The notes below the pieces were generated by a model. That model was given only the letters and a program-made list of their open reading frames with translations, had not been told where the DNA came from and did not search any database. Source: Pseudonocardia hierapolitana (GTDB lineage: Bacteria; Actinomycetota; Actinomycetes; Mycobacteriales; Pseudonocardiaceae). From it: a stretch of 64,000 nucleotides of DNA. Positions within the stretch are counted from its first letter, which is position 1; the number at the start of each line of letters is the position of its first letter. Position numbers and translations under genes: made by a program. The stretch is from positions 4,712,001 through 4,776,000 of the forward strand of contig NZ_VIWU01000001.1 in NCBI RefSeq assembly GCF_007994075.1. Reading direction: 5' to 3'. This document shows, in pieces, positions 1 to 64,000 of this stretch.

Positions 1-56
1 GCGTCCGTGCGCATACACGAGGACGCCGGAGAACGTGTGCCCGGCATGATGCGCGC

Positions 57-698
57 ATGGGACGGCTGATCGTCGTGGAAGGACTGGACGGGGCCGGCAA
101 ACGCACCCTGTCCGACGCGCTGTGCGCGGCGCTCGTCGCGAGGGGCGCGCGGGTCGCGCGCTTCGCGTTCCCCCGCTACGACGGCGACGTGCACGCCGAG
201 CTGGCCCGCGAGGCCCTCTACGGGCGGCACGGCGACCTTGCGGCTTCCGTCCACGGGATGGCGCTGCTGTTCGCGCTGGACCGCCGCGCGGCCGCTCCCG
301 AGCTGCGGGCCGCCCGCGGGTCGCACGACGTTGTGCTGGTCGACCGGTACATCGCCTCGAACGTCGCCTACAACGCGGCGCGGCTGCACCAGCGCGCCGA
401 CGGCGAGTTCGCGGGCTGGGTGCGGGAGCTGGAGGTGGAGCGGTTCGGCGTGCCCGTGCCGGACCACCAGCTGCTGCTCGCCGTTCCGCGGGAGGTGGCG
501 GCGCAGCGGGCCGCGCACCGGGAACGCACCGAGGCGGGCCGGGAACGGGACGCCTACGAGTCGGACGCGGACCTGCAGGAGCGCACGGCCGTTGTGTACG
601 CGCAGCTCGCGGAGGCGTCCTGGCTCTCGCCGTGGACGGTGCTGGACGGTGGCGCCGCCATCGATGCCGACGCGCTCGCCGCTCGGCTCGTGGGATAG
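57..698 (+). CDS. tmk: Thymidylate kinase
   Basis: Phosphorylates dTMP to dTDP in the cytoplasm for DNA synthesis. The 213-residue protein opens with the P-loop GLDGAGKRT (residues 9-17), has the DRY nucleotide-binding motif near residue 97 and an arginine-rich lid around residues 150-165. The P-loop has Arg where most kinases have Ser, as in the M. tuberculosis enzyme, so this is normal for the lineage. The length is typical. The ATG has no strong ribosome binding site. The gene precedes mtrA, as in mycobacteria. Confidence 0.95.
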   Translation: MGRLIVVEGLDGAGKRTLSDALCAALVARGARVARFAFPRYDGDVHAELAREALYGRHGDLAASVHGMALLFALDRRAAAPELRAARGSHDVVLVDRYIASNVAYNAARLHQRADGEFAGWVRELEVERFGVPVPDHQLLLAVPREVAAQRAAHRERTEAGRERDAYESDADLQERTAVVYAQLAEASWLSPWTVLDGGAAIDADALAARLVG

Positions 699-787
699 AC
701 GACGACTTCGGCTCCATGGCCATGGGCGCGCCGGATACGGGCGTCGCAGGTGAGGAGGGGGACGCCGAGGTGCTCGGCAGGGCCTGG
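692..787 (-). pseudogene. C-terminal fragment of a VapC-like PIN toxin
   Basis: Antisense to the tmk-mtrA gap, one frame reads AEHLGVPLLTCDARIRRAHG followed by HGAEVVVYP. This closely resembles the last strand/helix of many actinobacterial VapC toxins, which run alone into the sequence LGVPLLT-D-R and end with AEV. The rest of the PIN domain (N-terminal Asp, central Glu) is absent and the frame runs on into tmk antisense, so this looks like a decayed toxin relic. The family assignment rests on motif memory only. Confidence 0.45.
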
Positions 788-904
788 TGGGGCATCCGCC
801 TCGGGCACGATCCAGATCGGCGACCGGGCCCGCGGAGCGGGTGCGATTTGCGCGAACCCGCGGGTCCGAGGCGGGCGCGCGACGTGGGATGGGATGCTGC
901 GTTC

Positions 905-1582
905 ATGAAGTCGCGCGTTCTGGTGGTGGACGACGACCCGGCGCTCGCCGAGATGTTGACGATCGTGCTGCGGGGCGAGGGGTTCGACACCGCCGTGGTC
1001 GCCGACGGCACCCGGGCGCTCCCTGCCGTCCGGGAGCTGCGGCCCGATGTCGTGCTGCTCGACCTGATGCTCCCGGGCATGAACGGCATCGACGTCTGCC
1101 GCGCCATCCGGTCCGAGTCCGGCGTACCGATCGTGATGCTGACCGCCAAGAGCGACACCGTCGACATCGTCCTCGGCCTGGAGTCGGGCGCGGACGACTA
1201 CGTGGTGAAGCCGTTCAAGCCCAAGGAGCTGGTGGCGCGCATCCGGGCCCGGGTCCGGCGCACCGAGGCCGAGCCCGCCGAGCAGCTCGCGATCGGCGAC
1301 GTCACCATCGACGTGCCGGCCCACCAGGTCATGCGGGACGGCGAGCAGATCGCGCTCACCCCGCTGGAGTTCGACCTGCTCGTGGCGCTGGCCCGCAAGC
1401 CGCGGCAGGTGTTCACCCGCGAGGTCCTGCTGGAGCAGGTGTGGGGCTACCGGCACGCCGCGGACACCCGGCTGGTGAACGTCCACGTGCAGCGGCTGCG
1501 GTCGAAGGTCGAGCGCGATCCGGAGCACCCGGAGGTCGTGCTGACCGTCCGCGGCGTGGGGTACAAGGCGGGACCGCCGTGA
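905..1582 (+). CDS. mtrA: DNA-binding response regulator MtrA
   Basis: OmpR-family response regulator of the essential actinobacterial MtrAB system, which controls cell-wall and division genes. The 225-residue protein has a receiver domain (acidic pocket D9-D11, phosphoacceptor D53, conserved Lys in VVKPFKPKE) and a C-terminal winged helix ending in TVRGVGYKAG. I chose the ATG at MKSRVLVVDDD because the receiver fold begins at once; the frame is open much further upstream but that part is antisense-like and not conserved. Its kinase partner gene follows after an inserted repeat. Confidence 0.96.
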   Translation: MKSRVLVVDDDPALAEMLTIVLRGEGFDTAVVADGTRALPAVRELRPDVVLLDLMLPGMNGIDVCRAIRSESGVPIVMLTAKSDTVDIVLGLESGADDYVVKPFKPKELVARIRARVRRTEAEPAEQLAIGDVTIDVPAHQVMRDGEQIALTPLEFDLLVALARKPRQVFTREVLLEQVWGYRHAADTRLVNVHVQRLRSKVERDPEHPEVVLTVRGVGYKAGPP

Positions 1583-1601
1583 CCGCCCGGCCATGATCGC
1601 C

Positions 1602-1725
1602 GCGAGCGGGCCGGCGCCGACGTGCGGGGGAGGCGCGCAGGGAGCGAGGGACGAGCGACCGAGCACCGGAGGAGCGGGTCGGCGTCTTCTCGGGCCCGCG
1701 AGCACGCCGGAGCGGAGCGGAGGCC
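1602..1725 (+). repeat. Dispersed intergenic repeat, copy A (mtrA-mtrB gap)
   Basis: This stretch fills almost the whole mtrA-mtrB gap and ends directly at the mtrB start codon. It matches, in inverse orientation, the segment at 49077-49202, which likewise ends at the start codon of a second gene in an operon. Positions 1630-1675 are identical over 46 bases to 49128-49173; the flanks have scattered substitutions. The purine-rich end (GGAGCGGAGG) may serve as the ribosome binding site of mtrB. Confidence 0.85.
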
Positions 1726-3408
1726 ATGTTCACTGAGCGGGTGCGCCGCGGCCTCGCCCCGGCCCGCCAGCTGATCGCGGAGCTGACCGAGGCGTGGAAC
1801 CTCGCGTGGCGCCGCTCGTTGCAGCTGCGGGTCGTGATCAGCACCCTCGCGCTGTCGACGGCCGTCGTGCTGGTGCTCGGCCTCGTGCTGCAGACGCAGA
1901 TCGCGCAGCGGCTGTTGCAGGCCAAGGAGGCCGACGCCCGGGTGCGCACGGAGACCGGCGCCGTGCTCCTCGAGCGCGACCTCGCCGGCGTCGACCCGGA
2001 CCGCGAGGGCGCGCAGGGCGAGCTCAACAACGCGCTCGACCGGTTGACCAACGCGAGCTCGGTGGAGGACCAGCCCGCCACCGCGGGCGAGTTCCGCGCG
2101 GTGCTCACCACGAGCGCGCGCGATGCGGGCGCGCAGGTCTCCGCGGGCCCCGTCGAGGACGTCCCGGCCACGCTGCGCGAGGCGGTGGCCGCCGGCACGC
2201 TCTCCAGCCAGTACACGACGACCCTCACCGAGCAGGGCGTCGAGGTCCCGACGCTGATCGTCGGGCAGCCGGTGCGCACCGCCGTCGGTGATCTGGAGTT
2301 CTACCTGCTGTTCCCGCTCACCGCCGAGCAACGCACCCTCGGCACCGTGCAGAGCACGCTGATCGTGGGTGGGCTGGTGCTCCTGCTGCTGCTCGCGGGC
2401 ATCGCCGGCATCGTCACGCGGCAGGTCGTGCGTCCGGTGCGGCAGGCCGCGGAGGTCGCGGAACGGTTCGCCGACGGCCACCTCGACGAGCGGATGCCCG
2501 TGCAGGGCGAGGACGAGGTGGCCCGGCTCGCGGAGTCCTACAACGAGATGGCGAGCAGCATCCAGAGCCAGATCCGGCAGCTCGAGGAGTTCGGCGCCCT
2601 GCAACGGCGGTTCACCTCGGACGTCAGCCACGAGCTGCGCACCCCGCTCACCACCGTGCGCATGGCCGCCGACGTGCTCTACGCATCGCGCGACGAGCTG
2701 CTCCCGGCGCTGCGGCGCAGCTCGGAACTGCTCGTCGCCGAGCTGGACCGGTTCGAGGCGCTGCTCGCCGACCTGCTCGAGATCAGCAGGCTGGACGCGG
2801 GAGTGGCGGAGCTGGGAGCCGAGAGCGTCGACATGCACGGGGTCGTCACCAGGGCCGTCGAGGCCGTCCGCGGTATCGCAGGCGAGACCCGCACACCGCT
2901 CGAGCTGGACCTGCCCGTCGGCGTGCACGCCGAGGTCGATCCGCGCCGCGTCGAGCGCATCGTGCGCAACCTCGTCGCCAACGCGATCGACCACAGCGAG
3001 GGCAAGCCCGTCCGCGTGGTGCTGCGGGCCGACGAGCGGTCCGTCGCCGTGCTGGTGCGCGACCACGGCGTCGGCCTGCGGCCGGGCGAGGCAGGCCTCG
3101 TGTTCAACCGGTTCTGGCGTGCGGAGGAGTCGCGGGCCCGGCGCAGCGGCGGCAGCGGCCTCGGGCTGTCGATCGCCATCGAGGACGCCCGCCTGCACGG
3201 CGGGTGGTTGCAGGCCTGGGGCGAGATCGGGAAGGGCGCCGCGTTCCGCCTGACGCTGCCGCGCACCGTGGGCGACGTCGTCGAGTCGAGCCCGCTGCCG
3301 CTCGGACCCGAGGAACCGGCGGCCCCGACCGCCGAGCCTGCCTCGGTGCCCACCCCGCCGCGCCCCCGCACGACCACTGTGCACGCGTCCCCGCAGGAGG
3401 AGTCGTGA
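1726..3408 (+). CDS. mtrB: Sensor histidine kinase MtrB
   Basis: Membrane histidine kinase that phosphorylates MtrA. The 560-residue protein has one membrane helix near residues 38-60, an extracytoplasmic sensor region, a second helix near 212-235, a HAMP domain, the phosphoacceptor H302 in SDVSHELRTPLT, and HATPase motifs NLVANAIDHS and GSGLGLSI. The C-terminal tail of about 40 residues is Pro/Thr-rich. The length matches mycobacterial MtrB. It overlaps the lpqB start by four bases (GTGA), implying translational coupling. Confidence 0.96.
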   Translation: MFTERVRRGLAPARQLIAELTEAWNLAWRRSLQLRVVISTLALSTAVVLVLGLVLQTQIAQRLLQAKEADARVRTETGAVLLERDLAGVDPDREGAQGELNNALDRLTNASSVEDQPATAGEFRAVLTTSARDAGAQVSAGPVEDVPATLREAVAAGTLSSQYTTTLTEQGVEVPTLIVGQPVRTAVGDLEFYLLFPLTAEQRTLGTVQSTLIVGGLVLLLLLAGIAGIVTRQVVRPVRQAAEVAERFADGHLDERMPVQGEDEVARLAESYNEMASSIQSQIRQLEEFGALQRRFTSDVSHELRTPLTTVRMAADVLYASRDELLPALRRSSELLVAELDRFEALLADLLEISRLDAGVAELGAESVDMHGVVTRAVEAVRGIAGETRTPLELDLPVGVHAEVDPRRVERIVRNLVANAIDHSEGKPVRVVLRADERSVAVLVRDHGVGLRPGEAGLVFNRFWRAEESRARRSGGSGLGLSIAIEDARLHGGWLQAWGEIGKGAAFRLTLPRTVGDVVESSPLPLGPEEPAAPTAEPASVPTPPRPRTTTVHASPQEES

Positions 3409-5141
3409 GCCGCCGTCCCGCCTCGCTCGTGCCGGCCCTCCTCATCGCGCTCGCCGCGCTCGCCGGTTGCGCGAGCGTGCCCGAGAGCTCCCCGGTCCAG
3501 GTGCTGCGCCAGGTCGGCGGCGGCGAGGACGCGCTGGTCCCGCCCGGCCCGGTGGCGGGCAGCAACCCACTGGACCTCGTCCGCGACTTCGTGTTCGCCT
3601 CCGGCAGCAGCACCGAGCGGCACGGCGCCGCCCGCCGGTTCCTGTCCGCCGACGCGGAGGGCTGGGACGACTCCGCAGGCCTCACCGTGCTCGACGGGCA
3701 GTTCGACACCGTCCCGGCCCCGGGCGCGGCCAGCCCGAGCTCCGACATCACCACGATCCGGATCCGCGGCACGGCGATCGGCCGCCTCACCTCGTCGGGG
3801 TCGTTCGAGCCCGTCCAGGCCTTGTTCCAGCAGGACGTCACCGTCGTCCGCCGCGACGGCCAGTGGCGGATCTCCGAGCTGCCGCCGGGGGTCGTCGTGC
3901 CGCTCTCGGTCTTCCGCGACAACTACAAGCCGGTGCGCACCTGGTTCGTCGACCCGGTCCGCAGGCTCGTCGTCGCCGACGTTCGCCACGTGCCGAGCGT
4001 CCCGGCGCGGGCCCAGTCCGCGCGGGTGATGGAGCTGCTGCTCGCCGGGCCGTCCGGGGCGCTGACCGGGGCGGCCGTCTCCCTGCTCCCACCCGGCGCG
4101 CAGCTGCGGTCGAACCTGACGACGAGCGACGACGGGGCGGTGATCGTCGACCTCACCCGCCTCGGCGACCTCGACGAGTCGTCCCGGATGCTGCTCGCCG
4201 CCCAGGTGGTGCTGTCGCTGTCGGAGGTGAACGTCGGGCGCGTCCGGCTGCTGGCCGACGGCGAGCCGCTCCTGCCCGACCGGCAGGACCTCACCCGCGA
4301 GGACGTCGCAGGGCTCTCCGCCGAGATCGAGCCGGGCGCCGACGTGCCGGGGCTCGTCGTGGCGGGTGGGCGCGTGCGCCAGCTCAGCGGTCCGGAACCC
4401 AGTGCGCCGCTGCCCGGCGCACTGGGCGACGGCACCTTCGACGTCGAGTCCGCGGCGTCCACCGTCGACGGGAAGCGGCTCGCCGCTGTGGCCCAGGTCG
4501 GCGGGCAGCGCACGCTCCTCGTCGGCAACGGGGCCGCGGGCGGCGTCGCGGCGGTCCCGCTCACCGCAGGCACCATGACCAGGCCGTCCTGGACGCCCAC
4601 CGGCGGCGAGGTGTGGACAGTCCTGGACTCCGCGGTCGTCGCCCGCGTGCTCGTCGACAACACGGCGCCGCCCCGCACCGGCCGGGTCAACGCCGACGAC
4701 CTCGCCGCGCTCGGGCCGATCCAGGACCTCCGGCTGTCGCGGGACGGAATGCGCGTCGTCGCGGTCGTCGGCGGTGGTCTCCACACCGGTGCCGTCGCCC
4801 GCACCATCGACGGCGAGGTCGCGATCCGCAACGTCCGCAGGCTGCGGTCGGACGACCTCGGCGCGGTCGTGGCAGCGGACTGGCGCTCCACCGAGTCGAT
4901 CGTCGCGATCACCCGCAATCCCGAGATGCTGGTCGGGCAGGTCACCGTCGACGGCCTCGTCGTCCAGCAGATCGTGAGCAACAACCTCACCGCCCCGCTG
5001 ACCGCGGTCGCGGCCGCCGCCAACCGCCCCCTGTGGGTCACCGACCAGACCGGCGTCTGGAGCTTCGGCGGCGGCGACCAGGCCGCGTGGCGCCAGGTGC
5101 TCGCAGGCGCCCCTGACGCCGTCCCCCTCTACCCGGGCTGA
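3405..5141 (+). CDS. lpqB: Lipoprotein LpqB, MtrAB accessory protein
   Basis: Lipoprotein that modulates MtrB signalling from outside the membrane in actinobacteria. The 578-residue protein starts at a GTG overlapping the mtrB stop; the resulting N-terminus has a positively charged start, a hydrophobic stretch and the lipobox LAALAGC, which fixes this start. A GerMN-like domain lies in the middle (the LLAGPSGALTGAAVSLLPPGAQL region) and a propeller-like C-terminal half follows, in the LpqB family order. Third gene of mtrA-mtrB-lpqB. Confidence 0.94.
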   Translation: MSRRPASLVPALLIALAALAGCASVPESSPVQVLRQVGGGEDALVPPGPVAGSNPLDLVRDFVFASGSSTERHGAARRFLSADAEGWDDSAGLTVLDGQFDTVPAPGAASPSSDITTIRIRGTAIGRLTSSGSFEPVQALFQQDVTVVRRDGQWRISELPPGVVVPLSVFRDNYKPVRTWFVDPVRRLVVADVRHVPSVPARAQSARVMELLLAGPSGALTGAAVSLLPPGAQLRSNLTTSDDGAVIVDLTRLGDLDESSRMLLAAQVVLSLSEVNVGRVRLLADGEPLLPDRQDLTREDVAGLSAEIEPGADVPGLVVAGGRVRQLSGPEPSAPLPGALGDGTFDVESAASTVDGKRLAAVAQVGGQRTLLVGNGAAGGVAAVPLTAGTMTRPSWTPTGGEVWTVLDSAVVARVLVDNTAPPRTGRVNADDLAALGPIQDLRLSRDGMRVVAVVGGGLHTGAVARTIDGEVAIRNVRRLRSDDLGAVVAADWRSTESIVAITRNPEMLVGQVTVDGLVVQQIVSNNLTAPLTAVAAAANRPLWVTDQTGVWSFGGGDQAAWRQVLAGAPDAVPLYPG

Positions 5142-5170
5142 CCTGCGCCCGCACGGGCAACTCACCGCGC

Positions 5171-5347
5171 CGAGACGCCCGACTCGCCGTGCCGAGATGT
5201 CGGACTCGCCTGTCGAGATGTCGGACTCGCCGTGTCGAGATGTCGGACTCGCGTTGTGGGGGTGAGTCCGACATCCGCACGCGGTGAGTCCGACGATCCC
5301 GTTCGGTGAGTCGGGCGTTCGAGCGCGCCGAGTCGGGCGCCTCGGCC
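5171..5347. repeat. Cluster of 22-bp units in converging orientation
   Basis: Four units of 21-22 bp carrying the core GATGTCGGACTCGCC (starts 5171, 5192, 5213, 5235; the first is divergent) are followed after 5 bp by three units carrying the reverse complement core GTGAGTCCGAC (starts 5262, 5284, 5306), plus a partial one from 5329. The left half can therefore pair with the right half into a long branched hairpin. There are no unique spacers, so it is not a CRISPR. It fills most of the lpqB-comF gap. Confidence 0.85.
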
Positions 5348-5431
5348 CGCGTTCGCGCACGGGCGGCGTGATTGTGGACAACCCGGGTTCGGGCGGGACC
5401 GGCTGGCGGGGGTGGGCGGGATGCTGGTCTC

Positions 5432-6085
5432 GTGGACGTGCGAGGGCTGGGGGCTGCGCTGGTCGACCTCGTGCTGCCGGGCGACTGCGCCGGGTGCGGC
5501 GCGCCCGTGCACCCGTGGTGCCCGCGGTGCCGGGCGGACCTCGGGCCGCCCACCCGACCGTACCTGCCCGGCGGGCCGCCCGTCCTCGCCGTCGGGCGCT
5601 ACACCGGCCCGCTGCGCTCCGCGCTGCTGCGCTACAAGGAGCGCGGCAGGCGGGATCTCGCGGGGCCGCTCGCGGCCATGCTCGCGGCGGCGCTCGACGA
5701 GGCCGTCGGGCCGCCACCGGTGTGCCTCGTGCCCGCCCCGTCGCGCGCGGCCGCGGCGCGGGAGCGCGGCGGCGACCACGTCGCCCGCCTGTGCCGTGCG
5801 GTCGCGGCGCGGCGGCCCGGCGTGCGGGTCGCGCGGCCGTTGCGGCTGGCCAGCCGGGCACGCGACTCGGTGGGGCTCGACGCCGAGCAGCGCGCCGCCA
5901 ACCTGGCGGGTCGCGTGCGCGTGCGTCCCGCCGCACTGCCGGCGCCCGGCACCGCCAGCGTGCTGCTGGTGGACGACGTCGTGACGACCGGCGCCACCCT
6001 CCGGACCTGCGACGACGCGCTCGCCGCCGCCGGTGTCGCGGTGTGGGCGGCGGTCGTGCTCTGCGACGCCACCACAGCCCGTTGA
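5432..6085 (+). CDS. ComF family phosphoribosyltransferase-like protein
   Basis: Member of the ComF/GntX family, linked in other bacteria to DNA uptake but of unclear role in actinobacteria. The 217-residue protein has an N-terminal zinc-ribbon-like CAGCGAP..CPRC cluster (near residues 19-36) and the C-terminal PRPP-binding motif VLLVDDVVTTGATL. I chose the GTG at VDVRGLGAALVDLVLPG because family members start shortly before the Cys cluster; an in-frame upstream start at 5372 would add 20 unlikely residues. It sits between lpqB and hpf as in mycobacteria. Confidence 0.88.
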   Translation: MDVRGLGAALVDLVLPGDCAGCGAPVHPWCPRCRADLGPPTRPYLPGGPPVLAVGRYTGPLRSALLRYKERGRRDLAGPLAAMLAAALDEAVGPPPVCLVPAPSRAAAARERGGDHVARLCRAVAARRPGVRVARPLRLASRARDSVGLDAEQRAANLAGRVRVRPAALPAPGTASVLLVDDVVTTGATLRTCDDALAAAGVAVWAAVVLCDATTAR

Positions 6086-6337
6086 TCATGGGGAACGCGT
6101 AATCGTACCCGCGCGGCCGAGCCCGGGGAACCTCTCGGCCGATGCTTCCACCCGGCCTGGGGCCAGTCGGTTCGGAGGGCTGTTGCCGAACCGTGATGCG
6201 CGTTACGGTGCTCCGCATCCCACCAACGGCACCCATTAGGAGGAGCACCGATCGAGCGCCGGCAGTGGGCACTCGCCGGCGAGCCAGCAAACGTCAACCC
6301 GACGCCCAGAGCGATACTGAGAGCGAGGGAAGTCTGC

Positions 6338-6991
6338 GTGGAGATCGTTGTCACCGGCCGGAACGTCGAGGTCCCAGACCATTTTCGGGTCCATGTGGCC
6401 GACAAGCTCGGTCGACTTGAGCGGTACGACCACAAGATCGTGGGCATGGAGGTCGAGCTCTTCCACGAGCGCAACCGCCGCCAGCTCAAGAGCTGCCAGC
6501 GTGTCGAGATCACCGGCAGGGGGTGCGGGCCCGTTGCGAGAGCGGCGGCCTCCGCCCAGGATTTCTACGCGGCACTGGACGCCGCCATCGCCAAGCTCGA
6601 GGAGCGGTTGCGCCGCTCGCACGACCGTCGCCGCGTCACGCCCAAGCGCACCAGGGTGATGGCGGGCCGGGGCGCGGCCACCGCCGTGCTCGACGCCCCG
6701 GCGGCCACCGCCGAAGATCGCGTCGACGACGAGGCCGACCTGCGCGCCGACGACACCCTCGACATCCCCGTCCCGCGTGCTCACGACGAGGACATGCCGG
6801 AAGAGCTGCCGGGACGGATCGTCCGGAGCAAGGTGCACCCGGCCGAGCCGATGAGCGTCGACGACGCGCTGTCCCGCATGGAGCTCGTCGGGCACGACTT
6901 CTACCTGTTCTCCGACGCCGACAGCGGCCAGCCGTGCGTGGTCTACCGGCGCAAGGGCTACGACTACGGGATGATCCGCCTGGAGCAGTAG
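6338..6991 (+). CDS. hpf: Ribosome hibernation-promoting factor, long form
   Basis: Binds the 30S subunit and drives 100S ribosome dimer formation under starvation. The 217-residue protein is of the long HPF type: an N-terminal S30AE domain (residues 1-110) with basic residues at the RNA-binding face (KTLRKHRR-like segments), an acidic linker, and the C-terminal dimerisation domain ending in VVYRRKGYDYGMIRLEQ. Start is GTG with GAGGGA upstream. Located directly before secA as in other actinobacteria. Confidence 0.94.
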   Translation: MEIVVTGRNVEVPDHFRVHVADKLGRLERYDHKIVGMEVELFHERNRRQLKSCQRVEITGRGCGPVARAAASAQDFYAALDAAIAKLEERLRRSHDRRRVTPKRTRVMAGRGAATAVLDAPAATAEDRVDDEADLRADDTLDIPVPRAHDEDMPEELPGRIVRSKVHPAEPMSVDDALSRMELVGHDFYLFSDADSGQPCVVYRRKGYDYGMIRLEQ

Positions 6992-7015
6992 CCAGATCCT
7001 GCAGCCGTGCTCGAA

Positions 7016-7055
7016 AGGGGCGGTTCGCGTCCGAGGTGGAACGCGGGCCGCCCCT
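7016..7055 (+). terminator. Hairpin after hpf
   Basis: Arms AGGGGCGG (7016-7023) and CCGCCCCT (7048-7055) are perfect complements, and the 24-base loop contains further partial pairing. There is no U-tract, as is common in high-GC actinobacteria. It lies 24 bases after the hpf stop and ahead of secA. Confidence 0.6.
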
Positions 7056-7167
7056 CCGGCGTTGTTGGGGGAGCGGCCCGCCGCTTCGCTACCCTGGTCG
7101 GGGCAGCGCGTGCTCCGGCAGGGCTGCGTGAAACGCGAACTGGTCCGAAGGCGAATGAGGTCGATCC

Positions 7168-10173
<3,006 letters not shown>

Positions 10174-10182
10174 GACGGCCCC

Positions 10183-10647
10183 TCAGAGGATCCGCACCGC
10201 GGTGCAGCGCCACCGGTCGTCGGCGTGCTCGAGACGCGCGGCGAGGGCGCGGTGGGCGCCGTCGATGCGGCACGTGACGGCGATCTCGGCCACGCCGGGG
10301 CACGGCATGCAGAGCCGGATGCGGCCGTGCCGGGCCGGGGCCCGGGCGGTGCGCTGTCCGGTGATCGCCCGCCAGTAGCGCAGGGCGCGGGGAGCGAAGT
10401 GCGGCGCGAGCTGCAGCGGTGAGCGCCTGCCGTCGAGCACCTCGAGGGCGAGGCGCAGGATGCGCGTGGCGGCGTGGTGGGCCTCGACGAACTCGCGTGC
10501 GGCGCGGCGTGCTCGCTCCGGATGGGATGTCTCGGCCGGAGCCGTGCGTGCGGGGGCCTGGCCCGGTAGCGGCTCGTACTGGACGGGCCGCACGCGGCGT
10601 CGTTCGGGGGCAGCAGGCGCGCCGATCGTCGGCAGTGTGATCGTCAC
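10183..10647 (-). CDS. Rv3235-like conserved protein
   Basis: A 154-residue protein of the actinobacterial family typified by Rv3235, found near secA; its function is unknown. It has a Pro/Arg-rich disordered N-terminus (residues 1-45), then a compact domain with RRAAREFVEAHHAATRILRLALEVLDGRRSPLQLAPHF and a C-terminal beta-rich part ending WRCTAVRIL. No membrane segment or signal is visible. It faces the MarR gene across about 100 bases that contain an inverted repeat. Confidence 0.8.
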   Translation of the reverse strand: MTITLPTIGAPAAPERRRVRPVQYEPLPGQAPARTAPAETSHPERARRAAREFVEAHHAATRILRLALEVLDGRRSPLQLAPHFAPRALRYWRAITGQRTARAPARHGRIRLCMPCPGVAEIAVTCRIDGAHRALAARLEHADDRWRCTAVRIL

Positions 10648-10706
10648 GGCTCGATCCTCGGCGGCTCCGGGGGATCGCAGGGCCGAACGAGTTGCTTCGG
10701 GTCCGT

Positions 10707-10740
10707 ACGGTACGTGTCCGCACCGTCACGGTCGTACCGT
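10707..10740. promoter_or_regulatory. Inverted repeat before the marR gene
   Basis: Perfect 8-bp arms ACGGTACG (10707-10714) and CGTACCGT (10733-10740) are separated by 18 bp, so the half-sites lie about 26 bp apart. It lies between the divergent Rv3235-like and marR genes and ends six bases before the preferred marR start, a natural place for an autoregulatory operator. Its function is inferred. Confidence 0.45.
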
Positions 10741-10746
10741 CTGGCC

Positions 10747-11193
10747 GTGCACACCGGACCCGCCACGGAGCCGCTCGACCGGCTGCTCGTGCGGACCGGG
10801 CTGGCGCTGCAGCGCGTCACCCGGAAGGCGGCCGCGGCGCACGGGCTCAGCGCCACCGCGCTGGACGTGCTGGCCGCGCTCGTCGAGCTCGACGAGCGCG
10901 AGGAGCTGTCGCACCGCGACCTGGCCGGATACCTGCGGCTCGCCCCGGCCACCCTCACCCCCGTCCTCGACGGCCTCGAGGCGGAGGGAGCGCTGAACCG
11001 GGTGCGGGACGCCGCCGATCGCCGGGTGGTGCGGGTGTCGATCACCGCGCACGGCCGGGAGCGGCACGCCGCCGCCGCGGCGGGCGTCGCGGCCGCCGTC
11101 GCGGCGTTGCCCGAGCCGGCCTCCGACCACGCGGCGGTGATCCGCGCGCACCTGGTCGGCCTGCTGGATGCGATCGAGCGCGCGGTGCCGTGA
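10747..11193 (+). CDS. MarR family transcriptional regulator
   Basis: Winged-helix repressor of the MarR family; ligand and targets are unknown. The 148-residue protein has the recognition-helix region HRDLAGYLRLAPATLTPVLDGLEAEGALNR (roughly residues 53-82) and the wing RDAADRRVVRVSITAHG. I prefer the GTG at VHTGPATEPLDRLL because an upstream GTG at 10714 would place coding sequence over the inverted repeat. No clear ribosome binding site precedes either start, so translation may be leaderless. Confidence 0.85.
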   Translation: MHTGPATEPLDRLLVRTGLALQRVTRKAAAAHGLSATALDVLAALVELDEREELSHRDLAGYLRLAPATLTPVLDGLEAEGALNRVRDAADRRVVRVSITAHGRERHAAAAAGVAAAVAALPEPASDHAAVIRAHLVGLLDAIERAVP

Positions 11194-11204
11194 CAGCAGC
11201 CGGA

Positions 11205-11235
11205 ACACGGCAGCGGCGTGACACAGCTGCCGTGT
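11205..11235. terminator. Perfect 10-bp inverted repeat after marR
   Basis: Arms ACACGGCAGC and GCTGCCGTGT are exact complements with an 11-base loop. It lies 12 bases after the marR stop and 15 before the next start, so it may terminate marR, act as an operator for the HAD-like gene, or both. No U-tract follows. Confidence 0.5.
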
Positions 11236-11250
11236 CATAGCTTTGCCCAC

Positions 11251-11628
11251 GTGGCATTGCAGGCGCTGGTGATGGACTACGCGGGGGTGCTCACCGAAGG
11301 GCCGGAGCTGGTCGAGCTGGTACGCCGCGTGCGAGCGGCGGGAACGCCGACGGCGCTCGTGACCGAGGCGAATACCGTGCCCGACACCTGTGCCGCGGCG
11401 TTCGACCTGGTGGTGCTGGGGGCTGCGCTGGGCGTTCGGAAGCCGGATCCGGAGCTCTACCGGCGGGTCGCCGCCCGGCTCGGCGTGCCGGTCACCGGCT
11501 GCGTCGTGGTCGACGACCACGCGCGCAACCTGCGGGGCGCCCGCGTTGCGGGTGCGGTGGTGGTGCACCACCACGACGATGCGATGACGATCGCCGAGGT
11601 GGCGGCGCTGTTCGACCTACCGGCCTGA
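11251..11628 (+). CDS. Reduced HAD-like protein with altered motif I
   Basis: A 125-residue protein with a recognisable haloacid dehalogenase core: motif I MDYAGVL, motif II-like ALVTEA, motif III Lys in RKPDPELYRR and motif IV VVVDDHARNL. Two things are odd. Motif I is D-Y-A where phosphatases have D-x-D, so the acid/base Asp is missing, and the cap domain is absent because motif II follows after only about 25 residues. It may bind rather than hydrolyse a phosphate, or form a covalent intermediate only. I chose the GTG at VALQALVMDY, downstream of the inverted repeat. Confidence 0.75.
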   Translation: MALQALVMDYAGVLTEGPELVELVRRVRAAGTPTALVTEANTVPDTCAAAFDLVVLGAALGVRKPDPELYRRVAARLGVPVTGCVVVDDHARNLRGARVAGAVVVHHHDDAMTIAEVAALFDLPA

Positions 11629-11799
11629 TTCCTCGTCCTCGTCGGGCTCGGCGGTGCTGCGCGGCATGGCGGCAGCGGCCTGCGGCTCGTCCGGCGGGCG
11701 CGACTCGCCCTCGGCGCCGGTGGTCGTGGCCTCGCGCAGGATGTTCTCGAGGAAGCCCTCCTGTCCGGGGCCGGACCGTTCCTCGCGCTCGTCTCCCAT
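11617..11799 (-). CDS. Small acidic hypothetical protein
   Basis: A 60-residue frame, MGDEREERSGPGQEGFLENILREATTTG and onward, is rich in Glu, Asp, Pro and Ala and probably disordered. It starts at ATG, with GGAG about 11 bases upstream; a TTG start 33 bases further up is less likely. It overlaps the 3' end of the HAD-like gene by 12 bases tail to tail. No family recognised; it could be spurious. Confidence 0.4.
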   Translation of the reverse strand: MGDEREERSGPGQEGFLENILREATTTGAEGESRPPDEPQAAAAMPRSTAEPDEDEESGR

Positions 11800-11852
11800 A
11801 CGGGAGGAGTCTCCGGGGCGGCCCGACCCCAAACGACCTGATCAGCGACGCA

Positions 11853-12089
11853 TCACTGCGGCGGGGGCGGAGGCTCCTCCTCCGGCGGGGGTGCAGCCGC
11901 CTCCTCCGGCGGGGCCTCGGTGGTGTCCCCGGCGCCGGTCATGCCTTGCAGGTGGTCGACCCCCTGGTCGATGTGCTCGTCATGGCCGGCGAAGCGCTCC
12001 TTCGCCTTCTCGCCTGCTTGGTCCAGGGCCTGGTCGACCTTGTCGTCGTGCTGGTTCGCCAGGTCCTTGGCCTTGTCCATGAAACCCAT
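11853..12089 (-). CDS. MT0933-like antitoxin-family small protein
   Basis: A 78-residue protein beginning MGFMDKAKDLANQHDDKVDQALDQAGEKAKERFAGHDEHIDQGVDHLQ, the amphipathic-helix pattern of the Rv0909/MT0933 antitoxin family (MG(F/L)xDKAKD start). The last 25 residues are a Pro/Glu tail. No toxin gene is adjacent, so a role as antitoxin is uncertain; many family members are orphan small proteins. Confidence 0.7.
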   Translation of the reverse strand: MGFMDKAKDLANQHDDKVDQALDQAGEKAKERFAGHDEHIDQGVDHLQGMTGAGDTTEAPPEEAAAPPPEEEPPPPPQ

Positions 12090-12130
12090 GCCTGCACCAT
12101 GGTCCTGCTAGGGCGCCCGTGCAGCACGAC

Positions 12131-13351
12131 TCACTCCATCGGGCGTAGCCGTACGTGGGAAGGGCGCAGCTCGTCGACGCTGTTGACGCCGATCAGCTGC
12201 AGGGTGCGCACGATCTCGGCGGCCAGGATGGTGACGGCCTTCTCGACGCCGAGCCGGCCGCCCGCCATGAGCCCGTAGAGGTACGCACGCCCGATGAGGG
12301 CGGCGCGGGCCCCGAGTGCTGTGGCCGCGAGGATGTCGGCGCCGTTCGTGATGCCCGTGTCGATGAGGACCTCGGCGCGGTCGCCGAGCGCCTGCACGGT
12401 GGGCTCGACCAACTCCAGCGGCACCGGAGCGCGGTCGAGCTGGCGGCCGCCGTGGTTGGACAGGAGCACCCCGTCGGCACCGGCGTCCACCACGCGCACG
12501 GCGTCGTCGACGCTCTGGATCCCCTTGATCACGAGCTTGCCCGGCCAGGTGTCGCGCAGCCACTCGACGTCGTCGATGGTGAGCGCGGGGTCGAAGACCC
12601 GGTTGATCATCTCCTCGACCGACCCGTAGCTCGACTCGAGGCTGGCGAAGTTCAGCGGCTCGGTGGTGAGCAGGTTGAACCACCAGTGCGGGTGGCGGGC
12701 ACCGTCCAGGAACGTGCGCAGCGACAGCGCAGGCGGGATCGTGAGGCCGTTGCGGATGTCGCGGAGGCGGGCCCCGCCGACCGGGGTGTCGACCGTGAGC
12801 ATCAGGGTGTCGTAGCCGGCCGCGGCTGCGCGCTGCACGAGGTCCTTCGCGGGCGCCCGGTCGCGCCACAGGTAGAGCTGGAACCACTTGCGGGCCTGGG
12901 GCGCCGCGGCCGCGACGTCCTCGATGGTGGTGGTGCCCATCGTGGAGAGCGTGTAAGGGATGTCGAACTGCTGGGCCACGGAGGCGACGGCGGGCTCGCC
13001 GGAGTGGTGCATCATCCGGGTGAAGCCGGTGGGGGCGATCGCGAACGGCAGGTTCGCGCGGCGTCCGAGGATCTCCCGTCCGGTGTCGATCTCGGACACG
13101 TCGCGCAGGACGGTCGGGGTGAACTCGACCCGGGAGTAGGCCCGCCGCGCGCGGTGCAGCGACAGCTCCCCGTCGGCGGCGCCGTCGACGTAGTCGAACA
13201 CCGCTCGCGGGGTCCGCCTGCGCGCGATCGTCCGCAGGTCGGCGATGCTCGCCGCGCGCCGCAACCGCCGCTCGTCGGCGTCCCACACGAACGGGGCCGG
13301 CCGCAGCAGCGGGCGCAGTTCGGACGGGCGGGGCAACCGGCGCTGGACCAT
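12131..13351 (-). CDS. lldD: FMN-dependent L-lactate dehydrogenase LldD
   Basis: Oxidises L-lactate to pyruvate with transfer to the quinone pool; a member of the FMN alpha-hydroxyacid dehydrogenase family. The 406-residue protein is similar from end to end to mycobacterial LldD2 (RTPRAVFDYVDGAADGELSLHRARRAYS, RKWFQLYLWRDR, VLLSNHGGRQLDRAPVPLE with catalytic H300, IGRAYLYGLMAGG). The ATG at MVQRRLPRPSELR gives the family N-terminus. Head to head with the TetR gene. Confidence 0.9.
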   Translation of the reverse strand: MVQRRLPRPSELRPLLRPAPFVWDADERRLRRAASIADLRTIARRRTPRAVFDYVDGAADGELSLHRARRAYSRVEFTPTVLRDVSEIDTGREILGRRANLPFAIAPTGFTRMMHHSGEPAVASVAQQFDIPYTLSTMGTTTIEDVAAAAPQARKWFQLYLWRDRAPAKDLVQRAAAAGYDTLMLTVDTPVGGARLRDIRNGLTIPPALSLRTFLDGARHPHWWFNLLTTEPLNFASLESSYGSVEEMINRVFDPALTIDDVEWLRDTWPGKLVIKGIQSVDDAVRVVDAGADGVLLSNHGGRQLDRAPVPLELVEPTVQALGDRAEVLIDTGITNGADILAATALGARAALIGRAYLYGLMAGGRLGVEKAVTILAAEIVRTLQLIGVNSVDELRPSHVRLRPME

Positions 13352-13428
13352 GCCCGCCACCCTATGTCGAGCAGGCCGACGGCGAGCTGGTCTCGGGGGC
13401 CGCGCTCGTACCCTGGGATCCCGGGGTC

Positions 13429-14145
13429 GTGAGCACGCGAGAGGGGATGGTCGAGATAGCCGCACAGGCCGCCGCCGCGCGGCATCGCACGCCCTTGAGC
13501 AAGGCCCGGGTTCTGGAGACCGCCGTCGCACTGGCCGACGAGGGCGGCGTCGACGCACTCAGCATGCGCAAGATCGCGCAGGCGCTCGGCGTCGTTCCCA
13601 TGGCGCTGTACAAGCACGTGGCCAACAAGAACGAGCTGCTGGACGGCATGATCGACGTCGTCGTCGGCCAGATCGACCCGCCAGCCGTCGGGACCGACTG
13701 GAAGACCGCCGTCCGCAGGCGCGTGTTGTCGGCCCGCCGCATGCTGCTGCGACATCCGTGGGCCCCGGGGGTCATCGAGTCGCGGATGAAGGCCCGGGCC
13801 AACCCGACCCTCGTGGTGATGGAGTACCTGGACTCGATGATCGGGATCTTCCGGGAAGGCGGGTTCTCGATCGACCTCACCCACCACGCGATGCACATCA
13901 TGGGCAGCCGCCTGCTCGGTTTCTCCCAGGAGCTGTTCGAGGACGGCTCCGGCCGCGACCCGGAGCCGGACATGCCGCCGCCCGATGAGCTCGCGGAGCG
14001 CTTCCCGTACATCGCCGAGCTGGCCATGGCGGTCGCTCACGACGACGAATCGGTCGTCGGCTCGGGCTGCGACGACCAGTTCGAGTTCGAGTTCGCCCTG
14101 GACCTGACCTTGGACGGTCTGGAGAGGCTCCACAGCACCGCCTGA
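13429..14145 (+). CDS. TetR/AcrR family repressor with TetR_C-type ligand domain
   Basis: A 238-residue repressor. The helix-turn-helix spans about residues 30-65 (DALSMRKIAQALGVVPMALYKHVANKNELLDGMID), followed by the larger C-terminal ligand domain of the tetracycline-repressor subgroup. GTG gives 238 residues; the ATG at 13447 is an alternative. The gene lies 87 bases before the oxidoreductase gene, whose promoter carries two copies of a 17-bp palindrome that this protein probably binds. No copy lies before its own start. Confidence 0.88.
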   Translation: MSTREGMVEIAAQAAAARHRTPLSKARVLETAVALADEGGVDALSMRKIAQALGVVPMALYKHVANKNELLDGMIDVVVGQIDPPAVGTDWKTAVRRRVLSARRMLLRHPWAPGVIESRMKARANPTLVVMEYLDSMIGIFREGGFSIDLTHHAMHIMGSRLLGFSQELFEDGSGRDPEPDMPPPDELAERFPYIAELAMAVAHDDESVVGSGCDDQFEFEFALDLTLDGLERLHSTA

Positions 14146-14154
14146 CGATCCGCC

Positions 14155-14211
14155 TTGACTGGTGTATGGCGTACACCTACTGTACTCCTCGACGGGTGTA
14201 CGCCGTACACC
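14155..14211 (+). promoter_or_regulatory. Promoter with two TetR-type operators
   Basis: A -35 element TTGACT (14155-14160) and -10 TACTGT (14178-14183) are separated by exactly 17 bp, and that spacer is the palindrome GGTGTATGGCGTACACC (14161-14177). A second copy, GGTGTACGCCGTACACC, lies at 14195-14211. Consensus GGTGTA-N5-TACACC, centres 34 bp apart. A repressor bound to the first would block RNA polymerase directly. It drives the oxidoreductase at 14233. Confidence 0.85.
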
Positions 14212-14232
14212 TCCTGCCCGCGGGGAGACCTC

Positions 14233-15231
14233 ATGAAGGCGATCGTCCAAGAGCGGTTCGGTCCGCCCGACATCCTGCGGCTGGCCGACATCGACCCGCC
14301 CCGGATCGGTCCCGGCGACGTCCTGGTCCGGGTGCACGCCGCCGCGTTGAACCCCTACGACTGGCACATGCTGCGCGGCGACCCGCTCGCCGCGCGCCTG
14401 ACCCCTGACGTCGGCCTGACCCGACCGAAGGCCCCGGTGCTCGGGATCGACGCAGCCGGCGTGGTCGAGGCCGTCGGCGCGGACGTGGGTGGTCTGCGCC
14501 CCGGCGACGAGGTACTGGGCTTCTGCCCTGGCTCCTGCGCCGAGTACGCGCGCACCACCGCGGACCTGCTGGTGCCCAAGCCCACCGGCCTGACCTTCGA
14601 GCAGGCTGCGGCCGTGCCGTTGGCTGCTGTGACCGCCCTGCGCGGCATCAGGACCGTCGGGCGGGTACGGGCCGGGCAGCGGGTGCTGATCAATGGCGCA
14701 GGTGGCGGGGTCGGCACGTTCGCCGTGCAGATCGGTGCCGCGCTGGGCGCTGAGGTCACCGGGGTGTGCAGCACCCGCAACGTGGAGCTGGTGCGATCAC
14801 TGGGCGCCGCGCAGGTCGTCGACTACACGCGGGAGGACTTCACCGACCCCGACGGGCGCGGGCGCTACGACGTGGTCCTCGACAACGTGGGCAACCGGCC
14901 GCTCCGGCGTCTTCGCCGAATGCTCACGCCGGCGGGGACGCTGGTGGCCAACGGCGGCGGCTCGCCCGGCAAGGTGTTCGGCGCGATGGGCGCCTTGCTG
15001 CGGGTGCTGGTGGTCAACGCGTTCGTCCGCCAGCAGCTCCGGGTGATCCTCCCGGCCGCTCCCGCGGGGCCGACGCACGAGGACCTGATGGGGGTCACCG
15101 CACTGATCGAGGCCGGCGAGCTCACCCCGGTCGTCGATCGGACGTACCCCCTGGCCGACGCGCCCGAGGGCGTGCGCCACGTGGAGCAGGGCCACGCCCG
15201 CGGCAAGGTCGTGGTCACCGTGCCGGGATGA
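14233..15231 (+). CDS. NADP-dependent quinone oxidoreductase-type dehydrogenase
   Basis: Medium-chain dehydrogenase/reductase of the zinc-free quinone oxidoreductase type, 332 residues. GroES-like N-terminus (MKAIVQERFGPPDILRLADIDPP..., VHAAALNPYDWHMLRGD), then the Rossmann motif GAGGGVGTFAVQIGAALGAEVTGVCSTRNVELVRSLGA. The catalytic-zinc cysteines are absent. It probably reduces a quinone or enone, and the promoter suggests induction when the upstream TetR protein binds a small molecule. Confidence 0.88.
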   Translation: MKAIVQERFGPPDILRLADIDPPRIGPGDVLVRVHAAALNPYDWHMLRGDPLAARLTPDVGLTRPKAPVLGIDAAGVVEAVGADVGGLRPGDEVLGFCPGSCAEYARTTADLLVPKPTGLTFEQAAAVPLAAVTALRGIRTVGRVRAGQRVLINGAGGGVGTFAVQIGAALGAEVTGVCSTRNVELVRSLGAAQVVDYTREDFTDPDGRGRYDVVLDNVGNRPLRRLRRMLTPAGTLVANGGGSPGKVFGAMGALLRVLVVNAFVRQQLRVILPAAPAGPTHEDLMGVTALIEAGELTPVVDRTYPLADAPEGVRHVEQGHARGKVVVTVPG

Positions 15232-15236
15232 TCGTG

Positions 15237-16022
15237 TCAGGCAGACGCGAAACGGCGGCGGGACAGTTCGAACGCCGCCACCGCCCCGGCGCTCGCCACC
15301 CCCAGCGACTCGACGCCGCCGTGCATGGGGATGGCGAGCATCCCGTCGAGCAGCGGACGGACCGACGCCGACAGGCCCTCGGTCTCGTTGCCCAGCACGA
15401 GCGCGACCCGGTCGGGCAGGGCGGTGTCGAGCAGCGAGTCGCCGCGGGCGTCCAGGCCGTACAGCGCGAAACCGGCCTCGGCCAGCGCCACGCACCCCTC
15501 CTCGACGGTGCCGGAGCGCAGGACCGGCGCCCGGAACGCGATCCCTGCCGACGCCTTGACGACCAGCGGGTCGATGGCGGGCAGTCCGCGCCGCGCCAGC
15601 AGCACGCCGTCCACCCCGGCGGCGGTGGCGCTGCGCAGGATCATCCCGACGTTGGCGGGGTTGGTGAGCCGGTCGAGCACCAGCACGGCGGCGGGCGCAC
15701 CGGGGCGCAGCGCGGCGGTGAACTCGGCGACGGGAGCCATCCGCGGCGCCACGACGTCGGCGAGCACGCCCTGGTCGTGCCGCCCGTTGCCGGCCAGCAC
15801 CTTCACCCGGTGCGCCGACGCCCGCTGCACGGGCACACGGCGGCCGCGGGCGGCGTCGAGGATGGCCCGGACGGGCTCGCCGCGCGCGCCCTCGGCGAGC
15901 ACCACCTTGTCCACCCGCAACGTGTGGTCGCCGAGCGCCTCGAGCACCGGCTTGCGGCCGTACACCGTGATGAAGGTGTCCTTCGGGGACCGCTCGCCAG
16001 TCACCCGGCGAGCGTAGGCCAC
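15237..16022 (-). CDS. SpoU/TrmH family RNA 2'-O-methyltransferase
   Basis: SPOUT-class methyltransferase acting on 23S rRNA or tRNA ribose; the target cannot be told from sequence. The 261-residue protein has an N-terminal substrate-binding domain (FITVYGRKPVLEAL) and the three SpoU motifs: LVLDRLTNPANVGMILRSA, ALVLGNETEGLS, and IPMHGGVESLGVASAGAVAAFELSR, which form the knot. A GTG at 16004 is an alternative start. Converges with the oxidoreductase gene, 5 bases apart. Confidence 0.88.
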   Translation of the reverse strand: MAYARRVTGERSPKDTFITVYGRKPVLEALGDHTLRVDKVVLAEGARGEPVRAILDAARGRRVPVQRASAHRVKVLAGNGRHDQGVLADVVAPRMAPVAEFTAALRPGAPAAVLVLDRLTNPANVGMILRSATAAGVDGVLLARRGLPAIDPLVVKASAGIAFRAPVLRSGTVEEGCVALAEAGFALYGLDARGDSLLDTALPDRVALVLGNETEGLSASVRPLLDGMLAIPMHGGVESLGVASAGAVAAFELSRRRFASA

Positions 16023-16189
16023 GCCCTGCGGACCCCGATCGCGATCTCCGCGCCCGGACGGCCCCTGGCCGCGTCGGAGGCACGACCGGGTATCCGGATA
16101 CGACGGCTCGTACCTCCGCCTTGCCAGGAGCCGGCTGGATCACGAATCTCATCGACCGGGGCCCGCAGGGCGCGGCCTACGATCGGCAC

Positions 16190-17599
16190 ATGCCGCCGCG
16201 GCTCTCGGCCCTCGACGCCTCGTTCCTGTATCTGGAGCAGCCCACTACGCCGATGCACGTCGGGGCGGTGTCGGTCTTCCGGCGGCCCCGCGGGGGCTTC
16301 GACTACGACCGGCTCGTGGATCTGGTCGAGCAGCGGATCGCGCTCGTGCCGCGTTACCGGCAGAAGGTCCGGTACGTGCCGGGCAACCTCGCGCGCCCCG
16401 TGTGGATCGACGACCCCGACTTCGACGTCGCCTACCACGTCCGCCGTTCCGCGCTCCCGAAACCGGGCTCTGAGGAACAGCTCACCGAGCTCGTCGCGCG
16501 CCTGATGTCGCGCCCCCTGGACCACACGCGCCCGCTCTGGGAGATGTACCTGGTCGAAGGGCTGGCGCAGGGCCGGATCGCGGTCGTCACCAAGACCCAC
16601 CAGGCGATGGTCGACGGCATCAGCGCGATCGACATCGGGCAGGTGATCCTCGACGTCTCGCCCGAGCCGCGGGTGGTGCCGGAGGAGCTGTGGATGCCCC
16701 GTCCCGAGCCGTCGGGCGCGGAGCTGGTGCTCGGCGCGGTGGCGGAGGCCGTCGCCCGGCCCGGCGAGATCGTCGACAACGTGCGGATGGCCACCGGCGA
16801 CGCGATGGCCACCGTCAGCAAGGTCGCGGGGGCGGCCGGCAAGCTGTTCTCGATGGCCTGGACGGCGAGCAGGCCCGCCCCGGGTACCCCGCTCAACGTG
16901 GACATCTCCACCCAACGCCGGTTCGCGGTGGCCCGGGCCGAGCTGGAGGACTACCGGCGGGTGCGCGCGGCACACGGCTGCACCGTGAACGACGTCGTGC
17001 TGAGCGTCGTGTCCGGCGCGCTGCGCAACTGGCTGCTGTCCCGCGGCGAGCCGGTCAACCCCTCGTCCACGGTGCGGGCGATGGTGCCGCTGTCGGTGCG
17101 CGGCGAGGCCGACGTGCCCAGCTCCGCCACGGCCGGGTCACTGGGCAACCGGGTCTCGTCGTTCCTGGTGGATCTGCCGGTCGGTGAGCCGAGCCCGGTG
17201 GTGCGGTTGCACCACGTCACGCACGCGATGCGCGAGCACACCTCGGGCGGCCAGTCGGTGGGCGCCGACACCCTGGTCCGGATCGGCGGGTTCGCGCCGC
17301 CTACGCTGCACGCTCTGGGGGCGCGTGCCGCAAGCGGGTTCTCGAAGCGGATCTTCAACTTGGTGGTGACGAACGTGCCGGGACCGCAGTTCCCGCTCTA
17401 CGCCGCTGGCGCCCGCATGCTCGAGATGTTCCCCGTCGTGCCGCTCGCGAAGGGCCAGGCCCTCGCGATCGGCCTCACCTCCTACGACGGCGGGGTCTAC
17501 TACGGGTTCAACGGGGACCGCGACGCCATGCACGACCTCGATGTGCTCGCCGGGCTGGTGCACGAGTCCCTCGACGAGCTCCTGACGACGGTGGCCTGA
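16190..17599 (+). CDS. WS/DGAT-type acyltransferase with altered active site
   Basis: Wax-ester synthase/diacylglycerol acyltransferase family, 469 residues. Recognisable signatures are the N-terminal LSALDASFLYLEQPTTPMHVG and the C-terminal block FNLVVTNVPGPQFPLYAAG with GLTSYDGGVYYGFNGD. The acyltransferase motif HHxxxDG reads HQAMVDG, so the second His, thought to be the general base, is Gln. Either this is a divergent subclass with another base or it is not an acyl-CoA transferase. It is followed 2 bases later by a DUF6912 gene. Confidence 0.85.
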   Translation: MPPRLSALDASFLYLEQPTTPMHVGAVSVFRRPRGGFDYDRLVDLVEQRIALVPRYRQKVRYVPGNLARPVWIDDPDFDVAYHVRRSALPKPGSEEQLTELVARLMSRPLDHTRPLWEMYLVEGLAQGRIAVVTKTHQAMVDGISAIDIGQVILDVSPEPRVVPEELWMPRPEPSGAELVLGAVAEAVARPGEIVDNVRMATGDAMATVSKVAGAAGKLFSMAWTASRPAPGTPLNVDISTQRRFAVARAELEDYRRVRAAHGCTVNDVVLSVVSGALRNWLLSRGEPVNPSSTVRAMVPLSVRGEADVPSSATAGSLGNRVSSFLVDLPVGEPSPVVRLHHVTHAMREHTSGGQSVGADTLVRIGGFAPPTLHALGARAASGFSKRIFNLVVTNVPGPQFPLYAAGARMLEMFPVVPLAKGQALAIGLTSYDGGVYYGFNGDRDAMHDLDVLAGLVHESLDELLTTVA

Positions 17600-17601
17600 T
17601 C

Positions 17602-18111
17602 ATGCGGGTATATGTCCCGGCCACGTGGCCGATGCTGCGGACGCTCGTCAAGACGGGGGTGCTCGACCCGATCGGCGGCACCGCGTTCGCCCTCACACCC
17701 GCGCTGCGCGAGGCCTACACCAGCGGCGACGACGAGGAGCTCGAGTACGCGGCGATGAGCCACGCGGCGCGCGCGTCGCTGCGGCTGCTGTCGGTCGAGT
17801 TCGGGCTCGGTGAGGACGCCACGCCCGCCCGGCGGGTGGTGGTCTCCGCCGATCTCGACGACGTCACGCTGCGCCCCGACCTCGACGACGGCGCCGTGCG
17901 GATCTCGGGCGCCGTGCCGTTCGAGTCGATCGCGGCGGTGCACATCGACACCGAGGAGGCCGCGTACGCGGTGCGCGAGGCCGCGGGCGCGGTCGACGCG
18001 GCCGACCTCGGGGACCTCGACGCCGAGTTCCTCGTCGGGGAGGCGGAGGACCACGAGCTGGCCTGGTACGACCCCTCCGAGGTGGCGTTCCTGGTGGAAG
18101 GCCAGCACTAG
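17602..18111 (+). CDS. DUF6912-family conserved actinobacterial protein
   Basis: A 169-residue acidic protein starting MRVYVPATWPMLRTLVKTGVL, with a conserved ALTPALREAYTSGDDEELEYAAMSHAARASLRLL block. It is found in many actinobacteria and has no known function. No membrane segment or signal is visible. Two bases separate it from the acyltransferase stop, so the pair is probably co-transcribed. Confidence 0.75.
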   Translation: MRVYVPATWPMLRTLVKTGVLDPIGGTAFALTPALREAYTSGDDEELEYAAMSHAARASLRLLSVEFGLGEDATPARRVVVSADLDDVTLRPDLDDGAVRISGAVPFESIAAVHIDTEEAAYAVREAAGAVDAADLGDLDAEFLVGEAEDHELAWYDPSEVAFLVEGQH

Positions 18112-18443
18112 TAGCAGAGCTCCAGTGTTGATCGTTGCGCCGTGTGTGGAGGGCTTCCCGCCGGAGGCGCCGCTGGCGTCGTCGCGATCGGCCGGATAGC
18201 CGGGTCCGACAGTGGCGATCAAGGGCGATCAACTAGGCCCATCTCGCCTTGATCGCTGAAGGCTCATCGCGCCGATCAGGCAACGTGGCAGCCGGTCGCG
18301 GATGGTGTGGCGTTCCGCGGAGCGGACTCCGTGCATGGGCACGTCGACGCCATGGGTCTGCCTCGCGCCACCCGCACGTATGGGGTCGACCTGATCAGGC
18401 AGAGCCGGCTCGACCCGGCGGCATCGAGTTCGGAACTGCTCGT
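18112..18443. other. Gap between convergent genes
   Basis: About 330 bases between the DUF6912 gene and the DUF1707 gene. The first half carries the inverted repeat listed separately. The rest has open frames on both strands but none resembles a protein I know, and no RNA gene is visible. Confidence 0.4.
18215..18256. terminator. Inverted repeat in a convergent gap
   Basis: Perfect 10-bp arms GCGATCAAGG (18215-18224) and CCTTGATCGC (18247-18256) flank a 22-base loop that contains a further GGCGATCAA copy. Its position between converging genes suggests a two-way terminator. Confidence 0.5.
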
Positions 18444-18821
18444 TCAACGCCGGGACAACCACAGGAACGCGGCGGCGAGGGGGATCAGCAGGAAGGTCGC
18501 GGGCTGCCGGGTGAGCAGGGCCAGCCCGACCGCGACGATCACGGCGATCCCGATCAGGCTCATGGAGCCGGTGGCGAGCCCGCCACCGCTCGGCGTGGTG
18601 GCGGGTGGCCCCGCGCCCGGCAGCTGCGGGTGCGGCTCCGGCAGGTCGGTGAACAGCGCGGTGAGATCCGCGGCCACCACGGCGGCGGCGGCCGCGGCCG
18701 AGCGGTCGGCGTACTCCTCGACGCCCAGCCGGCCGGCCGCGAGGTGCTCGTCCAGCGCCCGCTGCGCCGCCGTGCGCTCCGCGTGGCCGATCCGCAGCGG
18801 TGGGTTCTCCTCCCCGGCCAT
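18444..18821 (-). CDS. DUF1707 SHOCT-like domain membrane protein
   Basis: A 125-residue protein. Residues 7-60 form the DUF1707 domain (LRIGHAERTAAQRALDEHLAAGRLGVEEYADRSAAAAAA), a short amphipathic motif found at the N-terminus of many actinobacterial membrane proteins. A Pro-rich linker follows and then two hydrophobic helices (about 85-101 and 107-120) ending WLSRR. Function unknown. It starts 21 bases after the rsgA stop, as the last gene of the lysR-aroA-rsgA run. Confidence 0.8.
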   Translation of the reverse strand: MAGEENPPLRIGHAERTAAQRALDEHLAAGRLGVEEYADRSAAAAAAVVAADLTALFTDLPEPHPQLPGAGPPATTPSGGGLATGSMSLIGIAVIVAVGLALLTRQPATFLLIPLAAAFLWLSRR

Positions 18822-18842
18822 GGCACGAGCCTGCCACCAGCG

Positions 18843-19841
18843 TCAGCGCAAGGCGACCAGTACGCGCCGCAGGGCCGCGAGCCGGCCGGGACGCAGCTTG
18901 CCCTCGGCCACGAGCGTGTCGAGGGCGCACTCCGGGTCGGCCGGCGGGCCGAGGTGCCCGCAGCCGCGCGGGCAGTCCTCGATCGCGTCCGCGAGGTCGT
19001 CGAACGCGGCCGGGACGTCGTCGGGCGTGACGTGGGCGAGCCCGAAGGAACGCACGCCCGGCGTGTCGACAACCCAGCCCCCGCCGAGCTCGTCGGGCAG
19101 GGGGAGCGCGAGCGCCGCCGTGGTGGTGTGCCGGCCCTTGCCCACGGCCGACACGACCCCGACGGCCCGGGCCGCATCCGGGACGAGCACGTTGACCAGC
19201 GTCGACTTGCCGACCCCCGAGTGGCCGACGAGTGCGGACACCCGGCCACCGAGCACGTCCGCGAGCGCGGTGGGCTCCCGGTCGCGCCGGGTGACGACCA
19301 CGGGCAGGTCCAGCTCCCGGTAGGGGGCGGCGAACGGCTCGGGATCGGCCAGGTCGGCCTTGGTCAGGCACAGCACCGGGGCGAGCCCGCCGGCGTACGC
19401 GGCCACCAGGCAGCGGTCGACGAAGCCGGTGCGCGGGGGCGGGTCCGTGATCGACGTGACGATCACCAGCTGCTCGGCGTTGGCCACGACCACCCGCTCG
19501 TACGGGTCCGTGTCGTCGGCGGTGCGCCGCAGCACCGTGCGCCGCTCCTCGACGCGCACGATCCGGGCGATCCTGTCGACGGCCCCGGAGAGGTCGCCGA
19601 CCAGGCCCACCCGATCGCCGACGACGATGGGGGTGCGGCCCAGCTCGCGGGCCCGCATCGCGACGACGGGCGGCCGTGCCGCGTCGCCGTCGAGCGCGCA
19701 GGTCCAGCGCCCGCGGTCGACGGTGGTGACCATCGCCTCCACCGCGTCGGCGTGCTCGGGGCGCCGCTTGCTGCGCGGCCGCGAGCCCCGGCGCCCGGGT
19801 CGGACCCGGACGTCGGACTCGTCGTACTCGCGCGACCTCAC
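18843..19841 (-). CDS. rsgA: Ribosome small-subunit-dependent GTPase A
   Basis: Circularly permuted GTPase that assists late 30S maturation. The 332-residue protein has an OB-fold N-terminal region, G4 motif LTKADL, G1 P-loop [10 protein letters not shown]3 DTPGVRSFG and a C-terminal zinc-binding cluster ([21 protein letters not shown]). The GTG start overlaps the aroA stop by GTGA, so translation is coupled. The aroA-rsgA order is also found in mycobacteria. Confidence 0.93.
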
Positions 19842-21133
19842 GCCAGCAGTGCCGCCCAGCGGGCCGGGAAGTCGGGGATCGTCTTGTCCGTGCAGCCGAT
19901 GTCGTCGATCGCGACGCCCGGCACGACGAGCCCCATCAGCGCGCCCGCCGTCGCCATCCGGTGGTCGGCGTAGGCGCCCCACGGCCGGTCCGGGCGAGCC
20001 GTGAGCGGGGCGGGCCGGATCTCCAGGCCGTCCGGGGTCTCGGAGACGTCGCCGCCGAGCGCGGTGAGCTCGGTGGCGAGGGCGGCGAGCCGGTCGGTCT
20101 CGTGGCCCCGGATGTGGGCGACGCCCCGGATCCGCGACGGCTCGGTGGCCAGCGCGGCCACGGCGGCGACGGTGGGGGTGAGCTCGCTGGCGTCGTGCAG
20201 GTCGACGTCCACGCCTGCGAGCTCGGCGGGCCCCCGAACGGTCATCCCGTCGGGGCCGGGGGTGACCGTGCAGCCCGCCTCGGCCAGCACGGCGAGGATC
20301 TCGGTGCCCGGCTGCGTGGAGCCGGCGGGCCAGCCGGCCACCGTGACCTCGCCGCCGGTGACGGCCGCGGCGGCCAGGAACACCGCGGCGTTGGACAGGT
20401 CGGGCTCCACGGTCCAGTCACGGGCCGCGATCGGGCCGGGGGACACCCGCCAGGTGTTCGGTTCGGCGTCGTCGACCTCGACCCCGGCCTCCCGCAGCAT
20501 CGCCACCGTCATCTCGATGTGCGGCAGCGACGGCACCGGCTTGCCGTCGTGGTGGACGGTGACGCCCTTGTCGTAGCGGGCCCCGGAGAGCAGCAGCCCG
20601 GAGACGAACTGCGACGACGCCGACGCGTCGATCACCACGTCGCCACCCGACAGCCCACCCGTGCCGTGCAGCACGAACGGCAGCGACTGCACCACGGACC
20701 CGGCCGGGCCGGGAGGGCCCTCGATCCGGGCGCCGAGTGCACGCAGCGCGTCCAGCACGGTGCCCATCGGGCGTTCCCGGGCGCGTGGGTCGCCGTCGAA
20801 CGTGACCGGGCCGTCGGCGAGTGCGGCCGCGGGAGGCACGAACCGCATCACGGTGCCCGCGAGCCCGCAGTCGACGCTCCCTCCGCCGCGCAGCCCCTCG
20901 TGCCCGGCGAACTCCACCCGCTCGCCGTCCACCTCGATCGGCACGCCGAGGGCGCGCAACGCCCCGACCATCAGTGCGGTGTCGCGGGACGCGGGCGCCC
21001 CCGACACGGCGGCTCGGCCCCCGGAGAGCGCTGCGAGCAGCAGCGCGCGGTTCGTCACGGACTTGGAGCCCGGCACGCTCACCCGGCCGCGGACGGGCGC
21101 GGCGGCGTGCGGGGCGGGCCAGGGTGCGGTCAC
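19838..21133 (-). CDS. aroA: 3-phosphoshikimate 1-carboxyvinyltransferase (EPSP synthase)
   Basis: Sixth step of the shikimate pathway: joins phosphoenolpyruvate to shikimate 3-phosphate. The 431-residue protein has [16 protein letters not shown] (substrate-binding Lys/Ser), the GLAGTVMRF block, [15 protein letters not shown] and the C-terminal [15 protein letters not shown] chose the GTG overlapping the lysR stop (GTGA); an in-frame ATG 18 bases upstream lies inside lysR. It appears to be translationally coupled to both neighbours. Confidence 0.94.
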
Positions 21134-22029
21134 CCCGCCATGATTCCGCATGCCGTCTGCGGCGGGCTCGCGCAGTGGAAACACGCGTCGGTGACGACCC
21201 GCACCGCGGGCCTGCGGTCCCCGGAACGCGACACGACGGCGAGCTGCGCGGGCGGCAGGTCCACGACCGGGCGGTGCACGACGTCCTCGCGCTGGTGGAT
21301 CGCGCAGCTGCCGGTGGGCTGCAGGAGCACGCCCTCCCCGGCCGCGACGATCTCGTACGCCTCGTCCGACGTGGTGGCCTCCGCGGCGATCGCCGGCGGG
21401 GAGGTCCGCTGGTCCAACGCGAGCCAGAAGTCGCGCATCGGCCCCGCCGACCCCGGCAGCGCGACGAACCGCTCGTCGGCGATGTCGGCGAACCCCACAC
21501 TCGATCGTTCCGCCAGCCGGTGCCCGACCGGGAGGGCCACGCCACGGCCCTCGGTGGCGATCCGGCGGGCCGAGAGGCCGGACGGCAGCGGGAGCCACGC
21601 GAGCGCGACGTCGACGGTGCCCGCGGTCAGCCCGACCCCCGGGTCCGCCCACGTCACCTGGCGGAACTGCAGCCGCCATCCCGGAAGCCGCTGCTGCATC
21701 GTCGCCGTGATCGCGGGGACCAGCCCGCGCCCGATGCGCGAGTGGAAGCCGACGGTGAGCGTGCGACCGGCCAGCCGGACGTCCTCGGTGGCGGCCTCCC
21801 ACTCCGCGACCACGGCGCGTGCCCTGGGCAGGAACGCCGCGCCGGCCGCGGTGAGCCCCACCGTGCGGTGCCCGCGGGTGAACAGCTCGGCCCGCAGATG
21901 CGCCTCCAGCTGCCGGATCTGCTTGGACAGCGCCGGCTGGGACACGAACAGCCGCTCCGCTGCCCGGGTGAAGCTCAGCTCCTCGGCTACCGCGAGGAAG
22001 TAGCGCACGTCCTGCACGCGCACGTTCAT
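21130..22029 (-). CDS. LysR family transcriptional regulator
   Basis: A 299-residue regulator with the classical winged helix ([42 protein letters not shown]) and a periplasmic-binding-protein-like effector domain. It is divergent from the LLM oxidoreductase gene, starts 61 bases apart, the usual arrangement for a LysR target. Its stop overlaps the aroA start, so it is also the first gene of an aroA-containing transcript. Ligand unknown. Confidence 0.9.
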
Positions 22030-22090
22030 GACCGCAGGTTATGGCAGCCGGTCTTGGACGGGATCCGCTGCGCCGCCGCAGGGTGGGGCC

Positions 22091-22930
22091 ATGCAACTGG
22101 GTGTGAACGGATTGGGCGCGAAGGCGGGGCTCCCGCCCGCGGTGACCGCGCGGCTCGCCGCGCTCGTGGAGGGCCTCGGGTACACGTCGTGGTGGGCGGG
22201 CGACCACGTCGTGCTGCCCAGCCCGCGCACGCCCGACACCCCGATGGACCCGCGCGACCCGATCCTCGACCCGCTCGTGCACCTGACGTACGTCGCCGCG
22301 CTGACCCGCCGCGTCGAGCTGGGGACCGGGATCGTGATCCTGCCGCAGCGCAACCCGCTCGTGCTCGCCAAGCAGGCCGCGAGCCTCGACGTGCTGAGCG
22401 GGGGACGGCTGCACCTCGGCGTCGGCGCCGGATACCTGGAGCCGGAGATGACGGCGGTCGGCGTGCCGTTCACGGAGCGCGGCCGGCGCACCGACGAGTA
22501 CATCGACGCGATGGTCCAGCTGTGGACCACCGAGCGGCCGCGCATGGACGGCCGGTACGTGCGCTTCGCCGATGTCGACGCCCACCCGCGGCCCGTCCGC
22601 GACGGCGGTCCGCGGATCGTCGTGGGCGGTCACAGCGACGCCGCGTTCCGCCGCGCGCTCACCCGCGCCCACGGCTGGTTCGGGGTCGGCACCCCCGACG
22701 AGCTGGCCGCGAACCTCGCCCGCATGAAGGGCGTGGCCGGCGACGTCGAGCGGCCCGCCCGGCTGGGCCGCCTGGAGATCACGGCGATGCAGCTGCAGCC
22801 CGTCGACCGGGCCACCGCCGACCGGTTCGCCGACCTCGGCGTGGACCGGCTGCTGGTCTACCCGCTCCCGCTGGAGGACCCCGACGACATCGCCCGGTTC
22901 CTGGAACGGCACGCGCGGCTGGCGCGCTGA
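22091..22930 (+). CDS. LLM-class F420-dependent oxidoreductase
   Basis: A 279-residue luciferase-like monooxygenase-fold protein, probably using coenzyme F420. Signatures are [17 protein letters not shown] at the N-terminus, [47 protein letters not shown] in the middle and [17 protein letters not shown] later. Substrate unknown. It is divergent from lysR, which probably controls it. Confidence 0.87.
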
Positions 22931-22936
22931 ACGGGC

Positions 22937-23263
22937 TCAGTCGTCCTTGTCGCGGGGGCCGTTCAACAGGGCGACGATCTGCGCCATGCCGGTGCTGAGC
23001 ATGCCGAAGCTCTGCTGCATCTCCGAGCGGAGCTGCCGCATCTCGCCCTGCTGTTCCAGCTGGGTCTCCCGGAGCGCGTTCAGCACCTGGGCGTGGGCGC
23101 GCAGCTCCGTGCGCACGTCGGAGACCTCGCGGTCGGCACCCCCGGCGAGCACGCGCGCGGCCGCGGCGTCGGCGCGGGATACGGACACGCCGTCCTTCAG
23201 CCGGGCGACCTCGCCCTCCAGCCGGGCCACCCGCGCCGCGAGATCGTCCCCCCGTTCGGGCAT
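22937..23263 (-). CDS. Small coiled-coil protein
   Basis: A 108-residue protein starting MPERGDDLAARVARLEGEVARLKDG. Heptads of Leu/Val run through residues 6-24 and 45-95 (LRAHAQVLNALRETQLEQQGEMRQLRSEMQQSFGMLSTGMAQIVALLN), predicting a long coiled coil. No family recognised and no membrane segment. It converges with the LLM gene, 6 bases apart. Confidence 0.6.
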   Translation of the reverse strand: MPERGDDLAARVARLEGEVARLKDGVSVSRADAAAARVLAGGADREVSDVRTELRAHAQVLNALRETQLEQQGEMRQLRSEMQQSFGMLSTGMAQIVALLNGPRDKDD

Positions 23264-23369
23264 GGGGCGAGCGTAGTCGGGCGCCGTCGTCGTGGGGCCA
23301 TTCCGCGACAACCGCGGGAGCCGGCGAGCCGAGCGGCCATGGGCGCGGAGATGGGGGCACGATGGAGGC

Positions 23370-24164
23370 ATGTGCGGCCGATATGCCTCGATCAAGGCCC
23401 CCGCGGACCTCGCCGACGAGTTCCGCGCCGTCGACGCCACGGACGGCGCGGCGCAGGCGGACTACAACGTCGCGCCGACCAAGCAGATCATCACGGTGGT
23501 CGAGCGGCACCCGCGTGACGCCGAGGGCACGCCCGACCCGGACCGCACCGAGCGCACGCTGCGGATGGTGCGCTGGGGACTGGTGCCGTCGTGGGCGAAG
23601 GACCCGAAGGGCGGAGCGCGGATGATCAACGCGCGCTCGGAGTCGGTGGCCACGAAGCCGGCGTTCCGCCGGGCGTTCAACGCCCGCCGCTGCCTGATCC
23701 CGGCCGACGGATGGTTCGAATGGCAGCGGGGCCCCGAGCACAAGCAGCCCTACTACACCCACTACGCGGACGGCAGCTCGCTCGCGATGGCCGGCCTGTG
23801 GGAGTACTGGAAGCCCAAGGACGACCCGGACAACGAGTACCCGGACGGGCTGGTCACGGCGACCGTGCTCACCACGGACGCCGTCGGCCCGCTCGCCCAG
23901 ATCCACGACCGCATGCCGCTCGTGCTGCCGGCCGAGGCCTGGGACGCCTGGCTCGACCCGGACCGGCACGCCGACGACGACGCGGTCGCGTCGCTGGTCG
24001 CGCCGCCCCCGCTCGAGCTCGTCGAGCGGCTGGAGCTGCGGCCGGTGTCGCCGCTGGTCAACAGCGTTCGCAACAACGGCCCGCAGTTGCTCGAGGCCCT
24101 TCCGCCGGAGGAGGTGCGGGAGCCGATCCAGCTGGACCTGCTGGCGGGCCCGAACCCGCAGTGA
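23370..24164 (+). CDS. SOS response-associated peptidase (SRAP/HMCES-YedK family)
   Basis: Forms a thiazolidine crosslink with abasic sites in single-stranded DNA, shielding them. The 264-residue protein begins MCGRYAS: the initiator Met is removed to expose the catalytic Cys2, which fixes the start. Other conserved parts are YNVAPTKQ, MVRWGLVPSWAKDPK, NARSESVATKPAFRRAF, RCLIPADGWFEW and the His of IHDRMPLVL. In mycobacteria a homologue sits near aroA. Overlaps the next gene by GTGA. Confidence 0.93.
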   Translation: MCGRYASIKAPADLADEFRAVDATDGAAQADYNVAPTKQIITVVERHPRDAEGTPDPDRTERTLRMVRWGLVPSWAKDPKGGARMINARSESVATKPAFRRAFNARRCLIPADGWFEWQRGPEHKQPYYTHYADGSSLAMAGLWEYWKPKDDPDNEYPDGLVTATVLTTDAVGPLAQIHDRMPLVLPAEAWDAWLDPDRHADDDAVASLVAPPPLELVERLELRPVSPLVNSVRNNGPQLLEALPPEEVREPIQLDLLAGPNPQ

Positions 24165-24766
24165 ACGAGGGTGCGACCACCGAGGTCCCCACCCCGCACG
24201 GCCCGGCGCGCATCACCCGCCGCGACGCCGACGGGCCCGCGAGGGGCCTCCTCCTGCTCGGCCACGGTGCCGGCGGCGGGGTGAGCGCGCCGGACCTGCT
24301 CGTCGCCGCCGGGGCAGCGCTGGCGCTCGGTGTGCACGTCGTGCTCGTGGAGCAGCCCTACCGCGTAGCCGGCCGGCGCGCCCCGGCGCCTGCCGCACAA
24401 CTCGACGCGGCATGGCTCGCGGTCGTGGAGCACGTCCGCGACGACCTCCCGCTGGTGGTGGGAGGCCGCAGCTCGGGGGCGCGGGTGGCCTGCCGCACGG
24501 CCACCGCTGCGGGTGCGGCCGGTGTGCTGTGCCTGGCGTTCCCGGTGCATCCGCCGGGCAGGCCGGAGAAGGACCGGTTGCCCGAGCTCGCGCAGCCGAC
24601 CGTGCCGATCCTCGTGGTGCAGGGGCAGACCGATCCCTTCGGCCGTCCCGAGCCGGCCCCGGGCCGAGACGTCGTGCTCCTGAGGGGCGACCACAGCCTG
24701 AAGTCCGACGCCCCGGGCCTCCGAGCGGCGGTCACGTCCTGGCTGGAGGACCTGCTACCGAGCTAG
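24161..24766 (+). CDS. Alpha/beta hydrolase of the KANL3/TEX30 type
   Basis: A 201-residue small alpha/beta hydrolase. The oxyanion region is LLLLGHGAGGGVSAPDL, the nucleophile elbow GGRSSGARVA (Ser within G-R-S-S-G), an acid in VQGQTDPFG and the catalytic His in LRGDHSLKS. No lid domain is visible. Substrate unknown. The start overlaps the SRAP stop by four bases, so it is co-translated. Confidence 0.8.
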   Translation: MNEGATTEVPTPHGPARITRRDADGPARGLLLLGHGAGGGVSAPDLLVAAGAALALGVHVVLVEQPYRVAGRRAPAPAAQLDAAWLAVVEHVRDDLPLVVGGRSSGARVACRTATAAGAAGVLCLAFPVHPPGRPEKDRLPELAQPTVPILVVQGQTDPFGRPEPAPGRDVVLLRGDHSLKSDAPGLRAAVTSWLEDLLPS

Positions 24767-24837
24767 GTGGCCGTGCACACCGTCGCGCCACGGCGCACAC
24801 GGCCGGCCGCGACTGCGGTGCGGTGGCGTTGCCGGCC

Positions 24838-25311
24838 TCAGGAGGCGATCGGGGCCACCGTCGCTCCGCAGAGGCGGACCAGGTCGGCCGGCGCCAGCTC
24901 GATCTCCAGCCCCCGGCGGCCGCCGCTGCAGAACACCGTTTCCCACCGCTGCGCCGACTCGTCGATCACCGTGGGGAGTCGCTTGCGCTGCCCCAGCGGG
25001 GAGATGCCGCCCGCCACGTAGCCGGTGGCCCGCTCGGCCGCCGTGACATCGGCCATGCGGGCCCGCTTCCCGCCCGCGGCGGCGGCGAGCGCCTTGAGGT
25101 CGAGGGTGGCGGACACCGGCACGACGCCGACGGTGAGCGCGCCGTCGACCTCGGCGACGAGCGTCTTGAACACCCGCTCCGGGTCCAGGCCCAGCCGCTC
25201 GGCGGCCTCGGGGCCGTACGCCTGCCCGGCGCCGTGGTCGTAGGTGTGCACCTGGTGGGTGACCCGCTGCTTCGCCAGTATCGCCGTCGCCGGGGTCCCC
25301 TTGCCTGCCAC
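24838..25311 (-). CDS. ybaK: Cys-tRNA(Pro)/Cys-tRNA(Cys) deacylase YbaK
   Basis: Clears mischarged Cys-tRNA(Pro). The 157-residue protein is a full-length YbaK/EbsC fold: MAGKGTPATAILAKQRVTHQVHTYDH, PERVFKTLVAEVDG with the conserved Lys, and GYVAGGISPLGQRKRLPTVID with the GxxSPxG loop. Divergent from sigR; its start is only 29 bases from the sigR -35 element. Confidence 0.92.
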   Translation of the reverse strand: MAGKGTPATAILAKQRVTHQVHTYDHGAGQAYGPEAAERLGLDPERVFKTLVAEVDGALTVGVVPVSATLDLKALAAAAGGKRARMADVTAAERATGYVAGGISPLGQRKRLPTVIDESAQRWETVFCSGGRRGLEIELAPADLVRLCGATVAPIAS

Positions 25312-25339
25312 GTGCCGACCCTAGAACAGTCCTTGTACG

Positions 25340-25366
25340 GGGAATCACCTGGCACCGCGGGGTGTT
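25340..25366 (+). promoter_or_regulatory. SigR-type autoregulated promoter
   Basis: GGGAAT (25340-25345) and GTT (25364-25366) are separated by exactly 18 bp, matching the established SigR/SigH consensus GGGAAT-N18-GTT. The predicted transcription start is about 7-9 bases after GTT, which falls at the first in-frame GTG (25376). The sigma factor should therefore drive its own long form from a leaderless mRNA. Confidence 0.88.
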
Positions 25367-25375
25367 GTCGCATCC

Positions 25376-26224
25376 GTGACACAGGCAGTGATGGAGGGTC
25401 CGCGCACCGTCCGGGTGCGCCGGGCGGGCTCCGCTGGGCCGGGCGGCGTACCCTCGGGGCGTCACGCGGTCGCCATGGAGGTGGCCGTTCCCGAGGCCGC
25501 CGTGTGGGCGGCCCGGCGCGAGAGGAGCGCGGTGCCCGGCACCGAGCAAACGGCTGACGCCGTCGAGGCCCAGCTCGACGGCAGCACGGCCGACGAGAGT
25601 GCAGACGGTGGTCAGCAGGCCGGCGAGTCCGACGAGACCGCCGAGGACCGCGCTGCTCGCTTCGAGCGCGACGCCATGCCGCTGATCGACCAGCTGTACG
25701 GCGCGGCGCTGCGCATGACGCGCAACCCGGCCGACGCCGAGGATCTCGTGCAGGAGACCTACCTCAAGGCCTACTCGGCATTCCGCACCTTCCGGGCCGG
25801 TACCAACCTGAAGGCCTGGCTGTACCGGATCCTGACGAACACCTACATCAACGGCTACCGCAAGCGGCAGCGTCAGCCGGTGCAGGCGCCCACCGACGAG
25901 ATCACCGACTGGCAGATCGCCCAGGCGGGGGAGCACACCTCGCAGGGGCTGCCGTCGGCCGAGATGGCGGCGCTGGACCGGCTCCCGGACGACGACGTGA
26001 AGGCCGCGTTGCAGCAGCTTCCCGACGACTTCCGGATGGCGGTGTACCTCGCCGACGTCGAGGGCTTCGCCTACAAGGAGATCGCTGACATCATGGGCAC
26101 CCCGATCGGCACCGTGATGTCCCGGCTGCACCGGGGCAGGCGGCAGCTGAGGGACTTGCTCACCGGCACCGCCCGTGACCGCGGCTTCCTGCGGGGACGG
26201 CAGGAGGAGGGGGTCTCCTCATGA
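25376..26224 (+). CDS. sigR: RNA polymerase sigma factor SigR/SigH (long and short forms)
   Basis: Redox-controlled ECF sigma factor that activates thiol homeostasis genes. Region 2 begins at [38 protein letters not shown] and region 4 contains [41 protein letters not shown]. Two starts are plausible: the GTG at 25376 (282 residues) next to the predicted start of the autoregulated transcript, and GTG 25532 (230 residues), preceded by AGAGGAG. The 52-residue difference recalls the unstable SigR' of Streptomyces coelicolor, which has about 55 extra residues. It overlaps rsrA by ATGA. Confidence 0.93.
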
Positions 26225-26565
26225 GTTGCGGCAACCATCACGAGACCGACTGCTCCGAGGTCCTCGCTGAGGTGTGGCTCTTCCTCGACCACGAGTGCGA
26301 CGACGCGCGGCGCAGGTTGCTCTCGCAGCATCTGGACGAGTGCGAGCCGTGCCTGTCGGAGTACGGGATCGACGAGAAGCTGAAGCGGCTGCTGGCCGCG
26401 AAGTGCGGCGGTGAGCACGCCCCGCCGGAGCTGAAGGACCGGCTGCGCCAGCAGATCCGGGTGGCGGTGCTGGAGCAGGCCGAGGTCACGGTGGAGGAAG
26501 GCCCGGAGGGCACCCGGACCACCACCGTCGAGGTGCGCAGCACGCGCATCGAGCAGACGAGCTGA
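26221..26565 (+). CDS. rsrA: Zinc-binding anti-sigma factor RsrA
   Basis: Redox sensor that holds SigR inactive until its thiols oxidise and zinc is lost. The 114-residue protein has the ZAS motif with C11, H37, C41 and C44, the same numbering I recall for S. coelicolor RsrA, plus extra C3 and C26. No membrane helix, as expected for a soluble anti-sigma. The C-terminal 40 residues are Glu/Thr/Val-rich. Its start overlaps the sigR stop. Confidence 0.94.
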
Positions 26566-26572
26566 GCGGCTC

Positions 26573-26604
26573 CTTGGGGGCGACGCCGCGGCGCCGCCCC
26601 CAAG
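26573..26604. terminator. Two-way terminator between rsrA and bL37
   Basis: Perfect arms CTTGGGGGCG (26573-26582) and CGCCCCCAAG (26595-26604) flank a GC-rich loop. It starts 8 bases after the rsrA stop and ends 10 bases before the stop of the opposing bL37 gene, so it serves both. Confidence 0.8.
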
Positions 26605-26613
26605 TGCCCGGTC

Positions 26614-26688
26614 TCAGGTGTTCGGCTTCTTGCCGTGGTTCGCGCCCTTCTTGTTGCGGTCGCGGCGCTTGCGTGCACGCTTGGACAT
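26614..26688 (-). CDS. 50S ribosomal protein bL37
   Basis: A 24-residue, extremely basic protein (MSKRARKRRDRNKKGANHGK, then KPNT) of the AURKAIP1/COX24 type. It matches the tiny actinobacterial ribosomal protein bL37 seen in mycobacterial ribosome structures, which inserts into 23S rRNA. The ATG is preceded by AAGGAGGAGG, an excellent ribosome binding site. Such genes are often missed because of size. It stands alone between rsrA and pdtaS on the opposite strand. Confidence 0.88.
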   Translation of the reverse strand: MSKRARKRRDRNKKGANHGKKPNT

Positions 26689-26770
26689 GCCTCCTCCTTC
26701 CATGCGGGAGCTGCCCCGATCCTCCCACGTGGTTTCATGGAGCCGAGTACGGACCGGGAGGCGGCGTCGG

Positions 26771-28246
26771 GTGTCGACCCTTTCTGAGCTGCTCGCCGAG
26801 CACACGGAGATGCGCGGCGACGCGGTCGAGCACCTGCAACGCGTGGTCGCGGAGTGGCAGCTGCTGGCGGACATGTCGTTCGCCGACTTCCTGCTGTGGA
26901 TCCCCCTCGCCGGCGCCACCGAGTTCCTTTGCGTGGCGCAGGCCCGGCCCACCACGGCGCCCACCGCGCACCCGGAGGACATCGTCGCGGACCGGGTCCC
27001 CGCCGCCGACAGCCCGCAGCTGCGGCGCGCGGTCGTCGAGGGGCGCATCTGCCGTGAGGAGAACCCGCGCTGGCACCTCGAGGTGCCGGTGCGGCGTGAG
27101 ACGATCCCGGTGCGGTACGGCCGCTCGGTGATCGCCGTGCTCTCCCGCGACACCAACCTCGCGATGCCGCGGGTACCCAGCCCCCTCGAAATCGCCTACC
27201 TCGGCAGCGCGTCCGACCTCTGCCAGATGGTGGCCGACGGCACCTTCCCGCCCACCGCGGAAGCCGTGGGCGCCGTCAGCAGCCCGCGGGCGGGCGACGG
27301 CCTCATCCGGCTGGACGCGCACGGCCTCGTCGCCTACGCCAGCCCCAACGCGCTCTCCGCGTACCACCGCATGGGCCACGCGAGCGACCTCGTCGGCGTC
27401 GTGCTCGCGGACACCATGCGCGAGCTCGTGCACGACCCGTTCGACGCGGCCGAGGTCGCCGCACGGATCGAGGGTGCGCTCGACGGCAAGCACTCGTTGC
27501 GGATGGAGGTCCGCGCGCGCGGCGCGGTCATGCTGGTGCGCGCGATGCCACTGCGGCCCCGTGGCGACGCGGCTGGGGCGCTCGTGCTCGTGCGCGACGT
27601 CACCGACCTGCGCCGCCGCGACATGGCTCTGCTGTCGAAGGACGCGACGATCCGGGAGATCCACCACCGGGTCAAGAACAACCTGCAGACGGTGGCGGCC
27701 CTGCTGCGCCTCCAGGCGCGCCGCACGGCCATCCCGGAGGCTCGTATCGCGCTCGCCGAGAGCGTGCGGCGGGTGAACTCGATCGCGCTGGTGCACGAGG
27801 CGCTGTCGGTCTCGGTCGCCGAGCGGGTGGATCTCGACGAGCTCGTCGACAAGGTGCTTCCGGCGATCGGTGACGGCGCCACAGCGGAGTCACGGGCGAA
27901 GGTGCGCCGGGAGGGCAACTTCGGCACGCTCCCGGCCGCGCTGGCCACGCCGCTCGTGCTGGTGCTCACCGAGCTGGTGCACAACGCGCTCGCGCACGCC
28001 TTCGACCCCGGCCGTGCGGGCGAGGTGGTGGTGTCGGCGAACCGCTCGGGTGGCGAGCTCGAGGTCATCGTCGGCGACGACGGGCGAGGGCTCCCGGAGG
28101 GGATGGATCTGGAGCGGTCCACCGGCCTGGGGCTGCAGATCGTGCGCACCCTCGTCGACTCGGAACTCGGCTCGGCGCTGGAGGTGCGACCCCGCTCGGG
28201 AGGCGGAACGGAGGCCGTCATCAAGCTCTCGTTGAGGGGACGCTAG
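26771..28246 (+). CDS. pdtaS: Sensor histidine kinase PdtaS
   Basis: Cytoplasmic histidine kinase that phosphorylates the antiterminator PdtaR in actinobacteria. The 491-residue protein starts VSTLSELLAEHTEMRGDAVEHLQRVVAEWQLLADMSFADFLLW (GAF domain), continues through a PAS domain and ends in HisKA_2 (IHHRVKNNLQTVAALLRLQARR, phosphoacceptor H298 or H299) and HATPase (ELVHNALAHAF, GDDGRGLPEG, GLGLQIV). The GTG start matches the mycobacterial N-terminus. No pdtaR lies in the window. Confidence 0.92.
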   Translation: MSTLSELLAEHTEMRGDAVEHLQRVVAEWQLLADMSFADFLLWIPLAGATEFLCVAQARPTTAPTAHPEDIVADRVPAADSPQLRRAVVEGRICREENPRWHLEVPVRRETIPVRYGRSVIAVLSRDTNLAMPRVPSPLEIAYLGSASDLCQMVADGTFPPTAEAVGAVSSPRAGDGLIRLDAHGLVAYASPNALSAYHRMGHASDLVGVVLADTMRELVHDPFDAAEVAARIEGALDGKHSLRMEVRARGAVMLVRAMPLRPRGDAAGALVLVRDVTDLRRRDMALLSKDATIREIHHRVKNNLQTVAALLRLQARRTAIPEARIALAESVRRVNSIALVHEALSVSVAERVDLDELVDKVLPAIGDGATAESRAKVRREGNFGTLPAALATPLVLVLTELVHNALAHAFDPGRAGEVVVSANRSGGELEVIVGDDGRGLPEGMDLERSTGLGLQIVRTLVDSELGSALEVRPRSGGGTEAVIKLSLRGR

Positions 28247-28341
28247 CCTTCTGCAGGAGGTCGCTGGTCCTGCGGGCGTGGTCGCGCCGCCCGGACCGCC
28301 GGCCCCCTCCGGAGCAGCCCCCGCGTGCGCCCGGTGGAACG

Positions 28342-28386
28342 ACCGCGGGCCCGGAGCCGGGTGCAGTCCGGCTTCGGGCCCGCGGT
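28342..28386. terminator. Strong two-way terminator between pdtaS and whiB1
   Basis: A 19-bp stem (28342-28360 with 28368-28386) with one G-U-type mismatch and a 7-base loop GTGCAGT. It ends 14 bases before the whiB1 stop and lies about 95 bases after pdtaS, between converging genes. Confidence 0.85.
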
Positions 28387-28399
28387 GGGGAAGGAGGAG

Positions 28400-28651
28400 T
28401 CAGGCAGTACGTGCCCGTGTGCGCGAGTTCCGGCGCTTCAGCGCCCGTCGCTCGTCCTCGCTCATGCCGCCCCAGACGCCTGCGTCCTGGCCGCTCTCGA
28501 GGGCCCAGGTGAGGCACTCGGTGACCACGGGGCAGCGCCGGCAGACGGTCTTGGCCTCGGCGATCTGCAGCAGCGCAGGACCGCTGGTCCCCACGGGGAA
28601 GAACAGCTCGGGGTCCTCGTCGCGGCAGATAGCGCGGTGACGCCAATCCAT
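28400..28651 (-). CDS. whiB1: Iron-sulfur transcription factor WhiB1
   Basis: Small [4Fe-4S] regulator that binds the primary sigma factor and responds to nitric oxide. The 83-residue protein has C9, C37, C40 and C46 in the WhiB spacing, the GVWGGMSEDERR turn and a basic tail KRRNSRTRARTA. The ATG at MDWRHRAIC is preceded by AAGGAG. The pdtaS-whiB1 neighbourhood is conserved in mycobacteria. A CRP-type site lies upstream. Confidence 0.95.
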   Translation of the reverse strand: MDWRHRAICRDEDPELFFPVGTSGPALLQIAEAKTVCRRCPVVTECLTWALESGQDAGVWGGMSEDERRALKRRNSRTRARTA

Positions 28652-28693
28652 TGGTCTTCGGCTCCTTGTGCTTGCGCGATCGGGGTCGCGCCG

Positions 28694-28738
28694 ATCGTCT
28701 GTCACGGTCTTGTGGACGCGCTTGTGAAGGATTTCACG
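28694..28738 (-). promoter_or_regulatory. whiB1 promoter with CRP/Rv3676-type site
   Basis: TGTGA-N6-TCACG (28723-28738) matches the mycobacterial CRP consensus. On the minus strand a possible -10 GACGAT lies at 28694-28699, which would put the CRP site about 40 bp upstream of the transcription start, a class II position. Mycobacterial whiB1 is a known CRP target. Confidence 0.65.
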
Positions 28739-29195
28739 AGCGCGCTCGATCTTCAAGGGTCAAGGTCCACCCAGGTGAGCACTCTCACCCACTCAACGCA
28801 ACGAGCGCCGGTACGGACAGTTACTGCTCCTGTACCGCGTGCCCGGTGTCGCCGCGTTCAGCGATCAACCTTGAACCGCCCACCGGGGTCCCGGTTACCC
28901 GGGTCCCGGCCAGACCATGCGAGAAGTCCACTCGCGATCACTCGCTTGTCCGTGACTACCATGGGGCAACGTTTCCCCAGGTGCGAGCCCTTATTGGCTC
29001 GACGGTCCACGAGCATCGGTGAATGGCCCTCGATCGTCACCCGAGCGGGTGACGGGCACGCTCCGTTGCGACGAGTTGCGTTCCTCGCACGACGACGCGT
29101 AGCACGCCCGACACGGCCAGCTGTCGCGGATCGGCGGCGTCCGCGTTGTCCAACCGCGCGGTGGCAGTGGGCATTCCGGGCCTATCCTCGGACCT
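28739..29195. other. Long gap upstream of whiB1
   Basis: About 450 bases without a convincing gene. It contains GGTGAG-N4-CTCACC near 28773, short direct repeats of GGGTCCCGG around 28880-28905 and a lower local GC content than the genes. It probably holds the rest of the whiB1 control region and the promoter of the membrane-protein gene. No RNA gene recognised. Confidence 0.4.
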
Positions 29196-29609
29196 GTGAG
29201 CGCCGGACGAGTACCCAGCCAGATCCGGCTGGCAGGCGCGCTCGTCGGGATCCAGGGCCTGCTCGGCGTGGGCTTCGCGGTGGCGCTGGTCGTGCGCGCG
29301 CTCACCGTGGAGGGCACCGGCCTGCTCGTGCGCGACATCGTCGGCGAGGCCGGCTACTTCGTCCTCATCGGGGCCGCCCTCGTCGCCGTCGGGCTCGGGC
29401 TCGTGGCCGGTCGACGCTGGGCGCGTACCCCGGCCATCGTCACGCAGTTGTTGCTGCTCCCCGTCGTCTACACGCTGATCGGGCCCTCCCGCCAGCTGCT
29501 GCTCGGCATCGTGGCCGGCGTGTTCGTCGTCGCCACGTTCCTGCTGCTGATCAGCGAGGCGTCGCGGACCTGGTCGATGGGGCTCGACGACGCGCCGAGC
29601 CAGGGGTAG
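29196..29609 (+). CDS. Small integral membrane protein (Rv3217c-like)
   Basis: A 137-residue protein with four hydrophobic helices (about residues 11-32, 51-70, 78-97 and 101-119), start GTG, basic N-terminus MSAGRVPSQIRLAG. It occupies the position of the mycobacterial membrane protein Rv3217c between whiB1 and an acetyltransferase. Function unknown. It converges with the GNAT gene. Confidence 0.82.
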   Translation: MSAGRVPSQIRLAGALVGIQGLLGVGFAVALVVRALTVEGTGLLVRDIVGEAGYFVLIGAALVAVGLGLVAGRRWARTPAIVTQLLLLPVVYTLIGPSRQLLLGIVAGVFVVATFLLLISEASRTWSMGLDDAPSQG

Positions 29610-29631
29610 GCCAGCTCGTCGCGGCCGGACC

Positions 29632-30114
29632 TCAGCAGCCCTCCGCGCTCTTCGCGAACGCGGTGAGGGCGTCGCCGTCGAGCCGGTAGGTCGTCCACTC
29701 GTCCATCGGCACGGCGCCCAGCGCCCGGTAGAAGCCGATCGACGGCTCGTTCCAGTCCAGCACCTGCCACTCGAGCCGGGCGTAGCCCCGCTCGGCGCAG
29801 ACGGCGGCGAGCTCGGCCAGCAGTGCCCTGCCCAGCCCGCTGCCGCGGTGGGACGGCCGGACGAACAGGTCCTCGAGGTAGATCCCGGGCACACCGCGCC
29901 ACGTCGAGAAGTTGAGGAACCAGATCGCGCAACCCACGACCTCGCCCTCCACCTCCGCGACGTGGCAGCGGGCCACGGCCTCCGGGCCGAACAACGCGGC
30001 GTGCAGTTGCTCCTCCGTGAGCGTGCACAGCTCGGGGCTGCGCTCGTACTCGGCGAGCTCGTGGACGAGGCCGACGATCGCCGGAACATCCTCGGCGCGT
30101 GCTTCCCGGATCAT
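29632..30114 (-). CDS. GNAT family N-acetyltransferase
   Basis: A 160-residue acetyl-CoA-dependent transferase similar to diamine/spermidine acetyltransferases. MIREARAEDVPAIVGLVHELAEYERSPE is the typical start, YLEDLFVRPSHRGSGLGRALLAELA contains the acetyl-CoA motif A (R/Q-x-x-G-x-G/A), and DWNEPSIGFYRALGAVPMDEW is motif B. I chose this ATG because a longer frame adds a non-conserved Ser/Thr-rich stretch. Seven bases after the phosphatase stop, same strand. Confidence 0.88.
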   Translation of the reverse strand: MIREARAEDVPAIVGLVHELAEYERSPELCTLTEEQLHAALFGPEAVARCHVAEVEGEVVGCAIWFLNFSTWRGVPGIYLEDLFVRPSHRGSGLGRALLAELAAVCAERGYARLEWQVLDWNEPSIGFYRALGAVPMDEWTTYRLDGDALTAFAKSAEGC

Positions 30115-30121
30115 TGGGGCA

Positions 30122-30712
30122 CTAACGTCCCTTCGGGGTGAGGTTGACGTGGTCGAGGCGCGGGACACCGCGTTCGTGGCCGAGCACGGCCCATGACGGC
30201 GCCTCCATCGCGAACCGGACGCCCTCCGTGGCCGGGAGGCCGATCCAGCGCGCCACGAGGACGCGGCTGAAGTGGCCGTGCCCCACGAGCACGACGTCCC
30301 CCCGTGCGAGGGCGTCGGCGCTGCGTGCGATCACGCCGTCGGCCCGCCTGCCGACCTCGTCGGCGGTCTCGCCGCCCGGGCACGGGTGCGTCCAGACCGT
30401 CCAGCCGGGAACGGTCTCGCGGATCTCCGTGGTGGTGCGCCCCTCGTACTCGCCGTAGTCCCACTCGGCGAGCCGCTCGTCGACCTCGTCGACGCGGAAC
30501 CCGGCGAGCCGGGCGGTGTCCCGGGCGCGGCTGCGCGGGCTGGTCAGCACGAGCACCGGTGGCTCGGTGCGCAGCCCGTCGACGAGCCGGCCGGCCGCGG
30601 CCGCGAGCCCTCGACCACGCTCGGTGAGTGGGACGTCGGTGCGACCGGTGTGCCGGCCGGACAGCGACCACTCGGTTTCGCCGTGACGCAGCAGGAACAC
30701 GCGGCCGGTCAT
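30122..30712 (-). CDS. Histidine phosphatase family protein (Rv3214-like)
   Basis: A 196-residue phosphatase of the phosphoglycerate-mutase superfamily. The catalytic RHGETEW (residues 9-15) carries the phospho-His, the second arginine is in SPRSRARDTA, the acid in EWDYGEYEGRT and the second His in LVGHGHFSRVLVARW. The mycobacterial homologue Rv3214 was first called gpm2 but behaves as an acid phosphatase. Probably co-transcribed with the GNAT gene. Confidence 0.9.
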   Translation of the reverse strand: MTGRVFLLRHGETEWSLSGRHTGRTDVPLTERGRGLAAAAGRLVDGLRTEPPVLVLTSPRSRARDTARLAGFRVDEVDERLAEWDYGEYEGRTTTEIRETVPGWTVWTHPCPGGETADEVGRRADGVIARSADALARGDVVLVGHGHFSRVLVARWIGLPATEGVRFAMEAPSWAVLGHERGVPRLDHVNLTPKGR

Positions 30713-30935
30713 GGACCCGACCCTAGCGATCGCACCGACCGGGGAGCGGCGCCCGTCCGTCGAGCGTCGCTCCCGGTGCAGCTCACGTCGCTCGCTCGCC
30801 GTTCCCGCGGCTCAGCCGCTCGAGGTGTCCCAAGCGTCTTCCAGCGTGGGCATCACGGGCGACAACGACGTGTCGGCGCTCGGTGACCACTCCTCGCACG
30901 AGTTGCTGTGAAGACGATGACCGGAAACAGCGAAC

Positions 30936-30973
30936 GGCGCTGACCAGCGATGTGGATCCCGCTGGTCAGCGCC
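30936..30973. terminator. Perfect 14-bp hairpin after sodN
   Basis: Arms GGCGCTGACCAGCG (30936-30949) and CGCTGGTCAGCGCC (30960-30973) with a 10-base loop. It lies 17 bases beyond the sodN stop on the minus strand, a clear factor-independent terminator despite no U-tract. Confidence 0.85.
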
Positions 30974-30989
30974 GCTTCGAGCGCCTGGA

Positions 30990-31406
30990 TCAGGCAGCCG
31001 CCTTGGTCTCCCAGAAGATCTTGTCGATCTGGGCGATGTAGTCGAGCAGCTCCTGGCCGGTGGCGGGATCCGTGGAGGCCTTCACGCCGCCGGGGCCACC
31101 GCCCGCCTTCTTGGTGGCCTTGTTGAACAGCTCGTGCAGCTCCGGGTACTTCTCGAAGTGCGGGGGCTTGAAGTAGTCGGTCCAGAGCACCCAGAGGTGG
31201 TGCTTCACCAGGTCCGCCCGCTGCTCCTTGATGTCGAGCGCGCGGGTGCGGAACTCGGGGTCCTCGTTGCCCTGGTACTTCTCCTGAATCGCCTTCACCG
31301 ACTCGGCTTCGATCCGGGCCTGCGCCGGGTCGTACACGCCGCAGGGGAGGTCGCAGTGCGCGGTGGCCTCCAGCCGCGGGCGGAGAATGCGGGCGAAAAG
31401 CCGCAT
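30990..31406 (-). CDS. sodN: Nickel superoxide dismutase
   Basis: Cytoplasmic/secreted hexameric Ni-SOD that dismutates superoxide. The 138-residue precursor has a 16-residue leader (MRLFARILRPRLEATA) removed to expose the nickel hook H17-C18-D-L-P-C22-G-V-Y-D, then the four-helix bundle. The leader needs a dedicated peptidase, which is encoded divergently next door. The start has GGGAGG upstream and the gene ends at a strong hairpin. Confidence 0.96.
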   Translation of the reverse strand: MRLFARILRPRLEATAHCDLPCGVYDPAQARIEAESVKAIQEKYQGNEDPEFRTRALDIKEQRADLVKHHLWVLWTDYFKPPHFEKYPELHELFNKATKKAGGGPGGVKASTDPATGQELLDYIAQIDKIFWETKAAA

Positions 31407-31436
31407 GGGTCCTCCCTGGATGGTGATCGTTCTGGC

Positions 31437-31796
31437 ATGTCCGACACTACTCCCGGCGTCGGGACGCAGCAGTGTGATGAGGGGGTGGTCGTGCGCTGGC
31501 GGAGGGTGGCCGTGCGGGGGCCGTCGATGTCGCCGACGCTTCGGGACGGGGACGTGGTGCTCGTGCGGTTCGGGGCGCGGGTGCGCACCGGGGACGTCGT
31601 GCTGGTGCGGTGGGTGGCGCGGCCTGGCCAGCTGTCGGTCAAGCGGGCGGCGCGGCCTGCCGATGACGGCTGGTGGGTGCTCGGCGACAACGACCACGGC
31701 TCGACCGACTCCCGCACGCTCGGCCCGGCGATGGTGCTCGCGGTGGTCCGGCTGCGCCTGTGGCCCCGCCCGCGCCGTTTCCGGAGCCGCTCCTGA
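31437..31796 (+). CDS. sodX: Nickel-SOD maturation protease (S26 family)
   Basis: Signal-peptidase-like protease that trims the Ni-SOD leader. The protein has the S26 nucleophile motif RGPSMSPTLRDGD, the Lys-containing box LSVKRA and the GDN motif VLGDNDHGSTDSRTLGP. It has no membrane anchor. The ATG given leaves only 30 bases to the divergent sodN start; GTG 31491, preceded by GAGGGGG, would shorten the protein to 101 residues and leave a more usual promoter gap. I regard the start as undecided. Confidence 0.88.
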   Translation: MSDTTPGVGTQQCDEGVVVRWRRVAVRGPSMSPTLRDGDVVLVRFGARVRTGDVVLVRWVARPGQLSVKRAARPADDGWWVLGDNDHGSTDSRTLGPAMVLAVVRLRLWPRPRRFRSRS

Positions 31797-31805
31797 CCCC
31801 CTCAT

Positions 31806-31858
31806 CCGACGAACGGCGCGTTCGTCGGTACCTATCCGACGAACGCGCCGTCCGTCGG
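31806..31858. repeat. Tandem pair of 23-bp palindromes
   Basis: CCGACGAACG-GCG-CGTTCGTCGG (31806-31828) is a perfect palindrome. A near copy, CCGACGAACG-CGC-CGTCCGTCGG, follows at 31836-31858, with a 30-bp period. It lies 9 bases after sodX. It may be a terminator, but the exact duplication suggests a repeat family. Confidence 0.8.
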
Positions 31859-32068
31859 AACGGGCGTGAGACATGCGACGCCTCGGCGGGCGCACGCCTC
31901 CCGTAAGATCGGATCGATACCCGACCGCCCATTCGCCGGGCTCGCCGCGTCATCCTGCGGTTGCTCGGCGCTCGGCCGTCCGGCAGTGGTCGCGGACCCG
32001 CGGCCCCCGGTGCACGGCGAGCGCGCGCCCCGTCGGCGCCCCCCTGAGCACCCCGAGGAAGCAGACCC

Positions 32069-33238
32069 GTGACGATCGTTCCCGAACGCACCATCCCCAC
32101 CCGCGAGGAGATCTTCGCCGCGCACGGCGGCGGCAAGCTGGGCACCGCGCTCACCGCCCCGCTGGCCGACGCGCGTGACCTCGCCGTGGCCTACACGCCC
32201 GGCGTCGCCGAGGTCAGCCGCGCCATCGCCGCCGACCCGGGCCTCGCCGCCCGCTACACCTGGACCAACCGACTCGTCGCCGTCGTGAGCGACGGCACGG
32301 CCGTCCTCGGGCTGGGCGACATCGGCCCGCGCGCCGCGCTGCCCGTGATGGAGGGCAAGTCCGCGCTGTTCAAGGCGTTCGCCGGGCTGGACTCGATCCC
32401 GCTCGTGCTCGACACCACCGACGTCGACGAGATCGTCGAGACGCTGGTGCGGCTGCGTCCGAGCTTCGGCGCGGTGAACCTCGAGGACGTCTCTGCCCCG
32501 CGGTGCTTCGAGCTGGAGCGGCGGCTCGTCGAGGCGCTCGACTGCCCCGTCATGCACGACGACCAGCACGGCACGGCGATCGTGCTGCTCGCCGCGCTGC
32601 GCGGCGCCTGCGCTGTGCAGGGCCGCGACCTCGACGGGCTGCGCGTCGTCATCTCGGGTGCGGGGGCCGCGGGCGTCGCGTGTGCCCGGATCCTGCTCGC
32701 CGCGGGCGTGCGCGACGTCGTCGTCCTCGACTCGCGCGGTGTGCTCGACGCGGGCCGCGGTGGGGAGAAGGCCTCGCTGGCCGCGGTCACCAACCCGCGC
32801 GGGGTGACCGGCGGCGTCGCGGAGGCCCTCGACGGCGCCGACGTGTTCGTCGGCCTGTCGAGCGCGACGGTGTCCGAGGAGCTGCTGGCGCGGATGGCAC
32901 GCGACGCGATCGTCTTCGCCCTCTCCAACCCCGACCCCGAGATCCACCCGGACGTCGCGCGGCGGCACGCGGCCATCGTCGCCACCGGGCGGAGCGACTT
33001 CCCGAACCAGATCAACAACGTGCTCGCGTTCCCCGGCGTGTTCCGCGGTGCCCTCGACGCGGGGGCGCGGCGCATCACGGAGGAGATGAAGCTCGCGGCG
33101 GCCGACGCCATCTTCTCGGTGGCGAGGGACGAGCTCTCGGCCGACGCGATCGTGCCCAGCCCGTTCGACCCGCGTGTCGCCCTAGCCGTTTCGTCAGCTG
33201 TCGCCGCGGCGGCGCCCGGCGCGGCCGTTACGCCCTGA
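32069..33238 (+). CDS. Malic enzyme (NAD(P)-dependent)
   Basis: Oxidative decarboxylation of malate to pyruvate, linking the TCA cycle to gluconeogenesis or NADPH supply. The 389-residue protein is the short bacterial form: AYTPGVAEVSRAIAADP, NRLVAVVSDGTAVLGLGDIGPRAALPVMEGKSALFK, FGAVNLEDVSAPRCFELE, VMHDDQHGTAIV and the Rossmann motif ISGAGAAGVACARILLAAG. C-terminal block SNPDPEIHPD and DFPNQINNVLAFPGVFRGALD are intact. Cofactor preference cannot be read with confidence. Confidence 0.93.
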   Translation: MTIVPERTIPTREEIFAAHGGGKLGTALTAPLADARDLAVAYTPGVAEVSRAIAADPGLAARYTWTNRLVAVVSDGTAVLGLGDIGPRAALPVMEGKSALFKAFAGLDSIPLVLDTTDVDEIVETLVRLRPSFGAVNLEDVSAPRCFELERRLVEALDCPVMHDDQHGTAIVLLAALRGACAVQGRDLDGLRVVISGAGAAGVACARILLAAGVRDVVVLDSRGVLDAGRGGEKASLAAVTNPRGVTGGVAEALDGADVFVGLSSATVSEELLARMARDAIVFALSNPDPEIHPDVARRHAAIVATGRSDFPNQINNVLAFPGVFRGALDAGARRITEEMKLAAADAIFSVARDELSADAIVPSPFDPRVALAVSSAVAAAAPGAAVTP

Positions 33239-33414
33239 TCGTCCTTCGGCCTGCGCGTTTGCTCCATTGGTGATCATGACCGTCACTGTGCGTGGTGGTC
33301 GGCCCGTTCACTCACTCGGGGCGGTGTAGGTCGATCGAGCAGCTCGGCCAGATCGTGTGGCCGTCGGCGTCGTTGTAGCGAAGGGTATCGACGTCGCGAC
33401 GCTGGGAGACGCAC

Positions 33415-35976
33415 GTGAGAGAGCTCGGACACCGCCTCGGCGACGGCCCGGTGGTCGAGCCACCGACCCAGCCGCACGGTGCGTCCGACGCGGTGCTGCG
33501 GGCGGATCTGCACCGGGAGCGGTACGCCGCGCTCGGTGCAGAGGTGCACCCGGAGGCGGCGCTGTTCGCCTCCACGCTGGCCCGGGCCGTCTCGGAGGCG
33601 CCGGAGCTGGACCGGGTCCCGGCCGTCCCGCTCCCCGCGGAGCCCGCCCTCGTCCACGACCCCGACGGGCGGGTCGTGCGCGCCAACGAGGCGCTCGCCG
33701 CACTCGCGGGGGCCGCGGACCCGAGGGCGCTCGGCGGCGCCCGGATGCGCAGGCTCCTCGTCGGCACGGGGGAGGACACCCAGCTGGTGCGCGCGGACGG
33801 GAGCAGGGTGCCCGTCCACGCGGTGCGCTGGCCGCTTCCGGGCGTGGACCTCACCGCCGTCGTGATCCTCGAGCGGGACGCCGCGCAGCAGGCCCCGGTG
33901 GTGGACCCGGCCTGGGCGGTCGAGCTGGAGCGGCTGGCGCGCATCGGGACCTGGTCGTTCGACCTGGCGACGTCGAAGCTGGAGCGCAGCGGCACGCTCC
34001 TCGAGCTGTACAGCGCGGTCGGGGTCGATCCCGACGGCGACGGCTCCCGACCCGTCGAGGGCGAGCAGGTGGCCGCGCTGTGCGAGGAGCTGCGTGCCGG
34101 GAACCCGGACGCCGACCACCACGTCGAGCTGCAGCTGCCCGGTGACGGGATGCTGAGCTGCCGGGCCCAGGTGGAGCGCGGCCCGGACGGCACGCCGCAG
34201 CGGCTGATCGGCGTCGTGCACGACGTGAGCGCGGAGCGGATCGGCCGGTTCCGGGTGGAACGCACCGCCCGGCGCTTCGCCGACCTGATGGCCCTCGTGC
34301 CCGGCGGGGTCGCGCTGCTGGACCCCGCGGGCCGCGTCGTGGACGCCAACGCGGGCATGTGCGCGCTGCTGGACGTCCCGCTCGAACGACTGCGTGGCAC
34401 CCCGGCCACCGCCCTGTCCGCCGACGACGCGTCGGCCGACGGGGCCGCGCTCCCCGACTGGCTGCGCCCGGTGGCCCTCGGCACCCGGCACGGGTACGGC
34501 GTGGACAGCGCCCCGCTGCGCCGCGCGGACGGCACCACGGTGTGGTGCGAGCTGGCCGTCTCCGCGACGGTGGCGGACGACGGCGGCTTCCTGTGGCTGG
34601 TGGCGTGCACCGACGTCTCCGACCGCCGCAGGGCCGCCGAGCTGCTGCGCAGCGCCGGGATGGTGGACGAGCTCACCCGCCTGCCCAACCGGGCCGCCGG
34701 CCTCGAGCTCGTGGACCGGCTGCTGGCCGGCGCCGGCCGGGACCGCGTCGCGGTGGTGTGCGGCGACCTCGACGACTTCGCGCGCGTCAACTCCTCGCTC
34801 GGGCACGACGCGGGCGACGACCTGCTCGTGTCGCTCGCCGGCCGCCTGCAGCGGGAGCTGCCGTTCGGCTGCACCGCGGCGCGGCTGGGCGCCGACGAGT
34901 TCGTCGTGATCTGCGCCGACCACGCCGAGGTCGGCGGCCCGGACCAGCTGGCGCGTACGGTCGCCGACCTGCTGCGCACCACGATCACCGTGTGCGGCCG
35001 GCCGGTGCAGATGACGGCATCGGTCGGGCTCGCCACCCCGGTCCCCACCGGCGAGGTGCGGGCCGCCGACCTGCTGCGGTTCGCCGAGGCCGCCATGCAC
35101 GACGCCAAGCGCCGGCAGGCACGCGGCGGGATCGGCATCGCCACGGACGGCGTCGTCAGCTCGGCGACCACGGCGCTGGAGCTGGAGGCGGAGCTGCGCG
35201 CGGCGATCGCCGCCGACGGGCTCGTGCTCGACTACCAGCCGGTGGTGGCCCCGGACGGCACGGTCATCTCGGCCGAGGCGCTCGTCCGCTGGCCGCACCC
35301 GGAGCGCGGGCTGATCCCGCCGTCGGACTTCCTGCCGGTCGCGCAGCGCAGCGGGCTGCTGCGCGAGCTGGACCTGTGGGTGCTGCGGGCCGCCACCCGG
35401 GAGGCCGCGGAATGGCCGGAGCACCGCGGGCGCCGCTGCGCCGTCGCGGTGAACCTGGCCGGGCTCCTGCCCGGCGACGCGGGGTTCCTCGCCGCGGTGA
35501 GCGAGGCCGTCTCCGACGCCGGGCTCGAGTGGGACCGGCTGGTGCTCGAGCTCGTCGAGACCAGCCTCGTCGCTCTCCCGCCGCACGCGCTGGCCGCGAT
35601 GGCCGAGCTCACCGAGCGCGGCGTCCGGTTCGCGGTGGACGACTTCGGCACCGGCTACTCCTCCCTCGCCCGGCTCAAGGAGCTCCCCGCGCAGACCGTC
35701 AAGGTCGACCGCGCCTTCGTCACGGGCGTCGCCGACGACCCGGCCGATTTCGCCGTCGCGCGCGCCGTCGTGGACATGGCACGGGCGATGGGCCGCACCA
35801 CGGTGGCGGAGGGCGTGGAGACCGCGGAGCAGTTCCACGTGCTGCGCGGCATCGGCGTGGACGCCTACCAGGGATGGCTGTTCTCGCGGCCGGTGCGGTC
35901 CGCGGTCGTGCGGGACGTCCTCGCGCGCGGGCGGCTCGCGACCCCCGCGGCCGCAGGCCGGGCGAGCCACGCCTGA
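33415..35976 (+). CDS. PAS-GGDEF-EAL cyclic-di-GMP protein
   Basis: An 853-residue cytoplasmic protein predicted to make and/or degrade c-di-GMP. The N-terminal 440 residues hold two or three PAS-like sensor modules. The GGDEF domain (about 450-585) has the signature G492-A-D-E-F, a tolerated variant. The EAL domain (about 590-840) has E621-A-L, VNLAG, DDFGTGYSSLARLKELP and EGVET, so hydrolysis is likely. No membrane segment is visible. GTG start with GGGAG about 8 bases upstream. Monocistronic. Confidence 0.92.
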   Translation: MRELGHRLGDGPVVEPPTQPHGASDAVLRADLHRERYAALGAEVHPEAALFASTLARAVSEAPELDRVPAVPLPAEPALVHDPDGRVVRANEALAALAGAADPRALGGARMRRLLVGTGEDTQLVRADGSRVPVHAVRWPLPGVDLTAVVILERDAAQQAPVVDPAWAVELERLARIGTWSFDLATSKLERSGTLLELYSAVGVDPDGDGSRPVEGEQVAALCEELRAGNPDADHHVELQLPGDGMLSCRAQVERGPDGTPQRLIGVVHDVSAERIGRFRVERTARRFADLMALVPGGVALLDPAGRVVDANAGMCALLDVPLERLRGTPATALSADDASADGAALPDWLRPVALGTRHGYGVDSAPLRRADGTTVWCELAVSATVADDGGFLWLVACTDVSDRRRAAELLRSAGMVDELTRLPNRAAGLELVDRLLAGAGRDRVAVVCGDLDDFARVNSSLGHDAGDDLLVSLAGRLQRELPFGCTAARLGADEFVVICADHAEVGGPDQLARTVADLLRTTITVCGRPVQMTASVGLATPVPTGEVRAADLLRFAEAAMHDAKRRQARGGIGIATDGVVSSATTALELEAELRAAIAADGLVLDYQPVVAPDGTVISAEALVRWPHPERGLIPPSDFLPVAQRSGLLRELDLWVLRAATREAAEWPEHRGRRCAVAVNLAGLLPGDAGFLAAVSEAVSDAGLEWDRLVLELVETSLVALPPHALAAMAELTERGVRFAVDDFGTGYSSLARLKELPAQTVKVDRAFVTGVADDPADFAVARAVVDMARAMGRTTVAEGVETAEQFHVLRGIGVDAYQGWLFSRPVRSAVVRDVLARGRLATPAAAGRASHA

Positions 35977-36079
35977 TCCCGGACAGATCACATCGGTCGC
36001 GATTGTCGGTCCCTCGGGTTAGCCTCGCTGACGAGCGGCGACCGGCAAGGGGTCGTCGGCGAACACGGAGGTCCCTCGG

Positions 36080-37177
36080 ATGATCGAGTTCCGGGGCGTG
36101 ACCAAGCGCTTCCCCGACGGCACCGTTGCGGTCGACAACCTCGACCTCGTCGTCGAGGCCGGTGGGATCACGGTCTTCGTCGGGCCGTCCGGCTGTGGCA
36201 AGACCACCTCGCTGCGGATGATCAACCGCATGATCGAGCCCTCCGAGGGCACGATCATGGTCGACGGACGCGACGTCGCCGCCACCGACGCCGCCGACCT
36301 GCGCCGCGGCATCGGCTACGTCATCCAGCAGGCGGGGCTCTTCCCGCACCGCACCATCCTCGACAACATCGCCACGGTCCCGCTGTTGCTCGGCTGGAGC
36401 AAGGCGAAGGCCCGTTCCCGCGCCGCGGAGCTGATGGAGATCGTCGGCCTCGCCCGTGAGATGGCGGGCCGCTACCCCGCGCAGCTCTCGGGAGGGCAGC
36501 AGCAGCGCGTCGGCGTGGCCAGGGCACTGGCCGCCGACCCGCCGATCCTGCTGATGGACGAGCCGTTCAGCGCCGTCGACCCGGTGGTGCGCGAGAGCCT
36601 GCAGGACGAGCTCCTGCGGCTGCAGGCGGAGCTGGGCAAGACCATCGTGTTCGTCACCCACGACATCGACGAGGCCATCAAGCTGGGCGACAAGGTCGCC
36701 GTGCTGCGCGTCGGCGGCGTGCTCGCCCAGTACGACCAGCCGGGGCAGCTGCTCGCCCGCCCGGTCGACGACTTCGTCGACAACTTCGTGGGCCGCGACC
36801 GCGGCTACCGCGGCCTCGGTTTCATGTCGTCCGACGCCATCCCCATCGGGGAGCTGCCCACCGTCGCGCTGGGCGACCCGGTTCCCGACGACGACGCGTG
36901 GGTGCTGGTCGTCGACTCCGAACAGCACCCGCAGGGGTGGCTCAACGGCGCCGAGCGCAACGGGGCCGCCGTCGTCGAGGCCGATCACCTGATGCCCGGC
37001 GGGTCGCTCTACGACATCGGCAGCGGCTCGCTGCGCAGCGCGCTGGACGCCGCGCTGTCCTCGCCGTCGGGGGTCGGGGTCGCGGTCGACGGCGACGGCG
37101 CGGTGGTCGGCTCCGTCACCGCGGGTGACGTCCTCGCGGTCGTCGACGCGGTCCGGGAGCACGAGGCGGCGGCGTGA
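36080..37177 (+). CDS. opuCA: Osmoprotectant ABC transporter ATP-binding protein
   Basis: ATPase of a glycine betaine/choline/carnitine importer. The 365-residue protein has Walker A GPSGCGKTT, Q-loop, signature LSGGQQQR, Walker B ILLMDEP and the H-loop VTHDIDEA. Residues 245-360 are a CBS-pair-like regulatory extension typical of OpuA/OpuC ATPases (GDGAVVGSVTAGDVLAVV). First gene of a four-gene operon in which every junction overlaps. Confidence 0.92.
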   Translation: MIEFRGVTKRFPDGTVAVDNLDLVVEAGGITVFVGPSGCGKTTSLRMINRMIEPSEGTIMVDGRDVAATDAADLRRGIGYVIQQAGLFPHRTILDNIATVPLLLGWSKAKARSRAAELMEIVGLAREMAGRYPAQLSGGQQQRVGVARALAADPPILLMDEPFSAVDPVVRESLQDELLRLQAELGKTIVFVTHDIDEAIKLGDKVAVLRVGGVLAQYDQPGQLLARPVDDFVDNFVGRDRGYRGLGFMSSDAIPIGELPTVALGDPVPDDDAWVLVVDSEQHPQGWLNGAERNGAAVVEADHLMPGGSLYDIGSGSLRSALDAALSSPSGVGVAVDGDGAVVGSVTAGDVLAVVDAVREHEAAA

Positions 37178-37830
37178 TCTGGAGCTGGATCCCCGGCAAC
37201 GCCGACCGGATCCTGGCGCTCACGGTCGAGCACCTGAGGCTGGCGCTCATCCCGGTGGTGGTGGGGCTGGTGCTGTCCGTCCCGCTCGGCTGGCTGGCCA
37301 ACCGGTACCCGCTCGCCCGCGCCGTGCTCGTGCCTGCCGCCGGCGTGCTCTACACCATCCCGTCGCTCACGCTGTTCGTCGTGCTGCCGGGCATCCTCGG
37401 CACCCGGATCCTGTCCGAGATCAACATCATCGTCGCGCTCACCATCTACACGGTGGCGCTGCTCGTGCGCACCATCGCCGACGCGCTCGCCGCCGTGCCC
37501 GGTCTCGTGGTGGCGGCGGCCACGGCGATGGGCTACCGGCCGGCCCGCCGGTTCCTGGACGTCGAGCTGCCGCTCGCGATCCCGGTGCTCATCGCGGGGC
37601 TGCGGGTCGCCACGGTGTCGAGCATCAGCCTGGTCAGCGTCGGCGCCCTCATCGGGGTCGGCGGACTGGGCGAGTTCTTCACCGAGGGCTTCCAGCTGCA
37701 GTTCCCCACGGAGATCATCGTCGGCGTCGCGCTGACCGTGCTCCTCGCGCTGGCGGGCGATGCCGTGCTGCTCGTGATCGGCCGGATCCTCACGCCGTGG
37801 AACCGCCAGCGGGCGGGAGGCGCGAGGTGA
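37174..37830 (+). CDS. opuCB: Osmoprotectant ABC transporter permease 1
   Basis: A 218-residue inner-membrane permease with about five or six helices and the coupling-loop motif AATAMGYRPARRFLDVELPLAIPVLIAG (EAA-loop). The GTG start overlaps the ATPase stop by GTGA. N-terminus MIWSWIPGNADRILALTVEHLRLALIPVVVGL is typical of OpuCB. It forms a heterodimer with the next permease. Confidence 0.9.
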   Translation: MIWSWIPGNADRILALTVEHLRLALIPVVVGLVLSVPLGWLANRYPLARAVLVPAAGVLYTIPSLTLFVVLPGILGTRILSEINIIVALTIYTVALLVRTIADALAAVPGLVVAAATAMGYRPARRFLDVELPLAIPVLIAGLRVATVSSISLVSVGALIGVGGLGEFFTEGFQLQFPTEIIVGVALTVLLALAGDAVLLVIGRILTPWNRQRAGGAR

Positions 37831-38549
37831 ACCTCTTCGCGCAGGTCGTGCAGTGGTTCCTCGACCCCGGCAACTGGTCGGGCACGCGCGGTGTGCCGTC
37901 CCGGCTGGCCGACCACCTCGCGTACACGGTGCAGGCCCTCCTCATCGCCGCCGTGATCGCCGTCCCGCTGGGTGCCTGGATCGGGCACACCAGGCGCGGC
38001 GGGTTCCTCGTCGTCGGTGCGGCCAACGGGCTGCGCGCGCTCCCGGAACTCGGCCTGCTCACGCTGCTGGTGGGCCTCGTCGGGATCGGCCTGCTGCCGT
38101 TGACCATCGCCCTGGTGGTCCTCGCCGTCCCGCCGTTGCTCGCCGGCACGTACGCGGGCGTGCGCAACACCGACCCCGCCGTGATCGACGCCGCGCGGGG
38201 CATGGGCATGCGCGAGCACGAGGTGCTCACCAAGGTCGAACTGCCGATCGCGGTCCCGCTGATCATCGGCGGCCTGCGCACCGCCACCCTGCAGGTGATC
38301 GCCACCGCCACGATCGGTGCCTACATCGGCCTCAGCGGCCTGGGCCGCTTCCTGATCGACGGGCTCGCCCGCAACGACTACACCGAAATGGCCGCGGGCG
38401 CCGTGCTGGTGGCCGCGCTCGCACTGGTCGTCGAAGGGCTGCTCGGCGCGCTACAACGACTGATCGTCTCACCGGGCCTGCGCACCGCGCAGACCCGCAG
38501 AAGGGCACCCCGACAGGCCCCCGTCGTCGCCGGAGGAATCGCATCATGA
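37827..38549 (+). CDS. opuCD: Osmoprotectant ABC transporter permease 2
   Basis: A 240-residue permease. The GTG at VNLFAQVVQWFLDPGNW overlaps the previous stop (GTGA), which decides the start, because the frame stays open far upstream inside the other permease. EAA-loop DAARGMGMREHEVLTKVELPIAVPLIIGG. A basic Arg/Pro-rich tail precedes the stop. It overlaps the binding-protein gene by ATGA. Confidence 0.9.
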   Translation: MNLFAQVVQWFLDPGNWSGTRGVPSRLADHLAYTVQALLIAAVIAVPLGAWIGHTRRGGFLVVGAANGLRALPELGLLTLLVGLVGIGLLPLTIALVVLAVPPLLAGTYAGVRNTDPAVIDAARGMGMREHEVLTKVELPIAVPLIIGGLRTATLQVIATATIGAYIGLSGLGRFLIDGLARNDYTEMAAGAVLVAALALVVEGLLGALQRLIVSPGLRTAQTRRRAPRQAPVVAGGIAS

Positions 38550-39475
38550 AACGCACGCTCGCCGCGCTGACCGGCCTGCTCGCCCTCGGTCTCACCGCCT
38601 GTGGAGGTGGTGGCGACCCGCTTGCCGGTGGCCCGTCCGGCTCACCTGACGCAGGGCCCCCGGCGGCCGCCGACGTCATCAAGGTCGGGTCGGCGAACTT
38701 CACCGAGAGCCGGCTGCTGGCGGAGATCTACGCGCAGGCCTTGGAGGCCAAGGGCGCCAAGGTCGAGCGCTCGTTCGGGATCGGGAGCCGGGAGGTCTAC
38801 TTCCCGGCGCTGCAGGACGGCTCGATCGACCTGATCCCCGAGTACACGGGAAACCTCCTGCAGGAGATCGATCCGCAGGCCACGGCCACCGCGTCCGACC
38901 AGGTGTACCAGGAGCTCACCCAGAAGCTGCCCGACCCGCTGATCGTGCTCGATCAGTCGAAGGCGGAGGACAAGGACGCGGTCGTCGTCACCCAGGAGAC
39001 GGCGCAGCGGTACAACGCCCGTTCGCTCGCCGACCTCGCCCCGCACTGCGGTGAGCTCGTGTTCGGCGGCCCGCCCGAGTTCGCCGAGCGGCCCTACGGC
39101 CTGCCCGGCATCGAGCGGCTCTACGGCTGCACGTTCGCCGACTTCCGCTCGCTCGACGCCGGAGGCCCCCTCACCGTCGCGGCGCTCACCGACGGCACCA
39201 TCCAGGCCGCCGACCTCTTCACCACCGACCCGACCATCGCCGACCGCGGCTGGGTGGTCCTGGAGGACCCGAAGAACAACTTCGCGGCCCAGAACGTCGT
39301 GCCGCTGGTGAACGAGACCAAAGCGAACGACCAGGTGCGCGAGACGCTGAACTCGATCTCGGCCGCGCTCACGACGGACGGCCTGCTCGAGCTCAACCGA
39401 AAGGTCGCCGACGCGGCCACCAACACCGTCGAATCGGTGGCCAAGGAGTGGGTGACGGCCAACAACCTGGGGTGA
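38546..39475 (+). CDS. opuCC: Osmoprotectant ABC transporter substrate-binding lipoprotein
   Basis: A 309-residue lipoprotein with signal MKRTLAALTGLLALGLTAC and a lipobox LTAC, then a Gly/Pro linker and an OpuAC-type binding domain (KVGSANFTESRLLAEIYAQALEAKGAKVERSFGIGSREVYFPALQDGSIDLIPEYTGNLL). The OsmX-type pocket points to quaternary amines such as glycine betaine or choline. It is the last gene of the operon. Confidence 0.92.
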   Translation: MKRTLAALTGLLALGLTACGGGGDPLAGGPSGSPDAGPPAAADVIKVGSANFTESRLLAEIYAQALEAKGAKVERSFGIGSREVYFPALQDGSIDLIPEYTGNLLQEIDPQATATASDQVYQELTQKLPDPLIVLDQSKAEDKDAVVVTQETAQRYNARSLADLAPHCGELVFGGPPEFAERPYGLPGIERLYGCTFADFRSLDAGGPLTVAALTDGTIQAADLFTTDPTIADRGWVVLEDPKNNFAAQNVVPLVNETKANDQVRETLNSISAALTTDGLLELNRKVADAATNTVESVAKEWVTANNLG

Positions 39476-39497
39476 GCCCGTGGCCTGAACCATCCGC

Positions 39498-40421
39498 TCA
39501 GCGGTATCCCGCGGCGTCGGCCGGCTTGCCCGCGTCCTGCACCTCCACCACGTAGCGCCAGGCATCCGGTGCGGAGCCGTCGAGGTCGGTGAAGCCGTAC
39601 TCCTTCGCGAGGCCGCCGCTGGAGACGCTCCGGCCCTGCCAGCGGTCGCGCCGCTCGTCGGCGGCGAGTGCCGCGACCGCGCGGCCGACGAAGCGCGGGG
39701 TCTCGGAGATCGCGAAGTGGGGCTCCTTGACGCACGCGTCGCGCCAGTTCGCCTCGGTCACCCCGTACTCGTGCAGCATGATCTCCGAACGCAGCCAGCC
39801 GGGGGTGATCGCGACGGCGGTGGCGCCGTGCGGGCCCAGCTCGTGCGCCCAGCTGCGCGCGAGCCGGATGGGCGCGATCTTGGCGAGGTCGTAGTAGACG
39901 TTGAGCCGGTAGTGGTCGGCGTTGTACTCGGCGGTGCCGTCGGTGACCTCCACGACGAGCCCGCCTCGCCGCTCGATCAGCAGCGGGAACGCGTAGCGGG
40001 CCGTCACGAGGTGGGTGTCGATCGCGAGGCGCAGGATCCGCAGGCCGTCGGTGAGGGAGTGCTCCCACACCGGCTTGTCCCACTCCGCGAGGTACTCGCC
40101 GCCCCAGATGTCGTTGACCAGCACGTCGAGCCGGCCCTGCTCGGCGGCGATGCGGGCCACCAGCCGCTCGACCTGCACCGGGTCGAGGTGGTCGGTGGGC
40201 ACCGCGATCCCGGTGCCGCCCGCGGCCGTCACGAGGTCGGCGGTGTCCTCGATGGTCTCCGGCCGGTCGTACTCGCTGCGCTTTTCGCGCGTGGTGCGGC
40301 CCGTGACGTACACCGTGGCGCCCGTCGCCCCCAGCTCCACCGCGATGCCCCGGCCCGCTCCTCGCGTCGCACCCGCAACCAGCGCCACCCGCCCCGCGAG
40401 CGGTCGATCCGTTCCTGTCAT
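39498..40421 (-). CDS. SDR family oxidoreductase (DHRS1-like)
   Basis: A 307-residue short-chain dehydrogenase. Cofactor motif GATRGAGRG near residues 17-25, [10 protein letters not shown], a conserved NDIWGG stretch and a catalytic Tyr/Lys in YYDLAKIAP (YxxxK). The insert around [27 protein letters not shown] and the W-G-G-E-Y motif resemble DHRS1-type SDRs. Substrate unknown. It converges with the opuC operon. Confidence 0.86.
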
Positions 40422-40458
40422 GGGGCGATCTTCGAGCTCAAACCTGACAGCCAAGGTC

Positions 40459-40476
40459 GGTGTATCAAAGGTGTAT
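40459..40476 (+). promoter_or_regulatory. Direct repeat before vapB
   Basis: GGTGTAT occurs at 40459-40465 and again at 40470-40476, with an 11-bp period that puts both on one DNA face. It ends 9 bases before the vapB ATG and may be part of an autoregulatory operator bound by the VapB ribbon-helix-helix. Confidence 0.4.
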
Positions 40477-40485
40477 GGTTTGTGC

Positions 40486-40713
40486 ATGACCCGGACCAAC
40501 ATCGACATCGATGACGAGCTGGTTGCCGAGGCGATGCGAAAGTATGGCCTCAAGACCAAGAAGGAAGCCGTTGACCTCGCTTTGCGGAGGCTTGTCGGGC
40601 CGCGCCTGTCTCCGGAGTTCTTCGAGAGCATGCGAGGGGCGGGATGGGATGGTGATCTCGAGGAGATGCGGGCGTCCCGAGTGCAGGAGATCGGGGACCC
40701 TGGGTGGAGCTGA
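40486..40713 (+). CDS. vapB: VapB family antitoxin
   Basis: A 75-residue antitoxin. [36 protein letters not shown] is the ribbon-helix-helix DNA-binding fold of the VapB/DUF2191 family; the C-terminal part ([21 protein letters not shown]) would bind the toxin. No strong ribosome binding site. Overlaps the toxin gene by 10 bases. This region has a lower GC content than most of the window, suggesting transfer. Confidence 0.88.
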
Positions 40714-41111
40714 TCGACACATCCGCGTGGGTCGAGTATCTCCGTGACACGGACTCTCGGGCCTGCAACGAGGTCGACCGGTTGTGGCATGACGACCCGG
40801 GCGCGGTCGCCACCACCGAACCGGTGATCATGGAACTGCTTGCCGGTGCCAACGATGACCGGCTGTTCGAGCGAGTCGAGAAGATGATGAACGGGCTTCA
40901 ACTCCTGTCCGTCGACGCCTCGGTCGACTACCGCGACGCCGCAATCGCCTATCGCGCTGTCCGACGGGGTGGGCGCACGGTCCGCAAGACGATCCACTGC
41001 CTCATCGCCGTGGTCGCGGCGCGTACCGGGGCCACGCTCGTGCACCGCGACCGTGACTTCGACGTGCTCGCCGAGGCCCTACCCGACCTTCGGGTCCGTT
41101 CCCTCGTCTGA
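40704..41111 (+). CDS. vapC: VapC family PIN-domain toxin
   Basis: A 135-residue PIN ribonuclease. D5 (MELIDTSAW), E44 (IMELLAG) and D116/D118 (HRDRDFD) are present. The third usual acid, in the I-D-C-L-I-A motif, is replaced by H98 (TIHCLIA). The toxin may bind metal differently, have low activity, or be inactive. GTG start overlapping vapB. A related toxin fragment lies at 692-787. Confidence 0.88.
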
Positions 41112-41762
41112 CCGCCGGCACCCGCGCGCGAACCGCAGCGACCGGACGGCGGACCGGGTCACGAGCCCTGCGATCACCACGGTGACGGTGAGGACGACGA
41201 CGGTCGCCGGCTCGACGGCCAGGTGGGGGTTCAGCAGGTTCATCACGAGGGACATGCCCCCGCACCCGGCGACGCCGAGGGCGGCCACGAGGCCGGTCAG
41301 CCCCGTGACCCACCGGGGCAGCGGGCGGCCCCGGAACGTGGCCAGCAGCAGGGCGAGCGCCGCCGCGGCGATCAGCACGGTCAGGACGTCGACCGCGCGG
41401 GCCAGGACGGAGACCGTGGGCGTCGGGGGCACCGACCACCCGTGCCCCGACTTCCAGAGCACATCCCAGATGAGCAGCAGGGCGGGGAACGACAGGAGGA
41501 GCAGCAGGGCCGTGCGTCGTCCCTGCCGAGCGGTGAGCTCCTCCTGCAGCAGCGGGGCCACCTCGCGCACCGAGCCGAATTCGCGGACGGCCGCGGCGGC
41601 GGCACGCTCGGGGTCGAGCCCGCGGTCCCGGTGGTCGGCGACCGCGTCGGCGAGGCCGTCGCGCACCTCGGCGATCATGCTCCGCTTCACGGCGGCGGGC
41701 CCGCGCAGCGCATGGTCGAGCTCGGCGACGTGTGCGCTGACCGGGTCGAACACGGCCGTCAT
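41079..41762 (-). CDS. Membrane protein with permease-prefix domain
   Basis: A 227-residue protein. The first 95 residues are a helical prefix domain (VSAHVAELDHALRGPAAVKRSMIAEVRDGLADAVADHR...FGSVREVAPLLQEEL) commonly paired with PadR regulators; four membrane helices follow. Its start overlaps the PadR stop by ATGA, and its 3' end overlaps vapC by 33 bases tail to tail. It may be a target of the PadR protein. Function unknown. Confidence 0.82.
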   Translation of the reverse strand: MTAVFDPVSAHVAELDHALRGPAAVKRSMIAEVRDGLADAVADHRDRGLDPERAAAAAVREFGSVREVAPLLQEELTARQGRRTALLLLLSFPALLLIWDVLWKSGHGWSVPPTPTVSVLARAVDVLTVLIAAAALALLLATFRGRPLPRWVTGLTGLVAALGVAGCGGMSLVMNLLNPHLAVEPATVVVLTVTVVIAGLVTRSAVRSLRFARGCRRSDEGTDPKVG

Positions 41763-42091
41763 GACGTGCCTGCCGCGGGCCGCAGGACGGCGTCGACCAC
41801 TGCGCTGAACTCGTTCCAGTCGGCGCGCTGGCCGGCGAGGGCGTGGCGGCCGGCCCTGGTGAGCGTGTAGGTGCGGCGTTCGCGCCCGCCCACCGTGCTC
41901 CACGTGCCCGACAGCAGCGCCGCCCGCTCCAGGCGGCGCAGCGCGGGGTAGACGGTGCCGGTGGGCAGGTCGAGCCGGCCGCCGCTGCGGGCCTGCAGCG
42001 CCTCGATGATCGCGTAGCCGTGGCGGGGGCCGTCCTCCAGGACGGCGAGGATCAGCCCGTCGAGGTGGCCGCGGACGGCGTCGGGCTTCAT
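41759..42091 (-). CDS. PadR family transcriptional regulator
   Basis: A 110-residue winged-helix regulator: LDGLILAVLEDGPRHGYAIIEALQARSGGRLDLPTGTVYPALRRLERAALLSGTW is the PadR recognition region, followed by a short C-terminal helix. It is translationally coupled with the membrane-protein gene. It faces the 42191 gene across 99 bases containing an imperfect palindrome, so it probably controls both sides. Confidence 0.9.
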   Translation of the reverse strand: MKPDAVRGHLDGLILAVLEDGPRHGYAIIEALQARSGGRLDLPTGTVYPALRRLERAALLSGTWSTVGGRERRTYTLTRAGRHALAGQRADWNEFSAVVDAVLRPAAGTS

Positions 42092-42155
42092 GTACAGGGA
42101 TCCTACCTATTCGCCGCGGCCACACATCCGGTTCAGCATCAGGGATGTCCCGGAT

Positions 42156-42180
42156 CTATAGGTAGGCAATCTACATATAG
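42156..42180. promoter_or_regulatory. Candidate PadR operator
   Basis: CTATAGGTAG (42156-42165), 5 bases, CTACATATAG (42171-42180): a dyad with 9 of 10 paired positions. A separate half-site CTACCTAT lies at 42103-42110 next to the padR start. The dyad ends 10 bases before the GTG at 42191, so binding would block that promoter. Confidence 0.65.
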
Positions 42181-42190
42181 CGTCCGCCGC

Positions 42191-42616
42191 GTGGACACCC
42201 TTACGCCCCGGACCGCGGCTCCGGCAAGGAGACCGCGGGCCACGCTCTGGACCCTGCGGTTCCTGCTCACCGGGCACCTCGTGGCCGTGCTCGCCCAGCC
42301 GGTGCTCGCCGGCCGCTACCTCACCGGCGACGTCGACGCGATGAAGGCGCACGGCCTCATCGGCTCGCTGATGGCGCTGGTCGCGATGGTCCTGATCGCA
42401 GGTGCCCTCGCGTACGTCGTCGGCGGGCGAGGGCGGCTGTGGGTGCTGCCGGTCATGGTGCTGCTGTTCCTCGCCGAGGGTTTCCAGATCGGGATGGGCT
42501 ACTCCCGGCAGCTGCACCTGCATGTCCCGCTCGGTGTCGCGATCGTGGTCGCCGCCGTGCTGCTCGCCGCATGGGTCTGGACACCGTCGGCCGCGCGCCC
42601 GCGAGGTGCGCGATGA
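42191..42616 (+). CDS. Four-helix membrane protein
   Basis: A 141-residue protein with four hydrophobic segments (residues about 21-41, 53-75, 81-97, 107-127) and a His in GYSRQLHLHVPLG between helices 3 and 4. Its pattern resembles small haem- or quinone-linked membrane proteins but I cannot assign a family. Start GTG, and the stop overlaps the multicopper oxidase by ATGA. Confidence 0.75.
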   Translation: MDTLTPRTAAPARRPRATLWTLRFLLTGHLVAVLAQPVLAGRYLTGDVDAMKAHGLIGSLMALVAMVLIAGALAYVVGGRGRLWVLPVMVLLFLAEGFQIGMGYSRQLHLHVPLGVAIVVAAVLLAAWVWTPSAARPRGAR

Positions 42617-44160
42617 GCTTCTCGCGGCGGGGGTTCCTCGGTCTCCTGGGTGGGGCGGCCGCGCTCGCGGCGCTCCCGGCCTGCGGGTCGGGGGCGACGG
42701 CCGGTTCCACCGGGGAGGTGCTGGCGAGCGCGGTGCCGCTGCCGGAGCCGTTCCGGGTGCCGTTGCCGGTGCCGCCGGTGGCGCGGCCGGTGGGTGTGGA
42801 CGGTGCGGGTGCGCAGGTGTACCGGGTGACCCAGCGGGTGGCCGACGCGGAGATCCTGCCCGGGGTGCGCACGCCGATCCTGGGCTACGACGGGATCTTC
42901 CCCGGACCGACGTTCGACACCCGGCGCGGGCAGCCGGTGGTGGTGCGCCACCGCAACGAACTGCCGGTGCCGACGGTGGTCCACCTCCACGGCGGGCACA
43001 CGCCCGCCGAGCACGACGGGTGGCCCCTGGACCTCGTGCTCCCGGTGGGCGACACGAGCGGCTGGAGCCATCACGGCATGGTCGGCGACCTCGCCGCCGG
43101 TGAGCGGGAGCACCGCTACCCGAACGACCAGCGGGCCGCCACGCTCTGGTACCACGACCACCGGATGGACTTCACGGGACCGGCCGTCTACCGCGGGCTG
43201 GCCGGGTTCCACATCGTGCGCGACGACGTCGAGGACGCGTTGCCGCTGCCCCGCGGCGAGCGGGAGCTGCCGTTGATGATCTGCGACCGGGCGTTCGCCG
43301 CCGACGGTTCCTTCGCCTACCCCGGGCTGGACCAGGGGATGCGGTCGCTGCCGGGAGTGGAGGACGACTGGATGGAGGGCGTGCTCGGCGACGTCGTGCT
43401 GGTCAACGGGGCGCCGTGGCCGGTGCACGAGGTCGACGCCGCGCGGTACCGGCTTCGGCTGCTGAACGCCTCGAACGCCCGCCGCTACCGGCTCGCGCTC
43501 ACGGTGCCCGGCGGGCCCGACGTGCCGTTCGTCCAGATCGGATCGGACGGTGGGCTGCTCGCGGCGCCGGTGGGGCACGAGGCGATCGAGATCGCGCCGG
43601 GGGAGCGGTTCGACGTGGTGGTGGACTTCTCGGTGCTGCCTCCCGGCACCCAGGTGACGATGGTCAACGGCCTGGACGGCGGCCCGGCGGGCCGGGTGAT
43701 GCGGTTCCGGGTGGTGCGCACCGCGCGCGACGACAGCCGGGTGCCGGATCGGCTCGCCGAGGTCGAGCCCCTCACACCGCCTGCCGGTGCGCCGCAGCGC
43801 ACCTTCCGCTTCAGCCGCGGCAAGGTGGGCGACCACAAGGGCTGGACGATCAACGGCACCTCGTTCGACGCGAACACCTCGCTGGCCGACGTTGGGCTGG
43901 GCGAGACCGAGGTGTGGCGCTTCGTCACCGACGTGCACCACCCCGTCCACGTGCACCTGGACCCCTTCCAGGTGCTGCGCCGCGGCGGCGAGGGGCCGAG
44001 CGACTACGACGTGGGCTGGAAGGACACCGTGGACGTGCGCCCGGCCGAGGTCGTCGAGGTGGCCGTCCGGTTCTCCGACCACGCCGGCCGGTTCGTCTTC
44101 CACTGCCACAACCTCGAGCACGAGGACATGGCGATGATGGCGACGATCAGGACGGTGTGA
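42613..44160 (+). CDS. Exported multicopper oxidase (CueO/SpoIIIA-like)
   Basis: A 515-residue oxidase. A twin-arginine signal SRRGFLGLLGGAAALAALPAC ends in a lipobox-like Cys, so it is probably a Tat-exported lipoprotein. Copper motifs are HLHGGH, LWYHDH, HPVHVHLDPF and HCHNLEHEDM (type 1 Cys with trinuclear cluster ligands). It may oxidise Cu(I), Mn(II) or bilirubin-like substrates. Co-translated with the membrane protein before it. Confidence 0.9.
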   Translation: MSFSRRGFLGLLGGAAALAALPACGSGATAGSTGEVLASAVPLPEPFRVPLPVPPVARPVGVDGAGAQVYRVTQRVADAEILPGVRTPILGYDGIFPGPTFDTRRGQPVVVRHRNELPVPTVVHLHGGHTPAEHDGWPLDLVLPVGDTSGWSHHGMVGDLAAGEREHRYPNDQRAATLWYHDHRMDFTGPAVYRGLAGFHIVRDDVEDALPLPRGERELPLMICDRAFAADGSFAYPGLDQGMRSLPGVEDDWMEGVLGDVVLVNGAPWPVHEVDAARYRLRLLNASNARRYRLALTVPGGPDVPFVQIGSDGGLLAAPVGHEAIEIAPGERFDVVVDFSVLPPGTQVTMVNGLDGGPAGRVMRFRVVRTARDDSRVPDRLAEVEPLTPPAGAPQRTFRFSRGKVGDHKGWTINGTSFDANTSLADVGLGETEVWRFVTDVHHPVHVHLDPFQVLRRGGEGPSDYDVGWKDTVDVRPAEVVEVAVRFSDHAGRFVFHCHNLEHEDMAMMATIRTV

Positions 44161-44899
44161 CCGGTCGGCGCCCGGACGCGAGGAACAGCGGCATCGCGAC
44201 GAAGAGCCGATCGCGGTCGGCACGGCGGCGCTGGTCGGCGAGCCATGCGTCGGCCTGTTCTTCGCTCACCGCGCCGGCCCGCACGGCACCGGTGGCCAGC
44301 CGGGTGGCGGTGAAGAGTGCCAGTGCCGGATCGGTGAGGACGGCCGTGTGCACCTCGCAGGAGACGTCGTCGAAGCCGGTGTCCAGCAGCAGGTTGCGGT
44401 ATCGCCGGGCCACCCGCCCGTGCACCATCTCCTCGGCGTTGGCGGTCAGGATCGTCCTGGTGAGCGCAGGGTCGTCGGACTCGACCGCGAAGAGCTCCCA
44501 GTCCTGACCGACGAGGACGATGCGCCCGCCCGGCACGAGCACCCGGCGCGCGTCGGCGCAGGCCTTGTCCGGGTCGTCGAGCGCGTGGTAGAGCTTCTCG
44601 GCCCGGTAGCCGTCGAGGCTCTCGTCGGGGAACGGCAGCCGGTGTGCGTCTCCCACCTCGAACCGGCAGTCCGGGTGGTGCTCGCGGGCGAAGGTGATGG
44701 CCTCCTCGGCGGCGTCGATGCCCACGGCGTCGGCGCCGACGGCCGCGAGCTCGGCGACGGCCGTGCCGGCGCCGCACCCGACGTCCACCACCCGGCTGCC
44801 CGGCCCGGCGTGCAGCAACGAGTAGGACCGTTGCCGCAGGCGCACGGAATCCGGCCGACGGTCGAAGGCGAGCAGGATCTCGAGGAAGGCCTTGTCCAT
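44147..44899 (-). CDS. SAM-dependent methyltransferase
   Basis: A 250-residue class I methyltransferase: SRVVDVGCGAGTAVAELAAVGADAVGIDAAEEAI is the SAM motif, FEVGDAHRLPFPDESLDGYRAEKLYHALDDPDKA follows. Its C-terminus overlaps the multicopper oxidase by 14 bases. It faces the MerR gene, and a 15-bp dyad lies between the starts, so MerR probably controls it. Confidence 0.85.
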   Translation of the reverse strand: MDKAFLEILLAFDRRPDSVRLRQRSYSLLHAGPGSRVVDVGCGAGTAVAELAAVGADAVGIDAAEEAITFAREHHPDCRFEVGDAHRLPFPDESLDGYRAEKLYHALDDPDKACADARRVLVPGGRIVLVGQDWELFAVESDDPALTRTILTANAEEMVHGRVARRYRNLLLDTGFDDVSCEVHTAVLTDPALALFTATRLATGAVRAGAVSEEQADAWLADQRRRADRDRLFVAMPLFLASGRRPVTPS

Positions 44900-44922
44900 G
44901 GACCAGACCCTGCATTTTCATG

Positions 44923-44937
44923 TTGACGTGAAGTCAA
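44923..44937. promoter_or_regulatory. MerR-type dyad
   Basis: TTGAC-GTGAA-GTCAA, 5-bp arms around 5 bases, lies between the divergent methyltransferase (start 44899) and merR (start 44946). The spacing is short, but the sequence is typical of MerR family operators. Confidence 0.6.
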
Positions 44938-44945
44938 GGGACGAG

Positions 44946-45338
44946 ATGACGATCGGCGAGCTGGCCGATCGGTTCGGCCTCGCCACGCACGTCCTGCGGC
45001 ACTGGGAGGCGGTCGGGCTCCTCGCTCCGGCCCGCCGCGTGAACGGGTGGCGCCGCTACGGCCAGGACGTGCTGGCGCGGGTGGCGTTCATCCAGCAGTG
45101 CAAGGAGCTCGGGTTCGGGTTGGAGCAGGTGCGGGCGATGCTGGACGCAGGCGACCCCGCCGCGCGCAAGGAGGTGTTGGCCCGGCACGACGCCGAGCTG
45201 GAACGCCGCATCGCGTCGGCGACCGCGGCCCGGGAGCTGATCGGCCACGGGCTGAGGTGCCCGGCGCCCGACTTCATCGAGTGCCCGAACTTCCGGGCCG
45301 GGCTCGAGGCCCGCATACCGCCTGCCCGCCCGCGGTGA
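44946..45338 (+). CDS. MerR family transcriptional regulator
   Basis: A 130-residue regulator: MTIGELADRFGLATHVLRHWEAVGLLAPARRVNGWRRYGQDVLARVAFIQQCKELGFGLEQVRAML is the MerR winged helix and dimerisation-helix start. The tail has two Cys residues (LRCPAPDFIECPNF). I chose this ATG (AAGGGAC upstream) over TTG 44892, because the longer form would cover the dyad. It overlaps the MocR gene by GTGA. Confidence 0.85.
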   Translation: MTIGELADRFGLATHVLRHWEAVGLLAPARRVNGWRRYGQDVLARVAFIQQCKELGFGLEQVRAMLDAGDPAARKEVLARHDAELERRIASATAARELIGHGLRCPAPDFIECPNFRAGLEARIPPARPR

Positions 45339-46735
45339 CCGCGGGGTACGTCCGCGGACTCGACCTGCACCTGGACGTCGGGGAGGGCAGGGGGCGCGGG
45401 CGCGCGCTGGAGGCGGCCCTGCGCGACGCGGTGCGGTCCGGACGCCTCACCCCCGGCACCCGGCTGCCGGGCACGCGCAGCCTCGCGGCCGATCTCGGAC
45501 TGTCCCGCGGGACCGTCGTGCAGGCCTTCGGCCAGCTCGTCGCGGAGGGATGGCTCGTCGGCGTGGCGGGCTCCGGCACGGTGGTCGGTGCGATCCCGGC
45601 CCGTTCCGACCCGCCCGAGCCCGACCGTCGACCAGCACCGGACGGCACCCCTCGCGGAATCGACCTGCGCCCGGGGCGGCCCGATCTCAGCGCCTTCCCC
45701 CGCACGGCGTGGGCGAGCGCCGTCCGGCGGGCGCTCACGGGGAGCGCCGCGCTGCTGGACTACGTCGAGCCGGCCGGCCTCCCGGTGCTGCGTGCCGCCG
45801 TCGCCGAGCACGTCGCACGCACGCGCGGGGTGCGGGCGACCCCGGACGCGGTCGTCGTGACGGCCGGGTTCACGCAGGCCCTCGCGCTGCTGGCGCGGGT
45901 CGTGCACCGGCTCGGGATCAGGCGGGCCGGGGTCGAGGACCCGAGCTTCGCCCGCCACCGGAACGTGCTCACCGCCGCCGGGGCGGCCCTGGTGCCGCTG
46001 CCCGTGGACGGTGCCGGCGCCGACCCGGCCGCGCTGCCGGAGGCGCCTGCGCTCGCGCTGCTCACGCCCGCCCACCAGCACCCGTACGGCGTGGTGCTGG
46101 CACCGGCCCGGCGCTCCGCGGTCGTCGAGTGGGCCAGGCGCTGCGACGGGTTCGTCGTGGAGGACGACTACGACGGCGAGTTCCGCTACGACCGCCAGCC
46201 CGTGGGCGCGATGCAGCCGCTCGATCCCGACCGAGTGGTGTTCGCCGGCAGCGTGAGCAAGACCCTCGCGCCGGGCATGCGCATCGGTTGGCTCGTGGTT
46301 CCGCGGGCGCTGCGGGGCCCTCTGGATGTCGAGATGACGGCGTTCGGGGCGGGGGTCCCGGCCGTCGACCAGCTCGCCCTCGCCGACCTGCTCTCGCGCG
46401 GCGCGTACGACCGGCACGTGCGGCGGATGCGGCTGGCCTACCGGGCGCGCCGGCAGGAGCTGGGCACCCGGCTCGCGGAGATCGGCGCGCCGCCGCCTGC
46501 AGGTGTGGCGGCCGGGCTGCACGCCCTGATCCCGCTCGAATCGGCGGAGCAGGAACGGCGGATCGTGGCGGCCGCCGGGCGCGCCGGCGTGCGGCTGCAC
46601 GGGTTGCACACCGGCGACTACTGGCACCGGTCGACCCCCGACCGGCCCGGCGCGCTCGTGATCGGCTACGCGACGCCCCCGGACCACGCGTGGCGAACGG
46701 CGCTGGAGGCCCTCACCGAGCTGCTGCTCCGGTGA
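45335..46735 (+). CDS. MocR/PdxR-type regulator with aminotransferase domain
   Basis: A 466-residue fusion of a GntR winged helix (residues about 15-80: LEAALRDAVRSGRLTPGTRLPGTRSLAADLGLSRGTVVQAFGQLVAEGWL) and a fold-type I aminotransferase. The PLP-binding Lys is in GSVSKTLAPGMRIGW. Such proteins sense PLP or amino compounds rather than catalyse transamination. GTG start overlaps merR. No PLP-synthesis or GABA genes lie next to it. Confidence 0.88.
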   Translation: MTAGYVRGLDLHLDVGEGRGRGRALEAALRDAVRSGRLTPGTRLPGTRSLAADLGLSRGTVVQAFGQLVAEGWLVGVAGSGTVVGAIPARSDPPEPDRRPAPDGTPRGIDLRPGRPDLSAFPRTAWASAVRRALTGSAALLDYVEPAGLPVLRAAVAEHVARTRGVRATPDAVVVTAGFTQALALLARVVHRLGIRRAGVEDPSFARHRNVLTAAGAALVPLPVDGAGADPAALPEAPALALLTPAHQHPYGVVLAPARRSAVVEWARRCDGFVVEDDYDGEFRYDRQPVGAMQPLDPDRVVFAGSVSKTLAPGMRIGWLVVPRALRGPLDVEMTAFGAGVPAVDQLALADLLSRGAYDRHVRRMRLAYRARRQELGTRLAEIGAPPPAGVAAGLHALIPLESAEQERRIVAAAGRAGVRLHGLHTGDYWHRSTPDRPGALVIGYATPPDHAWRTALEALTELLLR

Positions 46736-47582
46736 GCGCGAAGCCCTGGCGCCACGAGCGGTGCTCGGGCATCCAGCCGAGCTCCTCCCGCGCGAGCCGG
46801 TTGTCCGCACCGCGGGCCCACTCCCGGCGAGGGGCATCGGAGACCGGCGGTGCCGGAGCCCCCACCGCCTCGCAGAAGGCGGGCACCCAGTCCCGGCCCG
46901 CCGCCGGCTCGTCGTCGCAGACGTTCACCGCGCCGGACGGCCACTCCAGCGCGGCCACCGCCGCCGCGGCCGCGTCGTCCACGTGCAGGAAGCTCGTGAC
47001 GTCGCCATCGGCCACCAGTCGGCCGGCTCTCGCGTCGGCGGCACGCAGACCACCGGGGGCGAACCAGGTGTCCGGGCCGTAGAACATGCCGTAGCGCAGC
47101 ACCACCCACGCCGGCGCCTCACGCACCGCCGCCTCGAGCGCGGAGATCCCGCGAACGGACGTGGCACGGGGCTCTGGCGCGTCGAGGTCCAGCGGGGTGT
47201 CCTCGCCCGCGGGGGCGTCCCCGCCCGCGTAGGCCCAGGCGATGCTCTGCGCGACGACCCGGCGGGCGCCCGCGGCGAGCGCGGCGTCGACGAGATTGCG
47301 GGTGCCGGTCACGCGCAGCTCCGCGTTGGCGGAGAGGTCGGCCGCGCCGAGGTCGGTGAGCTGGTGCACCACGACCTCGGGCGCGACGTCGCGGACCGTC
47401 GCCGCGAGCGCGACGGCGTCCTTCACGTCGACGACCGCGGGGTCCGCCCCGGCCGCGCGCAGCGCGGGCACGTGCTCCGGCCTGCGGGTGAGCGCTGTGA
47501 CGTGGTGGCCGTTCTCGACCAGCAGCGGGACGAGCCGCCTGCCGACGACGCCGGTGGACCCGGCCAGCAGGATGCGGGTCAT
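46713..47582 (-). CDS. NAD-dependent epimerase/dehydratase family protein
   Basis: A 289-residue extended-SDR protein: LLAGSTGVVGRRLVPLLVENGHHVTALTRRPEHVPALRAAGADPAVVDVKD holds the GxxGxxG cofactor motif. The usual catalytic YxxxK is not evident in the middle, so it may be an atypical member that reduces or simply binds a nucleotide. It overlaps the MocR gene by 23 bases tail to tail and the cupin stop by ATGA, and follows the cupin on the minus strand. Confidence 0.8.
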   Translation of the reverse strand: MTRILLAGSTGVVGRRLVPLLVENGHHVTALTRRPEHVPALRAAGADPAVVDVKDAVALAATVRDVAPEVVVHQLTDLGAADLSANAELRVTGTRNLVDAALAAGARRVVAQSIAWAYAGGDAPAGEDTPLDLDAPEPRATSVRGISALEAAVREAPAWVVLRYGMFYGPDTWFAPGGLRAADARAGRLVADGDVTSFLHVDDAAAAAVAALEWPSGAVNVCDDEPAAGRDWVPAFCEAVGAPAPPVSDAPRREWARGADNRLAREELGWMPEHRSWRQGFALTGAAAR

Positions 47583-47980
47583 GCCGTGACCGGCCGCGGG
47601 GCCCGCAGGTGGCGTCGCTCGGCGAGCTCGGCCTCGTCGACGAGGGTGAGCATGGGCGCGCCCGGCGCGTGGACCATCACCACCACGAAGCGGCTCCACG
47701 CATCGGCCAGCGCGTTCCCGGCCTGGTAGTGGATCACGTCGCCGCCCGGCTCCCAGAACGCCTCGCCCGCGCGGATCACCCGCTCCGGCTCGCCTTCCAG
47801 CTCCCAGACGATCGCCCCCTCGGTGACGTAGCCGTACACCGGGCCGGAGTGGCGGTGGGGCGGGGTGCCCGGGTCGCCGGGCGGCACCTCCACGGTGGCC
47901 GTCATGACCTCGGCGTCGTCGGGGACCGCGGGCAGGGGTTGGTGGGCGAGCGAGGTGAAGATGGAGTTCGAGGACTGCAC
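47579..47980 (-). CDS. Cupin-domain protein
   Basis: A 133-residue single-domain cupin from the GTG at VQSSNSIFTSLAHQPLP. Metal-binding motifs are PPGDPGTPPHRHSGPVYGYVTEGAIVWELEGEP (H-x-H) and WEPGGDVIHYQAGN (H). A longer reading from ATG 48064 or ATG 48010 would run through a perfect 32-bp palindrome, so I favour the short form. Substrate unknown. It may belong to the upstream catabolic cluster. Confidence 0.75.
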   Translation of the reverse strand: MQSSNSIFTSLAHQPLPAVPDDAEVMTATVEVPPGDPGTPPHRHSGPVYGYVTEGAIVWELEGEPERVIRAGEAFWEPGGDVIHYQAGNALADAWSRFVVVMVHAPGAPMLTLVDEAELAERRHLRAPRPVTA

Positions 47981-47996
47981 GGGAGCGACGCTAGCC

Positions 47997-48028
47997 CCGA
48001 ACCGGTCCATCGACGTGGACCGGTTCGG
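47997..48028. promoter_or_regulatory. Perfect 13-bp palindrome before the cupin gene
   Basis: CCGAACCGGTCCA (47997-48009) and TGGACCGGTTCGG (48016-48028) are exact complements with the loop TCGACG. On the minus strand it lies 47 bases after the LLM stop and 17 before the cupin GTG. It could be a terminator of the LLM gene, an operator, or a stem near the cupin start. Confidence 0.7.
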
Positions 48029-48074
48029 AGCCAATCTGCTGTACCGGTTGCGGATCTCGGCCATCCTCCCGACG

Positions 48075-49076
48075 TCAGGGGAGTGCGGGGATGACCGCCG
48101 ATCCGTAGGCCTCGATCGTCGCCTCGCGGGCGTCGTGCATGGCGTAGATCGCGAACTGGTCCACGCCGAGCTCCTCCAGCTCGGCGAGCCGTTCCAGCTG
48201 CGCCGCCGGCGGGCCGAGCAGGCAGAACCGCTCGACGACCTCGTCGGGCACGAAGTCGGTGGACCGGTTGTCGGCGCGGCCGTGGTGGCTGTAGTCGTAG
48301 CCCGCGCGGCCCTTGATGTAACCGGTGAGCGCCGCGGGCACCGCGGCGGACGTCTCGCCGTAGCGCGTGACGAGGTCGGCCACGTGGTTGCCGACCATCC
48401 CGCCGAACCAGCGGCACTGGTCCCGGGCGTGCCCGAGGTCGTCGCCGACGTAGGCCGGGGCGGCCACGCAGACCGTGATCTCGGCCGGGTCCCGGCCGGC
48501 CGCCTCGGCGGCGGCGCGCACGGTCTTGACGGTCCACTCGACGAGGTACGGGTCGGCGAGCTGCAGGATGAACCCGTCGGCGGCGCGCCCGACGAGGTCG
48601 AGCGCCTTGGGCCCGTACCCGGCCATCCACACCGGGAGCGCCGCTCCCTCGGCGATCCACGGGATCTGCACGGTCGTGCCGTGCAGATCGACGGACCGGC
48701 CCTCCGCGAGCTCGCGGATCACGTGGATCGACTCCTCCAGCCGGGCCAGCGTGGTGGGCGGGCGGCCCTGCACGCGCACCGCGGAGTCGCCGCGGCCGAT
48801 GCCGCAGATGGTGCGGTTGCCGAACTGCTCGTTCAGCGTGGCGTGCAGCGACGCGATGACCGTCCAGTCGCGGGTGGCCGGGTTGGTGACCATCGGCCCG
48901 ACCACCAACCGCTGCGTCCGCTCCAGGACGCGCGGGTAGATGACGTAGGGCTCCTGCCAGAGCACGTGCGAGTCGAACGTCCAGCCGTGGCTGAACCCGA
49001 GCTCCTCGGCCCGCACCATGAGGTCGACGACGGTCTGCGCAGGCGGGTCGGTCTGCAGGACCAGGCCTATGTCCAT
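48075..49076 (-). CDS. LLM-class oxidoreductase linked to hydantoinase genes
   Basis: A 333-residue luciferase-like protein, MDIGLVLQTDPPAQTVVDLMVRAEELGFSHGWTFDSHVLWQEPYVIYPRVLERTQRL. It fits the TIGR03842 family of F420-dependent oxidoreductases, which I recall occurs beside dihydropyrimidinase, class III aminotransferase and amidohydrolase genes. The same set lies immediately upstream here. Role in the pathway unknown. The start is preceded directly by repeat copy B. Confidence 0.85.
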   Translation of the reverse strand: MDIGLVLQTDPPAQTVVDLMVRAEELGFSHGWTFDSHVLWQEPYVIYPRVLERTQRLVVGPMVTNPATRDWTVIASLHATLNEQFGNRTICGIGRGDSAVRVQGRPPTTLARLEESIHVIRELAEGRSVDLHGTTVQIPWIAEGAALPVWMAGYGPKALDLVGRAADGFILQLADPYLVEWTVKTVRAAAEAAGRDPAEITVCVAAPAYVGDDLGHARDQCRWFGGMVGNHVADLVTRYGETSAAVPAALTGYIKGRAGYDYSHHGRADNRSTDFVPDEVVERFCLLGPPAAQLERLAELEELGVDQFAIYAMHDAREATIEAYGSAVIPALP

Positions 49077-49202
49077 TGCGCCTCCGCTCCGCTTCGGCGG
49101 GCTCGCGGGCCTTCGAGGCGCCGCCCTGCTCCTCCGGTGCTCGGTCGCTCGTCCCTCGCTCCCTGCGCGCCTCGCCCGCAGGACGGCGCCGGCCCGCTCG
49201 CG
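49077..49202 (-). repeat. Dispersed intergenic repeat, copy B
   Basis: Inverse copy of the sequence at 1602-1725. It fills most of the 154-base hydantoinase-LLM gap and ends at the LLM start codon, exactly as copy A ends at mtrB. The 46-base core 49128-49173 is identical to 1630-1675. Confidence 0.85.
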
Positions 49203-49230
49203 CGGACGCACGCCGCCCGCACCGTCGAGG

Positions 49231-50625
49231 TCATCGCAGGTACTGACAGGTGTCGCGGCGCACGAACCGGCCGTGGCCGGGTGCACCGAGGTACTCGCCC
49301 TTGTCGACGACCACCCGGCCCCGCGAGAGCACCGTCTCGGCCTTGCCGGTGACGGTGCGGCCCTCGTAGCAGGAGTAGTCGACGTTCATGTGGTGCGTCT
49401 CGGCGGAGAGCACCTGCTGCGCGTTCGGGTCGTAGACCACGATGTCGGCGTCCGCGCCGGGGGCGATCGTGCCCTTGCGCGGGTAGAGCCCGAACATCTT
49501 CGCCGGGGTGGCGCAGGCGATCTCGATCCAGCGCCTGCGGCCGATGTGCCCGTCCAGGACGGCCTGGTGCAGCAGGTCCATCCGGGTCTCGACGCCGGGT
49601 AGCCCGTTCGGGATCTTCGAGAAGTCCCCGAGGCCGAGCTCCTTCTGGTCCTTGAAGCAGAAGGGGCAGTGATCGGTGGAGACCACCGACAGGTCGTCGG
49701 TGCGCAGGCCCCGCCACAGCGCCGCCTGGTGCTCGGCGGGCCGCAGCGGTGTGGAGCAGACGTACTTCGCGCCCTCGAAGCCCGGCCGCGCGAGGTCGTC
49801 GACGTCGAGGAACAGGTACTGCGGGCAGGTCTCGGCGAACGCGTTGTAGCCCTCGTCGCGGGCCCGGCTCACCTCGGCGAGGGCCTCGGTGGCCGACAGG
49901 TGGACGATGTAGACGGGCGCGCCCGCCACCTGCGCCAGCCGGATCGCGCGGTGCGTCGCCTCGGCCTCCAGCAGCGCATGCCGCACCACGCCGTGGTACT
50001 TCGGGTCGGTCTGCCCGCGGGCGAGCGCCTGCGCCACGAGCACGTCGATCGCGATGCCGTTCTCGGCGTGCATCATGATCAGGCCGCCGGTCTCGGCGCC
50101 CTTCTGGAACGCGCGCAGGACCTTGCCGTCGTCGCTGTAGAAGACACCGGGATAGGCCATGAACAGCTTGAAGCTGGTGATGCCCTCGCCGACGAGGCCC
50201 TCCATCTCCTTGAGGGAGCCCTCGTTGACGTCCGCCATGATCATGTGGAACGCGTAGTCGATGGCGCAGTTGCCGTCGGCCTTCGCGTGCCAGGCGTCCA
50301 GGCCCTCGCGCAGGGACTTGCCCATCGACTGCACCGCGAAGTCGACGATCGTGGTGGTGCCGCCCCAGGCCGCCGCGCGGGTGCCGGTCTCGAACGTGTC
50401 GGACGCGAACGTGCCGCCGAACGGCAGCTCCATGTGCGTGTGGGCGTCGACCCCGCCCGGGATGACGTACTTGCCGGTGGCGTCGATGACCGTGTCGGCC
50501 GTCCAGCCCTGCGCGAACGCCGGGTCGGCCAGCGCCACCACCTTCTCGTCCTCGATCAGGACGTCCACCGCGCTCTCGTCGGACGCGGTGATCACGAGGC
50601 CGTTCCGGATCAGCGTGCGGGTCAT
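49231..50625 (-). CDS. hydA: Dihydropyrimidinase/D-hydantoinase
   Basis: Opens the ring of dihydrouracil, dihydrothymine or hydantoins. The 464-residue amidohydrolase has the HxH zinc motif DAHTHMELPFGG, the carboxylated Lys in ITSFKLFMAYPGVF, IVHLSATEAL, the Asp/His motif VVSTDHCPF and NGLPGVETRMDLLHQ. Full length. Its start overlaps the aminotransferase stop by ATGA, so both are co-translated. Confidence 0.94.
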   Translation of the reverse strand: MTRTLIRNGLVITASDESAVDVLIEDEKVVALADPAFAQGWTADTVIDATGKYVIPGGVDAHTHMELPFGGTFASDTFETGTRAAAWGGTTTIVDFAVQSMGKSLREGLDAWHAKADGNCAIDYAFHMIMADVNEGSLKEMEGLVGEGITSFKLFMAYPGVFYSDDGKVLRAFQKGAETGGLIMMHAENGIAIDVLVAQALARGQTDPKYHGVVRHALLEAEATHRAIRLAQVAGAPVYIVHLSATEALAEVSRARDEGYNAFAETCPQYLFLDVDDLARPGFEGAKYVCSTPLRPAEHQAALWRGLRTDDLSVVSTDHCPFCFKDQKELGLGDFSKIPNGLPGVETRMDLLHQAVLDGHIGRRRWIEIACATPAKMFGLYPRKGTIAPGADADIVVYDPNAQQVLSAETHHMNVDYSCYEGRTVTGKAETVLSRGRVVVDKGEYLGAPGHGRFVRRDTCQYLR

Positions 50626-51908
50626 GGCGTGACCTCCTCGATCGCGGCCACCAGGATGGCGAGGCCCTCGGCCGCCTCCTCGGCGGTGAGGGTGAGCAGC
50701 GGGGCGATCCGCAGCGCGTTGCCGTGCAGCCCGCCCTTGCCGATGAGCAACCCGCGCCGCTTGCACGCCTCGAGCACGGCGGTGGCGAGCTCGGGAGCCG
50801 GCTCGCCGGGCGTTCCCGTCCCGGGACGCACCAGCTCGACGCCGATCATCAGGCCCTTGCCGCGCACGTCGCCGACGATCGACGAGCCGAGCGCGCGCAG
50901 GCCGTCGAGCAGCGTGGGGCCGTGCCGGGCCGCATTGGCCTGCAGGTCGTGGTCGAGCACGTAGCGCAGGTTGGCCAGCGCGCCGGCGGACGTCAGCGGC
51001 GAGCCGCCGAACGTCGAGATGGAATTGGCGGTGAGGCAGTCCATCACCTCGGCTCGGGCGATCACCCCGCCCATCGACAGCCCGTTCCCGATGCCCTTGG
51101 CGAACGTGACGATGTCGGGTGTGGCGCCGTGGGACTCCCAGCCCCAGAAGTGCTCGCCGGTGCGGCCCCACCCGGTCTGCACCTCGTCGCTGATCCACAG
51201 GATGCCGCGTTCGCGCAGGACCTCGGCGAACGCGCCGAGCAGCCCGTCCGGGCCGGAGGTGAAGCCGCCGACGCCCTGGATCGGCTCGGCGATCAGCGCG
51301 GCGACGTCGCCGCCCGCCTGGTCGAGCACCTCCTTCAGATCGGCGACGCACGCGGCGATGAACTCGCCGTCCGACAGGTGCGCGAACGGGGAGCGGTACC
51401 GCTGGCTGCCGTGCACGTAGTAGACCTGGAACGGCGAGAGCGATGTGGGCGACCACGTCCGGTTCCCGGTGATCGCCACCGTCGAGAACGACCGCCCGTG
51501 GTAGCTGTTGCGCATCGCCAGTATCTGGTTGGACCGGCGAAGCGAGCTGGCGAGCAGCAACGCCGTGTCGTTCGCCTCCGTGCCCGACGTCGTGAGGAAG
51601 ACCTTCGCGTCGGGGATGTCGGAGACGGCCGCGATCTGCTCGGCCAGCTCCACCATCGGCCGGTTCAGGTAGAGCGTGGAGCTGTGGATGATCCGCCCGG
51701 CCTGGTCGCTGACGGCCTTGGTCACCTCGGGCAGCGCGTGGGCCGTCATCGTGGTGAGGATGCCGCCGAAGAAGTCCAGGTAGCGGTTGCCGTCGGCGTC
51801 CCAGACGTAACGGCCCTCGCCGCGCTCGATCTCGATCGGCTCCTGGTAGTAGATCGCCAGCCAGGATGGGAGGACGGCGCGCGTGCGGGCCAGCAGGTTG
51901 TCGGTCAT
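50622..51908 (-). CDS. Class III aminotransferase
   Basis: A 428-residue PLP enzyme: RGEGRYVWDADGNRYLDFFGGI, TSGTEANDTALLLA, ISDEVQTGWGRTGEHFWGWE, and PLP-Lys in VTFAKGIGNGLSMGG. In this cluster the likely job is transfer of the amino group from beta-alanine or 3-aminoisobutyrate, products of the neighbouring amidohydrolase, to pyruvate or 2-oxoglutarate. It overlaps both neighbours by four bases. Confidence 0.9.
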   Translation of the reverse strand: MTDNLLARTRAVLPSWLAIYYQEPIEIERGEGRYVWDADGNRYLDFFGGILTTMTAHALPEVTKAVSDQAGRIIHSSTLYLNRPMVELAEQIAAVSDIPDAKVFLTTSGTEANDTALLLASSLRRSNQILAMRNSYHGRSFSTVAITGNRTWSPTSLSPFQVYYVHGSQRYRSPFAHLSDGEFIAACVADLKEVLDQAGGDVAALIAEPIQGVGGFTSGPDGLLGAFAEVLRERGILWISDEVQTGWGRTGEHFWGWESHGATPDIVTFAKGIGNGLSMGGVIARAEVMDCLTANSISTFGGSPLTSAGALANLRYVLDHDLQANAARHGPTLLDGLRALGSSIVGDVRGKGLMIGVELVRPGTGTPGEPAPELATAVLEACKRRGLLIGKGGLHGNALRIAPLLTLTAEEAAEGLAILVAAIEEVTP

Positions 51909-52756
51909 GCCTCCACCAGCGGTCCGTAGGCGTCGGGACGGCGGTCGCGGTAGAACGCCCAGTTCTGGCGCACCTCGTCGATCAGCGCGAGATCCAGGTC
52001 GCGCACCACGAGCTCCTCGTCGCGGTCGGACGCCGGCTCACCGACGAACTGCCCGCGCGGGTCGACGAAGTAGCTGGTGCCGTAGAAGTCGTTGTCGCCG
52101 TACTCCTCCACGCCGACCCGGTTGATCGCGGCGATGAAGTACTCGTTGGCCACCGCGGCGGCCGGCTGCTCCAGCTTCCACAGGTACGACGACAGGCTGC
52201 GGCTGGTGGCGCTCGGGTTGTAGACGATCTGCGCCCCGGCCAGCCCCAGCGCGCGCCATCCTTCCGGGAAGTGCCGGTCGTAGCAGATGTAGACGCCGAC
52301 GCGGCCCACCGCGGTGTCGAAGACCGGCCAGCCGAGGTTGCCCGGGCGGAAGTAGAACTTCTCCCAGAAGCCCTTGACCTGCGGGATGTGGTGCTTGCGG
52401 TACTTGCCCAGGTAGTTGCCGTCGGCGTCGATCACGGCCGCGGTGTTGTAGTAGTTGCCCGCGCTCTCGATCTCGAACACCGGCACGACGAGCACCATGC
52501 CGAGCTCCTTGGCCAGCGCCTGCATCCGCTGGACGGTGGGACCGTCCGGCACCTGCTCGGCCCACCGGTAGTGCTCCGCCTCCTGCACCTGGCAGAAGTA
52601 CGGCGCGTTGAAGACCTCCTGGAAGCCCATGATCTGCGCGCCCTGCTCGGCGGCCGACCGTGCGTACTTCTCGTGCACCTCGATCATCGAGGCGGTGTCG
52701 CCCGTCCATTTCGCCTGCAACAGCGCCGCGCGCACCACCCGGGACTCTCCCGCCAT
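51905..52756 (-). CDS. Beta-ureidopropionase-like nitrilase-superfamily hydrolase
   Basis: A 283-residue C-N hydrolase. The catalytic triad is Glu in MGFQEVFNAPYF, Lys in KYRKHHIPQVKGFWEKFYF and Cys in VGVYICYDRHFPE. The sequence between matches N-carbamoyl-beta-alanine amidohydrolases, which release beta-alanine, CO2 and ammonia. It is the first gene of the minus-strand cluster. No dihydropyrimidine dehydrogenase is present in the window. Confidence 0.9.
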   Translation of the reverse strand: MAGESRVVRAALLQAKWTGDTASMIEVHEKYARSAAEQGAQIMGFQEVFNAPYFCQVQEAEHYRWAEQVPDGPTVQRMQALAKELGMVLVVPVFEIESAGNYYNTAAVIDADGNYLGKYRKHHIPQVKGFWEKFYFRPGNLGWPVFDTAVGRVGVYICYDRHFPEGWRALGLAGAQIVYNPSATSRSLSSYLWKLEQPAAAVANEYFIAAINRVGVEEYGDNDFYGTSYFVDPRGQFVGEPASDRDEELVVRDLDLALIDEVRQNWAFYRDRRPDAYGPLVEA

Positions 52757-52933
52757 CGCCAGACCTCCGACGTCATCGCCCAGAAGGGGACACCTTCGAA
52801 CGCGGACGGGCTCGCTCGCAAGACCCAATCCGGGACGGTGCGGAGCCCGTCACGCACTCGTGTCATGGCGGACATGGTTGCCACCCGATCCGCGCTTGTG
52901 GTCCGCTCGAACCGGCGGGGATCGGGGGGCGGG

Positions 52934-53485
52934 ATGGCGGTCATGGACTGGGTGTCCGGCGGGCTCGCGGCCGCCTGCCTCGGAACCGGCCTGCTGCACG
53001 TGCTCCGCGTGGCCCTGCGGCGTCGGGACGTCGCAGCCGAGCTCTCGCACGCCGCGATGGGCCTCGGCATGGCTGCCATGCTCTCGCCGCTCGGCAACCC
53101 GGTGCCCGGCCCGGTGTGGACGGTCGTGTTCGTCCTCGGCGTCGTATGGTTCGGCGGCGCGGTGCTGCGCAGCAGGACGTTCGGTGGCGACGCCGGTCAT
53201 CACGTCGTCGGCAGCGGCGCGATGCTGCTGATGCTGGCCGCGGGACACAGCGCACACGGCCGCGGGGTGGCGGGCACGCTCGGGCTGGCGTCCGTGCTCG
53301 CGCTCGCGCTCACCGGCTACTTCGCCTGGCACGCCCTGCGCTGCGCCGACGGCTGCCGCCGCGCCGAACCCGCTCCCGGCGTGGTGGCCACGCGGACCCG
53401 CACGCTGGTGGCCCCTCAACTGGCCGCGGGGGCGCAGCTGGTGACGGCCGCGACGATGTCGGTGATGTTGCTGGGGATGGTGTGA
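52934..53485 (+). CDS. DUF5134 membrane protein
   Basis: A 183-residue protein with five or six hydrophobic helices and a conserved His-rich pattern (GLLHVLRVAL, ELSHAAMGLGMAAML, HHVVGSGAML, GHSAHGRG) as in the actinobacterial DUF5134 family. This suggests metal or haem binding in the membrane, but no function is known. It converges with the MFS gene, 3 bases apart. Confidence 0.8.
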   Translation: MAVMDWVSGGLAAACLGTGLLHVLRVALRRRDVAAELSHAAMGLGMAAMLSPLGNPVPGPVWTVVFVLGVVWFGGAVLRSRTFGGDAGHHVVGSGAMLLMLAAGHSAHGRGVAGTLGLASVLALALTGYFAWHALRCADGCRRAEPAPGVVATRTRTLVAPQLAAGAQLVTAATMSVMLLGMV

Positions 53486-53488
53486 GCA

Positions 53489-54745
53489 TCAGGAGGGGGA
53501 GGGGGCGGGGTCCTTCAGCGACGATTCCGGGAGGTGGCGCTCCAACAGCAGCATTCCGGCGATGCTGGCGATGTTCAGCAGACCCAGCGCGATCCACGGG
53601 GCCGCTGTGGCCAGCTCGAAGAGGGTGGCGAAGAACGCGGGCGCGATGATCGAGGAGATCGTGAACGAGTACTGGAACGTGGCGAGGTAGCGGCCGCGGG
53701 CGGCGGGTGGCGCCGCTGCGGCGGCGAGTCCCATCGACACCGGGGCGTGCACGACCTCGGCCGCCGTGAAGAGCAACGTGCCGGCGACCAGGACCGGCAG
53801 CACCCAGCCCGGCTGCCCCGGCACCAGCACCGCGAGCGAGACGCACCACGCCGCCCACAGCGCGGCAGCCGCGATGATGCTGCGCGTGCGGCGGAACCCG
53901 GTGAGCCGCGCGACGACGGGCGCCGACAGCACGGCGATCAGCACCGCGTTGCCCGCGAGCAGCGCCGAGGTGAGCCACGCGGGCCCGTCGATGCCGATCA
54001 GGATCACCGTGGGGAGTGCGACGCCCAGCATCATGCTGGAGAGCGCGTAGACCGAGTTGAGCGCGATCAGGCCGAGGAACGGCCGGTCGCGCAGCAGCGT
54101 GGCGTAGCCGGAGCGCTCGAGCGGCTCGTGCGCGTGGCCGGACCCGGTGCGGACGAACGCCGTGATGAGCACGGCCGCGACCGTGAAGCACGCGGCAGCG
54201 GCGTAGGCGACGGCCCGGTAGGTGGCGTCGCGTCCGTCGGAGACGACGAACCCCGTGACGAGCCCGCCCACCGCGAGCCCGGCCGTGCGGGCGCCGTTGG
54301 CGAGCGCGTACCAGGTGTCGCGGGAGTGCGTCTTCGTGCTGCCGTCGACGAAGTCGGCGATCGCGGTGAACACGGCCGACCAGAAGAACCGCACCCCGAT
54401 CGCGACGAGCGCGGACGACACGAGGATCCCGACCGGCCCGCTCACCCAGGCGTACGCGAGGAAGCCGACGGCCTGCAGCAGTTGCGCGCCGACCACGAGG
54501 GGCAGCGCCCCGAACCGGTCGGCGAGCGTGCCGACCCAGATCGGGATCGGCAGCGTCACCGCGTTGGCGACGGTGAGCAGCACCCCGACCAGCGCCAACG
54601 GCACGTCGGTGAGCTCGACGAAGTAGACGAGGGACAGGGGGAGGAAGAGCCCGTTGCCCAACGAGTCGACGGCGAGTGCGCCGATCAGGACCGGGCCGCC
54701 CCGGCTACCGCGCGTGCTCGCCTCGGCCCGTCCCCCGTTCGCCAC
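53489..54745 (-). CDS. MFS transporter
   Basis: A 418-residue permease with twelve predicted helices. The loop between helices 2 and 3 contains GTLADRFGALPLVVGAQLLQ, the MFS motif A variant. The overall pattern suits a drug-efflux type, but the substrate is unknown. Start ATG. It is divergent from the four-gene cassette at 54874. Confidence 0.88.
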   Translation of the reverse strand: MANGGRAEASTRGSRGGPVLIGALAVDSLGNGLFLPLSLVYFVELTDVPLALVGVLLTVANAVTLPIPIWVGTLADRFGALPLVVGAQLLQAVGFLAYAWVSGPVGILVSSALVAIGVRFFWSAVFTAIADFVDGSTKTHSRDTWYALANGARTAGLAVGGLVTGFVVSDGRDATYRAVAYAAAACFTVAAVLITAFVRTGSGHAHEPLERSGYATLLRDRPFLGLIALNSVYALSSMMLGVALPTVILIGIDGPAWLTSALLAGNAVLIAVLSAPVVARLTGFRRTRSIIAAAALWAAWCVSLAVLVPGQPGWVLPVLVAGTLLFTAAEVVHAPVSMGLAAAAAPPAARGRYLATFQYSFTISSIIAPAFFATLFELATAAPWIALGLLNIASIAGMLLLERHLPESSLKDPAPSPS

Positions 54746-54873
54746 GACGGGCGAGCGTACGACTGCGTGAAAAAAGGGGAAAGCGAGTAGCGAGCCGCAT
54801 GCGTGGGGTAGCCGTATCGCGGCTAGATTCGCACCGTACGGCTGGGTTCGGGTACCACGGGGAGTTGCGGAAG

Positions 54874-55134
54874 ATGGCGAGCATCGAAGAGGTCAGAGCC
54901 GGCATCGCGCTGGCCAACGACAAGGCCTCGGAGAGCCTCGGGGCGCTGCAGCAGGCGCACTCCTCCCTCGAGCAGGCGCAGGGGGCGTTGCAGCAGGTGA
55001 CGGAGGGCAGCACGCAGGCCGACGTCTCGGAGGCGAACGGGCTGCTCGCCCAGGCCGTCGGCAGCATCAGCGAGGTGCAGAACCAGGTGCAGGCCGCGAT
55101 CCAGGCGTCAGAAGGCGTCGCCAACAGGCTGTGA
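54874..55134 (+). CDS. Small helical protein A of the FtsK cassette
   Basis: An 86-residue protein, MASIEEVRAGIALANDKASE onwards, made of two long Ala/Gln-rich amphipathic helices with a short turn (residues 45-52). No signal or membrane helix. It shows a weak repeat of the pattern of the next protein (EVRAxxA at the start, LExAxxxL in the middle), so the two look like paralogues. No WXG motif, although the length and helix-hairpin form resemble WXG100 proteins. First gene of the four-gene cassette. Confidence 0.8.
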   Translation: MASIEEVRAGIALANDKASESLGALQQAHSSLEQAQGALQQVTEGSTQADVSEANGLLAQAVGSISEVQNQVQAAIQASEGVANRL

Positions 55135-55382
55135 GCGATCTGGGGGAGGTGCGGGCCGTCCTGGCAGGGGTGGCCGAGCAGCTCGGCAGCGCCTACCAGC
55201 AGGCCGGGATCGCCCGTGCCCGGCTCGAGGATGCCGTGGCCGTGCTCGACGGGCTGGGTGAGCAGCACTCGGAGCCGCTGGTGCCCGCCGAGCTGCTGCA
55301 GGCGACGGAGGAGCTGGAGCGCGGTCTGGGGCTGATCACCGGCGGCGCGTCCGCGGTGGCCGACATCGACGCGCGGTTGTAG
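55131..55382 (+). CDS. Small helical protein B of the FtsK cassette
   Basis: An 83-residue acidic protein, MSDLGEVRAVLAGVAEQLGS onwards, helical throughout. Its GTG start overlaps protein A by GTGA. It shares with protein A the spacing EVRA, then LExAxxxL, so a heterodimer is possible. No known domain. It is followed by the ATPase gene after 7 bases. Confidence 0.8.
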   Translation: MSDLGEVRAVLAGVAEQLGSAYQQAGIARARLEDAVAVLDGLGEQHSEPLVPAELLQATEELERGLGLITGGASAVADIDARL

Positions 55383-55389
55383 GTCTCAC

Positions 55390-58131
55390 ATGGCACGCGG
55401 GCCCAGCAAGCGGCAGCAGCGCATCGCCACGGCGTTCGACGCGCTGTGCGACGCGATCGCGCGGGCGCTCGGGGCCGCGGAAGGGGCGCGCGAGTCGGCG
55501 GTGCGCGCGCACGCCGAGGCGATGGTCGAGATGTGGCTGCGCGAGGAGGGGCTCGACGCGGCCGAGACCGATCCCGGACTGCGCAGGCTGCTGGCGAACC
55601 CCGCGCTCGCCAGGCCGATCAAGCGGGTGGAGTTCGATCGCAAGGCCGCGTTCCGGGAGTGGCTCGCCACCGGTCCGCGGCGGCTCACGCAGATCCTCGC
55701 GGAGGCGGCGCCGGACGCAGCCGGTGGCGATCCCGACGAGTGGCTCGGCCAGGTCGGCAAGATCGACGGAATGGGCCCGGTGCCGTCGCTCTGGACGATC
55801 GGCACCGGGCGGATCGGCGGTGCGGAGCCGGGGTTCCCGGTCGCGGTTCCCCTGCTCGACGAGTCGCACCTGCAGATCACGTCCACCCACGACAGCCGCG
55901 CCCGCGCCGAGGCGCTGGTGGAGAACCTGCTGCTGCGGGTGATGAGCAGCTTCCGGCCGGGGGTCGTGCAGGTGCACGTCTGGGACGTCGGCCGGTTCAC
56001 CGGCTCCTTGCCCGGCCTCTACCCGCTCACCCGCACCGGGCTGCTCACCGTGCACGACCCCGGGATGCTCGACGAGCTGCTCGAGGAGCTGTCGGACCGG
56101 ATCCGCCGCGTCCACACCCGCGTGCTCGTCGACGGGCACCCGTCCCTGCGGGCGATGGCCGAGACGAACGGCGGTCGCACCGAGCCGTGGATCGTCGCGG
56201 TGCTCCTGGGCAACCGGGCGGCGCTGAAGGACACCGAGCACCGCCAGCTGCAGCGGGTGGCGCGTGACGGCCCGGCCTGCGGGGTGCAGCTGGTGCTGCT
56301 GGACGTGCCCATGACGGTCAACGCGCCCATCGAGACGGTCCGCCTCGACGACGCCGGGGTCGCCACCTCCTCGATGACCGGCCCGTACGTCGCGGTCGAG
56401 CCGGACCCACCGCTGCCGCCCGCCGACGTCACCCGCGCCGCCCACGCCATCGCCGACGAGCACGAGCGCTGGCGCAGCCGGATCGGCACGTTCGCCGACC
56501 TGCTGCCCTCGCGGGAGAAGTGGGGCGGGTCCCGGTCGATCAGCGGCCTGCACGCACCCGTGGGCTTCACCGACGGCCTACCGGCACACGTCTCGCTGGC
56601 CGACGCATCCCCGCACGCGCTGATCGGCGGCCCGAGCGGGTCGGGGAAGACCAACCTCCTGCTCACCATGATCAGCTCGATGGCCGCCCGCTACGGCCCG
56701 GACGAGCTCGAGTTCTACCTCCTCGACTTCAAGGAGGGCGTGTCCTTCGCCCAGTTCGCCCCGGGGCGGCGGGACCGGACGTGGTTGCCGCACGCGCGGC
56801 TGATCGGCGTCAACATCAACACCGACCGCGAGTTCGGGCTCGCGCTCCTGCAGTTCCTCTCCGACGAGATGCGCCGCCGTGCGGAGGCGGCCAAGGCGCA
56901 CGAGGTGACGAAGCTGGAGGAGCTGCGCCGCGAGGACCCGACGGGCCGGTGGCCGCGGATCGTCGCCGTGATCGACGAGTTCCAGTACCTGTTCGCCGAA
57001 CGCGACGCCGTCACGCGCCAGGCCACCCTCCTGCTGGAGGACGTGGCGCGGCGTGGGCGCTCCCAGGGCATCCACCTGGTGCTCGCGAGCCAGGACGTGT
57101 CCGGGATCGAGGCGTTCTGGGGGCGTCCGGCGATCTTCGAGCAGTTCGTGCTGCGGATCGCGCTGCCGCGGGCGCGGCGCGTGCTCGCCGAGCTGAACGA
57201 CGCCACGCTCGGCCTCCCGCGCTGGCACGCTGTGATCAACCACGAGTCGGGCATCACGCACGGCAACGAGGTGGTGCGCATCCCGGACGCCACCGGCAAG
57301 GGGTCGGTCGACGAGGTGCAGCGCATCCTCCACGACGCCCACGCCGAGAACAGGCCGGAGCCCCGGCTGTTCGACGGGAGCCGCTCGCCGCGCCTCGCCG
57401 AGCTGCTCGCCGTCCTGCCTGCGGGCGACGTGCCGCGGGCGCTCGTGGGGCAGTGCATCGACGTGGCGGGCAGTGCGGCCGCGATCGGGCTGCCGGACGC
57501 GCCGGGGCGCAACCTCGGCGTGCTCGCCTCCGGTGTGCGGGAGGCGGTGCGCGTGCTGGGGGCTGCCGCCGCGTCACTGGCGGGGCAGCACGCGCGCGAC
57601 ACGCTCGACGTGGTGATCGCCCCGCTGATCGCGGAGGCGTTCGAGCCTGCGGATCGGCTCGCCGAGCGGGTGGCCGGCGCGGGGCAGCGGGTCGAGACGG
57701 TCCGGCTGGACGGCTTCCGGGCGCGCGTCGAGGCGCTGGCGCAGGAGGTGACCGAGCGGCTGGCCGGCACCGCGTCGCGCCATCCCGTGGCGCTCGTGCT
57801 CTACGCCGCAGACGCCGCCGAGACGGCGCTGGACCGGGCCGGCACCGAGGCGCTGCGGAAGATCATGCACTTCGGCCCGGAGACCGGGGTGCACGTGCTC
57901 GGCTGGTGGCGCAGCCCGGCGCGGCTGAAGGCGTTGCTCATGATGGGCGCCTCGCCCGACGACCTGGGGGCGTGGGTGGCCCTCGACGTCCAGGGCTCCG
58001 AGGTGCAGCCGCTCGTGCCCGGCATGTTCGTCACGTGGTCACCCCGGCCCGGGCGGGGACTGCTGTTCGACCGGGCCCAGCACACCCAGCCGGAGGTGGT
58101 CATCGTGGCGTCGCTGGAGGACCGGTCGTGA
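55390..58131 (+). CDS. FtsK/SpoIIIE-family ATPase of an uncharacterised cassette
   Basis: A 913-residue cytoplasmic protein without membrane helices. Residues 1-110 are an N-terminal helical domain. Residues about 150-330 resemble a RecA-like fold without Walker motifs. Residues about 395-640 are an intact FtsK domain: Walker A GGPSGSGKTN with K420, Walker B VIDEFQYLF with D529/E530, and SQD at the gamma-sensor strand (LVLASQDVSG). Residues about 690-905 resemble another degenerate ATPase fold (LRKIMHFGPETGVHVLGWWRS). The order pseudo-active-pseudo recalls EccC of type VII secretion. Function unknown. Confidence 0.85.
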   Translation: MARGPSKRQQRIATAFDALCDAIARALGAAEGARESAVRAHAEAMVEMWLREEGLDAAETDPGLRRLLANPALARPIKRVEFDRKAAFREWLATGPRRLTQILAEAAPDAAGGDPDEWLGQVGKIDGMGPVPSLWTIGTGRIGGAEPGFPVAVPLLDESHLQITSTHDSRARAEALVENLLLRVMSSFRPGVVQVHVWDVGRFTGSLPGLYPLTRTGLLTVHDPGMLDELLEELSDRIRRVHTRVLVDGHPSLRAMAETNGGRTEPWIVAVLLGNRAALKDTEHRQLQRVARDGPACGVQLVLLDVPMTVNAPIETVRLDDAGVATSSMTGPYVAVEPDPPLPPADVTRAAHAIADEHERWRSRIGTFADLLPSREKWGGSRSISGLHAPVGFTDGLPAHVSLADASPHALIGGPSGSGKTNLLLTMISSMAARYGPDELEFYLLDFKEGVSFAQFAPGRRDRTWLPHARLIGVNINTDREFGLALLQFLSDEMRRRAEAAKAHEVTKLEELRREDPTGRWPRIVAVIDEFQYLFAERDAVTRQATLLLEDVARRGRSQGIHLVLASQDVSGIEAFWGRPAIFEQFVLRIALPRARRVLAELNDATLGLPRWHAVINHESGITHGNEVVRIPDATGKGSVDEVQRILHDAHAENRPEPRLFDGSRSPRLAELLAVLPAGDVPRALVGQCIDVAGSAAAIGLPDAPGRNLGVLASGVREAVRVLGAAAASLAGQHARDTLDVVIAPLIAEAFEPADRLAERVAGAGQRVETVRLDGFRARVEALAQEVTERLAGTASRHPVALVLYAADAAETALDRAGTEALRKIMHFGPETGVHVLGWWRSPARLKALLMMGASPDDLGAWVALDVQGSEVQPLVPGMFVTWSPRPGRGLLFDRAQHTQPEVVIVASLEDRS

Positions 58132-58484
58132 CCGCGGCGCGGGAGTACAAGGAGGTCGTCGCCGGCATCGCGGCGGCGGCCGAGGCCCTGCGCGAGCGCG
58201 ACCGCGAGCGCGCGGCGGCCTTGAACCGCGAGCTGGTCGGGCTGGGCGAGGCCATGGCACGCGCGGAGGAGCGCGCCGGCCTCACCCGCCTCGGCGTCGA
58301 GCTGCACTGGGAGGCCGCGCTCGAGGCCCTCTGGGTGGAGTCCTGGATGAAGCTGCGCCCCCGCCCCGGCCCGGACAGGCGGGCCGACCCGGCGGCCATC
58401 GACGAGCGGGACGACGAGGTGGAGGCGAGGGCGGCGGAGCTGCTGGAGGCGACCCGCCGCCGCTGGGGCCTGCCCCGCCGCTGA
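58128..58484 (+). CDS. Helical protein C of the FtsK cassette
   Basis: A 118-residue charged helical protein, starting VTAAREYKEVVAGIAAAAEALRERDRERAAALNRELVGLGEAMARAEERAGL. Heptads suggest a coiled coil over residues 5-50. A short Pro-rich break follows and then a second helix to the C-terminus. It overlaps the ATPase stop by GTGA, so it is co-translated. No family recognised. Confidence 0.75.
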   Translation: MTAAREYKEVVAGIAAAAEALRERDRERAAALNRELVGLGEAMARAEERAGLTRLGVELHWEAALEALWVESWMKLRPRPGPDRRADPAAIDERDDEVEARAAELLEATRRRWGLPRR

Positions 58485-58543
58485 CAGCACCGGCGTCGGC
58501 GCACGTGCTGCCCGCGGCCGGCTTCGGGACCAACGGCGGGGGC

Positions 58544-59017
58544 TCAGCCCCACTTGCCGGGCTCGTAGTCCCCCGCGGGGATCCGCGCGATCGCATTCAT
58601 GCGGTTGTAGGTGTTGATGAGCGCGACGAGGGAGACGAGGGCGGCGAGCTGGTCCTCGTCGAAGTGCCCGCGAGCCAGCTCCCATGTCTCGTCGCTCACC
58701 CCGCCCGCACCGTCGGCGACCCGGGTGCCTTCCTCGGTGAGGGCGAGCGCTGCCCGCTCGGCGTCGGTGAAGACGGTCGCCTCGCGCCATGCGGCGACCA
58801 GGCCGAGCCGCACCGGCGTCTCCCCGGCGTGGGCGGCGTCCTTGGTGTGCATGTCGAGGCAGACGGCGCAGCCGTTGATCTGGCTGGCACGGATCTTCAC
58901 CAGATCCTGGACGGTGGGCGGCAGTGTGGAGTCGGAGACGACCTTCCCGGCCGAGTTGATGTAGCGGGCGAACTTCGCGGCGACGGGATTGGCGTAGTAG
59001 TCGATGCGGGCTTCCAT
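58544..59017 (-). CDS. AhpD-like carboxymuconolactone decarboxylase family protein
   Basis: A 157-residue alkylhydroperoxidase-type protein. The redox pair CAVC (residues 50-53) lies in RASQINGCAVCLDMHTKDAAHAGET, with the conserved His four residues after. It probably reduces peroxides with a thiol partner. The start is preceded by GAAGGAGA. It converges with the FtsK cassette, about 60 bases apart. Confidence 0.88.
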   Translation of the reverse strand: MEARIDYYANPVAAKFARYINSAGKVVSDSTLPPTVQDLVKIRASQINGCAVCLDMHTKDAAHAGETPVRLGLVAAWREATVFTDAERAALALTEEGTRVADGAGGVSDETWELARGHFDEDQLAALVSLVALINTYNRMNAIARIPAGDYEPGKWG

Positions 59018-59270
59018 GATCCGTTCTCCTTCGCGATCGGGTTCACCGTCCTGACCCGGAGCGAGGGGTCGGTGTGACCGGCCGCGGATGTGAGCTGGGT
59101 CGCACCCACGGCATCCGGTCAGAGCTGCAGCGACTGGGTGCCCACGACCGCGACCGGGAGCGGCGCCTCTGGGAGGCGACCGCCGAGTTGTCGGAACGTG
59201 CAGGCGCATCGCAAGGCTGGGACGGGGTGCGCGAGCGACGCCGATCCGGTGGGCGCAGGAGCGCCCCGCG

Positions 59271-60380
59271 TCAGGGCTGACCGAGGCGCAGCACGCCGGG
59301 GTTGATGGTGACGCCCTCCCCGACCTGGCGGTCGATCTCGACGTCCGTGACGAGGTTGCCGTTGGAGGTGACCTCGAGGCTCTCGGCGCTGCCGCGCTGG
59401 TAGTCCAGCCCGATGCCGGTGCCGCGCCCGCGGATGGTGTTGCTGTTGACCGCGGCCTTGGCGTTGCCGTAGTTGCCGAGCACCTGCAGGAAGGTGCCCC
59501 CGCGGCCGGCGTTCTGGAAGATCCGGTTGCCCGTGATCGTGCTCGCGGCGCCGCCCTGTACCCGCGCGACGACGCCGACCGTCCCGAAGTCCTCGATGTA
59601 GTTGTCGCTGATCGAGGAGCCGTACAGGCGGTGGGCGTAGAGGGCGTTGTCGCCGTCGACGTCGTAGACGTGGTTGCCGTTGATCATCCAGCCCGCGGCG
59701 TTCTCCAGGTGGATCCCGTCACCGCCGGTGCCGGCGATGTAGTTGTCCTCGAGCTGCCAGTCGGTGACGGAGTTGCCGGTGTCCTCGACGAACAGGCCGC
59801 TGCCGCCGGAGCGGTTGATCTGGTTCTCCGCGATGCGCCCGTTCACCTGCGTGTTGGTCAGCGGGGTGCCGTTTGCCGACAGGTTGGTCAGCCGGATGGC
59901 GTGCCTGCGGGCGTCGGAGATCTGCACGTCCTCGAGGAACGTCTGCCACGAGCGCAGCACCACGGCGTCGCCCGCGTTCGGGTTGGTGGCGCTGTTCGCC
60001 TTGATCGTCATGGTGCGCAGCGCGGTGCCGCGCCCCGTGGTCGGGGAGTTGTCGAGGTAGCTGTCGCTGGCGAAGATCGCCGGCAGGTTGGCGCCGTCGG
60101 CCTGCTGGATGACGGTGCCGGTGCGGGAGCGCCCCTGGTAGGAGCGGTTGCCCAGCAGCGGGATGGTCTCGGTGACCAGGCAGGTGCCGTCGAACACGAT
60201 GGCGTCGCCCTCCGCGCTGCGTGCCAGGGTGGCGGCGATCAGCCGGGAGTCGACGTTCGCGTTGTTGCTGCAGTTGATCGCCCGCTCCGCCAGGATCTTG
60301 ATCTCCGGCGGTGCGGCGTGGGCGGTGGCGGTGCCGGTCGCGAGCATGGCCGCGACGAGCAGGGTGAGTCGCTTCCTCAT
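59271..60380 (-). CDS. Secreted right-handed beta-helix protein
   Basis: A 369-residue exported protein with a Sec signal MRKRLTLLVAAMLATGTATAHA and cleavage near AHA-A. From residue 60 to the end it shows repeating units of about 22-25 residues rich in N, G, I and V (ENQINRSGGSGLFVED, DNYIAGTGGDGIHLEN, GNHVYDVDGDN, DNYIEDFGTVGVVAR, GNRIFQNAGRGG), typical of a pectate-lyase-like beta-helix. No catalytic residues identified. It may bind or cleave polysaccharide. Confidence 0.85.
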   Translation of the reverse strand: MRKRLTLLVAAMLATGTATAHAAPPEIKILAERAINCSNNANVDSRLIAATLARSAEGDAIVFDGTCLVTETIPLLGNRSYQGRSRTGTVIQQADGANLPAIFASDSYLDNSPTTGRGTALRTMTIKANSATNPNAGDAVVLRSWQTFLEDVQISDARRHAIRLTNLSANGTPLTNTQVNGRIAENQINRSGGSGLFVEDTGNSVTDWQLEDNYIAGTGGDGIHLENAAGWMINGNHVYDVDGDNALYAHRLYGSSISDNYIEDFGTVGVVARVQGGAASTITGNRIFQNAGRGGTFLQVLGNYGNAKAAVNSNTIRGRGTGIGLDYQRGSAESLEVTSNGNLVTDVEIDRQVGEGVTINPGVLRLGQP

Positions 60381-60527
60381 GGGTGGGCGAATGCCTTTCG
60401 AGCCAAGTGGGAGGTGCCCGAGGAGTCACGCGCTGGGGATCGCGGTCTGCCGGGTCATGATCACCTTGGCAGCGGTGGCATCGCAATGGAAGGGACGATG
60501 GCGACAATCCTCGCCCGGTTCTTGCCG

Positions 60528-61304
60528 TCAGAACGACGTGTGGTCCCACCAGTGGTCGACGAGCGCCTGGTCGCCGCTGATCGTGAGCCGGGGGTCGTCG
60601 GGCGTGGTCCGCCGGGAGAACACCAGCAGCAGATCGCGCACGGGGCTCTCGACCACAACGTCGGCGTCGGCCGTTCGGCGCTCCCACGTCACGCCGTCCG
60701 CTTCGCGCGTGATCAACCAGCCGGGCTCGACGTCGGTGGGCCGGAGCTGGAGCGTCTGGCCGTGGCCGCGCAGCTCGCCCAGCTCGGGCTTCAGGCCGGC
60801 CGCCCCGGCCGTGGAGATCAGGCCGAGCCCCTCGCTGATCGTGTCGGCGGCGAGGTCCGGGGAGATCGTGAACGGCCGTCCCGCGGTGATCGCCGCATCC
60901 GCGAGGTGCACCGCCGAGTCGGCCAGCATGCGGCGCAGCCAGAACCTCGCCGGTTGCTCGCCGACGAACGTCCACACGTCGGTCTCCGGGCCGGCGTCGG
61001 TGATCGCGGCGACGAGGTCGGCGGCGCTGTCGCGCAGCCACGTGGTCCACTCCTGCGGTCCGCCGGGTTCCGCGTCCCGGGGATCCGGTGGGGGAGCGGC
61101 CGCCCGGCTGCGCACCAGTCCGGCACTCCAGCGGTAGGCCTGCCCGATGTGCCCGACGAGATCCCGCACGCGCCACTCCGGGCACGTCGGCACGGTGGCC
61201 TGCGGGTCGAGGCCCGCGACCGTGCCGGCGAACGCTGACGTCACCTCCTGCAAGCCCGTGACCAGGCGGTCGAGGTCCAACTCGAGGCTCTGAATCCGAT
61301 CCAC
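60528..61304 (-). CDS. Maleylpyruvate isomerase-type mycothiol-dependent enzyme
   Basis: A 258-residue protein of the mycothiol-dependent DinB/maleylpyruvate isomerase superfamily: ATVPTCPEWRVRDLVGHIGQAYRWSAGLVR has the metal-binding His, and DSAVHLADA adds another His. It possibly performs a thiol-dependent detoxification. The start is GTG. It is divergent from the MerR gene with 45 bases between starts. Confidence 0.8.
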   Translation of the reverse strand: MDRIQSLELDLDRLVTGLQEVTSAFAGTVAGLDPQATVPTCPEWRVRDLVGHIGQAYRWSAGLVRSRAAAPPPDPRDAEPGGPQEWTTWLRDSAADLVAAITDAGPETDVWTFVGEQPARFWLRRMLADSAVHLADAAITAGRPFTISPDLAADTISEGLGLISTAGAAGLKPELGELRGHGQTLQLRPTDVEPGWLITREADGVTWERRTADADVVVESPVRDLLLVFSRRTTPDDPRLTISGDQALVDHWWDHTSF

Positions 61305-61321
61305 GGGACGTACCGTAGGAA

Positions 61322-61337
61322 CTCCACCCTGCTGGAG
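61322..61337. promoter_or_regulatory. MerR-type dyad CTCCA-N6-TGGAG
   Basis: This dyad sits between the divergent mycothiol-enzyme (start 61304) and merR (start 61350) genes and resembles other MerR operators. Flanking bases AA and GTT extend the symmetry partly. Confidence 0.65.
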
Positions 61338-61349
61338 GTTCGACCGATT

Positions 61350-62261
61350 GTGACGCAGGACACGGCCGAGCTGGGCATCGGCGATCTCGCGGCCCTGACC
61401 GGGGTCCCCGTGCGCACCATCCGCTTCTACTGCGACGAGGGCCTGCTCGACTCCCGCCGGAGCGCGGGAGGGCACCGCCGGTTCGCGCCGTCGGCGGTGG
61501 AGCGGCTCGACCTCGTGCGGCGGCTGCGCGGGCTCGGGCTGGGCCTGCCGGCGATCGCGGCCGTCCTCACCGGTGAGCGCTCGATCGGCGAGGCCGTCGC
61601 GGCCGAACGCGCCGCGCTCGACGTCGAGCTCGCGGCGCTGGCCTGGCGGCGGGCGTCGTTGCGCGCCGTCGAGGAGGCGGGCCCGATCGAGCGGGCGGCC
61701 CGTCTGGAGCTGCTCGGCGCCGTGCAGGACCACATGACGGCCCGGGCCGCCCTCGTCGACTTCTGGCACCACCTCTTCATCGCCCCGCTACCGGCCGACC
61801 TGGTCGACATGTTCCTCGAGGTCAGCGTCCCGGCACCGCCCGCCGACCCGACACCGCGCCAGGTGGTGGCGTACGCCGAGATGGTCGGGCTGACCCGCGA
61901 CCGGACGCTGGTGCGCCGCATGCGGGAACGGGCGCGGGTCAACCTCGAGCGGATGTCCGACGAGGCCGAACTGCTCATGGGCATCGGCGAGGCGTGCGAG
62001 CTGGCCCGGCCGCTGCTGCTCGCCGGCCGACCGCCCGCGCCCGGGCCGGCGCTCGACCGGTACGTGGCGGCGTACGCCACGGTGCAGCGGAGCCGGGACA
62101 CCACGCGGTTCCGGCACGATCTGCTCACCACCGCCACCGTCGACCGCGACCCGCGGCTGCGCCGCTACTGGCGTCTCGTCGGAGAGGTCACCGGCGAGCC
62201 CGTCACGGTCGGAGGCGCCCAGGCCTGGCTCGTCGACGCGCTCGAACGTTCCATCGCCTGA
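61350..62261 (+). CDS. MerR family transcriptional regulator with long sensor domain
   Basis: A 303-residue regulator. The winged helix is LGIGDLAALTGVPVRTIRFYCDEGLLDSRRSAGGHRRFAPSAVERLDLVRRLRGLGLGLPAIAAVL. The C-terminal 180 residues form a helical effector domain that I cannot place. GTG start with GCTGGAGG upstream, inside the operator. DoxX follows 61 bases later. Confidence 0.86.
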   Translation: MTQDTAELGIGDLAALTGVPVRTIRFYCDEGLLDSRRSAGGHRRFAPSAVERLDLVRRLRGLGLGLPAIAAVLTGERSIGEAVAAERAALDVELAALAWRRASLRAVEEAGPIERAARLELLGAVQDHMTARAALVDFWHHLFIAPLPADLVDMFLEVSVPAPPADPTPRQVVAYAEMVGLTRDRTLVRRMRERARVNLERMSDEAELLMGIGEACELARPLLLAGRPPAPGPALDRYVAAYATVQRSRDTTRFRHDLLTTATVDRDPRLRRYWRLVGEVTGEPVTVGGAQAWLVDALERSIA

Positions 62262-62322
62262 CCGTGTAACGCCCGCGCGGGGTCGTGGCTCTGAACCGGT
62301 GTCGTCGAGCACTGGAGGAGTC

Positions 62323-62748
62323 ATGAACGATCTTCTGCACCGCGTCGCCAGCAGCCGCGTCACCGGTCGGGCCGCCCGCGTGACCGCGGGGGTGCGCATC
62401 TTCGTCGGGGTGGTCTTCCTGTTCTTCGGAGGCCTGAAGTTCCTGATCACCGAGATCGAGGTGGCCGAGTTCGTCAGGTTCGGCTTCCCGGAGTCGACCC
62501 TTGTCGTGCATCTGGTCGGCCTGCTCGAGGTCGCGGCGGGCCTGATGCTGGTGGTCGGCCTCGCCACTCGCCTCGCCGCGCTCGGGCTGGCCGTCGTGAT
62601 GGCAGGCGCGATCCTGACGGCCGGGCTGACCGTGGGCGGTCCGTTCCACCTCGGCCTGGCGCCCGCGCTGCTGGCCGCGAACGTCTACCTGCTGGTGGCC
62701 GGCCCGGGGAGCCTCGCGCTGGACCGGCGGCTGGTCGCCGTGGGCTGA
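62323..62748 (+). CDS. DoxX family membrane protein
   Basis: A 141-residue protein with four membrane helices (residues about 22-42, 57-77, 81-104, 108-129). GVVFLFFGGLKFL and the FGFPESTLVVHLVGLLEVAAGLMLVVG motif are DoxX family hallmarks. DoxX-type proteins are linked to oxidative stress and quinone/sulfur chemistry. ATG with GGAGGAG upstream. It may be co-transcribed with merR. Confidence 0.86.
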   Translation: MNDLLHRVASSRVTGRAARVTAGVRIFVGVVFLFFGGLKFLITEIEVAEFVRFGFPESTLVVHLVGLLEVAAGLMLVVGLATRLAALGLAVVMAGAILTAGLTVGGPFHLGLAPALLAANVYLLVAGPGSLALDRRLVAVG

Positions 62749-62762
62749 CGGCTCGTAGGCTC

Positions 62763-63410
62763 GTGCGGATGCGGGTCGCGCTGCCGCCGGATGCGGAGCT
62801 GGTCGGCCGGCTCCGGGACGGCGACGAGGCAGCGTTCGCCCTGCTCCTGGACCAGTGGTCGCCGGGCATGCTCCGGCTCGCCCGGTCGTTCGTCTCCACG
62901 CCGGACTCGGCGGCCGAGGTCGTGCAGGACACCTGGATGGCGGTCCTCCAGGCGCTCGACCGCTTCGAGGGCCGCTCGTCCCTGCGGACGTGGGTGTACC
63001 GGATCCTGGTGAACACGGCGAAGCGGCGGGCCGCGCGAGAGCGGAGGTTCGTGCCGATGAGCAGCCTGCGCCCCGCGGCCACCGGCCCGACCGTCGACCC
63101 GGACCGGTTCCAGGGGCCCGACGAGCCCTACCCGGGACACTGGCGGACCCTGCCCTCACCGTGGCCCGACCTCGTGCCGTCGCCCGAGCAACGCACGCTC
63201 GACGCCGAGCTGCAGGCCCGGCTCGAGGACGCGCTCGCCGGGCTGCCGGAGCGGCAGCGGGCCGTGATCACGCTGCGGGACGTCCAGGGACGGCCTGCCG
63301 AGGAGGTGTGCGCGATCTTGGAGATCTCACCCGCCAACCAGAGGGTGCTGCTGCACCGGGCCCGCGCCCACGTCCGGGCCCGGCTGGAGGTGTATCTCGA
63401 TGCCCGTTGA
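62763..63410 (+). CDS. ECF RNA polymerase sigma factor
   Basis: A 215-residue group 4 sigma factor. Region 2: AAFALLLDQWSPGMLRLARSFVSTPDSAAEVVQDTWMAVLQALDRFEGRSSLRTWVYRILVNTAKRRAARERR. Region 4: LEDALAGLPERQRAVITLRDVQGRPAEEVCAILEISPANQRVLLHRARAHVRARL. The linker between (about 35 residues) is Pro-rich and longer than usual. GTG start; ATG 62769 is an alternative. Overlaps its anti-sigma gene by 11 bases. Confidence 0.9.
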   Translation: MRMRVALPPDAELVGRLRDGDEAAFALLLDQWSPGMLRLARSFVSTPDSAAEVVQDTWMAVLQALDRFEGRSSLRTWVYRILVNTAKRRAARERRFVPMSSLRPAATGPTVDPDRFQGPDEPYPGHWRTLPSPWPDLVPSPEQRTLDAELQARLEDALAGLPERQRAVITLRDVQGRPAEEVCAILEISPANQRVLLHRARAHVRARLEVYLDAR

Positions 63411-63627
63411 CTGCGACCGGCTCGTCGAGCTCGTCACCGACTTCGTCGAGGGCGCGCTGGACCCGGTCACCGAACGGCAGGTCGTCGACCACCTGGCCGA
63501 GTGCGACGGCTGCAGCACCTACCTCGACCAGATGCGGGCGACCGCCCGCGCCCTCGGCGAGCTGCCGCCGGGCCGGCTGCCCGATCCGGCGCGCGAGGCC
63601 CTCCTGGAGGCGTTCCGCCGACGCTGA
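63400..63627 (+). CDS. Soluble zinc-finger anti-sigma factor
   Basis: A 75-residue protein with the zf-HC2 motif C5 plus H31-x3-C35-x2-C38 (HLAECDGC), the ZAS signature of anti-sigma factors. No membrane helix, so it is a cytoplasmic type. Its overlap with the ECF gene and small size fit the sigma-anti-sigma pair. Signal unknown; a redox or metal cue is possible. Confidence 0.87.
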   Translation: MPVDCDRLVELVTDFVEGALDPVTERQVVDHLAECDGCSTYLDQMRATARALGELPPGRLPDPAREALLEAFRRR

Positions 63628-63828
63628 GCGCCCGTCGCACACGCTGGACCGGATCGAGGAGCCGTTCCCCCGAACCGCTGCTTCGCGTTCGACCAGTTCG
63701 GTCCGCTACTTCCCCGGCCGAACGTACGTGGTCACCGCACCAGGGACTCCATACCCGGGCCACAGGTCGCTCACAAGGGCGGAGGCCAGATTGATCAGTG
63801 CTTCCCACAACCGAGTGAAGGAGTCTCC

Positions 63829-64000
63829 ATGCGAATGCGCAGCATCGCCGGGGCCGCCCTCGTGGCTGCCGCCCTCAGCGTCACCGTCACGGGGGCGGCG
63901 AGCGCCGCCACACCGGCGGCCGGAGCGCCCGGAGACGGAGATGGAGTGGTGATCACCTGCCGGGACGGCAAGCCGGTCGAGCGCAGGGTTACCGAAGCCG
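63829..64000 (+). CDS. Secreted protein, N-terminus only
   Basis: The window cuts this gene after about 57 codons. The N-terminus MRMRSIAGAALVAAALSVTV, continuing to TGAASA, is a Sec signal with cleavage after ASA, followed by a mature part starting ATPAAGAPGDGDGVVITCRDGKPVERR. The ATG is preceded by GAAGGAG. One Cys appears so far. Function cannot be judged. Confidence 0.75.
   Translation, partial: MRMRSIAGAALVAAALSVTVTGAASAATPAAGAPGDGDGVVITCRDGKPVERRVTEA

Follow-up and report, generated by a model that had tools for sequence, protein, structure and literature searches.

A conserved four-gene operon of Pseudonocardia hierapolitana encodes a predicted soluble, single-motor relative of EccC and small predicted helical-hairpin proteins

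The window analyzed in this work, a stretch of 64,000 nucleotides of the Pseudonocardia hierapolitana genome, carries a conserved four-gene operon that encodes T, a predicted soluble relative of EccC with a single motor, along with two small paralogous proteins, A and B, and a small, mostly charged protein, C. We give about an even chance to the idea that these products form an intracellular, ring-shaped protein-handling machine that is loaded or switched on by A and B. This proposal is based on the conserved operon, the presence of one active centre in T, the EccC-like order of its domains in a predicted model, the paralogy of A and B, and the hydrophobic-xxx-Leu sequence at the end of both proteins.

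The four reading frames described in the first-pass annotation were found with the positions and lengths that it had given (Table 1). The annotation had also counted three tight junctions out of four; four genes have only three junctions, and all of them are tight, given that the bases GTGA are common to A and B and also to T and C, and that 7 bases separate B from T. The dN/dS values of A, B, T and C lie between 0.12 and 0.32 in a rough Nei-Gojobori comparison with the relatives L051 and L053, and each of the 41 Pseudonocardiaceae loci read contains A, T and C together; from these two results it can be concluded that the cassette is a real, conserved operon beyond chance. B was found at 29 of these loci and is missing from 12, and the gene order is A-(B)-T-C; the different order printed for L065 and L094 fits reading frames extended to the first possible start. 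The neighbours of the homologues, whose survey had been proposed in the annotation, do include A, B and C. T is present in all 29 Pseudonocardiaceae genomes among the matches listed, no member of the family appears among the no-match genomes listed, and A is a single-copy gene in 22 of 23 Pseudonocardia genomes. The flanking genes compared with Pfam encode an MFS transporter, a carboxymuconolactone decarboxylase-family protein, a beta-helix protein and a carbon-nitrogen hydrolase; none of these is a CoCoNuT or TerY-P gene. Database labels for the gene set are limited to FtsK/SpoIIIE or hypothetical, and no paper describing the A-B-T-C cassette appears among the literature matches listed.

Table 1. 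Positions in the window of the four genes and of the protein features discussed in the text
Feature	Positions	Strand	Description	Evidence
A	54874..55134	+	86 aa; WXG100-like without W; predicted to fold as a hairpin of helices 4-42 and 49-85	AlphaFold2 pLDDT 94.7
C-terminal tail of A	55117..55131	+	V-A-N-R-L-COOH; hydrophobic-xxx-Leu flush with the end	Pattern in 46/48 A
B	55131..55382	+	83 aa; GTG start; paralogue of A; 4-base overlap with A	hhalign
C-terminal tail of B	55365..55379	+	I-D-A-R-L-COOH	Hydrophobic-xxx-Leu pattern in 25/25 B
T	55390..58131	+	913 aa; EccC-like FtsK/SpoIIIE-family ATPase	Pfam FtsK_SpoIIIE 1.6e-20; Foldseek 4nh0 EccC 4.6e-30
T residues 6-106	55405..55707	+	N-terminal long helices	Secondary structure of AlphaFold2 model
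T residues 112-360	55723..56469	+	DUF-like RecA-fold domain without Walker motifs	
T residues 364-652	56479..57345	+	Single FtsK-like motor	
T residues 414-421	56629..56652	+	Walker A, GPSGSGKT	G414 57/57, K420 55/57
T residues 525-530	56962..56979	+	Walker B, VAVIDE	D529 57/57, E530 56/57
T residues 660-911	57367..58122	+	ATPase3-like domain, degenerate P-loop	
T residues 829-845	57874..57924	+	Family signature GPxxxxHVLGWWRxxxR in the ATPase3-like domain	
C	58128..58484	+	118 aa; GTG start; small, mostly charged; 4-base overlap with T	

The AlphaFold2 model of T shows three RecA-like domains that match those of EccC, namely a DUF-like domain, an FtsK-like motor and an ATPase3-like domain, and the long N-terminal helices would occupy the place of the membrane helices of EccC and EssC. 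The RecA-like folds that had been suspected on both sides of the motor are thus present in the model. The single Walker A/B pair also stood up to comparison, since its key residues are kept in nearly all the 57 T sequences (Table 1) and the equivalent of the P-loop in the C-terminal domain is degenerate, with Ala (A719) in 55 of 57; T is hence predicted from its sequence to have one working ATPase centre. The signature of the ATPase3-like domain is conserved at P830 (54 of 57), H835 (52), W839 (56), W840 (53) and R845 (53). T is predicted to be soluble: no membrane segment is seen in the model, and the highest hydropathy window is 1.36. The model is the better guide here, given that the hydropathy threshold (window of at least 1.6) also flags 38 of 78 relatives of T, where it probably detects core strands.

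A and B are related to each other (hhalign probability 96%, E 4e-9), in agreement with the paralogy claimed for them, and B is predicted from this relationship to be a member of the same helical-hairpin family. The turn of A includes Gly45, part of a conserved G-[ST]-x-[QH] sequence and present in 46 of 48 A proteins. The absence of the WxG motif was borne out in 48 A and 25 B sequences, none of which carries it, while 16 of 18 WXG100 controls do; YxxxD/E was found in 1 of these 73 sequences, and neither A nor B matched PF06013 at E values up to 1. The HxxxD/ExxhxxxH sequence, a C-terminal WXG100 pattern according to the accessible part of PMC3935865, occurs in 5 of 48 A and 7 of 25 B, and in 0 of 18 WXG100 controls with trimmed ends. 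In profile comparisons the match of A to WXG100 is marginal (probability 34%, E 4e-4) and that of B is not detectable (probability 1%). For A, 0 of 200 column shuffles reached the real score and the reversed alignment scored 18.9 against 24.0 for the real one, but rotations by 7 and 84, which leave most of the order intact, score as high as the real order. A Foldseek search with A gave no significant match, the best (E 0.30) being ESAT-6/CFP-10. A therefore resembles WXG100 proteins such as ESAT-6/CFP-10 and EsxA in being a predicted helical hairpin of about 86 residues, with Gly at the turn, encoded beside an EccC-like ATPase; WXG100 membership, for which the profile results are marginal in A and negative in B, was not adopted.

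C was read as helical from its sequence; it has no Pfam family match, and no membrane segment was predicted in its family (0 of 41 proteins with a hydropathy window of at least 1.6). Outside Pseudonocardiaceae, relatives without C usually have a membrane-segment protein in its place: of the 36 loci that lack C, 28 code for a protein with predicted membrane segments in this very position, and 3 others do so one gene further on. C shares only its position with these proteins, given that its profile comparison with seven of them gave a probability of 1.7%, and for this reason the possibility that C is a shortened membrane anchor was discarded. The claim that the cassette has no membrane partner consequently holds within Pseudonocardiaceae and fails outside this family. 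In the P. hierapolitana genome, EccB and the YukD-type domain have one match each, both in an ESX locus that lies some 300 kb away, near 4.46 Mb, and none at the cassette itself.

T shares with EccC and EssC (4nh0, TIGR03924) the FtsK/SpoIIIE motor and the DUF-like and ATPase3-like domains; in contrast, it has no membrane helices, one RecA-like domain fewer than the DUF plus three ATPases of EccC, and scores far under the equivalog cut-offs for EccCa (TIGR03924; 90.7 against 509.15 bits), EccCb (59.0 against 346.55) and EssC (82.9 against 778.4). Since T lacks membrane helices and these scores, A and B lack WxG, and EccB and YukD-type partners are absent from the cassette, we rejected secretion-system membership as a label. 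The idea of a soluble EccC relative is already in print for relatives associated with CoCoNuT loci: the accessible part of PMC11090510 describes soluble EssC-like ATPases with WXG100-type partners. As far as that text goes, this module resembles the cassette in having three ATPase domains with predicted activity confined to the central one, N-terminal helices that replace the membrane helices, and small WXG100-type partners; in addition, a homologue on a Caballeronia plasmid (L159) has the gene content of the module and falls within the T family. It differs in that one of its two partners has WxG, and in that the A-B-T-C cassette has no TerY-P, VWA, nuclease or McrBC-type genes, includes C, and is chromosomal and conserved through Pseudonocardiaceae. 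What is new is the chromosomal, family-wide form, with dedicated W-less hairpins that end in hydrophobic-xxx-Leu.

In 16 of the 37 loci outside Pseudonocardiaceae T has no A match. In a motor tree obtained by a quick method from 73 of 113 motor sequences, and subject to a long-branch warning, 69 rows including T stand apart from the FtsK and EccC proteins of the same genome (SH-aLRT 97). In one branch of T relatives, Hsp70 and DnaJ/TPR genes lie alongside; these loci (L071, L158, L165-L169 and others) have a T-family ATPase and an A-like hairpin as the cassette does, and differ in the presence of Hsp70 and DnaJ/TPR (with GrpE in L158), which are absent beside the T of the cassette. A membrane protein is near in most of them. 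No paper on the Hsp70-DnaJ/TPR-FtsK loci was found in a literature search; other Hsp70/GrpE/DnaJ conflict loci, centred on a GTPase, are described in the accessible part of PMC7159879. Plasmid and phage collections gave no match over 80% of the length of T, and the T-like matches borne by phages mostly cover the motor.

Bearing in mind the fold along T, the single motor that has been kept and the tight linkage to A, the data agree with a soluble EccC relative that acts with small helical partners, as the first-pass annotation had suggested. The tail of EsxB docks on ATPase3 of EccC. By analogy, A would pair with B, or with itself where B is missing, to form a WXG100-like four-helix bundle whose C-terminal tails would dock on the ATPase3-like domain of T; docking would promote ring assembly and relieve the single motor, which would then pull or remodel a helical protein. 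The cargo may be A and B themselves or a protein presented by them, and C would be a soluble adaptor in the position of the membrane-anchored protein of the relatives. The tails may serve for core packing rather than docking, because their pattern prolongs the helix seam, with hydrophobic residues also at -11 and -15; of 75 looser hairpin matches from 80 wider loci, no more than 47 have the hydrophobic-xxx-Leu end. Other results that speak against this explanation are the marginal similarity of A to WXG100 and the undetectable one of B, the lack of B at 12 of the 41 Pseudonocardiaceae loci, the lack of an A match at 16 of the 37 loci of other families, and the absence of detectable homology between C and the membrane proteins found in its position.

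It is unlikely, in our opinion, that the cassette is a minimal type VII secretion system in which T exports folded A/B dimers through a pore that it shares with the ESX system of the genome or that another locus encodes. The EccC-like fold, the WXG100-like partners, the ESX locus, which includes EccB, a YukD-type domain and WXG100, and the membrane-segment protein next to T in other families would fit this explanation, and in the accessible text of PMC11090510 it is argued that ATPases of the EssC type, even soluble ones, take part in secretion when they have WXG100 partners. However, T, A, B and C show no clear membrane segment, WxG and YxxxD/E are practically absent from A and B, the genome has no effector-type paralogue of A, and the ATPases of T7SSc to T7SSj are all membrane-bound as far as the accessible part of PMC11217815 indicates.

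Also rather improbable is a defence or conflict function, with T belonging to a wider group of anti-phage or stress-module ATPases and being triggered by A and B. The Caballeronia homologue, nested in the T family in the motor tree, has VWA, WXG100, CARF, PP2C and kinase genes as neighbours, which resemble TerY-P/CoCoNuT extensions, and the PADLOC models mad8 and SspH match T, but only along the motor. A search of phage records with A gave no match; a lone A homologue, which could be a decoy, lies on a phage structural contig, the only one of this kind found. Defence genes usually show a patchy spread, unlike the presence of T in every Pseudonocardiaceae genome among the matches listed, and the cassette has no nuclease, kinase or sensor gene. 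Even less probable is an FtsK-related DNA translocase with accessory roles for A, B and C, an alternative raised in the annotation that gained no support: the whole-structure match of T is EccC, whereas FtsK matches the motor domain only, the flanks of T correspond to the DUF and ATPase3 domains of EccC, the partners are hairpin proteins, and T is separated from FtsK in the motor tree, with the reservations given above. In FtsK a DNA-binding gamma domain follows the motor; in T this part is modelled as the ATPase3-like domain.

More tentatively than the intracellular machine itself, we consider it possible that a secretion-free, single-copy housekeeping motor of Pseudonocardiaceae, derived from a type VII secretion system, has its core in this cassette, with hairpin loaders that dock through a free hydrophobic-xxx-Leu carboxyl end, and that its Hsp70/DnaJ/GrpE-coupled or membrane-tethered relatives represent a so far unrecognised class of intracellular chaperone motors of the EccC type in Actinomycetota and Bacillota. 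In a small, single-copy set that is predicted to be soluble, docking, ring assembly and the control of ATPase activity by hairpin dimers, which are also of interest for type VII secretion itself, are approachable without a membrane complex. If the proposal is true, the EccC motor and WXG100-type hairpins would also serve inside the cell, the role of the motor would be separable from the secretion pore, and a role would be assigned to a gene set of all Pseudonocardiaceae among the matches listed.

For the cassette, the gene set, the single active centre, the domain order (on a predicted model) and the relationship of the two partners, which are paralogous members of a hairpin family, can be regarded as established. 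The A and B genes overlap by 4 bases, as do T and C, and 7 bases separate B from T. The chromosome that carries them is complete (8.86 Mb), and its close relatives are Pseudonocardia; a rough estimate against two relatives gave dN/dS values of 0.12-0.32 for each of A, B, T and C, which shows that all four genes are under purifying selection. In one Pseudonocardia genome (L058) about 1.1 kb with a frame of 227 aa lies between B and T. Elsewhere in the window (49231-52828, minus strand) a carbon-nitrogen hydrolase (PF00795) adjoins frames that by eye are aminotransferase-like and dihydropyrimidinase-like, a group that, judged from sequence, possibly serves reductive pyrimidine breakdown.

Genes of the cassette and their products
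Gene	Position	Strand	Product
A, small predicted helical hairpin	54874-55134	+	86 aa
B, small paralogue of A, of the same predicted hairpin family	55131-55382	+	83 aa
T, EccC-like FtsK/SpoIIIE-family ATPase	55390-58131	+	913 aa
C, fourth small protein	58128-58484	+	118 aa

Of 36 Pseudonocardia genomes, 32 carry a T of this kind and one further (G029) has it in fragments; it was not found in the remaining G006, G021 and G026, which are 72, 88 and 92% complete. A is single-copy in 22 of 23 genomes of the genus and duplicated in none, and it adjoins T in 21 of the 22 that bear it; in G021 it sits at a contig end. All 29 Pseudonocardiaceae genomes with a listed result have T, and the family is absent from the 20 no-match genomes listed, of 134 such genomes. 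Among the 41 loci of the family that were read, from approximately 60 with a T match in the genus and wider genome surveys, A, T and C occur in every one and B in 29; beyond these the family has two second-copy loci, of which L076 carries only A and L099 instead a true WXG100 protein.

Structure prediction gives A a hairpin with helices at 4-42 and 49-85 (pLDDT 94.7), for which Foldseek ranked ESAT-6/CFP-10 first, without significance (E 0.30). Profile comparison shows A and B to be paralogues (96%, E 4e-9) and gives a weaker match of A to the WXG100 profile of the same order (34%, E 4e-4), in which Gly45 aligns with the Gly of WxG, a score equalled by none of 200 column shuffles; A against C (0.1%) and B against WXG100 (1%) gave nothing. 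WxG is absent from A (0/48) and B (0/25) and present in 16/18 WXG100 controls, and YxxxD/E occurs in 0/48, 1/25 and 14/18, respectively. A hydrophobic-xxx-Leu/Ile motif lies flush with the carboxyl end in 46/48 A and 25/25 B sequences, and in 47 of 75 looser hairpin matches from the wider loci (best 80 of 514). This tail resembles that of EsxB of Thermomonospora, whose V98 and L102 are inserted in the ATPase3 pocket according to PMC6954902; positions -11 and -15 are likewise hydrophobic, therefore it may simply extend the helix seam. A solitary A homologue (44-47% identical, equal in length, terminus I-N-G-R-L) lies at 4095-4355 (+) of the IMG/VR contig IMGVR_UViG_3300028596_000202 (L157), within a phage structural module of terminase, portal, head protease and scaffold genes on the opposite strand; it could be a decoy for the T machine, and is the sole case found in the phage searches.

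T-family genes also occur in Geodermatophilaceae, Bifidobacterium, Actinomyces, Bacillota, Planctomycetota, Micromonosporaceae and Frankiaceae, the last two assignments being partly drawn from tree neighbours. In 80 named loci, the best 80 of 514, hairpin matches were found in 52 (73 of 75 matches on the strand of T), Hsp70 in 15, DnaJ/TPR-type proteins in 18, and Hsp70 with a hairpin in 12; none of nine planctomycete loci has an A or B match, and one has a WXG-like match. Outside Pseudonocardiaceae, 19 of 37 loci have A close to T and 2 have it at a greater distance, while in 16 it was not found. Where C does not follow T, membrane segments are predicted for the product of the next gene in 28 of 36 loci, and for that of the second gene along in a further 3; these proteins show no detectable homology to C. 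Clusters of Hsp70, DnaJ/TPR, T-family ATPase and A-like hairpin (L071, L089, L144, L158, L165, L166, L168, L169, L184, L207 and others) belong to several actinobacterial groups and one Saccharibacteria-type MAG, some of their DnaJ/TPR proteins being membrane-anchored by sequence, and in the Bacillota loci L176, L177, L185 and L187 two or three A-like matches and Hsp70 come after T. In a Micromonosporaceae-type genome the T locus is followed by a CHAT-domain protein (L083:12167-14746, +; PF12770, 1.6e-19), whose start looks TIR-like by eye.

A quick tree of 73 motors, which carries a long-branch warning, separated 69 of them, including the window's T, from FtsK and both EccC-like proteins of the host genome and from one further row (SH-aLRT 97). 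All 10 Hsp70-bearing rows fall within one branch of 19; another unites two loci, one of TerY-P type from Caballeronia and one on a Helicobacter plasmid, together with planctomycete rows and the WXG100-bearing L100 and L099. The window's T clusters among rows from Pseudonocardiaceae and Micromonosporaceae.

Intracellular work is favoured over protein export, as the searches revealed neither a channel partner for the cassette nor an export signal or effector family; that T is a DNA pump has one argument on its side, the kinship of its motor. For T as an intracellular protein-handling ring, we propose that A/B hairpin dimers would dock through their tails on its ATPase3-like domain and control the ring, whose one motor would pull or remodel a helical protein, C being a putative adaptor.

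The general kind is already known, since PMC11090510 describes, in extended Type III-A CoCoNuT loci, EssC homologues in which only the central domain is active and a coiled coil replaces the membrane helices, with two WXG100 partners, one lacking WxG; stand-alone versions are credited there to an earlier study. The gene row at 5417-18852 of Caballeronia plasmid pSBC2-5 (L159: VWA, WXG100, T-family ATPase, CARF, VWA, PP2C, kinase, AAA) resembles the extended loci described in that paper. Literature searches found no paper on the Hsp70-linked sister branch. This branch is new, as are the conserved chromosomal form, the dedicated W-less hairpins with their fixed end, and C.
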